Shown here in pieces: positions 1-61,071 of a stretch of DNA of 61,071 nt; position 1 is the first letter of the stretch; every line of letters begins with the position of its first letter. The position numbers and the translations under genes were made by a program. A model generated the notes under the pieces. That model did not search any database and was not told the DNA's origin. It saw only the letters and a list, made by a program, of their open reading frames with translations. The stretch lies in the NCBI GenBank assembly GCA_019448385.1, contig JAGTXO010000089.1, forward strand, positions 1-61,071, written 5' to 3'. This stretch comes from Diacronema lutheri. Taxonomy: Eukaryota > Haptophyta > Pavlovophyceae > Pavlovales > Pavlovaceae.

Positions 1-136
1 CCCTTACCCTTACCCTCACCCTTACCCTCACCCTTACCCTCACCCTTACCCTTACCCTTACCCTTACCCTTACCCTTACCCTTACCCTTACCCTTACCCT
101 TACCCTTACCCTTACCCTTACCCTTACCCTTACCCT
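1..136. repeat. Telomeric repeat array (CCCTTA)n
   Basis: Near-perfect hexamer array of CCCTTA with a few CCCTCA variants near the outer end, giving a G-rich strand of (TAAGGG)n. It marks the left chromosome end. The unit is not a rotation of the common TTAGGG repeat: the complement of TTAGGG is CCCTAA. The array decays at about 133-140 into CCCTAACTCTA. Short mixed runs with CCCTAA-like and CCCTTA-like units recur near 201-222. Confidence 0.93.
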
Positions 137-142
137 AACTCT

Positions 143-351
143 ATCGATCGGCCTGGCCAGGTTTGCTGCCGAGACGTTCCCTTCGCGTTCGCTTAGACTA
201 CTAACCCTTATCCTAACCCTGACCGTCGCTAAAGATCCACCAGGGCAAAGTCGCTCAAAATTTGAGCCAGGTGTCTTCAAGGTCTACTTTATCGATCGGC
301 CTGGCCAGCTTTGCCGCGAAACGCTCCCTTTGCGTTCGCCCAGACTACTAA
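143..351. repeat. Subtelomeric direct repeat, two ~61-bp copies
   Basis: Copies at about 143-204 and 291-351. Both begin ATCGATCGGCCTGGCCAG, continue with a diverged middle and end in AGACTACTAA. Telomere-like CTAACCC/CTTATCC remnants lie between them. They look like a subtelomeric repeat family interleaved with telomeric DNA. Confidence 0.8.
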
Positions 352-1055
352 TACTGGCGCTCACATCAGCCTGCACGCTGTGGTCGCGTGCCCGCGCACG
401 ACGCACGTGGCAAAGTGAAGGCGCATGTGCCGCTTGAGCGCCGCCTGGGCGATGTCGCGCGAGGAAGCTCGACGGCTGTCGACTCACGATTGTGCCGTGC
501 GCTTTCTGCTAGACTTCCCGATCAACTTTTCGACGCAGTAGCTCACTCCGACTCCCTGTCCCCGATGGGCGGACCAGGCGAGTCGAGCGCCACCTAGTGC
601 TCGGCCTGGCCGAGCGTGGTCTTCGTTTCTTTCCGTCTTCGTTAAGACACCGAATCGCCCAAAAGGCGCGAGCGAAACGTTTCGCTGGCCACCAGTGGGA
701 TCCGTCGTGTGTGTCACACGGACATGCTGTCACACTCACACATGCAGCACAGACACAATGCCAACACTATCTTAAGATGCGCTAGACTGAAGAATGCGTG
801 CCGCTCCTCGTGCTCGACATCTTGCCGCCTACGCTGGCTACGATTGGTAGCTCTCCCGCCAAGCCCGCGTTCACCGCCATCGCCGCCATCGTCGCCCACT
901 CCGAGCCCCCCGCCGCCATCGCCTCCGCCGTCGTCTACGCCGAGCCCCCCTCCCCCCCCCCCCCCCCCCCCGCCGCCGCCGTCGGCGCCGCCTCTGCCCG
1001 TATCCGACCAGGTGTGTGTATGCGTTTCTCAGGAATGCGCATCGGCGGCGAGAGC
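352..1055. other. Subtelomeric spacer without a supported gene
   Basis: Lower in GC than the following genes. It holds a CTCGGCCTGGCCGAG palindrome near 600 that echoes the subtelomeric repeat core, CACA/TCACAC-rich sequence near 710-745, and a C-rich run at about 950-971. Open frames here are short and look like shadows. Confidence 0.5.
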
Positions 1056-1952
1056 TCAGGCTGATGCCCCCAACCCAACAAACCAGCAGCCCTCGCTCGC
1101 CGCGTCGTGCGCGCGCGCCAAGTGGCAGCCGGCCGCGCGCTCGAGCTCGACGAGCTGCACGTACCGCTGCTCCGCACCTCGCAGCGCGGCGAAGGCGCCG
1201 ACCCGCGCGTCGTGCGACGCCGCCTCTTCTTCGTCCACGCGAGCCGCCGCGCGCGCCCGTGCGCCGGCGAGCACCGACGGGGCCGACGCGCCGGCGGCTA
1301 GCGCGCAGCGAGCTGCGGCCTTGGCCTTCGGAGCGTCGGCAGCGAGGCAGGTGCACGCATGCGCGTTACCGCACGCGAGCAGATCGCGGCACGCACGTGC
1401 GCCACGGCCGCTCGGGGCTGCGCCGGTGCCCGTCGTCGCGCGGCGCGCCACCTCCGCGGCCTGCAGCGTTTGCAGAGCGCGCGCGCACGCCGTGCCGCGG
1501 CCGGTACCAGCGACGCCAACGACATTCTCACGGCCGTCGACCGCCGCACTACGCGCGCGCGGCGCGCGCTCGTTGCGCTCGCCATTTGCGCCCACCGCGC
1601 ACGCCGCGCTGTGCGTGTGGCGCACGCCCGCGCGCAGCGCTCGCAGCTCCTGCTCGGCGCTCTCGGCGCGGGCGCGCCACGCGGCCGCGCGCACCTCGAG
1701 CGCCGCGCCGCCGCCATCGCCGCGCGCGCGCCACGCGTCGCGTGGCTCTGGCACGTCGCCAAGCACGCCGTCGCCAAGCACGCCGTCGCCAAGCACGCCG
1801 TCGCCAAGCACGCCGTCTGCGCGCAGCGTCGTGTGCTCCAGCTCGCCGTGCGGCACCGGCTCGACAATTGGGTGCGGTGCGTGCAATGCGTCAGCGCGCC
1901 GCATCTCCATCTCGCCGTCGAGCACCATGACGCGCGCGCGTAACGCGTCGGT

Positions 1953-1984
<32 letters not shown>

Positions 1985-3430
1985 TCACCGCCGCGCGCGC
2001 GCACGCGGTGCCGCCGGCGGCGTACGCGCGCGCATCGGCGCGCGCGTCCGCGCGCGCGCGCTCCTCGTCCACCTCGCGCGCAGCGCGCTCGGCGCGCGCC
2101 GCCGCCGCGCGCGCACGCGCCTCCGCCTCGCGCCGCACGCGCTCGACGGCGGCGGCCTCGCGCGCGCGCAGCGCGGCGCGCTCGCGCTCAAACTCGCGCA
2201 GCAGCTCCGCCCGCTCCTCGCCCAGCCGGCGCGCGGCGTCGACGGCGCGCGCGCGCGCGGCGCGCTCGTCCGCGAGCGCGTGCAGGTTCTCGTCGCGCGC
2301 GGCTGCCACCTCGGCGGCGCACCTGACCAGCAGAGCGGCGCGCTCGGCGGCGAAGGCCTCGACCTTGGCGATCAGCCGGCGCAGCCGCGCCTCCGAGTAG
2401 CGCTTCGCCGCCTCGAGGCCCTCGGGTGTCTCCAGCGCGCCGCTTGCAACGAGCGGCGCGCCGCGCCCGCCGGCGCTGGCGGCGGCGAAGGCGGCGCGCT
2501 CGCCAGCGCTAGCACGCTCGCCTCCGCGCTCGACGTCAACGCGCGGCGCGCGCACGGCGTCGCGCGGCTGTGCGCGTGCGGTGTGCGCACCGCCGCGCAC
2601 GGGCTCACCCGCACCTTCGCTGCCGCCGTCCTCCGCATCGATCTCGTCGCTCGAAGGCGCGGCCCCGTCGCACGCGCGCGCGCGCGCGCGCGCGCGCCCG
2701 GGCCGGCCGGCACGGCGTCGCCCATCTCGCCCATCTCGCCCATCTCGCCCATCTCGCGCATCTCCGCGGAGGACAACGCGCCGCTTGCCGCGCAGCGCGC
2801 GGCAAGCGTAACTGCCGTGCCGCGCTGCGCGCTTGCGCGCGCGCCCGCCAACGCCCGCCGCGTCGCGGCGAGCTGCTCCTCGGCCGCGCGGCGCGTCGTG
2901 CGCTCCTCTTCCGCCGAGCGCGCCGCCTCGGCCGCGCGCGCGTCCGCCTCGCGCGCGCGCGCCGCCTCGCGCCGCGCGCGCGCGTCCGCCTCGGCGGCGC
3001 GCACATCTGCCGCGGCTGCGCGCTCCTCGGCGTCCGCGCGCGCCGCGCGCGCCTCGTCCATCTCCGCGGCGGCGAGGCGGATCGTCTCCGAGAGCTGCGA
3101 CAGGTTCGCCTCGCGCGCGCGCGCGCGCTCGTTCATGGCGAGCAGCTGGCCCTCAAGCTCGGCCTGCCGAGCGTCAGCAGCGACGCGCTGCGCGTCGGCC
3201 GCCTCGCGCTGCGCGCGCGTCGACGCGAGCGCCGCCTCTGCGCCGGCCGCGCGTGCCGCCATCGCGCGCAGCTGCTCGCGCGCGCGCCCGACCGCGACGA
3301 GCGCGTGCGCGTGCGACTCGAGCGGCGGCTCCGGCGTTGTGGGCGGCGCCCCCGACCACTCAGTCGGCGGCGCAGCCGGCGCGTGGGCAGTCTCGGCACC
3401 TCGCATCACGAGCGCGCTCGGCTCGTTCAT
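1056..3430 (-). CDS. Coiled-coil protein of unknown function
   Basis: Two overlapping minus-strand reading frames make one plausible spliced gene. The first starts at ATG 3430 (MNEPSALVMRG) and gives an Ala/Arg/Glu heptad-like coiled coil, with repeated EAR/AEADARA patterns, down to about 2720. There a short MGEMGEMGEMG repeat is followed by a GTGCCG donor candidate. The second resumes by about 2480 (GLEAAKRYSEARLRRLI) and remains helical to the stop at 1056. Splice sites between 2720 and 2480 were not fixed, so protein length (roughly 700 aa) is approximate. The second half contains a VLGDG repeat from a 15-bp DNA repeat (about 1757-1820). No catalytic domain is recognised. It lies 158 bp downstream of the FANCM-like gene on the same strand. 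Confidence 0.5.
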
Positions 3431-3588
3431 GAAAATGGCGAGCGCGGGCTTGAAGATGCCGTGTCCATCGTTTGAAAAAATGGCGTGGCAGCAGGAGCGA
3501 TGGATACGACGTACTGGGGTGAGTGACGAGTCACGGTCACGGGACAACGGACGCCGCCCAGGCGTTCGCGGACCCCATGGCCCCACCG

Positions 3589-6038
3589 TCACGGCGCAAG
3601 CGCGCAGCAGGGGAGCTCGGGAAGCAGCGCCGCGCCTTCCTGGAGAGCGACGCCAAGGGCGGGGAGAGCCATGCCGCCGAGCTGCCGCGCCAGCTCCGGG
3701 CTGGACGTGCTCTGGCACCGGCTCGCACTGGGCGACGCGGCCGCGTGCCGTGGGCGTGGGCTGCGCCCGTGAGCGGCGTCTGCGAGGCTAGCCGAGCCCG
3801 CGCCAGGGCCGCCAGCAAAGCTCGCGCCCTCTCGCCCGTGCGCCCGTCGCGGCGAAGCGCGCGATGCGCGCGGCGATGGCTGCGCGCCTTGGCCGGCAGC
3901 GCTCGCAATGGGTGGGCTGAATCGGCTCGGTGGGCGTGGTGGCGTTGCGCCCAGCGGCTGCTGCGGCGAGCCAGCATCGCGCGCGCCGCGCACGACGCCC
4001 GTGCTCGTGGGAGGTGCCACAGACGCGCGCGGCGCGCGGCGCTCCGCGGGCGGCACGATGGCCGACAGCGATGGCGACGGCGATGCCATCGGCAGCGGTG
4101 TGCTCAGGGCGGGCGCACGCGCGCGCGGCGTCGACTGCGGCTGCGCCGACTGCGCGCGCTGCTGCGGCGGTGGCGGCGGTGGCTGCGGCCGCTGCACCGG
4201 CGGCAACGGCTTCGGCGACGGCTGCGGCAACGGCTGCGGCAACGGCTGCGGCAACGGCTGCGGCAACGGCTGCGGCAACGGCTGCGGCAACGGCTGCGGC
4301 AACGGCTGCGGCAACGGCTGCGGCAACGGCTGCGGCAACGGCTGCGGCAACGGCTGCGGCAACGGCTGCGGTAACGGCTGCGGTAACGACGCTTCTGCCC
4401 GCAGCGCGCACTCCACCGCGGCGAGCGCATCGCGCAGCGCGCAGCGGGGCACGAGCCAGCCGCCTCCGCCGGCCAAAAAGGCATTTCGCAGCGCGCCCCT
4501 GCGCCGCAACGCCGCCTCCGCTTCGCCGAGCGCGCCGCACGGCCGCGACGGCGACGCGCGCAGGCGGACGAGCGCCATCGAATCGGAATAGTCCGACACC
4601 GTCGCGCTGGATGAGCCGCCGGGCGCGCGCGGAAGCGGGCACGGGCTCAGCTGCTGCTGGCGGGCCGGGTGCAGCGGCGCGCGCACGCCCCCGCGCGCGC
4701 CGCCGCCTGCCCGTTCGCCTTCGCCTGCGCCCAAGTCGCCGCGCTCACAGCCGAGCTGCCCGTCGCAGGGCGGTGCGCGCAGCCCAATCGGTCGCGCCGA
4801 CGGCGGCGGCGTGCGTTCGCCGTGGCGCCGCGCACGTGCCGGCGCCGGCACCAACCGGCGCTGCGGCTGCCCATTGTGGTTCTCCCGGCTCGGCCCAACC
4901 TCGCCGCCGCTACCCGGACTGCTCGTGCGCACCGGAGCGCCCGCCAAAGGTCCGGGCGATGCGCGGTCCGTTGGGCCATGCGCACGGGCGCCGCTCGCCC
5001 CGCCGTCCACCGCGCCGCACGCCACCGCGCACGCCATTCTCTCCGCCAGCCCCGTGCGCGCCAGAGCGCCCGGCGACGCTCGCTCGGCCCGGTGCAGCAC
5101 CGCATCCGCTTCTGCGCGCGAGAAGATCCCATCCGCCACCAGCTCGGCCACCTGCGCTCCGTCAGCAGCGCGCAGCGCGCACGCCGCGCCGCCCGTCGCA
5201 GCGCACGCCGCTCGCACCGCCGACGCGCGCGCCGGCGCGAGCGCGCGCGCTGCACCGCCGACGCCGCCATCGCCACGACCACCATCGCCTCGGCCTGCAA
5301 CGCGCCGCGTCGGGGCGTGCGCACCGGCGCTGCGCGCGCGAGCGCACCGCAACGTGGCCACCTCCGCCGGCGTGAGGATGCCCTCGGCGAGCAGCGCGGC
5401 CAGCTGCTCGCTCGCCTCCGCCTCCGCCGCCGCCAGCGTCGCGTCCTTGCCCGCCATCTCGGGCGGGCCATGCGGGCGCGCGCGACGCGCAGGCGCGCCC
5501 TCGTCCGCAGCGTCGCCGTCGGCTGCCCTCTGCCGCTTGGCACCGCTGCTGGCCGCAGGGGGCGGCGCACACTCGCCGCGCCCCGGCGGTGCAGCGAACA
5601 CAGCACCGTCCAACGTGCCTGCGCGTGCGTGCGCCGCCAGGCCGTCGCCGCGTGTGCCCGCGCGGTCGGTTGCGGCGCGGTCGGTTGCGGCGGCGCCCGC
5701 CGCGGCGGTCGCCTCCGCCTCCGCCTCCTCCGCCGCCGCCGCGCGGCGCAGAGGCACGTGTACACACCGCGGCCTCGCGACCATGTCCGCGGGGAAGACG
5801 GACCGGCTGCGCGTGCAGAGGACGAGCTGCGCGTCGCTGCCACGGCCCACTGCGTGCGCGCCGCCGGCGCCGCCTCGACCGCCGCCTCCGCCTGCGTCGC
5901 CGCCACCGTCATCGCCGTGAATGCGACTGCCCGCCGCTGGCTGCCGCGCTGCCGCGCGCATTGCCGCGTACACCTTGCGCTGCTGCGAGACCGACACGTC
6001 AAAGCCACCGCCGCCGCTGCTACCGCCGAACCCACCGC

Positions 6039-6070
<32 letters not shown>

Positions 6071-9000
6071 AGCACCGCACGCGCAGCGCCCGGCTCGCCC
6101 TCCTCCACGAGCAGCACGCACGTGCCGTCCGCCGTCCGCCCCGTCCGACCGAGCCGCTGCATCGTGCGGACGGGCGAGCTGGTCGTGTCGTAACAGACGA
6201 GGAGCGAAACTTCCGAGACGTGGAGCCCCTCCTCGCCGATGCACGTGCACACGAGCACGTCGAGCTCACCGTCGCCGAAGCGGCGCAGCGTCGCGAGCTG
6301 CTCGCGCTGACTCAGGCCGCACACCGCGCTCGCGCCGGCCGGATCGCCGCCGGCGCCGCGGGCGCACCGACCGGCGGCCGCATCGGACAGCGCGCCGCCG
6401 CGCGCGCGCGCGCCGTTGCCGTCCACCTCGGCCATGCGCCGCGCCGTCGTCTGCCCGACGAACGGCGCCGCGCGCAGCAGCCCCGCGTCGACGCGGCGCC
6501 CACCGCCCGCCGCCTCGCCGCGACCGCCGCCGCCACCACCCGCCGCGCGCGCGCCGAGCCGCTCCAGCGCGCCGCACAGCGCGGCGCGCGCAGCGGCGGA
6601 GCGAAGAGCGGCGAGGACGTGCGAGACGGCGCCGCGCGACTCGCAGAAGATGATTGCACGCGGGCGGGCGCACGGCGCGCGGCGTGGCGCACGGCCGTCC
6701 GCTGCACGAGTCGCTGCGCCTGGCGGCGTGCCCGCCGCGGCGGCAGCGGCGCCCAGCGCGCGCTCAGCCTCCGCCTCTGCCTCCGCAGCCGCAGCCGCCG
6801 CCGCCTCCGCAGCCGCCGCCGACGCCTCGTAAAACTCGCGCAGGACGCCGAGGAGCGCGCGCAGCTTGGCGCCGTGCGCCGCGAGCGGTAGCCCGTCCGC
6901 GTCCAGCGCGCCGTCCCCGTCACCGCCGCCACCACCACCGCCACCGCCGTCGGAGAGCAGCTTGGCACACTGCGTGCGGCTGATCGCTGTGCGCAGGGCG
7001 AGAACCGCGCGCGAACGCAGCGCGTCGAGACTGCGACCGTCGCCGTCGGCGAGCGCTTCGGCGATGCCGCCGCGCGTCGCGTCGTGGCCGCACCCGCCGC
7101 CCAGGTCGCCGCACGCGCAGCGCAGCGCGGGCGCGGGGTGCGCGCGCTCGGGTGCGAGCGTGCCGTGCGCGCGCGCGGCCGTGGGCTTGCCGCCACGGGT
7201 CGCGAGCGCGCCGGCACAGCTGCCGCAGCAGAGGAGGCACGGCGTGCACTCAGCTATCGCGACAGCGGCCGCCGCATCGACCACCGCCGCGTCGCTGCCG
7301 CGCTCGTCGCTCGCGCTTGCCGCCGCAGCGCACGCGCGCGCCGCGGCGCGCATGGCGACCCCCACGCTGCACAGCCCCGCCAGGCCGCACGCGGGCCAGC
7401 CCGAGAGCGCGCCGGCAAGCGCGACGAGCGCCGAGGGGTCCGGGACGTCCGCACAATCCGGGCCGCTCGCGTGAGCCGCGCCGCCGGCCACCGCCGACGC
7501 GGCCGCGTCCGCCGCGGCGAACGCCGCAGACGCTCCGGGGATGCCCAGGCACTCCGCCGCCGCCGCGAGGGCGCACGCCGCCTCGCAGAGCGCGCGCACT
7601 CGAGACCCGACGCGTGCACGCGGCGCCAAGCACGCCGCATCGTCCTCGTCGGCACCGCCTCGACCGCCATCGGCGCGGCCGTCCTCCACGCACGCGCGCA
7701 CGCAGAACGCGCCACGGCCGTCAGCGGTGCGCGCGGCGCTTCCGCCTGGCGGCGCGGTGGCGCGGCTGCGGTGCGCGCCCACTTTGGCGCGCTTGGGCAC
7801 GACGACCGTCCGGACAGTCCGGTCGTGGCAGTGGCGGGAGACGAGCGGGTCGTTCTCGTCCATCGCGACGAGCGCCTCGATTCTTAAATTCGAGATGACA
7901 CGCTGGACGGACGGCACGTCCCTGCCCGCGGTGGCGGTGAGCGCGAGGATGCGGAACGCGCAGCCCTCAGCCACGAGCCGACGGACGAGCACGCAGTACC
8001 TATGCCGCGGCCGGCGCGCGCGGGAATTAGGCGGCGGTCGGGCGGCGTGTGGGCGAGGACGTGATGCAGGGGACGTGATGCAGGGGACGTGATGCAGGGG
8101 ACGTGATGCTGGGGACGTGATGCAGGGGACGTGGGGACGCGATGCAGGGGACGTGATGCAGGGGACGCGATGCAGGGGACGCGATGCAGGGGACGTGATG
8201 CAGGGGACGCGATGCAGGGGACGTGATGCAGGGGACGCGATGCAGGGGACGCGATGCAGGGGACGTGATGCACGGGGCGCGATGCAGGGGACGTGATGCC
8301 GGGGACGCGATGCAGGGGACGCGATGCAGGGGACGTGATGCCGGGGACGTGATGCAGGGGACGCGATGCAGGGGACGTGATGCAGGGGACGCGATGCAGG
8401 GGACGTGATGCAGGGGACGCGATGCAGGGGACGCGATGCAGGGGACGTGATGCACGGGACGTGATGCACGGGACGTGATGCACGGGACGTGATGCACGGG
8501 ACGCGATGCACGGGACGTGATGCAGGGGACGCGATGCAGGGGACGCGATGCAGGGGACGCGATGCAGGGGACGCGATGCAGGGGACGTGATGCACGGGAC
8601 GCGATGCACGGGACGCGATGCAGGGGACGTGATGCACGGGACGTGATGCCGGGGACGTGATGCAGGGGACGTGATGCACGGGACGCGATGCAGGGGACGT
8701 GATGCAGGGGACGTGATGCAGGGGACGCGATGCAGGGGACGTGATGCAGGGGACGTGATGCAGGGGACGTGATGCACGGGACGCGATGCAGGGGACGCGA
8801 TGCAGGGGACGCGATGCAGGGGACGCGATGCAGGGGACGCGATGCAGGGGACGTGATGCAGGGGACGCGATGCAGGGGACATGATGCAGGGGACGTGATG
8901 CAGGGGACGCGATGCAGGGGACGTGATGCAGGGGACGTGATGCAGGGGACGTGATGCACGGGACGCGATGCAGGGGACGCGATGCAGGGGACGCGATGCA

Positions 9001-10037
9001 GGGGACGCGATGCAGGGAACGCGATGCAGGGGACGTGATGCAGGGGACGCGATGCAGGGGACATGATGCAGGGGACGTGATGCCGGGGACGCGATGCAGG
9101 GGACGCGATGCAGGGGACGTGATGCAGGGGACGTGATGCAGGGGACGTGATGCAGGGGACGCGATGCAGGGGACATGATGCAGGGGACGTGATGCCGGGG
9201 ACGTGATGCAGGGGACGCGATGCAGGGGACGCGATGCAGGGGACATGATGCAGGGGACGTGATGCCGGGGACGTGATGCAGGGGACGCGATGCAGGGGAC
9301 GCGATGCAGGGGACGTGATGCAGGGGACGTGATGCAGGGGACGTGATGCAGGGGACGTGATGCAGGGGACGTGATGCAGGGGACGTGCGCGGGTGCCGCG
9401 CGGCGGTTGCTCGCATGCGCGCGGCGCTCAAGTGCGGCGCCACGTGCCACGGTGACCTCTCTCGCATGCCGGACGCGCGCCGTGGCCGCGCGACGCGCGC
9501 TACGGGCTGCGGCCCGGGGTTGCGCGGCGCACCGGCGCGCGGCGTGGGGCGCGCGCGCGCGCGCACGCACGCGTGGTCGCCTTGAGCGTGGTGCGCTTCG
9601 TCGAGGACGAGGAGCGAGACGCGCGAAGCGGGGCAAGCGCCCGACAGCAAGTCGTTCGCCAGCACCTGCGCTGTCGTGAACAGCGCGCGCTTGCTCGCGT
9701 ACGCGGCGGCACGCTCGGCGGGCGGCGTCTCGCCGGTGAGCAGCCGCGCGCGCGCGCGTCCGATAGGGACGGCGTCGACGACGGCGTCGAGCTGCTGCGC
9801 GACGAGCGGCCGCGTGGGCGCCACGAACACGACGAGCGACGACGGGAACCAGCGCGCAAAGTTGTGCATCACGACCGCGCCAACGAGCGTCTTGCCGAGC
9901 CCAGTCGGGAAGCTGACGAGGACGTTGGCGCGCAGCGCGGCGAGGACGGCGTCGAACTGATATCGACGGAACTGGGCGTCGGACGGGTAGTGCCACTCGG
10001 CGAGCGCGGCGCGATCGGCGGCGTGCGGCGCGGCCAT
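3589..10037 (-). CDS. FANCM: FANCM/Hef/MPH1-family DNA helicase
   Basis: Two exons, 10037-9571 and 7999-3589, about 1625 aa. Exon 1 carries the SF2 helicase start: Q-like region (FRRYQFDAV), Walker A (FPTGLGKT), [10 protein letters not shown], and Walker B DEAH (VLDEAHHA). Splicing joins CACGC|G TAC to give [12 protein letters not shown], which matches the FANCM family across the junction. Exon 2 has [11 protein letters not shown] (motif III), an HGAKLRALL segment like the FANCM pre-helicase-C region, then [26 protein letters not shown] and QRLGRTGR (motifs IV-VI). The family remodels forks and interstrand-crosslink lesions in the nucleus. The C-terminal half is low-complexity, includes a (PLPQ)n tract, and shows no clear nuclease domain. 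Helicase identity is firm; tail boundaries are less so. Confidence 0.9.
4200..4389. repeat. 12-bp tandem repeat coding (PLPQ)n in FANCM
   Basis: About 14 copies of a GGCAACGGCTGC-type unit (plus strand). On the minus strand it encodes PLPQ repeats in the C-terminal tail of the FANCM-like protein. The unit length is a multiple of three, so copy-number change keeps frame. The outer copies have drifted (GGTAACGGCTGC). Confidence 0.9.
8000..9570 (-). other. FANCM intron 1, mostly minisatellite
   Basis: A 1571-bp intron with donor GTGCGT at 9570 and acceptor CATAG at 8000. It splits the helicase domain between motif II and motif III. Most of its length is the 14-bp minisatellite. The repeat happens to be open in all minus-strand frames, so the intron can be misread as coding. 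Confidence 0.88.
8056..9388. repeat. 14-bp minisatellite (GTGATGCAGGGGAC)n
   Basis: About 95 head-to-tail copies over 1.33 kb. Variation is limited to a few positions: GTGATG/GCGATG/ATGATG, and GCAGGGG/GCACGGG/GCCGGGG. Copies near 8440-8510 form a local block of the CACGGG variant, a sign of regional homogenisation. There are no spacers, so it is not a CRISPR array. Confidence 0.95.
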
Positions 10038-10579
10038 CGACGGCTCCCCTTCCCCCCTTGTTGAAAGCCCGTCTCGCGCCCCCCCTCCACCCCGTTTAGA
10101 ATTTTTGTTGGCCGGTCACGAGTCGGTGACTGAACTGGGTCCGCCGTCCGCGCGAGCGGAGCGCAGGCGACGCCGATTGGCCGACACTCGACAGCCTCGA
10201 TTTTTGAGTCCAGAGCAGGTGGCAACACTCAGTGCTAATAAGGCCCCGCCTTTTGACGGCTGCGCTCGCTTGCCTTATGGCTTGCCGGGGGAGGAGGGGA
10301 GGGTGGGGGGACACGGTGGGCCTGCGGGCCACGGCTTACGGCTGGCAGCCTGCAACACACGAACGCTCGTCAGTATGTTGCCTTGATGATTTCTGTCGCG
10401 TGCGAGCGCAATTCAAAGGGCGCGACCAGTTCGAAACTTCACCCCGCGCCGACCGCCGTCAGCGAGCAGAAAGCGAAGCGTTGGATCACGAGCAGCAGCG
10501 AGGCAGTGCTACGCGTCCATCGCGCAGCCATTCTCAACAGTTCAACTGCCCGACGAGCGCATGAGCCGCACTCCGGGCC
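10038..10579. other. Intergenic region upstream of FANCM
   Basis: Holds the 5' region of the FANCM-like gene (start 10037) and the 3' flank of the dehydrogenase (stop 10580), both minus strand. A short inverted repeat GTCACGAGTCGGTGAC lies near 10116-10132. No further gene is supported. Confidence 0.5.
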
Positions 10580-11755
10580 TCAACCCGTCCCAGCCGGCAG
10601 CCCGACGTGCGCACTTGCCACGTCCCACACCGCCGCGCGCGCCGCCGCCGACCGCACGATGACACGGTCCGCGCGCTCAACGCGCCCGTCGACGACGTAC
10701 GCGCCGGCGGCGGTTTCGGGCGGCAGCGCGAGCGCGGCGAGGACGGCGCGCGCGGCGTCGGCGGGCGTGCGCAGCAGCGCGCTTTGGAGCGGGCGGAGCA
10801 GCGGCGCCGGGACGAAACGGCGGAAGAAGCCAAACGCGAGCGCCGTGTCGACCAACCCGGGGTGCACGGCGCACACCACCTGCGCGCCCGTCGCGGCGCG
10901 GCGCTGCAGCTCGGGCGCGAGCGCGGCCATCGCCCACTTGGAGCGCTTGTACGCCGCGTACGGCGAGTATCGGTGCGCGCCGCGCGCCGCTGGAGCCGTT
11001 GGCGCGCGCGGCGCGCGCGGCGCGCAGTCGGCGGCAAGGCGGCGCAGTTCGTCCGGGCGGAAGCCGCCGTGGTGCGCGACGGAGGAGAGGAGAAGGACGC
11101 GCGCGTCGGCGCCGAGTGCGGGCCAGAGCAGCCGGACGAGCAAAAAGTGCCCCGCAAAGTTGGCCGCCCACTGCGACTCGAGGCCGCCGAGAGGCGGCCC
11201 CGGCGCGCCGCCGGCCACTGCAGCCGGCGCGCCCGGCGTGCGCGCCCAGGGCGTCGCCATCACGCCGGCGTTGGCCACGACGAGATCGAGCGGACGGTGG
11301 TGGCCGCAGCGCGCGCGCACCGCCCGGCTGAACGCGTGCACGCTGCGCCCGTCGCAAAGGTCGAGCGCGAGCAGCTCGGCGCGAGCGCCGCCGCGCGCGG
11401 CCGCGCGCACGGCCGCGAGCGCTGCTCGCCCACGCTCGGGCGAACGGCAGCCGAGGATGACGTGAACGCCACGCGCAGTGAGCAGCTGCGCGAGCGCGAG
11501 GCCCACCCCCGCGTTCGCGCCCGTTACGACCGCCAGCCGGCCGCGCCGGCCACGCGCCGCGCGCCGCCATGCCGCCTCGCCGGCGTCCGCGGCGCTGAAC
11601 GCGCGGCCACGCTCGGCGCGCAGGCGCAGGTTAGCGAATACATCGCGTGCGCCCAATATGCCGCCCAGCGTGAGCGCGCGCGCCTCGCGCGCCACCTCGC
11701 GCAGCGCGAGGCCCGGGCCGCCCACCGCCCCTCCGACGAGGAGGAAGAGCGCCAT
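10580..11755 (-). CDS. Short-chain dehydrogenase/reductase (retinol dehydrogenase/WWOX-like)
   Basis: Single exon, 391 aa, start ATG 11755 (MALFLLVGG). The N-terminus has a hydrophobic stretch of about 15 residues that may be a membrane anchor or targeting segment. Classical SDR signatures follow in order: TGANAGVG (Rossmann nucleotide site), NAGVM, LLLSSVAHHG (Ser region), YAAYKRSKWA (YxxxK catalytic pair) and HPGLV. These match NAD(P)-dependent reductases acting on hydrophobic carbonyl or alcohol substrates; the substrate cannot be read from sequence. Start codons of this gene and the plus-strand fimbrin gene are only about 81 bp apart, implying a shared promoter region. Confidence 0.88.
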   Translation of the reverse strand: MALFLLVGGAVGGPGLALREVAREARALTLGGILGARDVFANLRLRAERGRAFSAADAGEAAWRRAARGRRGRLAVVTGANAGVGLALAQLLTARGVHVILGCRSPERGRAALAAVRAAARGGARAELLALDLCDGRSVHAFSRAVRARCGHHRPLDLVVANAGVMATPWARTPGAPAAVAGGAPGPPLGGLESQWAANFAGHFLLVRLLWPALGADARVLLLSSVAHHGGFRPDELRRLAADCAPRAPRAPTAPAARGAHRYSPYAAYKRSKWAMAALAPELQRRAATGAQVVCAVHPGLVDTALAFGFFRRFVPAPLLRPLQSALLRTPADAARAVLAALALPPETAAGAYVVDGRVERADRVIVRSAAARAAVWDVASAHVGLPAGTG

Positions 11756-11836
11756 CGTGGAGGAGTTTTCCCGGCCCAATTTTTTTCGAAAGCCGAAACG
11801 GCTCAGGACGGCCCTGTACTTGTGCGCCACCTCGCG
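11756..11836. promoter_or_regulatory. Compact divergent promoter, SDR / fimbrin
   Basis: An 81-bp spacer between divergent ATGs contains the only A/T-rich run nearby (CCCAATTTTTTTCGAAAG). Both genes must start transcription within or very near it. No factor site was identified. Confidence 0.55.
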
Positions 11837-14800
11837 ATGGGCAGCGTCCGCGAGCGCATGGCGCAGTTCGAGCGGCGACCGGGCGTGGGTGGCGAGCTGG
11901 ATTCGACGCGGCTCTCGCGCATGAACTCGGCCACCTCCGACATTGCCCGCCGCATCTCCCTTCTCGAGGTCCCGACGAGCCGGCACGTCCCGTCCGCCGG
12001 GCTCAAGGCCGCGGCCGAGGCCGTCACGCCGCCACCGCAGGCGGCGCCGCGCCACCCACGCGGCGTCTTCCTGCCGCTGCACGTGCGCACGCCCGAAACG
12101 TCGCCGCGCGGTGGCTCCGCGCGCCCGCTCGACGCCGACGATTCGCCGCGCGCCGCGCCCGGCTTCAAAAAGGGCTGGCGCATCGCCTCGCCAAAGTCGC
12201 CCGCTGCCGCCGCCGCGCCGCTCGCCGACGCGGCCTCGTCGTACGAGCTTGGCGCGGCGTTCCGCTCGTGCGAGCTGAACAACGAGGGCACCATCCCTGT
12301 TCGTGAGCTCGGCTTCGGCCTCGCCGTTCTCGTCGGCGCGTCCCTCCATCCGTCCGAGCCCGAGGCCGCGCTCCACGCCGCAGGCCTGCGCGACGCGACG
12401 CGCCTCACGCTCGAGCAATTTGGCTCGTGCGCGCGCGAGCTCGGCCGTGCGCGGCGCGAGGCAGCCGCTGCGGCCGGCGTGCAGCGCCGCCTCACCGCCG
12501 TGCACGCCACCGCGACGGCGCGCGACGAGAACGCCGAGCCGGCCGGCTTTAACGTCGGCGCGCGGCTCGGCCGCGCGCCAGCGCTCGGCGGCGGCGGCGG
12601 CGGCGGGAATGCAGCCAAGCCGCAGCCGGGCGCTCGGCCGGCGAAGGAGCTGTCGTCGCAGCTGCTCAAGGTGCACAGCATGCACGCCGGCACGGTCCAC
12701 TCCTTCGCCCAGGAGGAGGCGGCGGCGTTTTCCCGATACCTGTCCGCCGCGCTGTCGGACGATTCCGACGTATCAGAGCTGCTCCCGATCTCGTCGGACC
12801 CGGCATCGCTCGAGCTTTTTGAAAAGGTGCGCGATGGCGTGCTCCTCTGCAAGCTCGTCAACCTCGCGCAGCCCGACGCCATCGATGAGCGCGCGATCAA
12901 CACGACGCGCAGACTCCGCGCGGCCGCGGGGAGCGGCGGCGGCGGCGCGATGCCGGCAGCGGGCGGCGAGACGGCCGTACCGCCGGCCGCGCCTCGCCTC
13001 TCGCTCTTCCAGCTGACGGAGAACCACAACCTCGCCATCTCCGCCGCCAAGGCCATCGGCTGCCACGGTACGCGCGCGCGTGGTTGTGGCGCCGCCCCCC
13101 CCCCCCCCCCCCCCCTCCTCCGGGCGCTCGCGCGTGCCATGGGCTCACACGTTGGCCGCGCGCCGCTCGCGCGCACGCCTGCGCTTCCGGCAGTGATCAA
13201 CATCGACGCGTCCGACATGCTCTCCGGCACGCCCCACCTCGTGCGCGCGCGGCACAGGCAGCGCGCACGTCGACGAGCGCGCCTCGGCGCGCGCGCGCGC
13301 GGGAGAGAGCGAGTCGCGCCGATCTCTCCCTCTCGCATCCATGCGCGCGGGGAAGAGAGCGGGTTGCGCCGATCTCTCCCTCTCGCATCCATGCGCGCGC
13401 CCGCCTTGCCGCCGTGGCACGCATCGGCCCGCCGCTGCGCCGCCCACCCCACCCACGCCGCCCGGACATTGGCCGGACACTGGCCGCGCGCGCCCTGCCG
13501 CAGGTGCTCGGCCTCATGTGGCAGCTGGTCAAGATGGCGCTGCTCGCGTCGGTGAACCTGTCGGCGCACCCAGGCCTCGCCGTCCTCCTGCGCGACGGCG
13601 AGCAGCTCTCCGAGTTCTCCGAGCTGTGCGCCGAGCACGTGCTGCTCCGCTGGCTCAATTGGCACCTCGACGAGGCCGGCCGCGCCGAGCGTGTGCGCAA
13701 CTTTGGAAAGGACATCGCCGACTCGGTCGCGTACACGGTGCTGCTCCACCGCATCTGCCCCGAGTCGGTCGGCGCCTCGCTCGCGCCGCTCGACGAGCCC
13801 GACGCGTACGCGCGCGCGGAGGCCGTCGTCGAGACCGCCGCGCGGCTCGGCGACGTCTCGTTTGCGATCAGCGCGCGTGACATCACCGCGGGCAACGAGA
13901 AGCTCAACTTGGCCTTTGTCGCGGCGCTCTTCAACGCAGCGCCCGGCCTCGCGCTCATCTCCGCCGACGAGGCCGCCAAGCTCGCCGCGTTGCGCGCGGC
14001 GGAGGAGGATGCGGCCGCCGCGGCGGCGATCGCCGCGTCACTCGTGGCCACGTCTGCGACGCTCGAGCGCGCGGCGCAGCCGGTGAGCGGGCTCGGTGGC
14101 GTGTTGCATGCGCGCGCCGCCGCCGAGCGCGAGCGGCTGCTCGAAGAGTCGCGCGAGGAGCGCGCGTTCCGCATGTGGCTCAACTCCCTTGGCATCGACC
14201 GTTTCGTCGGCTACCTTTTTGACGACTGCCGCGATGGCGCCGTGCTCCTCCAGGCGATGGACGTGCTCAAGCCGTCGATCGTGCGCTGGCGCGCGCGTGT
14301 GAACCGGCGGCCGCGCACGGTGTACGAGATCGTCGAGAACGCAAACTACGCCGTCGAGATCTGCGCGCAGCCCGAGCTGGTCGACGCGGCGGGCGCGGCG
14401 GCGGCGCGCGCGGCAGCGCAGGAGGCCGACGCCCTCGCCGCGCACGCACCGCGCGCGTCGCTCGGCGGCGGCCGACTGCGCGACGAGGGCGGCCGGATGA
14501 GCTATGGCTGCGGTGCGCTGCCCGGTGCCGGCGGTGGCTTTGGCGCGCCCGGCGCGCCGCCCGGTGGCGCGGCGGGCGACGGGTTTGGGCTCAGCCTGGT
14601 CGGTGTCGGCGGCAAGGACCTGCATGACGGCAACCGGATGTACATCCTCGCGGTGATCTGGCAGCTGATGCGCTACCACCTGCTGCACTTCATCGCGCTC
14701 TCCTTCGAGCAGGCCGCCATCAAGAAGCGCGCGCGCGACCTCGCGCCGCGCGAGGGCGTGGACGGTGCGGAGGCGTTCGGTGCGCGCGCGGGCGCGCTCC

Positions 14801-15348
14801 CACCGCCGCCGCCGCCGCCCGTCGACGTCGGCTCGCTCTCGCCGCCGCCGCCGTTCGGTGCTGGCGTGGCGACCAACGGCCTGCTGTCGCCCGGCGCGCA
14901 CGCCGCCGCCGACGCCGCCGCGCGGCGCGAGGCGGCTGCCGCCGCGCGCGCGGCGGCCGCGCCGCGCGCGCCGGGCTACGAGCCGATAACGGAGGAGGAC
15001 GTGCTGCGCTGGGCGAACGAGGCGGTCGCACGCGCCGGCTCGACGCGCCGCATCGACAGCTTTCGCGAGCGCTCGCTCTGCACGGGCCGCTTTTTAATCG
15101 AGCTGCTCGCGGCGGTCGAGCCACGCTCGGTCGATCCGTCGCTCGTGCAGCCGGTGGAGTGGGACCTGGTGAAGGGGGCGGAGGCGGACGCGTGCGCGCT
15201 CAACGCAAAGTACGCGATCAGCGTCGCGCGCAAGATGGGCGCCGCCGTCTTCTGCCTGTGGGAGGACGTGGTGGAGGTGCGGCCCAAGCTGGTCTTTGCG
15301 TTCGTTGCGGCGCTGATGGCGCGCCAGCTCGAGCTGCAGCTTGACTGA
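11837..15348 (+). CDS. Fimbrin/plastin actin-bundling protein, four CH domains
   Basis: Three exons, 11837-13067, 13194-13240 and 13504-15348, 1040 aa. The joins restore CHVINIDASDMLSGTPHLV and HLVLGLMWQLVKM, which match fimbrin CH1. About 250 N-terminal residues include an EF-hand-like region (CELNNEGTIPVRELG) whose loop lacks the usual acidic ligands. Four calponin-homology domains follow: HSFAQEEAAAFSRYL onward, HVLLRWLNWHL, REERAFRMWLNSLGI and EDVLRWANEAV. CH3 and CH4 carry fimbrin hallmarks ENANYAVEI, GVGGKDLHDGN, LAVIWQLM, ALNAKYAISVARKMGA and KLVFAFVAALMAR. Fimbrins crosslink F-actin into bundles in the cytoplasm. Ala/Gly/Pro-rich insertions between domains make it longer than typical plastins (about 620-690 aa). 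Confidence 0.93.
13241..13503 (+). other. Fimbrin intron 2 with a ~50-bp direct duplication
   Basis: Donor GTGCGCGC after HLV, acceptor GCCGCAG before VLGLMWQ. Two ~50-bp copies lie at about 13303-13399 (core GCGCCGATCTCTCCCTCTCGCATCC). The preceding intron (13068-13193) has a C-run of about 18 at 13088-13106. Confidence 0.85.
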
Positions 15349-15609
15349 GTGGGGCTCGAGCTGCAGCTTGTTTTTACTGAGTGGGACGGGCAGAGTTGCA
15401 CAGCGGAAGCTTGGCATTGGATGCATCTGTGTCGGCACGCCCGCCGAGGGTGCTCGTGAGAACTCGGCAGTGACATTGAGGCGTCCCGGTGCCAATCGCA
15501 AGGCAGGTGGGGGGGGGGGGGGGGGGGGGATGGGGAGGGGCGAGGGTCCACGACGCGGGTGTGCGTGCTCGATGGAGCGCCAGTCCGCGCTCTAGAGACA
15601 TTCTAATCA
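15349..15609. other. Convergent 3' region with a poly-G tract
   Basis: Lies between the fimbrin stop (15348, plus) and the oxidoreductase stop (15610, minus). A direct repeat of GAGCTGCAGCTTG spans the fimbrin stop (15330-15370), and a G-run of about 20 lies at 15508-15529. No gene seen. Confidence 0.6.
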
Positions 15610-16413
15610 TCACTTCGCCCGCGCAACAAGGTGGCCCTCGTCCATGAAACGCATCATCGCGCGCAGGTTGCGCACGCCCGGCACGCACAAGCTGGGCGCA
15701 AAGGTGGCCGCTGAGAACGCCCACAGCGGCAGCAGCTTGGCGGCGATCGGCCGGCGCAGGTGCTCGCTCATCGCGCGCGCAAAGTCGTCCGGCGTGCCAG
15801 TTCCGTCCACGGCGTCGCGTACCTCGCCAAACGCATCCTGCGCGATCCCGTCGACAATTGTCGCGCACGCACTGCTCATGTGAACCCATGAGAAGGGCGC
15901 GCCGCGACCGATCGCCTCATAAACGCCCTTGTCGAAGCCCTTCTCCAGCCGGCGATCTTCCTGGTCGACAAACATGCCTGGACGCACGATCAGCGTGCGC
16001 AGCGCGCTCGCCTTGTACGCACGCTCCGCGCGCGCCTTTTCGAGGAAATGCGGCACGGTGGACACCGACTCAACGTCCGTGCCGAGCGTGCTCACGAGCA
16101 CGGCTTTTCCAACGCCGCACGCGCGCGCGGCGGAGATGATGTTCACATGCGCCTCCGACGCAATGCGCGCGTACTGCGCCCTTGGGAAGCCCCCCGCGCG
16201 GAAGGCGGACACGTTGTCGACCACTAGGTCAGCGTGTCGCAAAGCCGCCTCAAGCGAGCGCTGGTCCAGCGCGTCGGCCACGACAAAGTCGAGGCCTGAG
16301 GCGTCGGTCACCGGGCTGCGCGAAGTGCCCACGACCTCATGACCCGCGTCGCGTAGGGCAGCCACGAGCGTGCGACCAAGCTTGTGGTTCGCGCCGACAA
16401 CGACCACGCGCAT
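15610..16413 (-). CDS. Atypical SDR / NmrA-like NAD(P)-binding oxidoreductase
   Basis: Single exon, 267 aa, start ATG 16413. The N-terminus MRVVVVGANHKLGRTLV is a beta strand plus glycine-rich dinucleotide loop; the usual middle Gly is replaced (GANHKLG). It continues with DFVVADALDQRSLEAAL and ADLVVDNVSAF, then VLVSTLGTDVESVS and LRTLIVRPGMF, typical of extended/atypical SDRs that look like NmrA or complex-I assembly proteins. No classical YxxxK is obvious, so catalysis is uncertain. Compact and bacterial-like, so transfer is possible but not shown. Confidence 0.8.
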   Translation of the reverse strand: MRVVVVGANHKLGRTLVAALRDAGHEVVGTSRSPVTDASGLDFVVADALDQRSLEAALRHADLVVDNVSAFRAGGFPRAQYARIASEAHVNIISAARACGVGKAVLVSTLGTDVESVSTVPHFLEKARAERAYKASALRTLIVRPGMFVDQEDRRLEKGFDKGVYEAIGRGAPFSWVHMSSACATIVDGIAQDAFGEVRDAVDGTGTPDDFARAMSEHLRRPIAAKLLPLWAFSAATFAPSLCVPGVRNLRAMMRFMDEGHLVARAK

Positions 16414-16614
16414 GTCGTCGTCGGCGTCCGGTGTCGGGAGGCAGTTTGTGCAGCTTCAAAAAGAGCGCCGAGAGAAGACGCATGAGTACAATGTCATGCG
16501 CATGCCGCATGCGGGTCAGCAGGAGGGGCGTGCACGGGGCCCACAACGGCGTTTCATCAGCACAATCCGTCCGTGCAGGCATGCGTCGGCGAAGCTGGCT
16601 GGTGCGCACAGCGC

Positions 16615-18507
16615 CTACAAGCTCGAGCTCGACACGCCACGTTTGATTGCGGTGGAACCGGAAGAGAGTTTTGACTTACGGCCGGCGTCGAGCTGCACGT
16701 CGCCCTCGCGCTGGCGCAGCGCGCCGGCGAGCAGCTGGCTGAGCACCTCGTTGAAGATGCCGAGCCCACCGAAGCCCACCTCAATCACCGTGAGCAGCCG
16801 CTCGCGCTCGTCGAGCCGGAAGCACGACGCGCGCCGCACGTCGAACGACTCGATCGCGCGCCGCACGTCGAGCGGCGGCAACGGCTCGTCGCGCTCAGCG
16901 GCCGCGCCGCGCGTGCTCGCACCCTCCGCGCGCTCGGGCTGGTCGGACAGCAGCAGCTCGATCTGGTCGCGCGTGCCGCCCATCTGCAAAAAGACAAAGA
17001 TCTCCGTCACGCACCACAGCCGCTCGAGGTAGGTGGGCGAGAAGACGACCAACAGCGTCGAGCAGCTCGCGAGGAAGACGGGCAGGCACATCAGGTTGGC
17101 GTCGATGTCGTCCTGCTCGATGCACGCCTTGTCGAGCCAGACGCGCGGCTCGCGGCCAAACTGCGCCACAAACGTGGCGCGCCACGCCTGCAGCATGTGC
17201 CACTTGGCGCTGCCGCTGTCGCTCCAGCTGCGGCGCGCGCGCGCCGCGCGCGGCGCGGGCGGTGCGCGCAGATGGGCACGAGCAGCGCCACACACAGCGG
17301 GGCCGCGCATTGCACGCGCCTGCCGTGCCTCCGCGCGGCTGCGGCGCGCGCGCGCGCACGCGCACCTGTGCGAGACGAACGCATCGATCTGCCCGAGCTG
17401 GCAGCGGACGGTCCTGCCGAAGAGGAGCGGGTCGGGCGTCGGACTTGTGAGCGCATCGATCGTGACGAGTCCGAGGTCGATGCAGCGCAGCCGCTGCAGC
17501 GCAACCCGCTGCACCTCCTCAACCGGCCGGCTGCCGATGAGTGCTGCGATCGACGCGGCCGTCGTCACCGCCTCGCCACGGCTCGCGAGCCACACCTGCG
17601 CGCGCAGGCGGAAGTCGGCGCGCGACGCGAGCATGCCGACGACGAGCTGCATGACGGCATTGCACACTTGCAGCAGCTGCGGCACGTCGCTGTGCCAGCC
17701 GCCGATGGCGACATCGAAGACCGCCAGGGTCGTGTTGCTCGCGCAATCGAGCAGCTGCAGCGCGCCCCACGTCCTCCACAGCCGGAGCAGGATGAGGCGC
17801 GCAGGGAGGCGAGCGGTGGCGATGACTGACACGCACGAGAGCGTCGAGCTGAGCAAGAAGGCGGCAGCGGAGAGGATCCGCATGCTTCTCTGCAGGCATT
17901 CCGGCGATGAGACCGTGGCGTCGCCCAGCGCGCGGCAGCCGCTCGCTGCGTACGCGCGCGCGCGCGCGTAGAGCAGCATGGCAAACAGGACGATGATCAC
18001 GAGACGCGTCACAACAAACGAGCTGGTGAGCAGGTAGATGACCTTGCGCTCGGTCGACAGGACCGAGACGAGCAGCGTAAGGCTCGTCGGCGCGCCAATG
18101 AGCACCGGGATGCCAGCAAAATCCGTCCTGGAGAGCAGCACGAAGAGCACGAGCGTTGTCGTCGTGATGCTCAACCCGACGACGCGCGTCGGCGCAATCA
18201 GGCGAAGCAACCGCTTGCCTTGCACGCGCGCGTCGTCGAGCGTGGAGCGCACATCGTCCGCCGGCGCAGTGCCCGCGCCTCGCGTGCCGCGCGCCAGCGC
18301 TGACGCGAGCAGGCGCGCCGCGCAGTGCGTGGCGGGCACGCTCGGCTTCGCGCTCGTCGCGCGCGCCATGATCGGTTGCTCACCGCTCGCGCGTCGGGGA
18401 GGGCTTGCGTGCGCATCCTCGGCCATTTGGCCGAGCGCTGCGGGCGAGCTCGTCGCGAGCTCTGGGGGGATTTCATCGTCGAGGGGCGCGACTCTCGAGG
18501 AGGTCAT
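16615..18507 (-). CDS. Multipass membrane protein with TIR-like cytosolic domain
   Basis: Two exons, 18507-17366 and 17227-16615; the 138-bp intron removal creates DAFVSHSWSD, about 584 aa. After a polar N-terminus of about 100 residues come about six hydrophobic segments (for example VVGLSITTTTLVLFVLL, LVIIVLFAMLLYA, AAAFLLSSTLSCVSVIA). The C-terminal third resembles TIR-type folds: DAFVSHSW, REPRVWLDKACIEQ, LMCLPVFLASCSTLLVVF, YLERLWCVTEIFVFL. The RLWC..E segment sits where TIR domains carry a catalytic or conserved Glu. NADase or signalling activity is inference. A strong donor GTAAGT at 16679 shortly before the stop suggests the true C-terminus could lie in a further exon. Confidence 0.75.
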   Translation of the reverse strand: MTSSRVAPLDDEIPPELATSSPAALGQMAEDAHASPPRRASGEQPIMARATSAKPSVPATHCAARLLASALARGTRGAGTAPADDVRSTLDDARVQGKRLLRLIAPTRVVGLSITTTTLVLFVLLSRTDFAGIPVLIGAPTSLTLLVSVLSTERKVIYLLTSSFVVTRLVIIVLFAMLLYARARAYAASGCRALGDATVSSPECLQRSMRILSAAAFLLSSTLSCVSVIATARLPARLILLRLWRTWGALQLLDCASNTTLAVFDVAIGGWHSDVPQLLQVCNAVMQLVVGMLASRADFRLRAQVWLASRGEAVTTAASIAALIGSRPVEEVQRVALQRLRCIDLGLVTIDALTSPTPDPLLFGRTVRCQLGQIDAFVSHRCACARARRSRAEARQARAMRGPAVCGAARAHLRAPPAPRAARARRSWSDSGSAKWHMLQAWRATFVAQFGREPRVWLDKACIEQDDIDANLMCLPVFLASCSTLLVVFSPTYLERLWCVTEIFVFLQMGGTRDQIELLLSDQPERAEGASTRGAAAERDEPLPPLDVRRAIESFDVRRASCFRLDERERLLTVIEVGFGGLGIFNEVLSQLLAGALRQREGDVQLDAGRKSKLSSGSTAIKRGVSSSSL

Positions 18508-18610
18508 CGCACACCCGTGGGCATGGTTATGCAATCTTCTCGTACCAGTTCTTTGCGACCCAAGGAAACTTCCCTTTCTGTAAGTCTTCCCCTTTTGAAC
18601 GGTTCTCTCT
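18508..18610. promoter_or_regulatory. 103-bp spacer between PNUTS stop and membrane-protein start
   Basis: Must contain the poly(A) signals of the PNUTS-like gene and the promoter of the downstream minus-strand gene. Contains the A/T-richer CTTTCTGTAAGTCTTCCCCTTTTGAACGG (plus strand), the least GC-rich sequence nearby. Confidence 0.4.
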
Positions 18611-18810
18611 TCAGTCCTGGTGCAGGAAGGTGCACATGGCGCCATTACGGCAGCCGCCCGGCATCCGGTGGAACCTGCACGGTTTTGTACGGAACGACAT
18701 CATCCCACCACTGCCACCATCGTGCCGGTCGCCATAGTGTCCGCCGCGCTCGCCGCCGCCGCGACGGTGGTCGCCATAGTCGCCGCCGCGGCGGTCGCCG
18801 CCGCGGTCAT

Positions 18811-18844
<34 letters not shown>

Positions 18845-20046
18845 CATGCGCATCCCGCCGCTGCCCATACGCGCGTTGCCCATCGGCGCGCCGCCAAACA
18901 TGGCCGCGGCCATTGCCGCCATCTGATCCGCGCCCATCCCGCCGAGCCCGCCGAGCCCGCCGAGCCCGCCCATCCCGCCGAGCCCGCCCATCCCGCCGGC
19001 GCTGAGCTGCGCGGCGAGCAAGCCGGGGTCGTTCCCGGTCTGCAGCATGAGACGCGCGAGATCGGCGGCGGACATAGCGCCACCCATCCCGCCAAGCGCG
19101 CCCATTGGCACGCCGCCACTCGCGAGCATCGCGGCGGCGAGCTCGGCGGCGCCCATCGCGCCGGGCCCGCCCATCGATCCCATCGATCCCATCGATCCCA
19201 TCCCGCCCATCGATCCCATCCCGCCCATCGATCCCATCGCGCCCATCGGACCCATCGGACCCATCCCGCCCATCGGGCCAAAGCCGCCGCCGCCCATCGG
19301 CCCACCCACGCCCGCGAATGGCGCGCCGCCCGCGTCGGCGCCGAACCCGCCGCCTCCAAAGCTGCGAGCGATGGCTGCCGGGTCGAGCCGCCCGCCGCTC
19401 CCGCCGCCGCCGTTGCCGCTGCCGTCGGCGGTGGCGGCGCCGGCTGCCGCCGCGTGCGACCTCGGCGGTGGCGGCGGTGGCGGCGCGCGCGGCGGGCTGC
19501 CCCGTCCGCCGCCCGCTTGGCCGCCGTCCGCGCCGCCGACGTCCGCGCCGCCGCCGCCGCCTCCGCTCGGCAGCGCGCACGAGTCGACCAGCATGTCGAC
19601 GATCTCGGGCGTGAGGTCAGCGGCCTGCCCCTGCGAGATGATGCCCATCAGCTGCGCCTCGAGTGCCTGCGCGTGGCGCATGACGCGGCGCGCAGGCTCC
19701 GACGCGCGCGTGAGCGCCCGCGCACGTGCGAAAGGCGGGAGCGGGGCGGGGGAGGGGGGAACGGAGGCGGGGGAGGGGGGAACGGGAATTGCTTCGCGCG
19801 CGCGCGCGTCTCGCGCGCTGCTGGCGCGCGCGAGCGATGGCGGCGATGCGGCGCGTACCGGCCAATCAATCTGCTCGTCTCGCCACGCGGGAATCACGCT
19901 GCTGATCTGCGCCGGCAGCCGCGCGCGCGCGGCTGCGGCGACCGCCGCGCGTGGCGCGGGCGGCGGCGGTGGCGCGCGCGGCTGCGGCTGCGGCAGCGGC
20001 AGCGGCAGCGGCAGCGGCTGCAGCTCGCCCGTCGCCGCCACGGTGA

Positions 20047-20080
<34 letters not shown>

Positions 20081-21369
20081 GCCGCCGCCCTCCGCACCGC
20101 CACCGCCCTCGTCGTCGCTGCCGTCGACGAGCTCGAGCGGGATGGCCACGGGCTCCGCCCTCCGGCTGCGCGCCGCCGCGCGCGGGTCCGAGCCGCCCGC
20201 CGCCGCGCCGTCGCTGGCGGGCGGCTCCTTGGGCGGGTCGGTGCTCCACGGGTCGGTGATCACGTAGGTCGCCGGGTGGTACGGGCCACCGCAGCGCGCG
20301 TTCTGCGCCGCCGCCTCCGTCGAGTCACTCGCACGCCGCGCGCGCACCGCTGCGCCGAGCAGATTGCCAGCGCCGTCGACGAGCGCGCGCGGCGCGTGCC
20401 ACGAGATGGTCGCGACGGGCTGCGTGAACGGCCGCCGAACCGCCGTGCCGCCACCGGCGCCGCCCGCGCCGCCCGCGGCCGCGCGGCGCGCGCACGCCGC
20501 GCCGCTCGTCGCGCACATGCCCGCGCCGAGGTGCCCAAAGTCAGCCGCCTCGAGCGACTCGGCGGAGATTGTGCGCACAGCGCCAAAACCGCCCGCGCCC
20601 TCGTCGTCGCCAGCCGCGCCGCCGCCGCCCGAGGCCGCCGCCGCCGCCGCTGCGGCCGCCGCCGCCGCCGCCGCCGCCGCGCGCGCGGCGGTGGCGCTGA
20701 CGATCTCCTTCTCGTACTCGCGGATCACGGCGATCGACGCGGCCGGCGCCCACGAGACGCAGCGCCGGCGCTTGCGAGGACGCGCGCTCGGCGGCGGCGC
20801 GGCCGACGCGCCGCCCGCCGCGCCGCCGCCGCCGCCCGCGCCGCCGGCGTCGGCTGCGCCGGCCGCGCCGGTGAACGCGCCACAGCCGCCACCGCCGGCC
20901 GCGCCGCCCAGCGGCGAGCCGAGCGGCGTACCTGCGCCGTCAGCGCCGGTCAAATGCGCGCCAAAGGTCTGCGGTCGATCGCCCGCCACGCCGCCCGCGC
21001 GCCCGCCGCCCGCAGTAGGCGTGCTCACCGTCAGGTCGATGTTTCGCCCGGCGCTCAGCGAGCCGCCACCACCACCGCCACCACCGCCACCACCACCACC
21101 GCCGCTGGCCGCGCCCGCGCGCGCGCTCGGCGTCAGCTGCGCGCCGCCGCCGTCGACCTCGTCGAGAGAGCGCTTGCGCGTGCCGCCTGCGGACGTGGCG
21201 CCAGCACCGCCACCTACGCCGCCATTGCTCGAGCTGCTTTGGTAGGCACAGCTGCAGCCGCAGCCCGCCATGCCGGCCGCGCCCGCCATCGTGGCAGGCG
21301 CGGTCAGCGGCGGCCCCGCCCAAGCGGCGGCGGCCGTGGGCGCAGCGGCGAGCGCGCTCTTGCGCGGCA

Positions 21370-21400
<31 letters not shown>

Positions 21401-23742
21401 GCTGCGCGCCGCGCCGCTCACGACATCGTCGAGCGATGCAAACGGGTCCACGTCCATCGCCGACGCACCGCCCGCCCAGTCGCCCGCGGCAGCGCCCGTG
21501 GCAGCGGCAGCGGGGGCAGCGGCGGCGGCAGCAACGCGCGGCGAGCCACCCGCAGGCGCGGCGCTCGCAGGCGCGCCCGCGCCGGCGTGAGGCGAGCCCG
21601 CGCGCGCGCCGGACAGCTGCGCGCCGGACAGCTGCGCGCCGGACAGCTGCGCGCCGGCGGGGACGGTGCGCGCCTTCCAGACGTCCATGAGGCGCGAGGC
21701 GGCGGCGGTGACGAGGTCGGACGTGGAGGCGCCCGCTTTCTTGAGCTTGTTCACCGTCTTGCCCATCCCCGAGAGCTGCAACGCCTGCGCTCCGGGCGCG
21801 CGCGGCGGCGGCGCGTCGAGGCGCGCGCGCGGGCGCGGGCGCGCGTGAGCGCAGGCCGCAGCGTGCAGCGGCGAGAGTGGCGTGCGATGCGATGCGGTGC
21901 GATGCGATGCGAAGCGTGCATGTGCGCGGCACTGTGGCCACGCCCGCCCATCCCCTCCGCGCGCCAAGGGCATGACGGCGTGCCGCGGCCGGCCCCGCTG
22001 TCTTACGACCGTCACCGCCGCCGCCGCTGTGACGCGCACGCCTCGGCGTGGCGGGTGGCGGCCGGGCGATGCGAGCGTCCCGCTACGCCATCTGCCCGCC
22101 GCCTGCGCCACGCCGCGCATGCCCGCCACTGCCGCACGGCGCCACCACAGTGAGACAACGCCACAGTGAGAGCCACAGTGAGACAACGCCTCAGTGAGAC
22201 GGCGGCTCAGTGAGACGGCGGCTCAGTGAGACGGTGCCACAGTGGGACGACGACCCAAAGGGCGCGCGAGCCCGTGCGCGCGCTTGCACGCGCGACGGGC
22301 GCGCGACGTGCCGCGCAGCAGCTGCCACGCCGCCTGCAGCGACGCGCGCGCACGAGCCGCAGGCCTCGGCATGCGCCACGGCCCGCTGGTCGGCAGCGCG
22401 CGCGCCACGGCCGGCGTGTCAGAGCCGCGAGAGGTGGCCGCACGCGCTGGCCGCTCTCGCGCGCCGCTGCGATTTGAGTCCGGAGCACGTCGACGCAGCG
22501 GCGGAATTTCGCGGCGGGCGCATTCCGGGGCGAGTGGGGCATTTTCGGGCGCGTGCGCCGAAATTCCAATTCCTGCGAACCGGGCGCGTTCATAAACACT
22601 TCCCGCGAACGGGACGCGCCGAGCTGTCGAGCGGTCTAGGGCGAGCGCGAGCGAGCCGCGCGCGGGGCGGCCCGTGGGCCGGCCCGTGCCGCCGCCCGCG
22701 CCGCCTCGAACGACGATCGGATCGACGCCGCCCCGCCATCACCGGCTCGTCCGCGGGAAGAAGACACCACGCAGCCCGCCGCCAAAAGCCGTTTGATGCC
22801 GCTCGCGCCGTCGACCGACGAGGCCGATGCGCGCCCGCCAGCTGGCCGTCAGGTCCGACCGCGCTCTTTTTGAAACGACGCGGCAGCCGACGCTCGCGCG
22901 GAGCCGCCGGCGCCGCGCGCCGGGTGCCGAGCCACAGGACGGATGCGGATATGGACGGTTGCGGATTTGACGGCCGTTCAGGACGGCGCGGCTCTTTGCA
23001 CGCGGCCGCTTGATCACAGGTGCAGTTCGCGTGGCCCCGTGCGCCCACCTCCCCTCAGCGCGGCAAGGCGCGGCGAGGCGCCGCGCAGCGCACGCAGCGG
23101 ACAAGGGGCAGAGGAGGCTGCCACGCGCGCGCGCGCGCGCGCCGGGAGGGAGGGCGCGACAGCTCCGCGTTAGGCGCACCTTGACGGTCACGGGCAAGTT
23201 GATCAGCGCACCGAGAAGCGCAAAGCACGCCTCATTCGCCTCAGCTGCGTCGGCGAGCGGCGCGTCGCCCGACTGCGCCGACGTCGCGGCTGCGAGGCAC
23301 GCGGCGCGCGTGTCCTCGAGCCAAGCGCCAAGGACGGAGAGGCAGTCGGGCGAGCGCACGAGCGCGTCGAGCGCGCAGGACTCGCCCGGCGCGCACCCGG
23401 GCGACGACGCGATCGCGCGCACGGCCGCGGCGCGAAGCGGATGATGAGGGGCGAGGGCCCTGGCCGCTGCGATGGCCTGCGCAAGCGTCTCGGCTTCTGC
23501 GGAGGGCGCGCGCGGGAAGGCGGGCGCGCGAGTGTGAGGCGAGTGGGGAGAAGCGCGCGCGTGAATCACGCGCACGCCGCGCGCGGGCTCGCCGCGCCCA
23601 GTGGCTCGCGCGCGAGGCGCAACGGGCGGATAGCAATCACACCTGCCGGCCCGCGGATTGCGCCGGCGTCGTCGACGAGCGACGATACGTCCAAGTCGGC
23701 GGATGGCTGGCTCTTGCCATTCTCTGAAGGGTGCTCGCCCAT
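18611..23742 (-). CDS. PPP1R10: PNUTS-like PP1 nuclear targeting subunit (TFIIS-N, RVxF, CCCH finger)
   Basis: Three exons, 23742-23643, 23496-23180 and 21784-18611, about 1196 aa. The start is ATG 23742 (MGEHPSENGKSQ). Exons 1-3 rebuild a TFIIS N-terminal/LW helical bundle: LSVLGAWLEDTRA, FALLGALINLPVTVK, LQLSGMGKTVNKLKK, RLMDVWKAR. A PP1-docking RVxF-type motif RRCVSWA, followed by IREYEKE, lies mid-protein, as in metazoan PNUTS (KTVTW..REY). The C-terminus has RGG/Met-Gly-rich repeats and ends in a CCCH zinc finger (C-RFHRMPGG-C-RNGAM-C-TFL-H). This domain order is diagnostic of PNUTS, which recruits PP1 phosphatase to RNA polymerase II at termination. Long poly-Gly/Ala runs suggest disorder. 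Additional small introns inside exon 3, for example near 19740, are possible. Confidence 0.85.
21608..21660. repeat. 15-bp coding repeat, AQLSG x3
   Basis: Three perfect copies of GGACAGCTGCGCGCC, encoding AQLSG repeats near the start of PNUTS exon 3. Confidence 0.85.
21785..23179 (-). other. 1.4-kb PNUTS intron 2
   Basis: Donor GTGCGCC at 23179 after LPVTVK; acceptor GAGCGCAG at 21785 before ALQLSGMGK. It splits the LW domain. Contains the degenerate 17-bp repeat at 22150-22245, short GCGATGCGATGC repeats near 21885-21910, and no supported nested gene on either strand. The frame opposite exon 3 is open by chance. Confidence 0.8.
22150..22245. repeat. ~17-bp degenerate tandem repeat (AGTGAGAC core)
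   Basis: About six copies of a CAGTGAGACaacgccA or CAGTGAGACggcggcT unit, inside PNUTS intron 2. Confidence 0.85.
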
Positions 23743-24475
23743 CCACGCTGGCGCGCTCGCCCTCCCCGCGCCCAGCGCGTCGGCCGCGATCGCGCCTATT
23801 TTGCAGGCAGGGGTTCGCAAGGGGCGCCCCACCTCCTCGCGCTGTGGACTCGTTCTCGCCAATGCAAACCGCCCGGAGTGCAATCCCCGGACTTTTTCTC
23901 GCAGTGGTTTTTTGCTCCGCCACACCGGGAGGCGGCTCGAGCCCGAGCACGGCGTCGCGCCGCCGGGTCCGGCAGGCCTGGCCAAGGCCCCCGCCAGTTG
24001 CCCGCCGGCAACGTCCTCCGCGACTGTCCTGATCAAGTCAGTGTCGGCGGAGAAGAGACGGAGCTGACACCGACCGCGGTCCGCGGACTGGCTGGTGGCC
24101 AGATTCGCGGACTCGCTGTCAGCCCATCTGCCATCACGCCCATCAGCCGCCGCCGCAGCGCCGAGCCGACCACGGCGTCCAGGCTGACGTGGACGCCTGC
24201 GGCGGCATGGACGGCGCCTGCTGGCGGCGAGGCGGCGACGGCGGCGGCCGGAAACGGCGCGGGCCGCGGGGTGGCTAGGCGCGGCGGGTGGGTGTCCGCT
24301 CCTGCCGCGTCCTGCCGCGTCCTTGCCAACCCTACCGTCCCCACTGCCGGCGAGCACAGGGTCGCCGCTTTGACCTCGAGTTCACGCGGCGCCTCGTGCG
24401 ATCTCTCACCAGCTACGTTCGGACTTCGGACTTCGGAGCCTTCCCCATCGCATTCGGCATCCCCCGTCGCCATCC
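23743..24475. other. 733-bp intergenic region
   Basis: Lies between the PNUTS start and the stop of the NDK-like/DPY30 gene. Frames crossing it on both strands lack recognisable domains. Short direct repeats occur (CTGCCGCGTC x2 near 24300, CGGACTTCGGA near 24420). I see no gene. Confidence 0.5.
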
Positions 24476-25690
24476 TCACACGCGCCACAGTGGCGGGGCA
24501 GGCGGCCACACACCCGCCGCGGGCTGTACGCCCGGTACACCCACCCACGGCATCGAGCGCACCGGCTGCCAGAAGGCCGCGGCTTCGCCCGCCACGGACG
24601 CCTGCCTGGCCGCCGGCTGCGCCACAACGGCCACGCGCGGCTGTGCCGCGTCCAAGCCGAGCGCATCGGCGGGCGGCGGCGGCAGTGCGCGCGGAGGCGC
24701 CTGACCGGACTTGAGAGCACGGCCGGACTTGAGAGCATTGGGCTGGTGCGAGCCCGCGGGCTTAGCCGGCGGCTTGGTGCCCGCGCTCGGCGCACGCGCG
24801 CCCTCGCCGCCAGTGGCCGTTACGGGCGCTGCTGCGTCCCTACGCCGTGGGGTCAGGGGAGGGACCATGGGAGAGTGAGCACTGCGCCCGAGTGAGCCCT
24901 GCGCCCCAGTGAGCCCTGCGCCCCAGTGAGCCCTGCGCCCGAGTGAGCCCTGCGCCCAAGTGAGCCCTGCGCCCAAGTGAGCCCTGCGCCCGAGTGAGCC
25001 CTGCGCCGCGCCGCTCCATTCCGACAGGGCATGGCCGCGCGCGCGGCGCGCACCTGTGCGGAGGAAGTGGGCGGCGAGCCACTCGTACGGCTGCGCGGGC
25101 AGCTCGGAGACGAGCAGGTTGAGCGCCTCGTCAAGCTGCGCCTCGACGCGATGGCGCGCGAGGTAGGCCGCCGCCGACTCCGACGCGGGTGGTGCGCCGG
25201 CGGCGGGCGTGGGGGAGGCGGTGGGCGTAGCGGACGTGGTGGCCACCTTGGGCGGCGGCGGCGCGCGTGCCGCGCCGCGCGCGAACTGCTCGTACAGCTG
25301 CGCCTCCGCGTGGCTCGCCCACGTGACCGGGTGGCCCGACGCGCCCAGCCAGACGGCGAGGTCGGCCACCGCGTCCGCGGCGTTGGCGGGCGCGTAGGCG
25401 ACGGGCGCATCGAGATCGGCGGGCGCACTCGCGATCGCGCGCGCCGCGAGCACCGCGCCATCGCCCTCCACCGCCGCGACGACGACGGGCGCGGCGCCGG
25501 CGCCGCGCGCGTCGAGCCGCGCGCGCGCGAGCGCGGCGGGCGACGCGGCGACGGCGAGCGGTGGCGCGGCGAGGTACTGCAAAGATACGAGCTTCAGTCC
25601 ACGCGCCTCAAGCCGGCCGATCAGCGCGCCCACGCGCTTGCGTTGCACGCCCTCGTGCGCAATGACGAGCACGCTGCGCTCGCGTTCCAT
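24476..25690 (-). CDS. NDK-like + DPY30 axonemal protein (NME5/RSP23 type)
   Basis: Two exons, 25690-25054 and 24831-24476, about 330 aa. Residues about 1-115 are a nucleoside diphosphate kinase fold (ERSVLVIAHEGVQRKRVGALI, LEARGLKLVSLQYL). The segment that should carry the catalytic histidine (NxxH) reads APADLDAPVAYAPANAADAV and has no His, so it is probably catalytically dead. A DPY30-type dimerisation helix pair follows (VEAQLDEALNLLVSELP, PYEWLAAHFLRTG). NDK plus DPY30 is the plan of NME5 and of radial-spoke protein RSP23-like proteins in cilia. The C-terminal exon is Pro/Ala-rich and unique. The intron (25053-24832) contains an 8-copy minisatellite. Divergent from the dynein docking gene 99 bp away. 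Confidence 0.78.
   Translation of the reverse strand: MERERSVLVIAHEGVQRKRVGALIGRLEARGLKLVSLQYLAAPPLAVAASPAALARARLDARGAGAAPVVVAAVEGDGAVLAARAIASAPADLDAPVAYAPANAADAVADLAVWLGASGHPVTWASHAEAQLYEQFARGAARAPPPPKVATTSATPTASPTPAAGAPPASESAAAYLARHRVEAQLDEALNLLVSELPAQPYEWLAAHFLRTGARRARGHALSEWSGAAQGSLGRRAHLGAGLTWAQGSLGRRAHWGAGLTGAQGSLGRSAHSPMVPPLTPRRRDAAAPVTATGGEGARAPSAGTKPPAKPAGSHQPNALKSGRALKSGQAPPRALPPPPADALGLDAAQPRVAVVAQPAARQASVAGEAAAFWQPVRSMPWVGVPGVQPAAGVWPPAPPLWRV
24873..25008. repeat. 17-bp minisatellite (GAGTGAGCCCTGCGCCC)n
   Basis: Eight tandem copies inside the intron of the NDK-like/DPY30 gene. The first base of the unit varies G, C or A; the rest is nearly invariant. Confidence 0.93.
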
Positions 25691-25789
25691 CGTCGGTCGA
25701 GGCGTGTCCGGCGCACATGGCCGCAAGTCCGGGGCTCGTTTGGCCGTTTCTCGCCGCACCAGGGTGGGGCGGCACGCCCGCGTGACGAG
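25691..25789. promoter_or_regulatory. 99-bp divergent promoter of two flagellar genes
   Basis: Separates ATG 25690 (NDK-like/DPY30, minus) and ATG 25790 (dynein docking subunit, plus). It is short enough that both promoters must overlap, which suggests co-expression for axoneme assembly. No TATA box or X-box-like site was identified with confidence. Confidence 0.6.
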
Positions 25790-28700
25790 ATGGCCGACGA
25801 CGACGAGCTGCGCGGCGTGCTCGCGGCGGACGAGGGCGGCGAGGCGGACGCCGAGCTGTTCAACTTGACGTCGACGCACGCCACGAATGACGCCGCTGAG
25901 AACGCCGCCGGCCGCGCCCGCACCGGCGCGCGTTCGAGCGCCACCAGCGCCGGCGCGCTCGCGCACGGCGACGACGACGGCGCGTACGGCGCGGGCGCGC
26001 ATCTGGGCGGCGGCTCGCCTGGTGGGAAGCACGGCGGTGCAACTCCCGGCGCGCAGGCCACCGGCCCCGCACGCGCGCGTGTCTCCAAGGGCCTCACGGC
26101 CACGCGCTTCGAGACGGTCGTCAACGAGACGGCGAGCCGCGCGCGCGCCGCCGTCGACGAGGGGACCGAGGAGCACTGGAACCACGTGATGAAGAAGCTG
26201 GCGCCGCAGGGGTACCAGCGCACGCCCGTCTGGCAGAAGCGCATCCTCGAGCGCGTCCTCAAGCGTGCGCGCCGCCGCGCGCGCCGGGCGAATGGCGCGT
26301 GCGCGCGCGCACGCGCCCGCCGCCGCAGCACGCCGCAGCACGACGCCCACGCCGCGTGTGCTCTCGCGCGCGCGCGCTGTGCCTGATCCTCCCCCCTTCC
26401 GCGGTGTGTTTCCCCGACCCTGCTTAAATTCGCCCGACCACCGCCCGCGCCTCCGCCCCCTACCCGCCTCGCAGGCATGACAACGCGTGGCCCCGAGCAC
26501 CAGCCCAAGCCGCTCACCGAGAAGCACGCAATGACCGCCGAGGACCTCGCGCTCTCGGCGCTCTCGCCCGACGCGGCGTGGCCGTTGAGGAGCGGCTCGG
26601 CGACGCTGCCCGGCCGCCGCACCAGCGCCGACCAGCAGCCAAAGGCCGCCACCGCCGCGCATGCCGCGCTGCGCAAGCGGCTCCTCGGACGTGCGCGCAC
26701 GCCGCAGCGCCGCCGCACCAGCGCCGCAGCGCCGCGCGCCCTGGCGCGCGCGGCACGGCTGAGCCGTGCAGGCGCGCGCGCGCGCGTACCGCAACCAACC
26801 GCGCCGCAACCGACCGCGCCGCAACCGACCGCGCCGCAACCGACCGCGCCGCAACCGACCGCGCCGCAACCGACCGCGCCGCAACCAACCGCGCCGCAAC
26901 CGACCGCGCCGCAACCGACCGCGCCGCAACCGACCGCGCCGCAACCGACCGCGCCGCAACCGACCGCGCCGCAACCGACCGCGCCGCAACCGGCCGCAAC
27001 CGACCGCGCCGCGCCGCGCCGCGCCGCGCCGCTCGTGCGCGCAGGCATGAACAAAGTGCACTTCTACACGCGCGCGATTCAAATGGAGCAGCTCCTCGGG
27101 CAGGACCTCGACCAGGACGTGCGCCACCGCCAGGCCGAGGTCGGGCTCAACCTTCGCGAGTCGCGCGGCGGTGAGCTGCGCGCCGCCGACGTGCTCGCGC
27201 GCATCGCACGCAAGGAGCGCGCAGTGGCGAACCGGCTGCAGGTCGTCGTGGAGAAGGCGAATCAGCTCGAGGCGGACAACGCGGCGCTCATCGGCGCGAT
27301 CAACGACCTGCGCGCCGAGCGCGCGCTCGTCCTCGCACAGGCGCGCGCCGCGCCGCGCAGCAGCAAGCCCTTCCCCCGCCCCCGCCCCCACCCCCGCCCC
27401 TCCCCCCCCCCCCCCCCCCGGCCCCGGCCCCGGCCCCGGCCCGCCCGTGCGGCGCGCGCACGGCCGGCCAGCCGGCGCGTCGCTGCCGCCGTCGCCGACG
27501 CGGGAGGCGCGCGCGCGCGTGGCCCGTGCGCAGGTGCGGCGTATGGGGGAGAAGGACGCGAAGATGGACGAGGACATGATCTTCCTCTCGCAGGTGCGGC
27601 CTTTGCACCCGCGCGCGGCGCGTTGCACAGGCGCGCAGGGCCGTGGGTGGCGCGCTCTGCCACCTGCGGCGCGGCGCGCGCGCCGCTGCAACTGCGGCCG
27701 AGAGGAAGGAGGAAGCGGTGACGACCCGCAGTGGGTGTCGCCATTGCCCCGCTCCTTGCGCGAAGGCATGCAGCGCGCATGGCTGACGAATCCCGTCTCC
27801 GCCTGCCCGGCCCTGCCCTCCGCCCCAACGCGCCGCCCCCCTCTTCCTCCCCCGCCCCCCTTCCCCTTCCCCGCCAGGCTGCACACGCTGCGCTCGACCA
27901 GCGCGAGAAGGTGAAGGCCAAGCTCGTGCAGACCCAGCGCGACTCGGCCCTCGAGAAGGCGCACAAGCTCGCGCAGCTCGCAGAGTTGGCCTCAAAGTGC
28001 GAGCAGCTCGAGCACGAGTTCGCCGCCAAGCAGGCGTCGATCGACGAGCACGAGCAGAGCCGCCGCCGCGTCGACTACGCGGCGGGCAAGCAACGCCGCC
28101 TTGCGCAGCACCAGGCGGAGACCAAGACGGGCTTCTTGCAGTCGCAGGTCGACGGGTGGAACTCGGAGTTTCAGCGGCTGCAGGTCTTCACGGGGATGGA
28201 CAAGGTCTTCGCGCCAGGCGACGACCAGACGATTGACGAGATCACGACGCGTTACCTCTCAAAGGACCAGCAGAATACCTCCCTCCTCCGCTACCTGCAC
28301 GCGCAGCAGGCACGCCACGCGCCAGTGCCCGCGCCGCCCTCTGTCTCGGTTTCGTCGCCTTTTCCCGCCCTTTTCCCGCTGGCGCTTCCCCCTTTCACCC
28401 CTCCCCTCCACCCTCTCCCCTTCAGGTTGAGGTCCGCTCCCTCGAGGCGGAGATGAAGGCGACGCACGCCGCCTCGCGCGCCCTCGAGAAGCAGCTGCAG
28501 GTGCGCAGCCGCAGCCGCAGCGCTCTTGCGCTCTGCCCTTCCCCTCTCCCTTCCCAACCCTTTTTCAAAACCCATCTCCCCCTCCCCCCCCCTCCCCCCC
28601 CCCCCCCCCCCCCCCCCGCAGCACGCGATCGAATCGGACTCGGCGCCCGTGATGGACTTTGACGGGCTCGCGCAGAAGGAGGCGGAGGCCGCGTACCGCA

Positions 28701-29894
28701 TCGAGGCGCAGGTCAGCACCCCCGCCACGCGCCGCGTGCGACCTCGCTCGCTCTTCAACTCTCACTCACTTACCCCCACCCCCTTCGCATTGCCCTCGTC
28801 CCCTTCCCTCTCCTTGCGCAGCTCTCCGACCTCTGCGAGCGAACGGCTGCGATCACCGACGGCCTGCTCGCGCGCGCGCCCGACGCGGGCCCGGGCCCGC
28901 TGCCTCGCCCGCCGCCCATCTCCGTCGCGACCATGGAGGAGCACCTGCGGCTGCACGAGGACATTTCCGCGAAACTTCACGCCGAGTGGCGGCACAGGCG
29001 CGCGCATTTCGCGCCGGGGTCGCGCTGCGACCGGCCGTGACGGAAGCGATGCCGGCCGTGCGTGGCACACGCCTGCTTTGACCGCCCACTGCCCTCCCAC
29101 CCTGCCCCCCCTTGCCCCCTTTGTCCCCTTCTTCTTCTCCCCCCCCCCCCCCCCCCCCCCCTCAGGTATGCCTCGTCAAAGGTGCGCACGCAAGAGGCGC
29201 TTTTCGCATGGACGCAGCCAAAGCAGCAGCGCACCTTTGAATCGATTGACGAAATCCACGAGCGCCTCGTCATCACCGCGGCCAACGCCGTGCAGCTCGG
29301 CGCGGACGACGACGACGACGAGCAGGAGCGGCGCGCGGAGAAGCTCTCCGCCTACACGCCCTTCTCCAGGCGCAAGGCGAGCGCGCCGGCGCGCGCTGCG
29401 CTGGCGCGGCGGGCTGCGGGGTGCGCAGTGTGCGCTGGGGCGGTGGGTTTCGTCGAGCGCTCGCGCAGGGGACGGGGGCCCGCGCGGGCGGCGCCGTGCC
29501 GCGCGCCGCGCCTGCCACCGCCCCGCCTCACCCCGCACCCGGACTCGGCTCACCGCGCCCGCGCCGCTCCCGGACTTTTCGACGCGGCCAGGTGAACAAG
29601 TCGCGAGAGCGCTCGCAAATCCACGAGTGGGCACGCCGCCGGCAGCCCCCGCCCGGCCAGCTCGGCTACACGGCGCCGCAGTCGGGCGGCAGCGCGAGCG
29701 CGCTGCCCGCCGCGCCGGGCGCGCCGCGCGCCCAGCCCGGCCCGGCAGGCCTCGGGCTGGCCGCACCGGCGGCCGGTGGTTTCGGCGGCGCATCCGGTCC
29801 GGCGGCGCGCAAGCCGGGCTCGGCGCCCGGCGCAGGCTCGGGCGCGCGCAGTGGCGCGGAGGGCACGATGGTGTATGTGATCGGGCAGAGCTGA
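25790..29894 (+). CDS. Outer dynein arm docking-complex subunit (ODA1/CCDC63/CCDC114-like)
   Basis: Ten exons: 25790-26264, 26475-26690, 27045-27340, 27534-27593, 27878-28309, 28426-28500, 28622-28711, 28822-28997, 29166-29376, 29592-29894; 777 aa, all joins in frame. Predominantly coiled coil. Exon 3 has the family pattern NQLEADNAALIGAINDLRAER; the exon 5-6 join gives QNTSLLRYLHAQQVEVRSLEAEM, equivalent to the NFxLFNYVNExNxEIExLE signature. The N-terminal 160 residues are acidic and Gly-rich, and the C-terminus is Pro/Gly-rich. The family anchors outer dynein arms to axonemal doublets. Four of nine introns use GC donors (after 27340, 28309, 28997, 29376). It is divergent from an axonemal NDK-like gene. 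The exact paralogue (CCDC63 versus 114) cannot be set. Confidence 0.82.
26786..26993. repeat. 15-bp minisatellite (CAACCGACCGCGCCG)n
   Basis: About 14 copies with rare CAACCAACCGCGCCG variants, filling most of intron 2 of the docking-complex gene (26691-27044). It decays into GCGCC pentamers just before the acceptor. Confidence 0.93.
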
Positions 29895-30690
29895 GTCGCC
29901 CTTCCGCATTGGCGCACGTCCGTTGCCCATGGGGCCATGTGAGATCAGCGGACGTGCGCTCAGAACTCTCAGTATGACAGAATGTGATCTGTGAAATGCG
30001 CTTTCTCAACTCTTTTTGCTATATAGGGCGCGGTCCGGGCTGGTCCGGCCAGTGTAAGGCTGAGAGTACGACCCGGGTCGTACAATCAAGGGTTAAAAGC
30101 CAGCCAATGAGCGCTCGAGGGGTCGGGGCGAGGCTTATGACGAGCCTAGGACCGAGACACCCTCCTGACCGGCCGATTTGGAGTAGAATTCGGGGTCGAG
30201 CGGGCGCGGCGGACGGAGGGCCCGAGCCGGGCCGACGGAGGGTCCGACCCCGGAATGCGGGCGACCGGAAGGGCTTGGGTGATTTACGCCTAGTAGAATA
30301 GAATGGCGGATTCCGGGGGGGCTCGCAACTGGCATCGCGCAAGCTGAGGCCCCCTGACTGACCGGACCGCGCCGAGTGCGCGTGCACCCCGTGGAGGGCG
30401 CGGCCAGTCGGACACTCTTCGCGACTGAGCTCGCCGCGGCATACCGTGCGCTGCGCCGGCGCGCTACTTGCCGTTGGCCGAGCTGCGGGTGTTGCGCACC
30501 GCCGTGTTGCGCAGCCAGCGGCTGGATGCGCCGGTGGCCGGAACCTTGGCGCGCTTTGGCTAAGCGACCTCGGCCTGCACAGACTCGAACGCGTGCGTAA
30601 ACTCGAGGCGTTGCAGGTGGCGAGCACGTGAGTTCGCGTAGGAGGTCTTGTACTCGGTGGCCTGACTGTCGACCGACGAGAGCTTGGGCG
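29895..30690. other. Intergenic, less GC-rich, with an 18-bp palindrome
   Basis: Marks a shift away from the GC-rich, gene-dense arm. Contains CTTTTTGCTATATAGGG (about 30012-30028), the only clear TATA-like motif noticed in the window, a perfect palindrome GTACGACCCGGGTCGTAC at 30066-30083, and paired GGACGGAGGGCCCGAGCC / CCGACGGAGGGTCCGACC repeats near 30211-30253. It may be the end of a degraded element; no gene is supported. Confidence 0.55.
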
Positions 30691-30737
30691 AGTTCGGCGG
30701 CACGTTGGCTCACTTGGGCTCGGTGCGCGGCTCTGCC

Positions 30738-30770
<33 letters not shown>

Positions 30771-31610
30771 CTTCGGACTCGCTGCCCGGCTCTGCCTGTG
30801 CGGGCGCGATGCACTCGGACTCGATGCCCGGCTCTGCCTTCGTGGGCGCGGTCGCGGGCACGGGCGCGCCCTCGACCCCGTCGCGGTTGAAGACATCGAA
30901 CTCGACGCACACGCCGTGGTCCTTGAAGTCGGTGGCCTCGCTGTCGTTCGCGTAAGCCTCGGGCGAACTCGCAACGAGCGACGACATCTCGGCGTGGAGC
31001 CAGCACATCTCATGCTGCACCGCGTGTTCAGGTTCTCGAGCGCTCCGTTGAAAGAGTCACTCTCACCGAGGCGCTCGCTGCACCACACCAGATAGCCATC
31101 GAGCTTGTGAGCGTGCTCGTGCGCCCGTGCGAGGTCCTTGGAGAGCGCGTCGGCGCGCGCGCACATGCCGTCGCATGACTTGGCCGGTGTCATGCTGTGC
31201 TTCCAAGGCCTGGTGCTCGGCGTTGAGCGTGTCGTGATCCTCGCGAACGAGCTGCAACCAGCTGCAGCAGCCGCGCGACGCCGCTGTCGCCGACGATGCG
31301 CTGGAGCATGTGGCCCATGAGGTGTGCGCGGCACGTGGCGAGCGCCACATTTTTGCGCAGCAGCGCGAGGATCCGGGCGCCGCGGACGAGCCGGCCCATG
31401 CACTTGAGCGCGTAGATTCGGCCGCACATGCACGCGCCGACGACCGAGTCGGCGGGCCCGCCGTCGAGCCAAAAGTTGGCCTCGGCCGCATCGCGGCGGC
31501 GGGCGACGCGCTGAAGGATGCGCACGCGGTAGTGCCGGTCGACGAGCAGCTCGTCGCCGAAGATCTCGTCGGGCAGCAGCTCGGAGACGTTCTGGGGGTA
31601 CATGCTGTGC
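30690..31610 (-). pseudogene. Decayed coding sequence, unknown protein
   Basis: Protein-like segments lie in sequence on the minus strand but switch frame. About 31600-31270: YPQNVSELLPDEIFGDELL, then WLDGGPADSVVGACMCG and RKNVALATCRAHLMGHML. About 31270-31190: LVREDHDTLNAEHQALEAQ. About 31190-31040: CARADALSKDLARAHEHAHK and SERLGESDSFNGALENLN. About 30990-30830: SPEAYANDSEATDFKDHG and VCVEFDVFNRDGVEG. Several switches occur without room for introns, which points to small indels in a dead gene. The middle is coiled-coil-like. No family recognised. Confidence 0.5.
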
Positions 31611-31689
31611 GAGCGTGCACGCGACGAGATCTCGTCGGGCGTGCCGTCCGTTCGTTCAGAGCAGAGCGCGTCGGACCGGCAGACAGACG

Positions 31690-31893
31690 ATGCAGCGCGC
31701 GAAGGCACCTGCGGCGCGCGGCGTGGCCTCGCGTGCCGTCACGAAGCCGCCTGCGCGCACTGCGGAGGCGGCGAGCGCGACGAGGGCGGGCGCGGACGAG
31801 GTGCTGAGCGGCGTCACGTACGCGCCCTCGCTCGCCGAGCTCGACGCCGCGGCGCTGACGATGCGCGCGGCGTACCACACCGACCGCCCCTGA
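31690..31893 (+). CDS. Small hypothetical protein
   Basis: A 67-aa open frame starting MQRAKAPAARGV, with a regular Ala-rich N-terminus and a less biased C-terminus (VLSGVTYAPSLAELDAA). It ends about 125 bp before the palindromic element. No homology recognised; it could equally be chance or a last exon. Confidence 0.25.
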   Translation: MQRAKAPAARGVASRAVTKPPARTAEAASATRAGADEVLSGVTYAPSLAELDAAALTMRAAYHTDRP

Positions 31894-32018
31894 GACGATG
31901 CGCGGCGCCCGCGGAGGACTGGTCCGTTGGCGCGCAAACCGTGGGCGAAAGGGCGCGAAGCCAACGGCCGTCCGCGCACGTTCAAACGCGCGCATACGGG
32001 TGGCATCCTCCCACCTTC

Positions 32019-32340
32019 GGCGCCGCTTTCTAAAAGGGTGTAGGGTGTAGGGTGTAGGATGCAAAACAAGCCCTCCCCACATTTGGGCCCGACGTCATTC
32101 CTTCTTCGAAGCCGTGACGTTACTCACATACGAGTACCTTTACTTAGTGTAGGATGTATCTATTCTCTAGGTATTTGCATAGTGTAGGGTGTAGGATAAG
32201 TACGGTTACGAAAGTCCCATAGGGGGGAGAAGGAATGACGCTGTGACGAAAGAAGGAATGACGTCGGGCCCAAATGTGGGGAGGGCTTGTTTTGCATCCT
32301 ACACCCTACACCCTACACCCTTTTAGAAAGCGGCGGCGCC
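32019..32340. mobile_element. MITE-like element, copy A
   Basis: A 322-bp element with long terminal inverted repeats (about 80 bp): GGCGCCGCTTTCTAAAAGGG at the left, its complement at the right. Each end carries three TGTAGGG units, then GATGCAAAACAAGCCCTCCCC and GGGCCCGACGTCATTCCTTC. The interior is A/T-rich by the standards of this window and has no coding capacity. TIR-bearing and non-autonomous, it is most like a MITE of a DNA transposon. Confidence 0.75.
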
Positions 32341-32567
32341 TCGGAGCATGGCGGCTCGACAGCATGGCGCCTCGACAGCATGGCGTCGTCCAGCGTGGCG
32401 TCCAGGATGGCGACTGCGCCCGGGCCGTGACGCCGCGACGTCGTTCGGCTGCGTCACGGAGGAGCGCCATCCGTGCGCCACGGAGGAGCGGCAGGACCAC
32501 GACGCGGCGTGACGCTGGACGACGCCATGCTGTATAGGCGCCATGCTGTCGAGCCGCCATGCTCTGA
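32341..32567. repeat. Central hairpin between the two MITE copies
   Basis: Arms of about 65 bp (32341-32405 and about 32503-32567) are inverted repeats containing AGCATGGCGGCTCGACAGCATGGCG-type sequence (here truncated copies of an AGCATGGCG motif). They flank a spacer of about 100 bp that itself has GGATGGCG/CGCCATCC ends. With copies A and B it makes one palindrome spanning 32019-32891. Confidence 0.75.
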
Positions 32568-32891
32568 GGCGCCGCCGCTTTTCAAAAGGGTGTAGGGTGC
32601 AGGGTGTAGGATGCAAAACAAGCCCTCCCCACATCTGGGCCCGACGTCATTCCTTCTTTCGTCACAGCGTCATTCCTTCACTCCCTGTAGGACTTTCGTA
32701 ACCGTACTTATCCTACACCCTACACTATGCAAATACTTAGAGAATAGATACATCCTACACTAAGTAAAAGTACTCGTATGTGAGTAACGTCACGGCTTCG
32801 AAGAAGGAATGACGTCGGGCCCAAATGTGGGGAGGGCTTGTTTTGCATCCTACACCCTACACCCTACACCCTTTTAGAAAGCGGCGGCGCC
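32568..32891. mobile_element. MITE-like element, copy B (inverted)
   Basis: Same element as copy A in reverse orientation, diverged at a small number of sites (for example TTTTCAAAAGGG versus TTTCTAAAAGGG at one tip, and CTACAGGGAGTG versus CATAGGGGGGAG inside when both are read in copy A orientation). The asymmetric interior is what shows opposite orientation: CTTCGAAGCCGTGACG lies near the left TIR in A and near the right TIR in B. Confidence 0.75.
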
Positions 32892-32985
32892 TCAGAGCAT
32901 GGCGCCCGCCCGCTCGAGCCGGACCTCCGCGCAGCCGGACTCGCCCCGCCCCGGGCTGCTCTGGCTGGGCGACGTCGTGCGCGCC

Positions 32986-33284
32986 TCAGAACGCCGCGCT
33001 CGCCACGCGCACGTAGCCCTCGTCCGGGTCCGGCTCGGGCGCCGCGTCGCGCACCGAGCGCGACGCGGCCTCGACGCCCGGCGTTTCGGCACGCGAGGCG
33101 ACGGATGCCTCGTCCGGCCGGCCCCACGGCAGCTGCAGCTCGAGCTGGCGCTGGATGATGCGCGGCGTCGCCACGCGCCCGTGCTGCACCTCGCGACGTC
33201 GCGCGCGCACGTAGAGCACGATCGCCACCGAGCCGCTGAGGCCCATCATCGCGCCGAGCAGCACCGAGATTGTGGTCTCATTGT
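32986..33284 (-). CDS. Orphan 3' exon of a single-pass membrane protein
   Basis: A minus-strand exon with a good acceptor (CGCCCAAGCAG at 33285) reads NETTISVLLGAMMGLSGSVA, followed by IVLYVRARRR: one transmembrane helix with a basic stop-transfer. An Arg/Glu/Pro cytosolic tail runs to the stop at 32986. No matching upstream exon was found to its right, where the helicase-like sequence begins. It may be the remnant of a gene cut by insertion of the accessory region, or its 5' exons may be unrecognised. Confidence 0.4.
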
Positions 33285-33460
33285 CTGCTTGGGCGCGAAC
33301 GGAAAACGCGCGAAGGGTGGCGACGAAGATCGTTGGGTTGGGTTGGGCCACCGGCTCCCGAGGATTGCTTGTGGCGCTCGACTGACCGTTGGCCCAGCTT
33401 TTTTTTTTCTCGAACCTACTGTGGAGCCGCCTGCAGCGTGATCTCCCGCGCACAACGACC

Positions 33461-35900
33461 ATGGCCGCCATCGACCTGCGCGCCTTCGACGCGGCGCTCG
33501 TCAACTGCGAGATCGTGAGCACGCGGCCGGTCAAGCCGAGCGAGCAGGCGCGCACGGTCGACAAGCTGAGCTACGGGCCGTCGCGCCGCGCGCTCGCCTT
33601 CGTCTCGCCGCCCTGCGTCGTCGACTGGCCCGAGCTCACGGGCGACGGCAACTTTGGCACCATGTACGGGCCGACGGACGTCGACAAGGCGGCGTACACG
33701 GCCGGCGTGACCGACAAGGAGCTGCCGATTGAAGGCGCGCCGCTCGCGCAGATGGACGCCTACTTTGGCGCCCTGCGCGCCATCGACGATCAGCGCGTCG
33801 AGACGGTGCACGCGCGCCAGAAGGAGCTGCTCAACACGCGCGGCCTCTCGAAGGAGGAGGTGCGCGGCAAGCTCTCGCCCGCCGTCAAGCCCAAGTACGA
33901 GGACGACACGCTCGCGCACACGCGGCTGAACATGTCGACGCGCACGTTCACGTGGGCGGGCTCCGAGCGCGTCGTGCCGCTCGTCGACGCGCGGCGCGAA
34001 CCGGTCGACGAGATCCGGCACGAGGACGTCTGCGCCATCGCCACGCAGCTCGACCGCGTCTACACGGGGCTCACGGGCTCGATGTTTGGCACCAAGTGGA
34101 ACGTGTGCGGGGTCATGCTCCTGAAGCGCGCCGAGCAGCGGCCGCAGCCCGGCTCGGACGCCTTCGCCTCGTACGGCGTGCCCGCCTGGGCCGACACGTT
34201 CGACTCCACGGGGCTGTACGTGCCCGACGAGCGCGAGCGCGCGGCGGCGCTCGCGGCGGTGGCCGGTCTGCGCACGGCGCGCGCGCCGGCCGGGCCGGGC
34301 GGGCGCGAGCTCGCGCGCGCGCAGGGCTACCATCGCGCCGAGCGGGCTGCGAGCGCGGCGGCGGCGCGCGCGGCGATGGCCGAGGGCGGCCAGCAGTGCG
34401 CGCTCCACGGCGCGGTCGTCAAATCGGCGCTGCGCGGCGTGGGCAACCGGCTGCATCTTTGCGACGCGCCGGGCGGAACGGGCAAGACGTTCGTCGAGCG
34501 CGCCATTATCGCCGCCGTGCGCGCGGATGGGCACGCGGTCGTCGTGGGCGCGTCCTCGGGCGTCGCCGCCACGCTGCTGCCCGACGGCCGCACCTTCCAC
34601 TTGACCTTCAAGGTGCCCGGCGGTGCCGACTCCGACGGGCAAGCCGTTCAATGGCGTGCCGCGCTCCGAGCGCGGGCGCTCCCTGGCCGCCGCGGCGGCT
34701 GGTCGTGTGGGACGAGGCGCCGATGCAGACGCGGTGCCACCTCGACTCGCCTGATCGGTGTTTGCGCGACGTGACGGGCGTCGACGAGCGCTTCGGCGGC
34801 GAGACGCTGCTGCTCGCCGGCGACTTTCGCCAGTGCTTGCCGGTGGTGCGGCGCGGCTCGCGCGCGCAGATCGTGCGCTCCTGCCTCAAGTACTCGGCGC
34901 CGTGGCAGCACGATCGGCAGCACGCCTTGGTCGAGAACGTTCGCGCCTCGAGCGCGGCGCGCGACACGGGCGACGCGCTCGGCGCGGGCGAGTGGGCGGA
35001 GCTGCTGCGCAGCCCCGGCGACGGCGCCGTTCCCGCGGCGGTGCCGGCGGCCGGGGCCATGCCCGGCGCATTCCCGCTCGATCCCGTGCAGCTGCCCGAG
35101 GCCGTCGGCGGCGTCCCCATCCGCGTGGGCTCGGCCTACCCGACGGAGCTCGTGACGACTTTGTCCACGGCGCGACGTGTTGGACCGACGACGGCTCGCT
35201 GTGCGACCGCGCGGTGCTCTGCGCCAAGCAGACGGACGTGGCGCGGATCAACTGGCTGGCGATCGGCCGCTTCCCGGGCGCGGCGGCGAGGTGCGCGTCG
35301 GCGGACGAGCTGGCGCGACGACGGGGCGGGCAAGCAGATTGCGCTGGCGTCGGTCGAATTCCTCGACTCGCTCGAGCACGCGCAGATGCCGCACCGCGTC
35401 CTCGACCTGAAGCCCGGGATGGTGGTGATGCTGCCGCGCAACCTCTCGCCCGGCGAGGGGCTGTGCGGCGGCACGCGGCTGATCGTGCGCGGCATGCGCG
35501 CCGGCGGCCGGCTGCTCGAGTGCGCACGCCCCGGCGCGGCCGCCGGGCGCGACAGCACCGTGCTCGTCGCGCGTGTCGACCACCACTCGCCCGACGACGG
35601 CACGTTCGCGCTTGTGCGGATGCGCCGCCAGTTCCCCGGTGCGGCCGGCGTAACGAGGCGCAGGGGCAAGCGCTCGGGTGCGCGGGCGTGTGGCTCGCCG
35701 AGCCGTGCTTCACGCACGGCCAGCTCCACGTGGCCGCTTCGCGCGTCGGGCACACGTCGCGCGTCCGCTTTGCGCTCGGCGCGGACCTCGTGACGCGCAG
35801 CGTCGTCTTCAAAGAGGTGCTCCGCGCGGTCAGCGGTGGCGAGGCGGCGGCGGCGGCGCTCGCCGCGGCCGCCGTCGCCGCCGCGCGCGAATGCGCGGCG
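33461..35900 (+). pseudogene. PIF1-like helicase with N-terminal ssDNA-binding-like domain, frame-disrupted
   Basis: Starts at ATG 33461 (MAAIDLRAFDAAL). The first ~260 codons form an intact domain (YEDDTLAHTRLNMSTRTF, MFGTKWNVCGVMLL) reminiscent of DUF5871/ssDNA-binding proteins of large DNA viruses; this assignment is tentative. A PIF1-family helicase follows: Walker A APGGTGKTF (about 34468), VVWDEAPM (about 34703), LLLAGDFRQCLPVV, PGMVVMLPRNLSPGEGLCGG, NEAQGQAL and HGQLHVAASRV. The frame changes at about 34640-34690, 35155, 35295-35340 and 35645 with no room for introns, consistent with single-base indels. No HUH Rep domain is present, so it is not a standard Helitron protein. It probably belongs to a mobile element or endogenous virus of the alga. 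Confidence 0.72.
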
Positions 35901-37363
35901 GCGGCGCGCGGTGGCGGCGGGCGCGGACGGCGCGCGCGGCGCCGGCGGCGGGCGGCGCGCTGGCGGCGGGCGCGCCGCCGGCGCGCGGTGCTGGCCAGCA
36001 CCCGCCGGCGCGACGCCCGCCGCGCCGCTCGCGCCGACGCGCAGCCGTCGGGTGCTCGCCAGCACCGCGCGCCGCGCGACCGGCCCGCGTACCTGCGCGC
36101 CCTTCTAGGGCGCGCAGGGCGGCGCCAATGCGGCCGGCGCGCAGGGGCCTCACGCTGGCGCGCTGCCCGCCGCCGCGTGGGTCGCCGCTGCGCGCGTGCC
36201 GTCGGCGCTGCCGCCGCCCGGCGTCGCGCTCGCGCCGCAGCCGCAGCCGCCGCCGCCGCCGTCGCCGCCGCCTGCCGCCTGCCGGCAAGCTGGGCAAGTG
36301 CGCAGCGGCGGCGACGGCGGTGCGCGACCCGGCGAGCAGGCGGCGCGCCGCCGAGCCGGGGGCGGGCTCCGTGGGCGACGAGGCTCGCCCGCCACTCGCA
36401 CTACTCGCGCGCCAAGTGCGCACAACGCGCCCCCCCCCCCCCCCCCCACCCCACCCCCCGATGAATTTAATGCTCATACCATGGCGTCGCGCCACGGCAG
36501 TACGCCCGTGGCCCCGGCGGCCAGCCTCGCGCCGCTACGCCGTGTCGTCGCGGCCGGCGCACACAGCGAACTGTGTTTCCGCGGCACATGCCCGGCTGCT
36601 CGCGCGCTGCAAGCTTGCCGAACTGCTCGCGCTGGAATGGCGCGTTGCGGGCGTGCCCGCGCACCGCGCGTGTGCCATGCGCGTTCCGGGAGCGCCGCGC
36701 CGCGCGCCAAAGCGGCGCGCGGCGGACGTGCGGCCTCGGGCCGAAGAGGGGCCGGCGCGACCGGCCGCGAGGCGGGCGCAGACGCTCGGCGTGCCGGTCG
36801 ATGCGTCGTCCAAATCCGCGTCGGGCGGATGCGCGCCTGGGCCGGCGCTGCGTGCAGTCGGCGGGGCCCGGCCACGCGCTCGGGCGTAACGTTCGCGCCT
36901 GTTCGGCCGAGGCGCACTCGCCGTCCCCTCGCGCCGGCAACGTGCGTGCGGGCCAGCACGCAGGCAGCGTACGATGCCACGGCAGCGGCGAGCGCGTCCC
37001 CGCCGGTGTGCCGCTCGGCGCCCCGTCACGCGCAACGTGCGCGCCGCCCGCTGCATGCGCACGCATACGCGCGCTGGCAGCGTGCGCAAAATTGCCCGGG
37101 CAAGATCGTCCCGCGCTCGCGCCGCCGACGCATCATTCCATGTGTCCGTTTCGGCATCTGCCACCATCCACCAGCCCTCGAAAGCCGGCTTGCGCGTGGG
37201 CGCCCGTCCGGTGCGAGAAGCGGCTCGCGTCCTCGCGCGGGGCGCCTCCGCGCCAGGCGCCCGGCGCGCGCTCGTCTTGCCGCGCCACCACGCTGATCTG
37301 CGCCCAACCCTCGCTCGCCAATTCCCCCGTCGTCCCTGCTGCGCAGCCCGCAACAGCGCGCGC
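35901..37363. other. Low-complexity region before the USP-like gene
   Basis: Ala/Arg-coding GC repeats continue from the helicase C-terminus to about 36400. A C-run of about 18 at 36430-36447 precedes an ATG in good context at 36481, opening a long but biased plus frame. Short stretches may be 5' exons of the downstream gene; none has a recognisable domain. Confidence 0.35.
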
Positions 37364-38787
37364 ATGGCGCGTGCACGGCGCGGCGCCTTGAGCAAGTTTT
37401 ACGTCGTCGGTCGGCAGCCTGTGGAAGACGCGTTTGACGGCCCGATGTGGCCGGTGAGAGTGCCCGGCGTGCCGCGTGGTGAGCGCCTGCACGGCTTGCC
37501 GGGCTCGGCGCGCGCCCAGCCAGCCTCCCTCCATCCCGCCGCAAACCGTGCGTGCGCACCCCGCACACCCGGCGCTGCGCGGCGCGGCGCAGGCGCGAAA
37601 AACGAGGGCAGCGCGTGCTACACGACCGTCCTTATGCAATCGCTCTTCGCCCTGAACATGCTCCGTGCGATGCTTCGCTCCGCTTCGCGCCGTGCCAACA
37701 GCGTCGAGAGGGCGCGTTTTCGGGACTTTGGCACGCTGATCGAGGACACCAGGGCGCCGACACGGCTGTGTCTTGTGTCCGTCATCGACGTCATCTCGGG
37801 CCGTGGCGCGCGAAGGACGCCGCAGGATGCCGCTGAGTTCTTCCGGTTGCTGCTCGGCCGAGTGCCCGGGCTCGCTGCGGCCTTTGAAGCCGACACACGC
37901 GTCGGGCCAGTGCTCGAGCAGATCGCCGTGCCTTCAGAGGCCGGCGAGGGCATCGCCGTACTCGTCAGCGTCGGCGGCGATGCGGCGCGCGCGCTTGCAC
38001 ACGCTCTGGGGGGCGCCGCTGGGCCGCCGCGGGATCGCCACACGAACGCGGGCCACTCGGGCGTGCTCACGCCAGCCAGCATTGCTGTCGAGGCGCCGCG
38101 CACGACGCGCGGCAATGGCTCGCAGTGCAAGAACAACCGCGCGCTCGTGTGCGCGCCGCGGCTGCTGCTCGGCGGGCGCGACCACCTCCCCGTCGCCGGC
38201 GTGGTGCACGTGGGCGAGGGGCCGATGAGCGGGCACCTTGTCGCCATCGTGCTCCGCAACGAGGCTTGGTTTCCGTGCGACGACTACAACGTGCGGCGGC
38301 GCGCACGGTCGCTCGGTGCCGCGACCGGCGGTCGAGCGCAGCCGCGACCGCCCCGTCCTCCCGCGCGGCACGCGCGCGTGGCCTGAAAGCTCGCGCGCGC
38401 GCCTGCCGCACGCACGCGCGTTGCCCGCGCAGATCTACAACGTGCCTGAGTCCGACGCGCTGGCGTGGGCAAGTGGTGCGAGCATGCTCGTTCACAGCCG
38501 GCTCGACGTGGAGCCGTTGGACCCGGCGCTGGGCTCAGCGTCACCGCCGTCGGCCGCATCGCCTGCGTGGCCGAGCTCGGAGCCCGACGCGCCGACCTTG
38601 CCGGCAGCCTGGCCGCGGGTGCGGCAGATGGCAGCGGTGCCAACAGATGCGACGATCGGCATCGCGGAGACGGCTGCAGACATCTCTACGGCGGCGATCG
38701 GCCCAGCTGCGTGCGAGGCCCGCCAAGTTGTCTCCGTGACGCGCGCATTGCCAACAGCGGTGAGTGCGTCCTCGTCTCCGGCGGCCG

Positions 38788-38820
<33 letters not shown>

Positions 38821-39037
38821 ACACACACACACAACTCTCCCTACCTTCTTCCTCCTTTCGCACCTCGCACGCGCACGCCGTCCGCTGTCCGCTGTCCGCG
38901 GCCCAAATTGCCTTGCGGAAGCCGAGCAGGCAGAGCCCTGCTTGGATGGCTCCAGCGCGCATCTTGTGGATGGCGACGCTGTGGGCGAGCACGGACGCTC
39001 AAATGTGACCAGTGGCGCGCACGTGCACGTGCGCTAA
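37364..39037 (+). CDS. Ubiquitin-specific protease (USP/C19)-like cysteine protease
   Basis: Four exons: 37364-37478, 37593-38290, 38433-38759, 38930-39037; 415 aa, all joins in frame. The first join creates GVPRGAKNEGSACYTTVLMQ, the USP Cys box. RTPQDAAEFFRLLLG is the QxDAxEF box, and VAGVVHVGEGPMSGHLVAIV with WFPCDDYN is the His box. The last part (SDALAWASGASMLVHSR) matches the terminal AYxLFY strand of USPs. About 330 residues of catalytic core is small for this family. The active-site Cys and His appear intact, so it may cleave ubiquitin-like conjugates. It sits between the broken helicase and the giant gene, so it may be cargo of the same element. Confidence 0.78.
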
Positions 39038-39816
39038 CTGGACGTCGAGCGTGTGCGCCTTGTCCGCACGTGTGCACTCACGTGCGTCTGCGGCGATCTG
39101 CCCGGCGTAGTAGTCCGCGCGCGCGGGAGCCGCGTCGGCAGTAGGAGCAGGATAACGTACTTGCGCCTGACGAGGACGGCGAGAAGTGCGGCTTTTCGCT
39201 CGGGGTCTACCATGCCGCCGAGGTTGGCGCTGGCGCGCGTGAGGCAGTCGGAGCGCGCTGGGCCCGGGTTGAAGGCCTCACCCCGGGGGACGGGAGGATT
39301 CAAGGCGCCGAGCCGCTGCGGGTGCGGCGGGAGGCCCCGGGCGGGTGTGCTAATGCGGCTCGATGGCCGCCTGCCGGGGGGGGGGGGGGGGGGGAGGGGG
39401 GGGGGGGGGGGGGGCGTTGGGCCGCCCGCGGAAACGGAGGTGAGCGTGTGGGAGCGGCGCGCGTCGGCGCGCGCGGCTGGCGTGCAGCACGGATAAGTCT
39501 TGTGTGGACTTCGCGGGGCGGATCCCGGTGCAGGGATTGCCGACGTAGGCCGCGAGCGCGAGCAGGGCGGGGATGAAGACGGATGATGGGGTTGGGGCCA
39601 AGGCCGCCGCACCCGCAGCTATCACGGTGGCAGCGACCGCCACGGTCAGTGCGAGGCTCGCGTGGCCGCTGCGCGGGCAGCTCGCCCGCCAGGTCCAGGA
39701 GGGCCGGCCTGCGGCCTCAGTGCCCAGCGTTGGGCATGTCAGCGTCTGCGTCTGCGGGCCCGCCACTGCGATGGCGCATTGAGCCTGGCGCACCAAAACG
39801 CAATCGGTCCGCCGAT

Positions 39817-39858
<42 letters not shown>

Positions 39859-41700
39859 CGAGGCGTGCGCGGGGGCTTGGGGTGGGCTCCGGGTGCCGGC
39901 GCTGTGCCAGCGGCGGGCTTGGTTGACGCCGTCTCGCCGGGGCCCTTGCGCCTTGCGGCGCGAGCGTCGCGGAGGGGCGTCGGCTGCGCTGGCTCCGCGT
40001 CGGCGGTGGCGTGGGGCAGGCTCTTGTGGAGGGCGGAGCGCTCGCGCACGAGTCGGTTGCCAAGGCGGGCTGTCTGCGTGCCGTTGGGCTGCGCTTGGGC
40101 AGGTAGGACCTGCGGCCTCGGGGGCGGGCGGGTTTTCGTGTTGGGCCAGGCGGCAACGCGCACCGGCCGTGTTCGCGGCCGGCAGGCGGACGTCCGCAGC
40201 GGGGCGGAGAATGCGGGTGAAGCGCTTGCACGGGCGCGGTTCGCACCTGGCGGCCAGGCGATCACGAACCGTTGGGTCGCCCGGCTGTTTGGTGGAGCCG
40301 AGGGCAGCAAGGATAGCGAGCTTGGCCGCCTCATCGGTGACGAGCGGCACTGTTGCCCAGCTCTGTACCTCGAAGCCCTGGATGTGCAGGCGTCGGGGAA
40401 GTTCCCGGCAGCGTCGCCTGCGTCCGTCGAGAGGCGGACCGAAGTCGCGCCCGTGCCCCCGTTGGCGACACCGAGCTCTCGCTCGTTCACACCGGCCCGC
40501 CGACGCGGGCGCGTGGTGCGCGCGCGTTGGGTGCGTGTCTGCCTCGAGCAGCGTGCCCAGTCGCAGTGTGGGCGCGTGTCCGTCTGCCTCAAAACGCCAC
40601 GTGGAGGGGAAGGCGCGGGGCGGGCTCGCCGAGGAGGTGCCGCCGCTCGCTGCCACCCGGCGCGGGCTCGGGGCAGCCGTCTTCGGGTGCCGCGCTCTTC
40701 GCGCCATGCACGAACGTTCCGCCGCGCTCGCAGCGCGCGAGCGCACACACAGAGCGCGCGGCGACCCCGGCGGGGGCAGTGCGTCCCGGTGGCACTCGCG
40801 GGCGCGCGCCTGGCCTGGGCGCAGCTGGGCGCGTTGCCGCCCGCGCAGCGAGCCGCCCGCGCGCCTCGCCGCGCGCGCGCTTCGTCGCACGCGTGCGCCC
40901 TGCATGCACGCGCACAGCGCGCGGCGGCTCGGCGCAGTGCAAGGCAGAGCGTGCTGCAACGGTTGCGAGGGCGCGCACGCGCGGCGCGGCGCGCCCCTGT
41001 GTGGTCGCCTGCGCGCGGCGCGTGGTCCGGACGCAGCTCGGTGGCGTGATGCCGTTCGTGCAACACAGTGCGCGTGAGAGCCGCACGTGCACACCTGCAG
41101 TGCAACGCGGCATTGCGCGCGTTGCGTGGGCGGAGCGCGGCTGGATGTGCTTGAGGTCGCGCAGCATGCCGCGCGCCGCGCGCTGTGCGGCGCAGCGAGT
41201 CGGCCATGCCCCTGGTCCTCGTCTCCGGGGGGGGGGGGGGGGGGGGTGGTGGTGGCAACCAGGATCCGCCAGCGCGTGGTGGGCGCCGTCCAACTCCCAG
41301 CCAGGATGCGCCCCGTTCTTCCCCGACACTCTCCGTCCAAACCCGCCGCCCAGCCTGCCGCCGCACCCGCCGCCAACGCCGCCGCGCACCCATCCGCCGA
41401 GCTCGCCTCGCGCGCGCTCGCGCTCACGCTGCGCGACGAGGCTGCGCAGGCCGGCGCGCGGCCGTGCAGAGCAGCGCAGGCCGGCGCGCGGCCGCGCGCG
41501 CGCGCTCACGTTGCGGCCGCGCAGCGAGCTTTCGCCGCGTCGCAGCCCCTCCGAGCAGCCACGATGCACGCCCCCGGAGGACGTTGGCCGCGCTCGGAGG
41601 CCGCGCTCGGGCGCGCAAAGAGAGGCGGCGCGGGCAAACGAGTAGGCTCGGCGCGCTGGCGGGTCCTGGTTGTGGGAGAGCGGGGCATTCTCCAGGGCAT
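39034..41700 (-). other. Unresolved minus-strand coding fragments with poly-C introns
   Basis: Several minus-strand stretches look coding but could not be joined. 40377-40247: exon-like, WATVPLVTDEAAKLAILAAL then GSTKQPGDPTVRDRLAA, flanked by CATCCAG and GTGCGA. 39784 downward: AVAGPQTQTLTCPTLGTEAA, with hydrophobic SLALTVAVAATVIAAGAAAL and SVFIPALLALAAYVG. About 39290-39130: FNPGPARSDCLTRASANLGG and RKAALLAVLVRRKYVILLLL. Runs of 20-39 G on the plus strand (39379-39414, 39820-39858, 41227-41246) are poly-C in this direction and often lie just before AG acceptors. One frame ends at 39034, overlapping the USP stop on the other strand by a few bases. Function unknown. Confidence 0.3.
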
Positions 41701-41765
41701 CATGTAAATTCTCCCAAGTATCATCCGGGCCGCCATCCGGACACTGACGTGCCCACAGTCTGCAG

Positions 41766-44700
41766 ATGGAGGACTCCGTGAAGGACGCTTTGCCCGGCGG
41801 GCGGGGCGGCTCGGACAGTTTCTCGCTGGCCCTCAGCACCATTCTGTCGCCGGGAGATACCCACCCCCACGTGGTCCCATCCACTTGCCTCATCGCCCTG
41901 CTGCGTTACGCGGATTTCGGCACGAGCAGGGTTAGGGTGGGCGACACGGGGTGCTCGCAGCATGCGCTCAAGGTGGCGCTGCGCAACCTGCGCAAAGCAT
42001 GCGCGGATGCGGACCGGTTTGGGCAGGTGCTCGTGGTCGTGCTACCGCTCTGCCTCCGCGCGTCCAGCGGCCTCGTGCACTGGACGGCGGCGTACCTGCT
42101 CCTCGCGCCGCCCGCGCAGCGCGGCGCGCCGCCCGGCGCCGCGCTCGCCCTGCTCGCCGATTCGCGCACCTTGGGCAACGGCGAATCGGCGTACGCCACG
42201 GCGGCCGGCGTGCTCATCAAGAAGCTTGCGCAGCGCATCGGCAGAACAGCGCCGCCCATCGATGCCTTCAAGGCGCCCCCGCAGAGTGGGGCCGCGTGTT
42301 GCTTCGCCGCGGCAACAGTCGCGGCCGAGGTCGTGGCGAGCGCATCGACGCTCTACGGCCGCCGCGCGAGTGTCCTTGTCGACATCAAGAAGGCTTTGGA
42401 CGCGCGCCTCGCGCGCCTCACGACGGCCGCGTACGAGGAGACCCGCGCGCGCACGCTCCGCGCCGCCATCGGCGCTCTGCTCGGCGACCGCGCCAGGCGC
42501 TTCGGCCCGTTCACCCGCGAGGCCGCGCGGCTCGCCGAGGCCGCGCGGCTCGCCGAGGCGTGCGATGCCAGTGTCGGCGGATCCGCGCCCGACGGGCTGC
42601 TGCAGGCCGTCGAGGCGGCGCTGCGCGCGCCCGACGACCGCATCGCACGCACGGCCGCGCTCGACGCGCTCACGGGCGCTGCAGGCCGCGCGCTGTCGAC
42701 GGCGGCCAGGCCGCGCGGCGCGGCGGCGCCAAGGCCGCCGTCGCGAGCGCCACCGCCGCGTGCGCCGCAGCGGCGCGCCGCCTCGGCGTGGGGGCCCCGA
42801 CCATTCAGCAGCCTCGGCGGGGGCGAGGGCGACGGGGACGATGGCGACGCCACCACCGCTGACGACGGGGAGGGCGCGGAGGACGGGGACGACGACCCCG
42901 CGGGCGCGGCGGCTGCGGCGGTGGCGACGGGCACGGCGGCGACGAGCGCGGTGGCGGCGGGCGCGGCGCCAACCTCGCCGGCGGCGGCGGACGGCGGTGG
43001 CTCGGCGCCGCTCGAACGCCGCTGCGTCTACACTGCGCCTGATGAGGGCGACGCGGACGCGCGCGTGTACGACGCCAAGGACCCCGAGCAGCTAAAAGCG
43101 GGCAGGGCGCGGCTACGGGCGAACAGCGGGCGCGCGCCCGCCGTGGTCGACACGCTTTTCGCGCACGCGACGGGCACGATCGTCACGCGGCAGCGCACGG
43201 AGGGCGTGACCGGCGCGGGCATGCACCACCTCGCCGCCCCGACGCAGGGCGCGGGGTACGGTGCCGTCGTGCGGGCCGAGCTGGGCGAGCCCGGCTTCGC
43301 GGGGACGACATGGCACATGACGTCGGGCGTGGAGAACCAGCCGCGCGCGGTACGAGCGGCCGCGCGCGCGTACGCGCACGACGGCTGGGGCGGCGTGTAC
43401 AATGCGCACGAGGACTTTGCCGCCTTCGAGGGCTTGCCGCGGCTCGCCGCGCCCGAATCGCTCGCGGCCATCGCCGGCGGGTCGGCGGACGCGGTGTTCT
43501 GCTGGCGGTCCGGCCGGTCCGTCATCGGCGAGGTGACGACGGTTCACTTCAATGGCGACCGCGCCGCCGCCATCGACCACGCGCGGGCGCTGCGCGTCAG
43601 GCCCGATTGGCGCTCGCAGCCCAGGATCTACGAGGCGGCGTGCGGCGCGGAGGGCACGGTGCTGCTCGTGTGGGTCGTGCCCGACCGTCACAAGAACCCG
43701 CGGCTGGACTGGGCGCCGATTCTCGTCGTGATCCACCTGCCCGCCGACCCCGACTGGCTCGCGCGCGCCACGCCGGCGATCGCGAAGGCGCGGCGCGAGG
43801 TCGAGGACGGACGCGCGCGCGCGGAGGCGCGCGGCGTGCCGCAGCACCTCGCCTACACGCTGAGCCCACGCTTCCGAGGCACCGCGCCGCGCGGAGCCGC
43901 GCGCGTGCCGCCGCGCCTCGGCGCGAGCGACGCGCGCGAGGCGCGCGCGCTCGCGGCGCTCGAGCCGGCGCTCATGTTCGCGCCGGCCTGGCGGCGCGCG
44001 GTGCGCGCGGCGAGCCGCGCCCCCGGCAGTGGCGCCGCGGCCGTCGAGCGCGCGCTCGCGCGCCTGCACAACGCGCTCGAGCCCGATGACGAGAGCGCGC
44101 CCGAGTCGACGCGCGTCGCGCCGCTCGCCGCCGCGCTCGAGCAGTCGGCGGGCTGGCCGGCGGGCACGGCGCGCATGGCGGCAAGCGTGACCAAGGGCCC
44201 CGGCGTCGGAGATGGCGCAGGTGGCGACGAAGTGACCAAAGTGGAGGAAACGGCGAAGACGAGCGGCGACGGCTGCACCGGCACGCCTCCTCTGCGCCCG
44301 GCCGCGCGCGCGGCCGGCGCGGCGGACGACGGAGGGGCGGCGGTCGTGGCGGGCGTCGAGGGCGAGCGCGACGCACTCGCCAAGACGGGTGCCGGCGGCT
44401 GCGACGACGACGCTCGCGAGCCGCTGTCGGCCGGCAAGCCCGGCGCACTCGCCGCCGCGGCGACCGTCGGGGGTCTCGGCGAGCTCGTCGGCAGCCTATG
44501 CGCGTGGCTGGCGCGCGGCGCGGCTGGCGGCGCCATCGCGGCCATCTCCCCCGGGACGGCCGCGCGCGGAGCAAACGGCACGCCGCAGCGCGCCGAGCCG
44601 CCGGCCGCCGGCGATCCCGTCGCTCCGCACGCGCGCGTCGCCGCTGCGGCGCCCTTGGCGGGCAGCGCGGCGGCGCCGTCGTCGGCCGCGCGCGACGCGC

Positions 44701-47700
44701 AGCGCGGCGTCGCGGGATTCGACGCGGCCGCGCACGCGCACGCGCGCGACGGCAGGCGGGCGGCACGGCGGATGCGCGAGCAGGAGGGGGCGGTGCACAG
44801 GGCCTTCCGCATGTCCCTCTGGCGCGACGCGACGTTTGTCGAGTTCGTTGAGAAGCTGCGCCCCGACGGCGGCGCGCAGCTGCTCGCGCGCGAGCCCACG
44901 CGGCGCGCGGCGGCGGTGCTGTGCGAGCTCGCGCGCGGCCGCGACGGCGCGAGCGGCGCGGCCGGGCTGCTGCACGAGATGAGAGCCGCCGATGCGCGCG
45001 CGCGCGAGGCCGCCAAAGCGGCGGAGGCAGCGCAGCTTGCGCACGGGACGCTGCGCATCGTGGCAACCGTGGCGCTGGGCGGTGCGGTCTTCGCCGGCAT
45101 GTCAGCGCTGGTCGTTGCTTGCGCGGCGCGCACGGCGACCGGTGCGCTTTTTGGGGCCCGCCGCCCGCGGGCGGCCGCGCGCGGAGCCGACGACGCGCTC
45201 GGCACGCTGCAGCGCGCCAAGCCGCCGCCCGCCGACAAGGGCAAGCGCAGGCGCGCCAGAGCCAACGACGACCCCGTCGACGCGGCGCGCAAGGCCGTGG
45301 GCAAGGCGGAGGGCAACTGCCGCAAGGCAGCCCGCCGGCTGCACCTCGCTGCACTGGGCGAGGAGGAGGCGCAGCAGCGCGTGCTCGACGCCGAGGCGGC
45401 GGAGCAGCTGGCGCGCTCGCGCGAGCCGGCCGGCGGCTGGGTAGGCAGCGCGCGCGCGCGCGCGCGCGCGCGCCCCGCCGCGCGCGCGCCCGTCGATTGG
45501 CGTGCGCGCAGCGCAGAACGGCGCGCCAGCTCCGTCACCTGCGCGCCGCCGCGCCCGTGCCCCTCGCGCGCAGGGGCGCCCTGCGGACCTGCGGCTGCAA
45601 CAGGCGCACTTTGGCATGCGCGAAGATGCCGACGCGGAAGTGCGCCGCGCGCACGAGGCGCTGCGCCGGGCGAGACAGGGTGTGGCGTGCGCCAAGGCCA
45701 GCGTGCGGCAGATGGAGGCGGCGTTGCTCAACGCGACGCGCTGCGCCACCGCGGTGCTCGCGCCGCGTGGCGTGCCGGAGGGTGACGAGCAGGCCGCGGC
45801 GAGAGAGCAGGCGGCGCTGGACCGGGAGGCGCCGCCGGCCGCGCAACGCGCGGCGCCGACGGCGCGCTCGCCCTCGGAGCCGCCGTCCGAGTGGGGCCCG
45901 CCAGCGGTCGGCCGGCGCCCGACGCCGCGTGCACTGTCGCACGCCGCGGGTCGCGGGGACGACAACCCGTTTGCGCCGCTCGCAACCGTCAGCGGCGATT
46001 GGTCGCCCACGCCGAGCTCGCGCTCGCCGTCCTCGCCGCCGCGGCAGCCGCCGTCCGACCGCCGCAGCGCGCAGCGTCGCAGCGCGCGCGCGCGGCCGCC
46101 GAGGCCGACCGTTTCGCCCGAGGACGCGCTCGCAGCCGAGCGCCAGGCGCGCGCGCTGTCGGAGCAGGCGGAGCAGAGGCGCGCCAAAAAGGCCGCCGCC
46201 AAGGCCGCGCGCCGCGCCGCGCGCGCCGCCGACAAGCGGACGGCGCGCGTCGTCCACGCGTGCGTAAGCGCCGCCTTGCGGCGCGTCTGCACGAGCGTCG
46301 CCACGGGCACGCCGCTCGCCGTGCTCCGCGAGCGCGCCGAGGGGCCGCGCGCGCCGAAGCCCGCGCCCGCGCCGCCACGCCGCGCAGCGGACGGCGGCCG
46401 CGCGCTCCGCCACGCGCGCCGTGCGGCCGCCGCGGCGGCGGAGCGCGAGGCGGCGGTGGCGGCCGACGCCGACGAGCGGTTCGAGCGGCAGCCCTCCGCC
46501 GCCCGGTTCGACGGCGGCGATGGCGGCGGAGGCGGCCACGTCGAGGCGAGCGCGCGACCGCGCGCCGGCGAGGCCGGCGAGGCTGGCGCGCACGGCGCGC
46601 CTGGCGCAGCGGGGACCCCGGCGGCGTCGCTCGCGTCGCGCAGCCCGTGTGATGCGCGCCGCACGGCACGCCTCCCGCACGCACGCGCCGCAGCCACCTG
46701 CGCACGCAACGGCGGCTGGGGTGGCAACGTCGGCGGCGACGTGTGCGGCGGTTGTTTCGGCGGCGGCGGCGTCCGTCGCGACGCCTGCGGCGGCGGCGAC
46801 GCCACCTGCGGCTGCGGCGATGGCGGCGTCGGTGCTGGCGCTGGCGAGGCCCCTGCACACGGTGCGCCGGCGCGCGCGACGGCGTCGCGCTTGCTGCGCT
46901 TGCTCGGCGCGCCACGCGCCGTGCTCGGTGCGATGGCGCACGCCGCGGCCGTGTTGGCGCGCGGCGTGGCCGCAGCCGTCGCTGGCGTGCGCGCCGCCGC
47001 GCGCGCCGTGCGGCGCGCGCGCCGCCGAGCGCCTCGCGCGCGCCGCACGGCTGCGCGGCGGGCTCGCGGCCCGCCGATGCGCGACGTCGACGGCGCCCTG
47101 CGGCCCTCGCCGTCCTGGTTGCGCACACGCCTCGTCTGCGGCCGGCGCCTCGCGCCTCTGCGCCGCGCGGGCGCGCGCCCGCCGCCCGCACACGCCGCGC
47201 CGAGTTCCCGCGCGCGCGCTGCGCAACCCGACAGCGACGCGCCGGCGTGCGCGCCGCGGCGCTCGGCGCCTGTCGGTGCGCCGCCGCGCGCGCGTGGCCT
47301 GCGCGCGGCGCGCGCACGGCGCTTCCTCGACGTCGCCGGCCGCGCGGCGCGGAGCGCGCGCCTCGGCGCGCGCATCACGCGCCAGCGCACGCCGGGTTCG
47401 CCATCGGAGCCCTGCACGGCCGAGAGCGGCGACGGCGCGGGCGCCGGCGGCGTCGGCGCGGCGGCGCCTGGCGCGGCGACGATGCGCGCCACCGGCGCGC
47501 GCGCAGCGCGCGCTGCGGCGGCGGCGGTCGGTGGCGCCTCGCGTCTCGCGCGCCGCGCGATGGCAAGCGCCGCCGCCGCTGCCACCTCCATCGCCGGCGC
47601 TGCCGCCTCCACCGTCGCCGCCGCCGCCGTTGCCATCGGCGCGGCCGTCACGTCACCGGCGTTCGCCGCGGCGCGCGGCATGGCGGCCGCATGCGTCGCT

Positions 47701-50021
47701 GCCTGCGCCCGCCCCACCGCCGCGCAGGCGGCCGCGTCGCGCGCGCTCGGCGCGCTCTTCGTGCTCGTCGACGCGGCCGACGCGGCGGGCGACAGCGACG
47801 CCGCGCTCGGCGCGCTCGCGGCCGCGGTCGACGCGACGGAGCTGCGCCCGCCGCCGGCCTTTTGGCGCGCGGGCCGCGCCGCGGCGTACGCACCGCGTCC
47901 GCCGCCCCTCGACTCGGCGCGGCCGCGCTACAACCGGCGCGCGCGCGCACCTAGCCCTCCCGTCGCGGCCGCGCGGCGCAATCTCGCGCGCGCGGTGCGC
48001 GAGCTCACGCGCGCCGCGCGCGCTGAGCGCGAGCGCGCGCCGGCGCCGCGCGGCGCGCGCGGCGGCGTGCTCCACGCGCTGCGCGCGTCGCTCCCCGTGC
48101 ACGCGCGTGCCGCGCTCGGCACGGACGCGGAGCTGCGCGCGGACATCGCCGCGTTCGCGCGCGCGCGCCGCGAGCTGCACAGCCTCACCGACGCCGAGGT
48201 GGCGGCGCTCGCGCGCCCGGACGGGCCGCCGCTGCCCGTGCGGCTCGCGTGCACGGCGGTCGCGCGCGCGCGCGGCGTGACCGTGCTGCTCGACATCGTG
48301 CCGCGCGGCGGCGGCGCGCCCGAGCGGCTCGTGTGCCGCGCCCGTCGCCGCGGCGCCGCCACGCGCACGCCACGGCCGACAGCCGCCGTTATCGCGCGCG
48401 CGCCTTGCATAGCGGCGCGCGTTGGCCACACTGAGCCGGCGCGCGCGTGCGCGGGCGGATCGATCGGGGTCGCGCGCCTCCGTTCAGCGCGCCGCCGCTC
48501 TTGTCGTGGGGCGCGGCTCGACGTGCACACCCGCGAGCGGCTGGCCACACCGGTGCCAGGCCACGTCGTGGCCTGCGCCGCCGCCTCGGCCATCGGCGCG
48601 TGCGTCGCTCGCGCGCGGCTTGGGCTTGCACGGCTGGCGCGCGCGTGGCCCTGCGCCTCCGCTCCACTGGCCGCTGCTGCTGTCGCCTTCGCGCCTGCCG
48701 CCGACGGTGTTTTCTGCGCCCCGCTGGGCGCTCCTGCATCCGCCTTCGCGCCTGCCGCCGACGGTGTTTTCCCCGCCGCACTAGCCGCTGCTGCATCCGC
48801 CTTCGCGCCTGCCGCCGATTTTCCCGCCCCACTAGTTGCTCCTGCATTCGCCTCCGCGCCTGCCACCGACGGCGTTTTCCCCGCCCCACTAGCCGCTGCC
48901 GCTGCCGCGTCCGCGCCCGCCGCCGCGGGCGCGTCTTCCGCCCCACCAGCCATCGCCGCCGCGCCCGCCGCCAACGCGCGCACCGCCAACGTGCCCGTTG
49001 CCAACGAGGCTACCGCCACCGAACCAGCCGCCCTTGAGCTTCCCCTCCAACCCGCCAACTCGGCGCTGCTTGCGTGGGCGGGCGACGCGGCTGCGCGCCG
49101 GCTGGCCGCCGCCGCCGCGAGCGCCGGCCTCCCGCAGGCAGAGGTGGAGCGCATCGCCAGCGGCGACATGCTCGCCTCAACCGTCGACGCGTGCTGCGAG
49201 GTCGTGCTGCGCGTGCACGGGCAGGCCGGCGGCGGGCATGTCTGCCACGTGCCGCTCGCCGCGCAACCCGCGGTGTTTCAGGACGACGCCGAGCGCGCCG
49301 CGCTGCTGCACCGCCTGCGCAGCGAGGCGACAACGCAGGCTGTCATCGGCGTGTGGAGCCCGTCGGACGAGCGCGGCGGCGCGGGCGGTGACGACGGCGC
49401 GCAGCTCGCCTCCGGCCATTTCACCGCGTTGCGCCTTGTGCGCGTCGCGCGCGCGGGCGAGCATCGCTACGACGCGGTGCTCGTCGACACGCTCGCGTCG
49501 CCCTGCAGGCAGGCGCTCATGCTCGCCAAGGCGATAACTGCCACGCTGCACGCGGCGGGTCTCGACATTTCGCGCGTGCGCCGCGCGCTGCTGCTCAACG
49601 AGGCGGCGCAGCGTGGCGCGACGTGCGGCCTCGCGATAGTGGGCGCGCTCAACGACGCGCTCGCCGCGGCGGGCTGCTCGTCCGCGCCGCGCACGTTCAG
49701 CGTGGCGGACATGTACGCTGTCGGCGAGCGCCTCCGCGTCGCGCTGACCGGCGCGGCCAGCGATCGTGCGCCGGGCGGCGTCTGCGCGGTCACGAGCGCG
49801 GTGCGCGGCGGGGGCAGCCCCGATGGCGCCGAAACGCCGCCGCAGACGCGCGGCGCCAAGGCCGCCGCTGGCGTCACCGCCGCCGCCACCGCCGCCGCCA
49901 CGCCGCCGCCGCCCGCGCTGGGCGCCGCCGCCGCCGCCACCGCCGCCGCCGCCGCTGCTGCCGCCGCCGTGGCCGCGCCGCCACCGCCGCCACCGCCGCC
50001 GCCGGCCGGCGACGCGGGCGA

Positions 50022-50100
<79 letters not shown>

Positions 50101-53100
50101 GCCGCGCGCACGTTCTTGAAGCTCGCGCCCAGGGCGCGCGCGGCCGCCTCGGCGCGTGAGGCGTTGCGCGCCGCGTGTGCGCGCGCGGACGCGGCGGCGT
50201 CGTCACACGCGTCGGCGCCGCACGCGCCCGCCGGTGCGCGCCGCCGGCGGCGCGCGGGCGCAGGCGAGCTGGCGCTCGCGGCTGCGCGCGCGCTCGCCTC
50301 GACGGAGCACGGCGATTTGACGGACGACGCGCTCGAGGCCGCCGTCGAGCAGGAGCTGGGCGACGAGCGCGGCCAACTGCTGCTGTGCACGCGGGGCGCA
50401 GCGGCGCAAAGGCCCGCGCTTTGCCGGCTCCTGAAGCACGCGTGCGCGTCGGCGCGCGCGGCGAAGCGCGCGCAATTCACGGTGTTCGTCGTGCGCGCGG
50501 CCACGCGCGGCGAGCGGGGGGGCGCCGCCGCGAGGCGCGTGGACTCGGTGGTCGAGCTGTCGTGCGCGCTGCACGAGAAGGCGGGCGCGCTCGGCGGCCT
50601 CCAGCGCGTCTGTGTGCGTGGCTTCGCCCTCGAGCGCCGCCGGACACTCGACGCTGGCGCCGAGGCCGGCGCGTCCGCCATCGGCCAGGACGAGCAGGTC
50701 GAGGCAGAGGCGGGCGAGGCGTGCGTCGCCGGCGTGACGATGGCCAAGCAGCTGCGTCAGTTTGCCGAGCAAGCTGCCCGCGACGACGTGCTCTTCCACG
50801 TCGCCGTGTCCGAGGCCGACGCCCACGCCCGGCTGGCGCGCGTTGCGGGTGACGATGTCGGCGCGTACAGCGTCGTGCTCGCAGTCGCCGGGCTCGTCTG
50901 GCTGGCCAAGGCCGACGAGGTTGCGCCGGCGGCCGCCCAGCCCGCCGCCGTGCCGCCCGCCGCCCCGCCTGCTGCCGCCACGTCCGCCGACGCCGAGCGC
51001 GACGCCTCGCCTTCCGACCGCCTGCGCGCGCTGACGCTCGCCGTGCGAGTCGCGCTCGCGCGCGGCGTGCTGCGCCACCTCCTCGCCGACGCGTCGCCGG
51101 GCGCGTCCGCGACCGCTGGCGGTAGTTGCGCGACGCCCGTCGAGGCGGCCACGTCCGCCGCCGCGCCGCCCGCCACGGGCGTCGTGACGAGTGGCGTTGC
51201 GGCGGGCGCTGTGGCGGCCGCACCGGCTGCTGCGGGCGGTGCGATGGCGGGTGCATCGCCCATCACGCGGCCGGCGAAGCGCGCGCGGCGCACGCTCACC
51301 GCCGCTCCAGCCGCCTCGGCCGTTGCGGCCGCTGGAGGCGCACGCGCGGGCGCACGCGGCGCGGCCGGCGCGCCTCGCGCGCGCGCCGCGCGCGCGCCGG
51401 CCGAGTACGTCTGGCTTGCCATCGCGCGCCGGATGCTGGCGGCGCGACACGCGGCGGCCGCGGGCGGCGACTTTGTCGCGTCGTGCGTCGCCGCGATGCA
51501 GGCCGAGTACGGCGACGGCTGTGCCGTCGTCGTCGGCGACGCGCCTGATGACGCCTTGGTCGAGGCTGCGGCGGCGGCGCTGCTCGAGGGCAAGCACGCG
51601 GCGGTGAGCCTCGGCTGCGTCGACCGGCCGGCGGTGCTCGTCGTGCAGCGCGCCGTGGACGCGCCCACGTCGCGCGTGCACGGGTGGTGCGCGCACGCGG
51701 CGGGCGCCGCCGAGTTTGACGAGGGCGCCGCGCACGGCGTGTTCAACGCGATCGTCGAGCGCGCGTGGGCGCTGCGTCCGGACCCGGCCGACGGCAGCCC
51801 GCCGCCCACGCGCACGTGGGAGGTCGAGCAAATCGCTGGCGACGCGCCCGACCAGGCGGGCGTGGCCGCGCTGCGCGTGCTCTACGCGCTCGTCGCGGCG
51901 CACGGCCGCTACCGCTCGGCCGCCGCGCTCTTTGGCGCGCTCGCGCAGCTGCACGCGCCCGACGCCGCCGGCGCGCGCGCGGAGGTCGTCGCGGCGGCGT
52001 GCGCGGTGCCGCCCGGCGCGCGGCCGGGCGCCGCGCCGGCGGCCGCGCGGGACGACGCGAGGGAGCGCGCATGGGACGGCGCTCAGATCGCCGCGCTCGC
52101 CGTCGGCGCGGACGCTGCGCGCAGGCGTGTCGCGCCCGTGCGCGCGCTCGTCGACGCGCTCGGCACGCCACCGACCTCGGCGATCACGGGCGGGCCGGCG
52201 GTCCGGCTCGCGGGCGCGGGCGACGGCGGCCACGGTGCACGGTGGGTGGGCGGGCAGGCGGCGACGCCCGCCGAGCAGCTGCCGAGGGAGCTGCTGCGCG
52301 CCTACCACGAGGCGGTGCTGTGCGTCACGCCCGGCAGCCTCCAGCTCGGCCCGGCGGCGCTCGACGCGGTCACGCGGCCGCGCGAAAACGACACGCTGGA
52401 AGGCCTCCTCGCGCGCGTCAGCTGGCAGTGCGGCGCGAGGGCGAGCACGTGCGCCATGCTCGCCACGTTTTCCGAGCAGGCGGGCACCGGCTCGCGCGTC
52501 GCGCTCAAGGCCCTCCGCACGAGCTCCGACCTGGCCGGGCTGACGGCGGCTGCGGTCGGGCAGCAGGCGCCGCAGACGCCGCCGCCGCCGCTGCTCGTGA
52601 TGCTCGGCCGCTGCCCCAGCCCGCTCGTCGGCGGCGGCCTCTTCCCGCCCGACCGCGCGACGGGCGAGCCGGCGGTGCACGCGGCGACGTCCGAGCTCGC
52701 CGTCGAGCTGCTGCGCGACGCGCGCGCGCTGGCCGGCACGGACGGGCGGCTCGTCGTGCTGTGCCTCGAGGCGTCCAACCCGCTCTGGTTCTGCCCCAAG
52801 GTGCGCGAGCTCGAGCTGCCGCGGACGCGGTCGGACGGCGTGCGCGCGTCCGGCTGCACCTGCCCTGCGACGTGCAGCGATGCGCGCGGCGCGGCGGGTG
52901 GCGCTGCCCGCGGCGCATCGACGCGGCCGGCGGCGCGCGCGATCAACAAGGCGGTGCTCGACCACTTCGTCGCGCTTTTCGGCCGCGAGGGCTTCGCGAC
53001 CTTTGAGTTTGCGGGCGGCGGCGAGGCGAGCTGGCTGTGCGACAGCGCGGCCGGCACGACGACCGTCGCGGCGTGCGCGTCGCTGCCGCCGCGCATGGGC

Positions 53101-56100
53101 GATGGGCAGCTGGCCATCCGGCGGCACACGCTCGGCACGGGCGCCGACGCGCCGGCGCACGCCGTCGTCTCGCTCCGCGTCGCGCACGTGAGCCACGCCA
53201 TCCGCCGCGCGGCGGACGACGGCGGCGCGCGCGCCGAGCGGATGGCGCGCGCCGCGCGCGCGTTCTGCGATGTGGCGGCCGCGCTGCGCGTCGACGCGAT
53301 CCTGGCGGAGGTGCCCGAGGACCGCCCGACGGGCACGCCCTTCCTTGGCGGGCTGCTCAAATGTTGGGACAAACGCAACGGGAGCTGGACGGCGCCAGCC
53401 ACGCTCGCGCTCGGAGACGTGCGCGAGGTGGCCAAGCGGACGGCCGACGCAGCGGCCGGCCGAGCGGACGAGGTCCCTGCGGCTGGCCGTCCGCAGGTCG
53501 CGGCGCGCGCGTGCGCTGGCGCGATTGGCGGCGGCGCGGGCGCGGCGGGCGCCTCGGACGCTGCGCCGCGTGCACTGGCGGGCGCGTCGGGTGCGCGCAC
53601 GGACGGCGGCCCTGCCGACGCACCGCGCCAGCTGGAGAGCCGCTACGGCGAGGCGAGCAAGCTCGACCTACCCCAAGATTCCACTACGGGCCGCGTCCTC
53701 GACGCTCGCGAGGCCCAGGACCGCGCGCGCGTGCCTGCTGCGCCCGACGGCACAGCGCTGCGCCGCGTGCTCGACGCCGTCGGCGCGGGCGCGCCCGCGC
53801 AGCGCAGCCCGCGCTGGCACGACGAGCGATGGGAGGAGGTCACGGGCAGCAAGGTTGGCGACGTCGTGAACGACAACGCCGGCGTCGCGCACGAGACGCT
53901 CACCGACGAGTACGTGCACCGGCGGCGGCGCGAGGTGCGGACCAAGGCGACGACCGCGGGCATCCTCGGCGAGGCCGTCGCGCTGCGCAAGCTGGCGGCC
54001 GCGTACGGCATCACCGTCGTGTGCAACCTGCCGATGGTGCGTGCGGACCCGCACGACAAGAGCGCGCCGTTCGCCTTCTCGCCGGACGGGCTCGCCATCC
54101 TCCCCGAAAACAACGAGCAGGTCCTCGTCGAGGTGAAGACGCTCACCAAGGCGGGCGCCACGGCGCACGAGGACGGGCCGCCGCAGCCGCACCGCGATCA
54201 GCTGCAGCTCGGCATGCACGTCCTCGGCGTGAGCAAAGCGCTCTACGTGCAGTACCTCAGGCACGAGGACCGGATCGTCGTGCACGTCGTGACGCGCGGC
54301 GCCGGCTGGCTTGCATTCGCGCAGCCGAGGGTGCAGGCCTTCTGGGCGCGCGTCGTCGAGCGGCGCGCGCGGCTCGAGCGCGCGCGCGCCGACCACCCGG
54401 CTGCGAGCCGGCGGCACCGGCGGCAGCAGACGCCGGCCGGGCCGCCGCTCGTGCTCGCGCTGGACGGGCGCATCCCCGCCGCGCGCGCCGCCGCGCTGCA
54501 CGCCGTCGCGCACGGCACCGCGAGCGCGGCGGCGGTGACGGCGGCGGCGGCGACGGGCGACGCGACGGCGTTGCAAGACGCGATCGCGGCGCTGCGCGCG
54601 CCCGTCGGCAATGCGGCGATCGACAGCGCAGCGCGTGCGGAGCGCGCGGCCGTCGAGCGGGCGATCGCGTACCTCGGGCAGCCGACAGGCGACGCCGCCG
54701 CCCGCGGCACGGCCGAGGCGGCCGAGGAGGAGAGGACGGTCGACGCCGACATCTGCGCGTTGCTGCACCAGCTCGGCGCGAGCGTGGCGCACGTGCACGT
54801 CGAGGACGCGGATTGCGTCACGCGTGAGCACTGGGGCGGGGCGGTGCTCGCTGCAGCGGGCGACCCGTCGAGCGCCCCCGCCATTTCGAGCGTCATCGTC
54901 GCGCACATCGTGCGCCTCGCCGGCTTTGGCGTCGAGCTCCCGCAGTCGATTCGCGTCGCCCCCAGCACGGCCGACTGGCACGAGGGCTGGCTCGACGTGC
55001 AGTGCGTGCTGCTGCGCACGCGCCGGCGCGGGCGGCGCGACGACGACTTTGTGGCCGTCGTCAGGCGCGGTGGGCGCTGGTTTGCGTGCGAGCCCGGCCG
55101 CGCGCGGCGGCTGCAGTGGCGGTCGGTCCTGCGCCGCGCGCGCGGCGGCGTCGACGGGACCGGCGAGGAGGCGTTCGCGGTCGTCTACGTGCGGCGCGGC
55201 GACGCGGCCGGCGACGCGGCTGGCGACGCGCAGGCCGAACGGGCGCGCGGCGGGCGCGCGCGCAGGCGCACGCGCGGCGGCACGCGCAAGCGCAAGCGCG
55301 GCGCCTCCGCCGGGCTCGAGGCGGCCGCGCCCGCCGGCGCGCCGGCGGGCGCTGCTCACCGCCCGCCCGCCAGGCGTGCCACGGTCGCCGCGCGCACCAC
55401 GCGCTCTGTGACCGACGCGCGGCACTCGGCGCCTGCCGCCACGGTTGCACCTGTCTTCGACTGGCGCGCCGGCCGCCCGCCCCCTGCCGCCGCCGCCGCC
55501 GCCAAGCGCGGCCAGGCGCTCGAGCCGGGGCAGTTCGCGCGGCCGCGTGGGCGCGCGCCATGGGGCAAGGTCTGGGACAGAGTCTCGGGTGCGTGGGCGG
55601 ACAAGCCGACTGGTGCTGCCGTCGCCGCCGCGCCGCCGCCGCTGCCGCCCGCCGCCGCGCCGCCGCCCGCCGCCGCGCCGCCGCCCACCGCCGCGCCGCC
55701 GCCCGCCGCCGCGCCGCCGCCCGCCGTCGCGCCGCCGCCCGCCGCCGCGCCGCCGCCGCCGCCGCCACCGGCGGCGCTCGGCCGCCGGCAGCACGTCGGC
55801 GCGGGCGGCAGCGCGGCGGGCCGGCGGCTCGCGGCCATCGCACGGCGGCAGCGCGGCGTGCGCGCGCCGCCGCCCGCCGCGCGCTTCCTCGCCACGCTGC
55901 CGCCACCGCCACGCGACGGCCTCGCGCGCACGAGCAAGCAGGCGCGCGCGAGGCGCAACGCGGACGGACGGCCGGCGCACGCGCGCGCGGCCAACGCGCG
56001 CGCCTTCTACCGCGGCGTGGAGCTCGGCGTGCACGCGACGCGCGCCATCGTCGACGCGCGCCACGCCGACCTGCCGCAGGCCGTCTTCGTGGCGGAGGCG

Positions 56101-59100
56101 CGGGCGATCGTCGCGCGCTCCGCCGGCGGCGGCGCGCTGCTCGCGCCGGACGACGTGCGCGACCTGTGCGACGCGCAGACGGACGCCGATCGCGCTGCGA
56201 TCTGGGCGTCGGTGGGCGCGCACGAGGCGACGCGCATCTTCGCGCTCGTCACGCGCAACGCGAGCTTGGCGGGCGCGGCGCTGCTCGTGCTGCACACGCC
56301 GGCGGGCGCGCCGGCGCGCGCGCTCGGGCTCCTGGCGACGCGCTCGCGCGCGCCGTCGACGGGCGCGCCGCGCGACGCGCACAGGGCGCTGGTGCAGCGG
56401 TTGGACGTGCTGATGGACGCGATCGCCGCGGCGCGAGGCGCGTCGCCGCTCGAGCTCGAGCTCGCGCTCGCGCCCGAGCCGCAGAGCGCGTGCAACGCGC
56501 GTGCGGCCGCGCTGCTCTGCCTGCAGGCCGTCGCGGACGCGAGCGGCCGTCCCGCCGCTGAGGACGCGCTGGCCGCGCTCGACGACGCGCGCGGCATCGA
56601 CCGGCACTGCCACGCCGTCCGGCAGCAGATCGAGGCGAAGCTCGCGTGGCGGCGCGCCGACGGCGCCGTCGGCGTTGACGGCGCCGACGGCGCGCCCGCG
56701 CTCGCGCCTGCCGCCGCACCGCCGGCGTGCGCGCCGGCGCACGCTGCCGGCGAGGCGGCGGTCGACCAGGCGATCGTCACGCGGGTGCGCGACGCGCTGC
56801 GCGCGTGGGCGACGACTGGCACCGCGCCCAGCGCGGCGGTGCTCGACGACGCCTGCGCCGCGTACACGGCCCGCGCACGCGCGCGCAAGGACGCGCGCAC
56901 GGCGCTGGGCCCGACGCGCGCGGCCGAGCTGCTCGCCGCGGCCGCGCGCGGCGGAGCCGACGGGGCGGATGCCGCGCGCGCGCTGCTCGGCGGCACGCCG
57001 CGCCTGCTCGTCGTGCTCCTCTGCGTGCCCGTCGCCGCGCCGTCCGGCGAGCCGCCGCGCCCGGTCGGGCTGCTCGTCGCCGACCGGCCGACGGACGACT
57101 CGCGCCCGGCCGCGCTCGTGCGCTACGACTTTGCGCCGCTCGACGCGGACGTGGCCGTCGCGGTCGGCGCGCATGCCGTCGCGCTGGCCAGTGCGATCTG
57201 GCCGCTGCTCGCGGCCGAGGGGGAGCCGCGGCCATCGCCCGTCGTGCGCTCGCAGCCGCGCGGCGGCGACGATGGCGCGCGTGCGCTCGCAACGTTCGCG
57301 TGCCTCGACGCGCTGATGACCGCCAGCGTCGGCGCGCACGGCCTCGCGGGCGGCGCGGGCATGCTGCCCGCGCTGGTCGCGCGAGGCGCCGCGGCCGCCC
57401 AGCGCGAGCGGCAGCTGCGCGCGGCCGCCGAGAGGCTGGGCGGCACGGTCGCTGGGTGGCCGGACACGGGCGCGAGCGCGGCGGGCGCGAGCGTCGACGA
57501 GGAGGCGCGCACGTACGAGGTCGAGGCGGTCGTCGACGAGCGCCGCAAGGCGGGCAAGAAGGTGACGTTCCAGTTCCGGATCAGGTGGTGGGGCTACGAC
57601 GAGAGCGCCGACACGTGGGAGCCTGAGGCCAACGTGAGCAGCGACCTCGTCGCCCAGTTCCGCAAGACGCGCGACGAGCAGAAGCGGCGCGCGGGCGTAT
57701 CGGGCAGCGGCAGCGGCGGCGCGGGCGCGGCGTCGGCATTGGCGTCGGCGCCGCTTCGCGCGCACGGCGAGTCGGGCGCCGCGGGCAAGCGCGCCGCGGC
57801 GGGTGCCGCCGCGAGCGCGCGCGACGCCGCGGGCGCGCGCGCGCCGAGCGTTCCCCGCGCGCGCGGCGTCGAGCGCGCGCGCGTGGACGAGCCCGCTGCG
57901 CCGAGCGCGCGCGCCGCCGGCGGCGCGACGGCGCGCACGCGCGTCAGCGTGCTCCCGGGCTTCGTGGTCAAGCGCTCGACGCTCAACGCGGGGCCGCAGG
58001 CGGTGACGGCGCAGCCCGGTGCGCGGAAGGAGCTGCGGCGCATCGCGGCGGCCGTGCACAGGCTCACGACACAGGCGTACCGCGTCATCAACAAGGTGGT
58101 GCGCGACGAGGCTGCGGTGGCGAGCGCGCAGGCCGTCGGCGCGGCGTCGGGCGGCCCGTCGACCAGCGTGCACACGTCGACCACGATGGACAAGGGAACC
58201 GTCCGTGCGATCTTCTCGGCCATCGGCTGGCACAAGGACGAGAGCACGTACGGTGCAGCGCCCCGAGGCAAGCCCGCCGAGCAAGCCGCCGCGCAGACCA
58301 AGGCGGCGACGGCGCGCGCCGTCGGCGAGATGGCCGAGGGCGTCCAGCCCGTCTGCGCGGTGGGCCTCACGGAGATCCTCGAGGCGGACGCGACGCAGGT
58401 GTCCACCGCGTGCCTGATGCATCCATCGCGCGTCGTGAACGGGCTGCTCCGCGACGTCGTCCGCGCGGCAGTCGAGCGCGACGAGGCGCTCGTCGCGCTG
58501 CCCGAGATGCAGCGAAACGCGCGCGTGCGCGAGCTGTGCGAGCGGCTGCTGCGCGGCGACGTGGAGGGCGCGCGCGTCGGCTGCCCCGCCGCGCTCGACC
58601 GCCACCTGCCCGACATGGTCCTCCACAAGATCGACTACAAGTGCACGCCCACGAAAAGGTGGAACTACGACCGGCACACGACGCGCTACTTCCTCGTGCA
58701 GATCCGCACCCTGCAGCACGTGGCCGAGGGGCAGGCGCTGCTCTGCCGGCTCGCGCACATCCACACGCAGCTGACCGGACGGCCGCCGCGGTACAATGTG
58801 GCGCCGCTGCGCACGCACAATGTGCGCGCGAGGCGTGGCTGCCGCTGCCGCCGCCGAGCGCCCAAGCGCGCGCGCCGCCGCCGTGCGCGCCGCCCCGCGG
58901 CCAGGTTGGTCACGCGCCCGCGCGCTCGCGCGCCGCGCGCTGCGCGCAGGTGCCGCGCAACGTGCGCCTCGCCGCGAGCGCCATCTGGGTGACGCTTTCG
59001 GATGACGAGCGCAAGGAGCTGCGCGCGCGGCTCAAGGCGCTGGACCTGCGCGACCACGATGGCGAGCCGATCAAGTGGACAGGCACAAACGGCAACACCC

Positions 59101-60330
59101 CGCCGATGTCGGACGTGCGCGTCAGGTACGCGGTCTTTGCGACGCGCTTCGACATCTCCAACCGCGTCTTCGACTACGCCGGGCGCGAGCGGCCGCCGGC
59201 CGATCTGCCGTGGCACGCGCGGCGCTCGTGGGTTGGCCTCGCGCCGCTGCCGCGCGTGCCGCTCCCGGGCCGGCAGCCCGTCAAGTCGGTGGTGACAGAT
59301 GGCGTCGCCGTGCACGCCGTCGGGACCGTCCTCGTGCCGAAGGCGCAGGCGCCGGCCGGCGGCTCGGGCGTCCTGCACCGCTGGCGCCGGCCGGACGGGC
59401 GCATCGCCGTCGCGCTCGGCTCCGAGCTGCGGCGGGCGATCGACGTCGAGGCGGCGGTCGTCGTCGCGGCCGACCCGAACATGGGCAACATCACCACCTA
59501 CTCTGCGCACGTCGGGCGGGCGGCCGTCTGGCGGCAGTTCACGCAGCGCGCGCGCGCGCGCGCCGCGGGCTTTGCGCGCGAGACGGCCAAGACCAACGCG
59601 GCGCGGCGGCGCGTGCGCAAGGACGGGCGCGGCGAGGAGTTCAGCGTGGAGGCGGACGAGGCGCGGCTTGGCGAGGCGCACAGCGCCAAGGTGCTCGGCG
59701 AGGGCGAGTTCCACGCCTTCCACCGCGAGAGCGCGCGGGTGCGCGAGCGCGCCGCCGAGCACGTGTACGACGCGCCGGCGCGCCGGAAGGAGCGCTGGCG
59801 GCGCGACAGCGGCGGGCGGTCCAACGCGGCGCGCGTCGCCGAGGCGCTCATCGCGGCGCACTGTGTCGACGGCCGTGACGCGCGACCGGCTGCTCGTGTG
59901 CGTGGGCAAGTGGCTGCGCGACCACAAGGGCGCGCAGCCCAAGGGCGCGCCGCCCGCCTTCCAGGTGGGGCTGCTGCGCGAGCTGCGGCGGCGCGGCCGT
60001 CGCGGCCGTCTTCGTGCCCGAGCCGTACACGTCGATGCACTGCTCGATGCCGCGGCTCGCCAAGGGCGGCAGGCTGCAGCGCTGCGGCGCGGAGCTCGCG
60101 CAGAACCCGCGCCTGCCCGTGGCAAAGGGCGGCACGCGCACGGTGCACGCGCTCGTCATCTGCCCGGCGTGCAACGGCGGCAAGAAGCCCGTGCACCGCG
60201 ACTACAACGCCGCGCGCAACATCTTCTACGACGTGCACGACATGGCGGCGCACGCGGCCGGGCGCGACACCACGTCGACGCCTGAGCGCTTTGCCCTCGT
60301 GCTCGCCTGGTGGGCGCGCGGCGAGGTGTG
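41766..60330 (+). CDS. Giant multidomain protein: Ulp1-like peptidases, YqaJ nuclease, chromodomain, Fanzor1
   Basis: Exon 1 41766-45440, exon 2 45604-58821 (13.2 kb without a stop), exon 3 from 58950. Joins are in frame: REPAGGW|AHFGMRED and LRTHN|VPRNVRL. The frame codes for more than 5,600 residues before it breaks in the Fanzor part. Order: Ulp1/C48-like peptidase (residues ~40-190), a possible nuclease-like domain (43030-43880), one transmembrane helix (about 45046-45130), coiled coil, long Ala/Arg/Pro-rich linkers, a second Ulp1-like domain (49060-49760), two degenerate peptidase-like domains (50280-51990), YqaJ nuclease (53790-54380), two more peptidase-like domains (55970-57340), chromodomain (57513-57668) and Fanzor1. 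It may be a polyprotein, a multi-gene read-through with unrecognised introns, or a true giant protein. Transcript evidence is lacking. Confidence 0.6.
41880..42360 (+). other. Ulp1/C48-like cysteine peptidase domain 1
   Basis: N-terminal domain of the giant frame. The catalytic order matches Ulp1/adenain-type peptidases: His in SGLVHWTAAYLLL (codon 42078), Asp in LLADSR (42159), Gln in APPQSGAACCFAAATVA (codon 42282) and Cys at 42297 or 42300. Spacing is about right for the family. Adenain-like proteases serve capsid maturation in Polinton-type and other viruses, whereas Ulp1 removes SUMO; sequence alone cannot choose. Confidence 0.65.
45441..45603 (+). other. Intron 1 of the giant gene
   Basis: Donor GTAGGC after EPAGGW, acceptor CTGCAACAG before AHFGMRED. 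Removal joins two coiled-coil segments in phase 0. The intron contains a long GC dinucleotide run (about 45450-45475). Confidence 0.7.
48660..48910 (+). repeat. ~63-bp coding repeat (FAPAADGVF...)
   Basis: Four imperfect copies of a unit reading CCTTCGCGCCTGCCGCCGAC then GGTGTTTTC and a CCGC/CTGCT tail. They encode an Ala/Pro/Phe-rich linker just before the second peptidase domain. Confidence 0.8.
49060..49760 (+). other. Ulp1/C48-like cysteine peptidase domain 2
   Basis: Best-preserved copy. His in ASGHFTALRLV (codon 49417), Asp in DAVLVDTLASP (49486), Gln in NEAAQRGATCGLAIVGAL (49609) and Cys at 49624. The QxxxxCG arrangement is the Ulp1-clan active site. Followed by a long poly-Ala/Pro linker (49850-50110). 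Confidence 0.7.
50020..50103 (+). repeat. (GCC)n run coding poly-Ala
   Basis: An uninterrupted GCC trinucleotide tract encoding about 25 consecutive Ala within the giant protein. Likely slippage-prone. Confidence 0.9.
50280..51990 (+). other. Two degenerate peptidase-like domains
   Basis: Two regions repeat the general pattern of the intact domains but have lost catalytic residues. At about 50860 the expected Cys region reads DDVGAYSVVLAVAGLVWLA. At about 51820 it reads EQIAGDAPDQAGVAALRVL, with Gln and Gly kept and Cys absent. The repetition suggests duplication followed by decay or conversion to binding modules. Weak similarity; structure comparison is needed. Confidence 0.4.
53790..54380 (+). 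other. YqaJ/lambda-exonuclease-like PD-(D/E)XK nuclease domain
   Basis: Motifs in the YqaJ order: SPRWHDERWEEVTGSKVGD, TTAGILGEAVALRKLA (Glu codon 53971), FSPDGLAIL (Asp codon 54085), VLVEVKTLTK (Glu 54130, Lys 54136), and HRDQLQLGMHVLGVSKALYV with the downstream Gln. All core catalytic residues are present. These alkaline-exonuclease-type recombinases are common in phages, large DNA viruses and eukaryotic transposons, where they process ends for recombination. Confidence 0.82.
54720..55200 (+). other. Unassigned globular domain
   Basis: Well-conserved-looking, low-bias sequence with HVHVEDADCVTREHWGGAV, GWLDVQCVLLRTRR and DDFVAVVRRGGRWFACEP. The last part resembles the HxVVxRxxxxWxxxD region of cysteine-protease folds, but Asp replaces the His. 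No family assigned. Confidence 0.35.
55640..55775 (+). repeat. APPPAA coding repeats
   Basis: About seven copies of an 18-bp unit (GCGCCGCCGCCCGCCGCC) encode APPPAA/APPPTA, a proline-rich linker that follows the segment PRGRAPWGKVWDRVSGAW. Confidence 0.85.
55970..57340 (+). other. Ulp1-like domains 5 and 6 (Cys kept)
   Basis: Two adjacent repeats with the form L(L)V-x-G-x-R-x-x-GLL, later Gln-to-Cys boxes. Domain 5 has EPQSACNARAAALLCLQAV (Cys codon 56491). Domain 6 has RSQPRGGDDGARALATFACL (Gln 57253, Cys 57301). The HW-type His is not clear in either, so activity is doubtful. Confidence 0.45.
57513..57668 (+). other. Chromodomain
   Basis: YEVEAVVDERRKAGKKVTFQ leads into FRIRWWGYDESADTWEPEAN and a C-terminal helix (LVAQFRKTRDEQ). 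The aromatic cage positions (Tyr, Trp, Trp) of methyl-lysine-binding chromodomains are present. In chromoviruses such domains guide integration to marked chromatin. Here it precedes the Fanzor module in the same frame. Confidence 0.85.
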
Positions 60331-60680
60331 GGAGCGTGAGGAGCGCATGGTGCACGGCGAGGGCGACGACTGCGACGACGAGTGCGACGGCGACGACGAG
60401 GGCGACGACGAGGGCGACGACGACGACGACGACGATGGCAGCGGCGACGGCGGCGGCGGCGAGGGCGACGGCGACGGCGACGGCGACGGAGGCGGCGGCG
60501 GCGACGACGACGATGACGGCGGGGGAGGCGGCGGCGGCGACGGCGGTGGCGACGACGGCGGCGGGCGCCGGCGGCGGTGGCGGCGGCGGCTCTCGCGCCC
60601 GCACCCCCGCCCGCGGAGCTGCCAGCGCCAGTGCCGGCGGCGGCAGCGCGCGCGGGCCGAAGCGCGGCCGGCGTTGACGC
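57950..60680 (+). pseudogene. Fanzor1 (eukaryotic TnpB-like RNA-guided nuclease) module, frame-disrupted
   Basis: Continues the chromodomain frame. N-terminal helices include RKELRRIAAAVHRLTTQAYR. After intron 58822-58949, KSVVTDGVAVHAV matches the TDGVxxxV motif of Fanzor1. RuvC-I Asp lies in VVAADPNMGNITTY (codon 59472). Downstream come VGKWLRDHKG, RuvC-II Glu in VPEPYTSMHC (60020), a four-Cys zinc ribbon (60041, 60083, 60161, 60170) and RuvC-III Asp in VHRDYNAARNIF (60200). The frame shifts by +1 near 59885 and again near 59995, so Glu and the zinc ribbon lie out of frame with the rest. A long Asp/Gly-rich tail follows (60345-60560). All catalytic residues are encoded, so the breaks may be recent, or assembly errors. 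Its mobile-element context fits Fanzors. Confidence 0.78.
58822..58949 (+). other. Intron within the Fanzor module
   Basis: Donor GTGCGCGCG after LRTHN, acceptor GCGCGCAG before VPRNVRLAAS; 128 bp, phase 0. A spliceosomal intron inside Fanzor supports long residence in a eukaryotic genome. Confidence 0.72.
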
Positions 60681-61071
60681 ACGGCCGAGCCGCGCAGCGG
60701 TCGACGCTTTGCGGGCTCTGCCCAGGTCGCGCGCGGCTGGCGACGCGTGCCGCGCGCGGCACGACCGTGCACGCCGCCACCCGTGGCCGAGCGCGCCGCA
60801 CCAGCCGGCCCGCTCCAACCGCCGTGCGGATCACGGACGCTCGCTACGGCTCGTCGGCGCGCGTCACCTGCGCCGGCGGCCACGGCGCCGTCTGCTCCGG
60901 CCTCGTCGCGAGCAGCCCGACCGCTGCTCGCCGCCCGCACGCCGCCGCAGCAACGCTGCGCGTCGTGCTCCCCCGCTCGCCAAACGCGAAGAGCTCCTCA
61001 CAAGGACGTCCTTCCGAACGGCCCGCGCTGCACTCGGGGCGCGATCGTGCCCCTGATCGGATTTGGCTTGA
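60681..61071 (+). other. 3' flank of Fanzor to the window end
   Basis: The frame holding the Fanzor zinc ribbon stays open to the last base, with Arg/Ala-rich sequence and one less biased patch (VRITDARYGSSARVTCAGG at about 60824-60880). Fanzor guide RNAs and element ends usually lie just 3' of the nuclease, so they may be here or beyond the window; no hairpin or terminal repeat was identified. Confidence 0.35.

Follow-up and report, generated by a model that had tools for sequence, protein, structure and literature searches.

The DNA analysed here (the window, 61,071 nucleotides of a Diacronema lutheri contig) contains a mobile element of ~31.05 kb (about 31,055 bp), best explained as a young, high-copy, giant element. 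It starts at position 30027 and runs to 10 bases past the contig end (Table 1). In the assembly to which the window belongs (43.5 Mb, 103 contigs), we counted 236 left ends and 219 right ends, with a reversed-pattern control of 0 for both counts, and the share of the genome is estimated at ~14–15%. The YqaJ segment of the element occurs in at least 149 copies at 98–100% identity, with an internal stop in 2 of the 149; open frames of at least 4,000 codons surround 104 of them and frames of 4,400–4,600 codons surround 66. Many scattered, near-identical copies thus have both ends in common while their flanks differ, the mark of a mobile element, and this identity of the dispersed repeat is practically certain. 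The sharp ends and >200 near-identical copies strongly support the original prediction that the PIF1 and USP genes belong with the giant frame to one large, uncatalogued mobile element. That prediction had made recurrence of the domain order in other copies a test, and it stands: window positions 30019–46688 are matched by a copy on contig C9 (99.7–99.8% identity), and the right end by four copies that are 99.9–100% alike.

Deleted forms of 21.6, 26.2 and 29.2 kb are amplified too, which gives four size classes altogether; the deleted forms therefore move as well. At least 14 contigs break off at the same point, the right end of the element, which is what one expects of an assembler faced with a repeat that exceeds its reads. 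The window itself begins with a telomere, and with many contigs ending at the element a telomere-specific element was considered; it was rejected on the copies found throughout long contigs and on this expected coincidence of contig stops with element ends.

Table 1. Features of the element and its insertion site, in window coordinates
Feature	Position	Strand	Basis
Target motif TATATAG, abutting the element on its left	30020..30026	+	Junction reading across copies
Element	30027..61071, plus last 10 bases past the contig end, ending CATCTATAC	+	Copies on other contigs diverge at the same two points
Probable small gene(s), short frames	30030..31738	-	Frame list only, weak
Nested palindrome, ~0.9 kb, lower GC, between minus-strand frames and PIF1 gene	32018..32904	.	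Inverted arms
PIF1-family helicase gene, three frames	33461..36400	+	Pfam
USP-type (UCH) deubiquitinase-like gene	36890..38386	+	Pfam
Upstream exon of the giant frame, or a gene of its own	41766..45440	+	Coding-like GC phase
Predicted phase-0 GT-AG intron, upstream frame to giant frame	45441..45603	+	Sequence reading only
Giant frame	45604..58821 (stop-free 45445–58992)	+	Frame listing, GC phase, simulations
YqaJ / RecE-like exonuclease domain	53817..54230	+	Pfam placement; PHROG_434
Chromodomain	57514..57666	+	Pfam; residues 4024–4074 of the giant frame
Probable N-terminal half of Fanzor-like nuclease	57925..58821	+	By eye; frame of the chromodomain
Predicted phase-0 GT-AG intron within the Fanzor-like coding region	58822..58949	+	Read from the sequence only
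Catalytic half of Fanzor/TnpB-like nuclease	58950..60677	+	Pfam TNB; D-E-D residues; C4 finger

Genes and domains of the element

At the left end, three of the minus-strand frames had no Pfam match. The palindrome beside them has outer arms at 32018–32224 and 32683–32889 (207 nt, 98%) and inner arms at 32223–32396 and 32512–32685 (174 nt, 95%). The helicase gene matches Pfam PIF1 at 33461–34771 (E 3.4e-14) and, together with Pif1_2B_dom (2.4e-13), at 34642–35790 (E 3.9e-24); its last piece (35655–36461) was placed by eye, Pfam giving no match there. The N-terminal ~310 residues of this gene have no family assignment. The USP-type gene matches Pfam UCH over 89 residues (E 4.3e-8), and what we take to be its Cys and His boxes were picked out by eye. 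Both genes, originally described as neighbours of the giant frame, are thus confirmed by Pfam and lie inside the same element.

The stop-free stretch of the giant frame comprises 4,515 codons. Based on 100 simulations each of positions 41766–61071 at Markov order 1, 2 and 5, the longest open plus-strand frame reached at most 1,284, 2,158 and 2,738 codons, respectively, and these 300 simulations rule out that high GC opened the giant frame by chance. From ~48.9 to 58.8 kb, GC at the three codon positions follows a coding-like pattern; at 46–48 kb the GC phase is ambiguous and the translation is Ala/Arg-rich. The opposite strand has an open frame of 1,787 codons. The upstream exon or gene gave no Pfam match and possibly carries a Ulp1-like N-terminus. 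The modules occupy three frames or more, plausibly joined by the two GT-AG introns predicted here; the chance that splicing unites the Fanzor-like exon with the giant frame and the upstream exon in one ~6,200-residue protein is about even. Of the single frame over 17 kb first proposed, the stretch 45445–58992 is indeed stop-free beyond chance, whereas 41.7–45.4 kb and the Fanzor catalytic half lie in other frames.

Variation was compared in 21 copies, of which 20 were chosen as the best by YqaJ identity; because of this ranking, the YqaJ segment was excluded. The giant frame shows 48 shared changes, 15 of them synonymous (26% expected, P 0.25), and 19 singletons, 5 of them synonymous; there is neither a synonymous excess nor a signal of selection.

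Within this frame, the YqaJ domain is recognised by a significant whole-domain match to the RecE-like exonucleases of PHROG_434 (E 4.9e-17), and this part of the prediction is upheld. Pfam YqaJ falls just below its 22-bit cut-off (E 9.5e-4, 19.9 bits), TIGR03033 is likewise below its own (E 6.3e-7), the PDG, EVK and Q residues were seen by eye, and the PDB sequence search gave no relevant match. The predicted chromodomain is upheld by Pfam (E 2.5e-11), and its PDB sequence matches are CDYL (the best, 3.7e-10), HP1 and Clr4. In contrast to these two domains, the array of Ulp1/adenain-like peptidases was not recovered: no peptidase match came from Pfam over the claimed segments or from PHROGs and NCBIfam over some of them, and blastp comparisons within and between the frames revealed no internal peptidase-module repeats. 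The presumed H/D/Q/C peptidase patterns were picked out by eye only. Single-sequence structure prediction of a claimed peptidase segment was uninformative (pLDDT 42.9) and was set aside, together with another (pLDDT 34.7).

The catalytic half of the Fanzor-like nuclease is interrupted in the window copy by single-base length differences; four other copies (L032–L035) are free of them and carry it as one frame. Its TnpB/Fanzor zinc ribbon (Pfam TNB) scores E 4.1e-5, below the cut-off, in the window copy and 1.9e-6, above the cut-off, in another copy. In copy L034, the motif D-X(184)-TS-MH-C4...RD fits the rule D-X(125,275)-[TS][TS]-X-X-C4-X(5,50)-RD, as given in the published text for Fanzor/TnpB. 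Furthermore, D-P-N, D-to-E of 182 and E-to-D of 60 can be set against D383/N385/E541/D606 of SpuFz1. TnpB in NCBIfam gives a modest profile score (E 0.017, far below the cut-off); PDB sequence searches yielded only Cas12f1 (E 0.25) among three weak matches, and nothing relevant for three Fanzor pieces of the window. The N-terminal half, for which no profile or PDB match was obtained, shares its frame with the chromodomain, from which no Met codon separates it. The putative guide-RNA region gives no fold beyond that of shuffles (z -1.28; 25 of 200 shuffles did as well), and the window has 0 Rfam matches. The claimed Fanzor1 is borne out as a Fanzor/TnpB-like nuclease by profile, D-E-D residues and C4 finger, with its catalytic half in other frames than the chromodomain.

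YqaJ-type exonucleases are known from large DNA viruses, Fanzor genes are mentioned there in published accounts, and the gene set is replication-like. That the element is an integrated virus, or a replicon of viral descent, multiplied within the genome was left as an option by the original prediction but is nevertheless highly improbable: the Pfam scans made show no capsid, packaging or DNA polymerase family, and three queries (YqaJ, Fanzor exon, PIF1) found no relative in viral contigs by a method that detects close relatives only.

Junctions and the route of insertion

The element is inserted directly 3' of TATATA[C/G], its own termini are GGCGC...TATAC, and most copies have TATA on both sides. 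TATATA+N stands at 21 of the 22 left junctions read, and TATAGA at the remaining one; among 100 listed of the 236 left ends, N is C in 54, G in 42, T in 2 and A in 2. While N varies on the target side, all but one of the 26 distinct right junctions have C as the right-end base (two insertions were read twice, giving 28 rows). No target duplication beyond TATA appears in the junctions read; this does not prove insertion free of duplication, since a 4-bp TATA duplication followed by an invariant C would fit as well. A search for empty sites through repeats adjoining left junctions obtained none. A flank duplication, GCGAGGACTATAT, surrounds one copy (L066/L051), and by eye none was present in the other paired flanks.

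Moreover, no terminal inverted or direct repeats beyond those of shuffles were found in the element, and its DNA ends form no hairpin beyond those of shuffles. The outer 3 kb of one side has no match in that of the other, so that long terminal repeats are absent, and the Pfam scans show no reverse transcriptase. Neither a transposase nor a Helitron Rep or tyrosine recombinase emerged from Pfam scans of the element's frames (chosen frames, with short ones covered in part) or from genome profile searches for Rep and tyrosine recombinase.

Based on these observations, insertion by a non-DDE reaction is probable. Because no recombinase, transposase or Rep was found, the proposed reaction is drawn from the junctions alone: the TATAC end of the element would pair or recombine with the TATAN target in a site-specific or replicative manner, by an enzyme that would be either a candidate yet to be recognised or supplied in trans. 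PIF1 and YqaJ may unwind and resect DNA during copying or recombination, and the chromodomain may tether the protein to methylated-histone chromatin. At the right end, the Fanzor-like nuclease would draw its guide from the flank just past TATAC and cut unoccupied TATATAN+flank sites, into which the element would be copied back (retention or homing). The odds of such a retention role for the nuclease are about level. The reading as a whole, a giant element that inserts site-specifically or replicatively without a DDE reaction and has an RNA-guided retention nuclease, is slightly favoured.

Three other routes have to be weighed against the same junctions. The variable target N beside a constant C, the lack of terminal repeats and a mention in the literature of Fanzor1 associated with Cryptons would all suit a Crypton-like or other tyrosine- or serine-recombinase element, in which a short core TATAC recombines with TATAN. 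This route is rather doubtful, since exchange at two junctions should at times vary the right base, and none of the 16 PF00589 matches in the genome lies inside a copy placed by coordinates, among the copies and ends listed; the profile could miss diverged recombinases.

A Helitron or Helitron2-like rolling-circle element, with Rep lost, very diverged or in trans, would account for the PIF1 and 2B domains and for insertion 3' of an AT-rich motif with no duplication evident. Fanzor1 cargo is described from Chlamydomonas Helitron2 (PMC3627910), and the genome has one Helitron_like_N match, on contig C63. However, the element has no such match despite >200 copies, and neither an end hairpin nor an inverted match between the ends exceeds shuffles. 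The left terminus is GGCGC instead of the T or TC of the terminus rule as published; thus neither TC...CTRR with a 3' hairpin nor a Helitron2 end structure is present, and this origin is unlikely.

Finally, a DDE cut-and-paste giant of the KDZ, EnSpm or Sola kind would duplicate TATA and have very short or no inverted repeats. It would agree with the TATA on both sides of most copies, with the amplification of discrete deletion classes and with the Ectocarpus KDZ, EnSpm and Sola-1 giants of >30 kb in the published description (PMC12477816). It is similarly improbable, as the Pfam-scanned frames contain no DDE transposase family, inverted repeats do not exceed shuffles, and the flank preference is asymmetric, with TA on the left and C on the right.

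Comparison with known systems and significance

Several known systems share parts of this element. The Helitron2/Fanzor1 elements CRe-1,2,3 of Chlamydomonas (Bao and Jurka 2013, PMC3627910) likewise combine a Fanzor1-type protein with an AT-rich insertion motif, and the PIF1-type helicase, here within the element, sits in their autonomous partners (RepHel). Unlike them, the present element is ~31 kb long, has no recognised Rep or proven end hairpins, and adds YqaJ, a chromodomain and USP. The Ectocarpus giants (PMC12477816) are also described as high-copy, with extra genes and amplified deleted forms, but have DDE transposases. From the text on SpuFz1 (Nature 2023, PMC10432273), the D-E-D residues, C4 zinc ribbon and right-end position are shared, and its TAM, CATA, is not unlike the TATA at the junctions; in contrast, the Fanzor-like protein here seems to be joined, in one frame, to a chromodomain in front of it, and its RNA guidance is putative. 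In the RecE/lambda-exonuclease family, this YqaJ domain stands out by its place inside a 4,500-codon frame that belongs to a eukaryotic mobile element. The Burro giant retroelements of planarians, in their published outline (PMC6431247), code for a polyprotein of ~5,000 residues to which many domains have been added, likewise within a repeat >30 kb, but are LTR retroelements. A new class of giant eukaryotic mobile element, in which a ~6,200-residue spliced RecE-like/chromodomain/Fanzor protein would combine RNA-guided cutting at unoccupied TATA sites with subsequent copying by recombination and dispense with a classical transposase, is decidedly unlikely.

The genome paper gives 22.9% repeats, and its main text contains no word starting with 'transpos'. 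If our reading is right, one unnamed element would make up ~14–15% of a genome published as streamlined. It would also be a case in nature where a chromodomain and a Fanzor-like nuclease share one frame; with >200 insertions mapped and a constant target motif, it would allow the old question of how Fanzor serves its element to be tested directly.

Copies, ends and genome share of the giant element

The giant element, a unit of about 31 kb, is a mobile element. At least 149 copies of its YqaJ segment, at 98–100% identity, are present in the assembly (scoring covered 149 of the 237 candidates from a first look), and with up to 3 mismatches tolerated, 236 left ends and 219 right ends were counted, compared with 0 for a reversed-pattern control. 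Moreover, all copies read part from one another at the same two points, which bears out the original prediction of a large mobile element. The copy on contig C9 matches window 30019–46688 at 99.7–99.8%, and the right end of the window is matched by four copies. A nested palindrome of 0.9 kb with lower GC lies inside the element, and many of the substitutions that distinguish the C9 copy from the window fall there. In the literature searched, with most subscription journals outside its coverage, no element combining these parts is described.

To estimate copy length, the first 100 listed left ends and the first 100 listed right ends were paired with the nearest partner on the same strand within 60 kb, giving 62 pairs. 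Among these listed ends, the 60 pairs shorter than 35 kb include 26 of 30.5–31.5 kb, 13 of ~21.6 kb, 8 of ~26 kb, and 8 of ~29.2 kb, and the mean length is 27.6 kb with the two larger pairs excluded. The giant element is thus estimated to total ~6.0–6.5 Mb, or 13.9–15.0% of the assembly, which has 43,492,796 bp in 103 contigs. As far as the available text of the Diacronema lutheri genome paper goes, the NIVA-4/92 assembly has 43,502,671 bp, 103 contigs, and 73.25% GC, and repeats make up 22.9%, with LTR and LINE elements at 32.7% and 3.8% of the masked bases; its main text contains neither "transpos" nor "virus".

The window spans contig C20 from end to end (61,071 bp). Host-type genes occupy its left half in the Pfam scan, and a 24-mer of the telomere repeat from the contig start occurs 964 times across the assembly. 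The contig stops 10 bases short of the right end of the giant element, whose ends are also the start or stop point of several other contigs. According to the same available text, the genome was assembled from PacBio reads with an N50 of 23 kb; contigs break at these ends because most such reads cannot bridge a 31-kb repeat.

Features of the window (plus-strand coordinates)
Feature	Position	Remarks
(CCCTTA)n telomere repeat	1–136	22.7 copies, contig start
14-base tandem unit	8057–9387	95.5 copies, inside a 2,168-codon minus-strand open frame
Calponin-homology domains, several	10565–15345	host-type gene, E 8.7e-46; coordinates given jointly with the NmrA gene
NmrA/NAD(P)-binding protein	15613–16455	host-type gene
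Nested palindrome	32018–32904	
Upstream frame	41748–45785	
Giant frame	45445–58992	stop-free
Catalytic half of Fanzor-like nuclease	58950–60677	

Junctions and target

The left junctions read TATATA in 21 of 22 cases and TATAGA in one, with a preceding C in 17 of the 22. Among 100 listed of the 236 left ends, the base following TATATA is C in 54, G in 42, T in 2, and A in 2. At the right junctions, CATC-TATAC is present in 25 of 26 distinct insertions and TAACG in one; this set comprises 28 rows, with two insertions read twice, after exclusion of five loci short of flank or anchor and of the window itself. Taking variable junction bases as target and constant ones as element, the simplest reading is that GGCGC...CATCTATAC is inserted after the target TATATAN. 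Alternatively, TATA could be a 4-bp target duplication, with an invariant C after it. One copy (L066/L051, C9:2907801-2938842) carries GCGAGGACTATAT in both flanks, a duplication longer than at other copies, which fits neither insertion after TATATAN nor TATA duplication. Terminal repeats, inverted or direct, do not exceed those of shuffled sequences, nor does folding of the right-end RNA and both DNA ends; the outer 3 kb of the two sides share no blastn similarity, and no empty insertion site was found.

A second dispersed repeat (L070, L079, L086–L105), ending in GTCGGAAAGCGTCGTTAG, occurs at 219 places (≤2 mismatches; control, 2). Among 20 of these places, the repeat continues with TA in 20 and with TAT in 19. 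The end of this repeat, or of a similar one (L077, L081, L082), adjoins the left end of the giant element in 5 of 22 junctions; the TATA target is therefore common to these families.

Reading frames and domains

The giant frame runs for 4,515 codons without a stop on the plus strand, compared with longest simulated frames of 1,284, 2,158, and 2,738 codons for Markov orders 1, 2, and 5 (100 simulations per order on this region). However, a single frame over more than 17 kb, as originally proposed, fails because the upstream frame and those past ~58.8 kb are other frames. Codon-position GC is clearly coding-like at ~48.9–58.8 kb and unclear at 46–48 kb. Two phase-0 GT-AG introns would link 41766–45440 to the giant frame and the latter to the Fanzor-like exon. 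Open frames around the YqaJ copies span 4,400–4,600 codons in 66 of 149 and at least 4,000 in 104 of 149 (range 1,084–6,136), and an internal stop is present in 2 of 149 YqaJ copies.

Several predicted modules were recovered by profile. The YqaJ nuclease matches PHROG_434 (E 4.9e-17) and TIGR03033 (E 6.3e-7), with the Pfam match (E 9.5e-4) slightly below the cut-off. The chromodomain (Pfam E 2.5e-11) has CDYL, CDY1, HP1, and Clr4 as its nearest PDB sequences and, by eye, keeps the HP1 aromatic cage residues. The neighboring PIF1 helicase is spread over two frames (Pfam E 3.4e-14 and 3.9e-24; 2B domain, E 2.4e-13), and the USP gene has a UCH match (Pfam E 4.3e-8). The proposed Ulp1/adenain-like peptidases found no match in Pfam scans or in PHROGs and NCBIfam scans of part of the segments; H/D/Q/C patterns were seen by eye.

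The Fanzor-type nuclease is upheld in other copies but not intact in the window, where a zinc-ribbon profile alone matches, below the Pfam cut-off, and the catalytic half is split across frames. In four other copies (L032–L035), this half is one frame. In L034, D-P-N, E, and R-D residues are separated by gaps of 182 and 60, and Pfam TNB passes its cut-off (28.4 vs. 26.3 bits). L034 also satisfies the published Fanzor motif, with a spacing of 184. In SpuFz1, the residues for comparison are D383, N385, E541, and D606, and the TAM is CATA (available text of PMC10432273). Not a single Met codon separates the chromodomain from the N-terminal Fanzor-like half in the giant frame, suggesting that the two form one protein.

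Synonymous changes are not in excess in the giant frame when 20 copies are compared together with the window: they account for 15 of 48 shared and 5 of 19 single changes, with 26–27% expected. Once inserted, the copies thus show no visible constraint on their evolution. Indels common to copy groups measure 3, 18, 24, or 33 bases, single-base indels occur in a few copies, and 18 of 21 stretches are free of stops.

A possible route of copying

Profile searches recognized no integration enzyme in the giant element, and Pfam scans of the main frames, with short frames covered in part, contained no transposase. Genome-wide, Helitron_like_N has a single match, at C63:35738-36019 (E 8.3e-23), and no Helitron Rep match lies within the element. 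The 16 tyrosine recombinase matches in the assembly, possible DIRS or Crypton elements, include none inside a placed copy; one such frame lies 4.5 kb left of a copy on contig C17.

Because the gene set comprises a helicase, a 5′-3′ resection exonuclease, and an RNA-guided-type nuclease, the giant element may be copied by recombination. The guide of a TnpB system sits directly past the right end of the element, and the target-adjacent motif directly left of the left end. The giant element is arranged likewise: TATATAN precedes its left end, and its TATAC terminus is followed by the flank. A right-end RNA is described in the available text of PMC10432273. By likeness to the TnpB layout, the guide would derive from the flank after TATAC, and TATATAN may serve as the target-adjacent motif.
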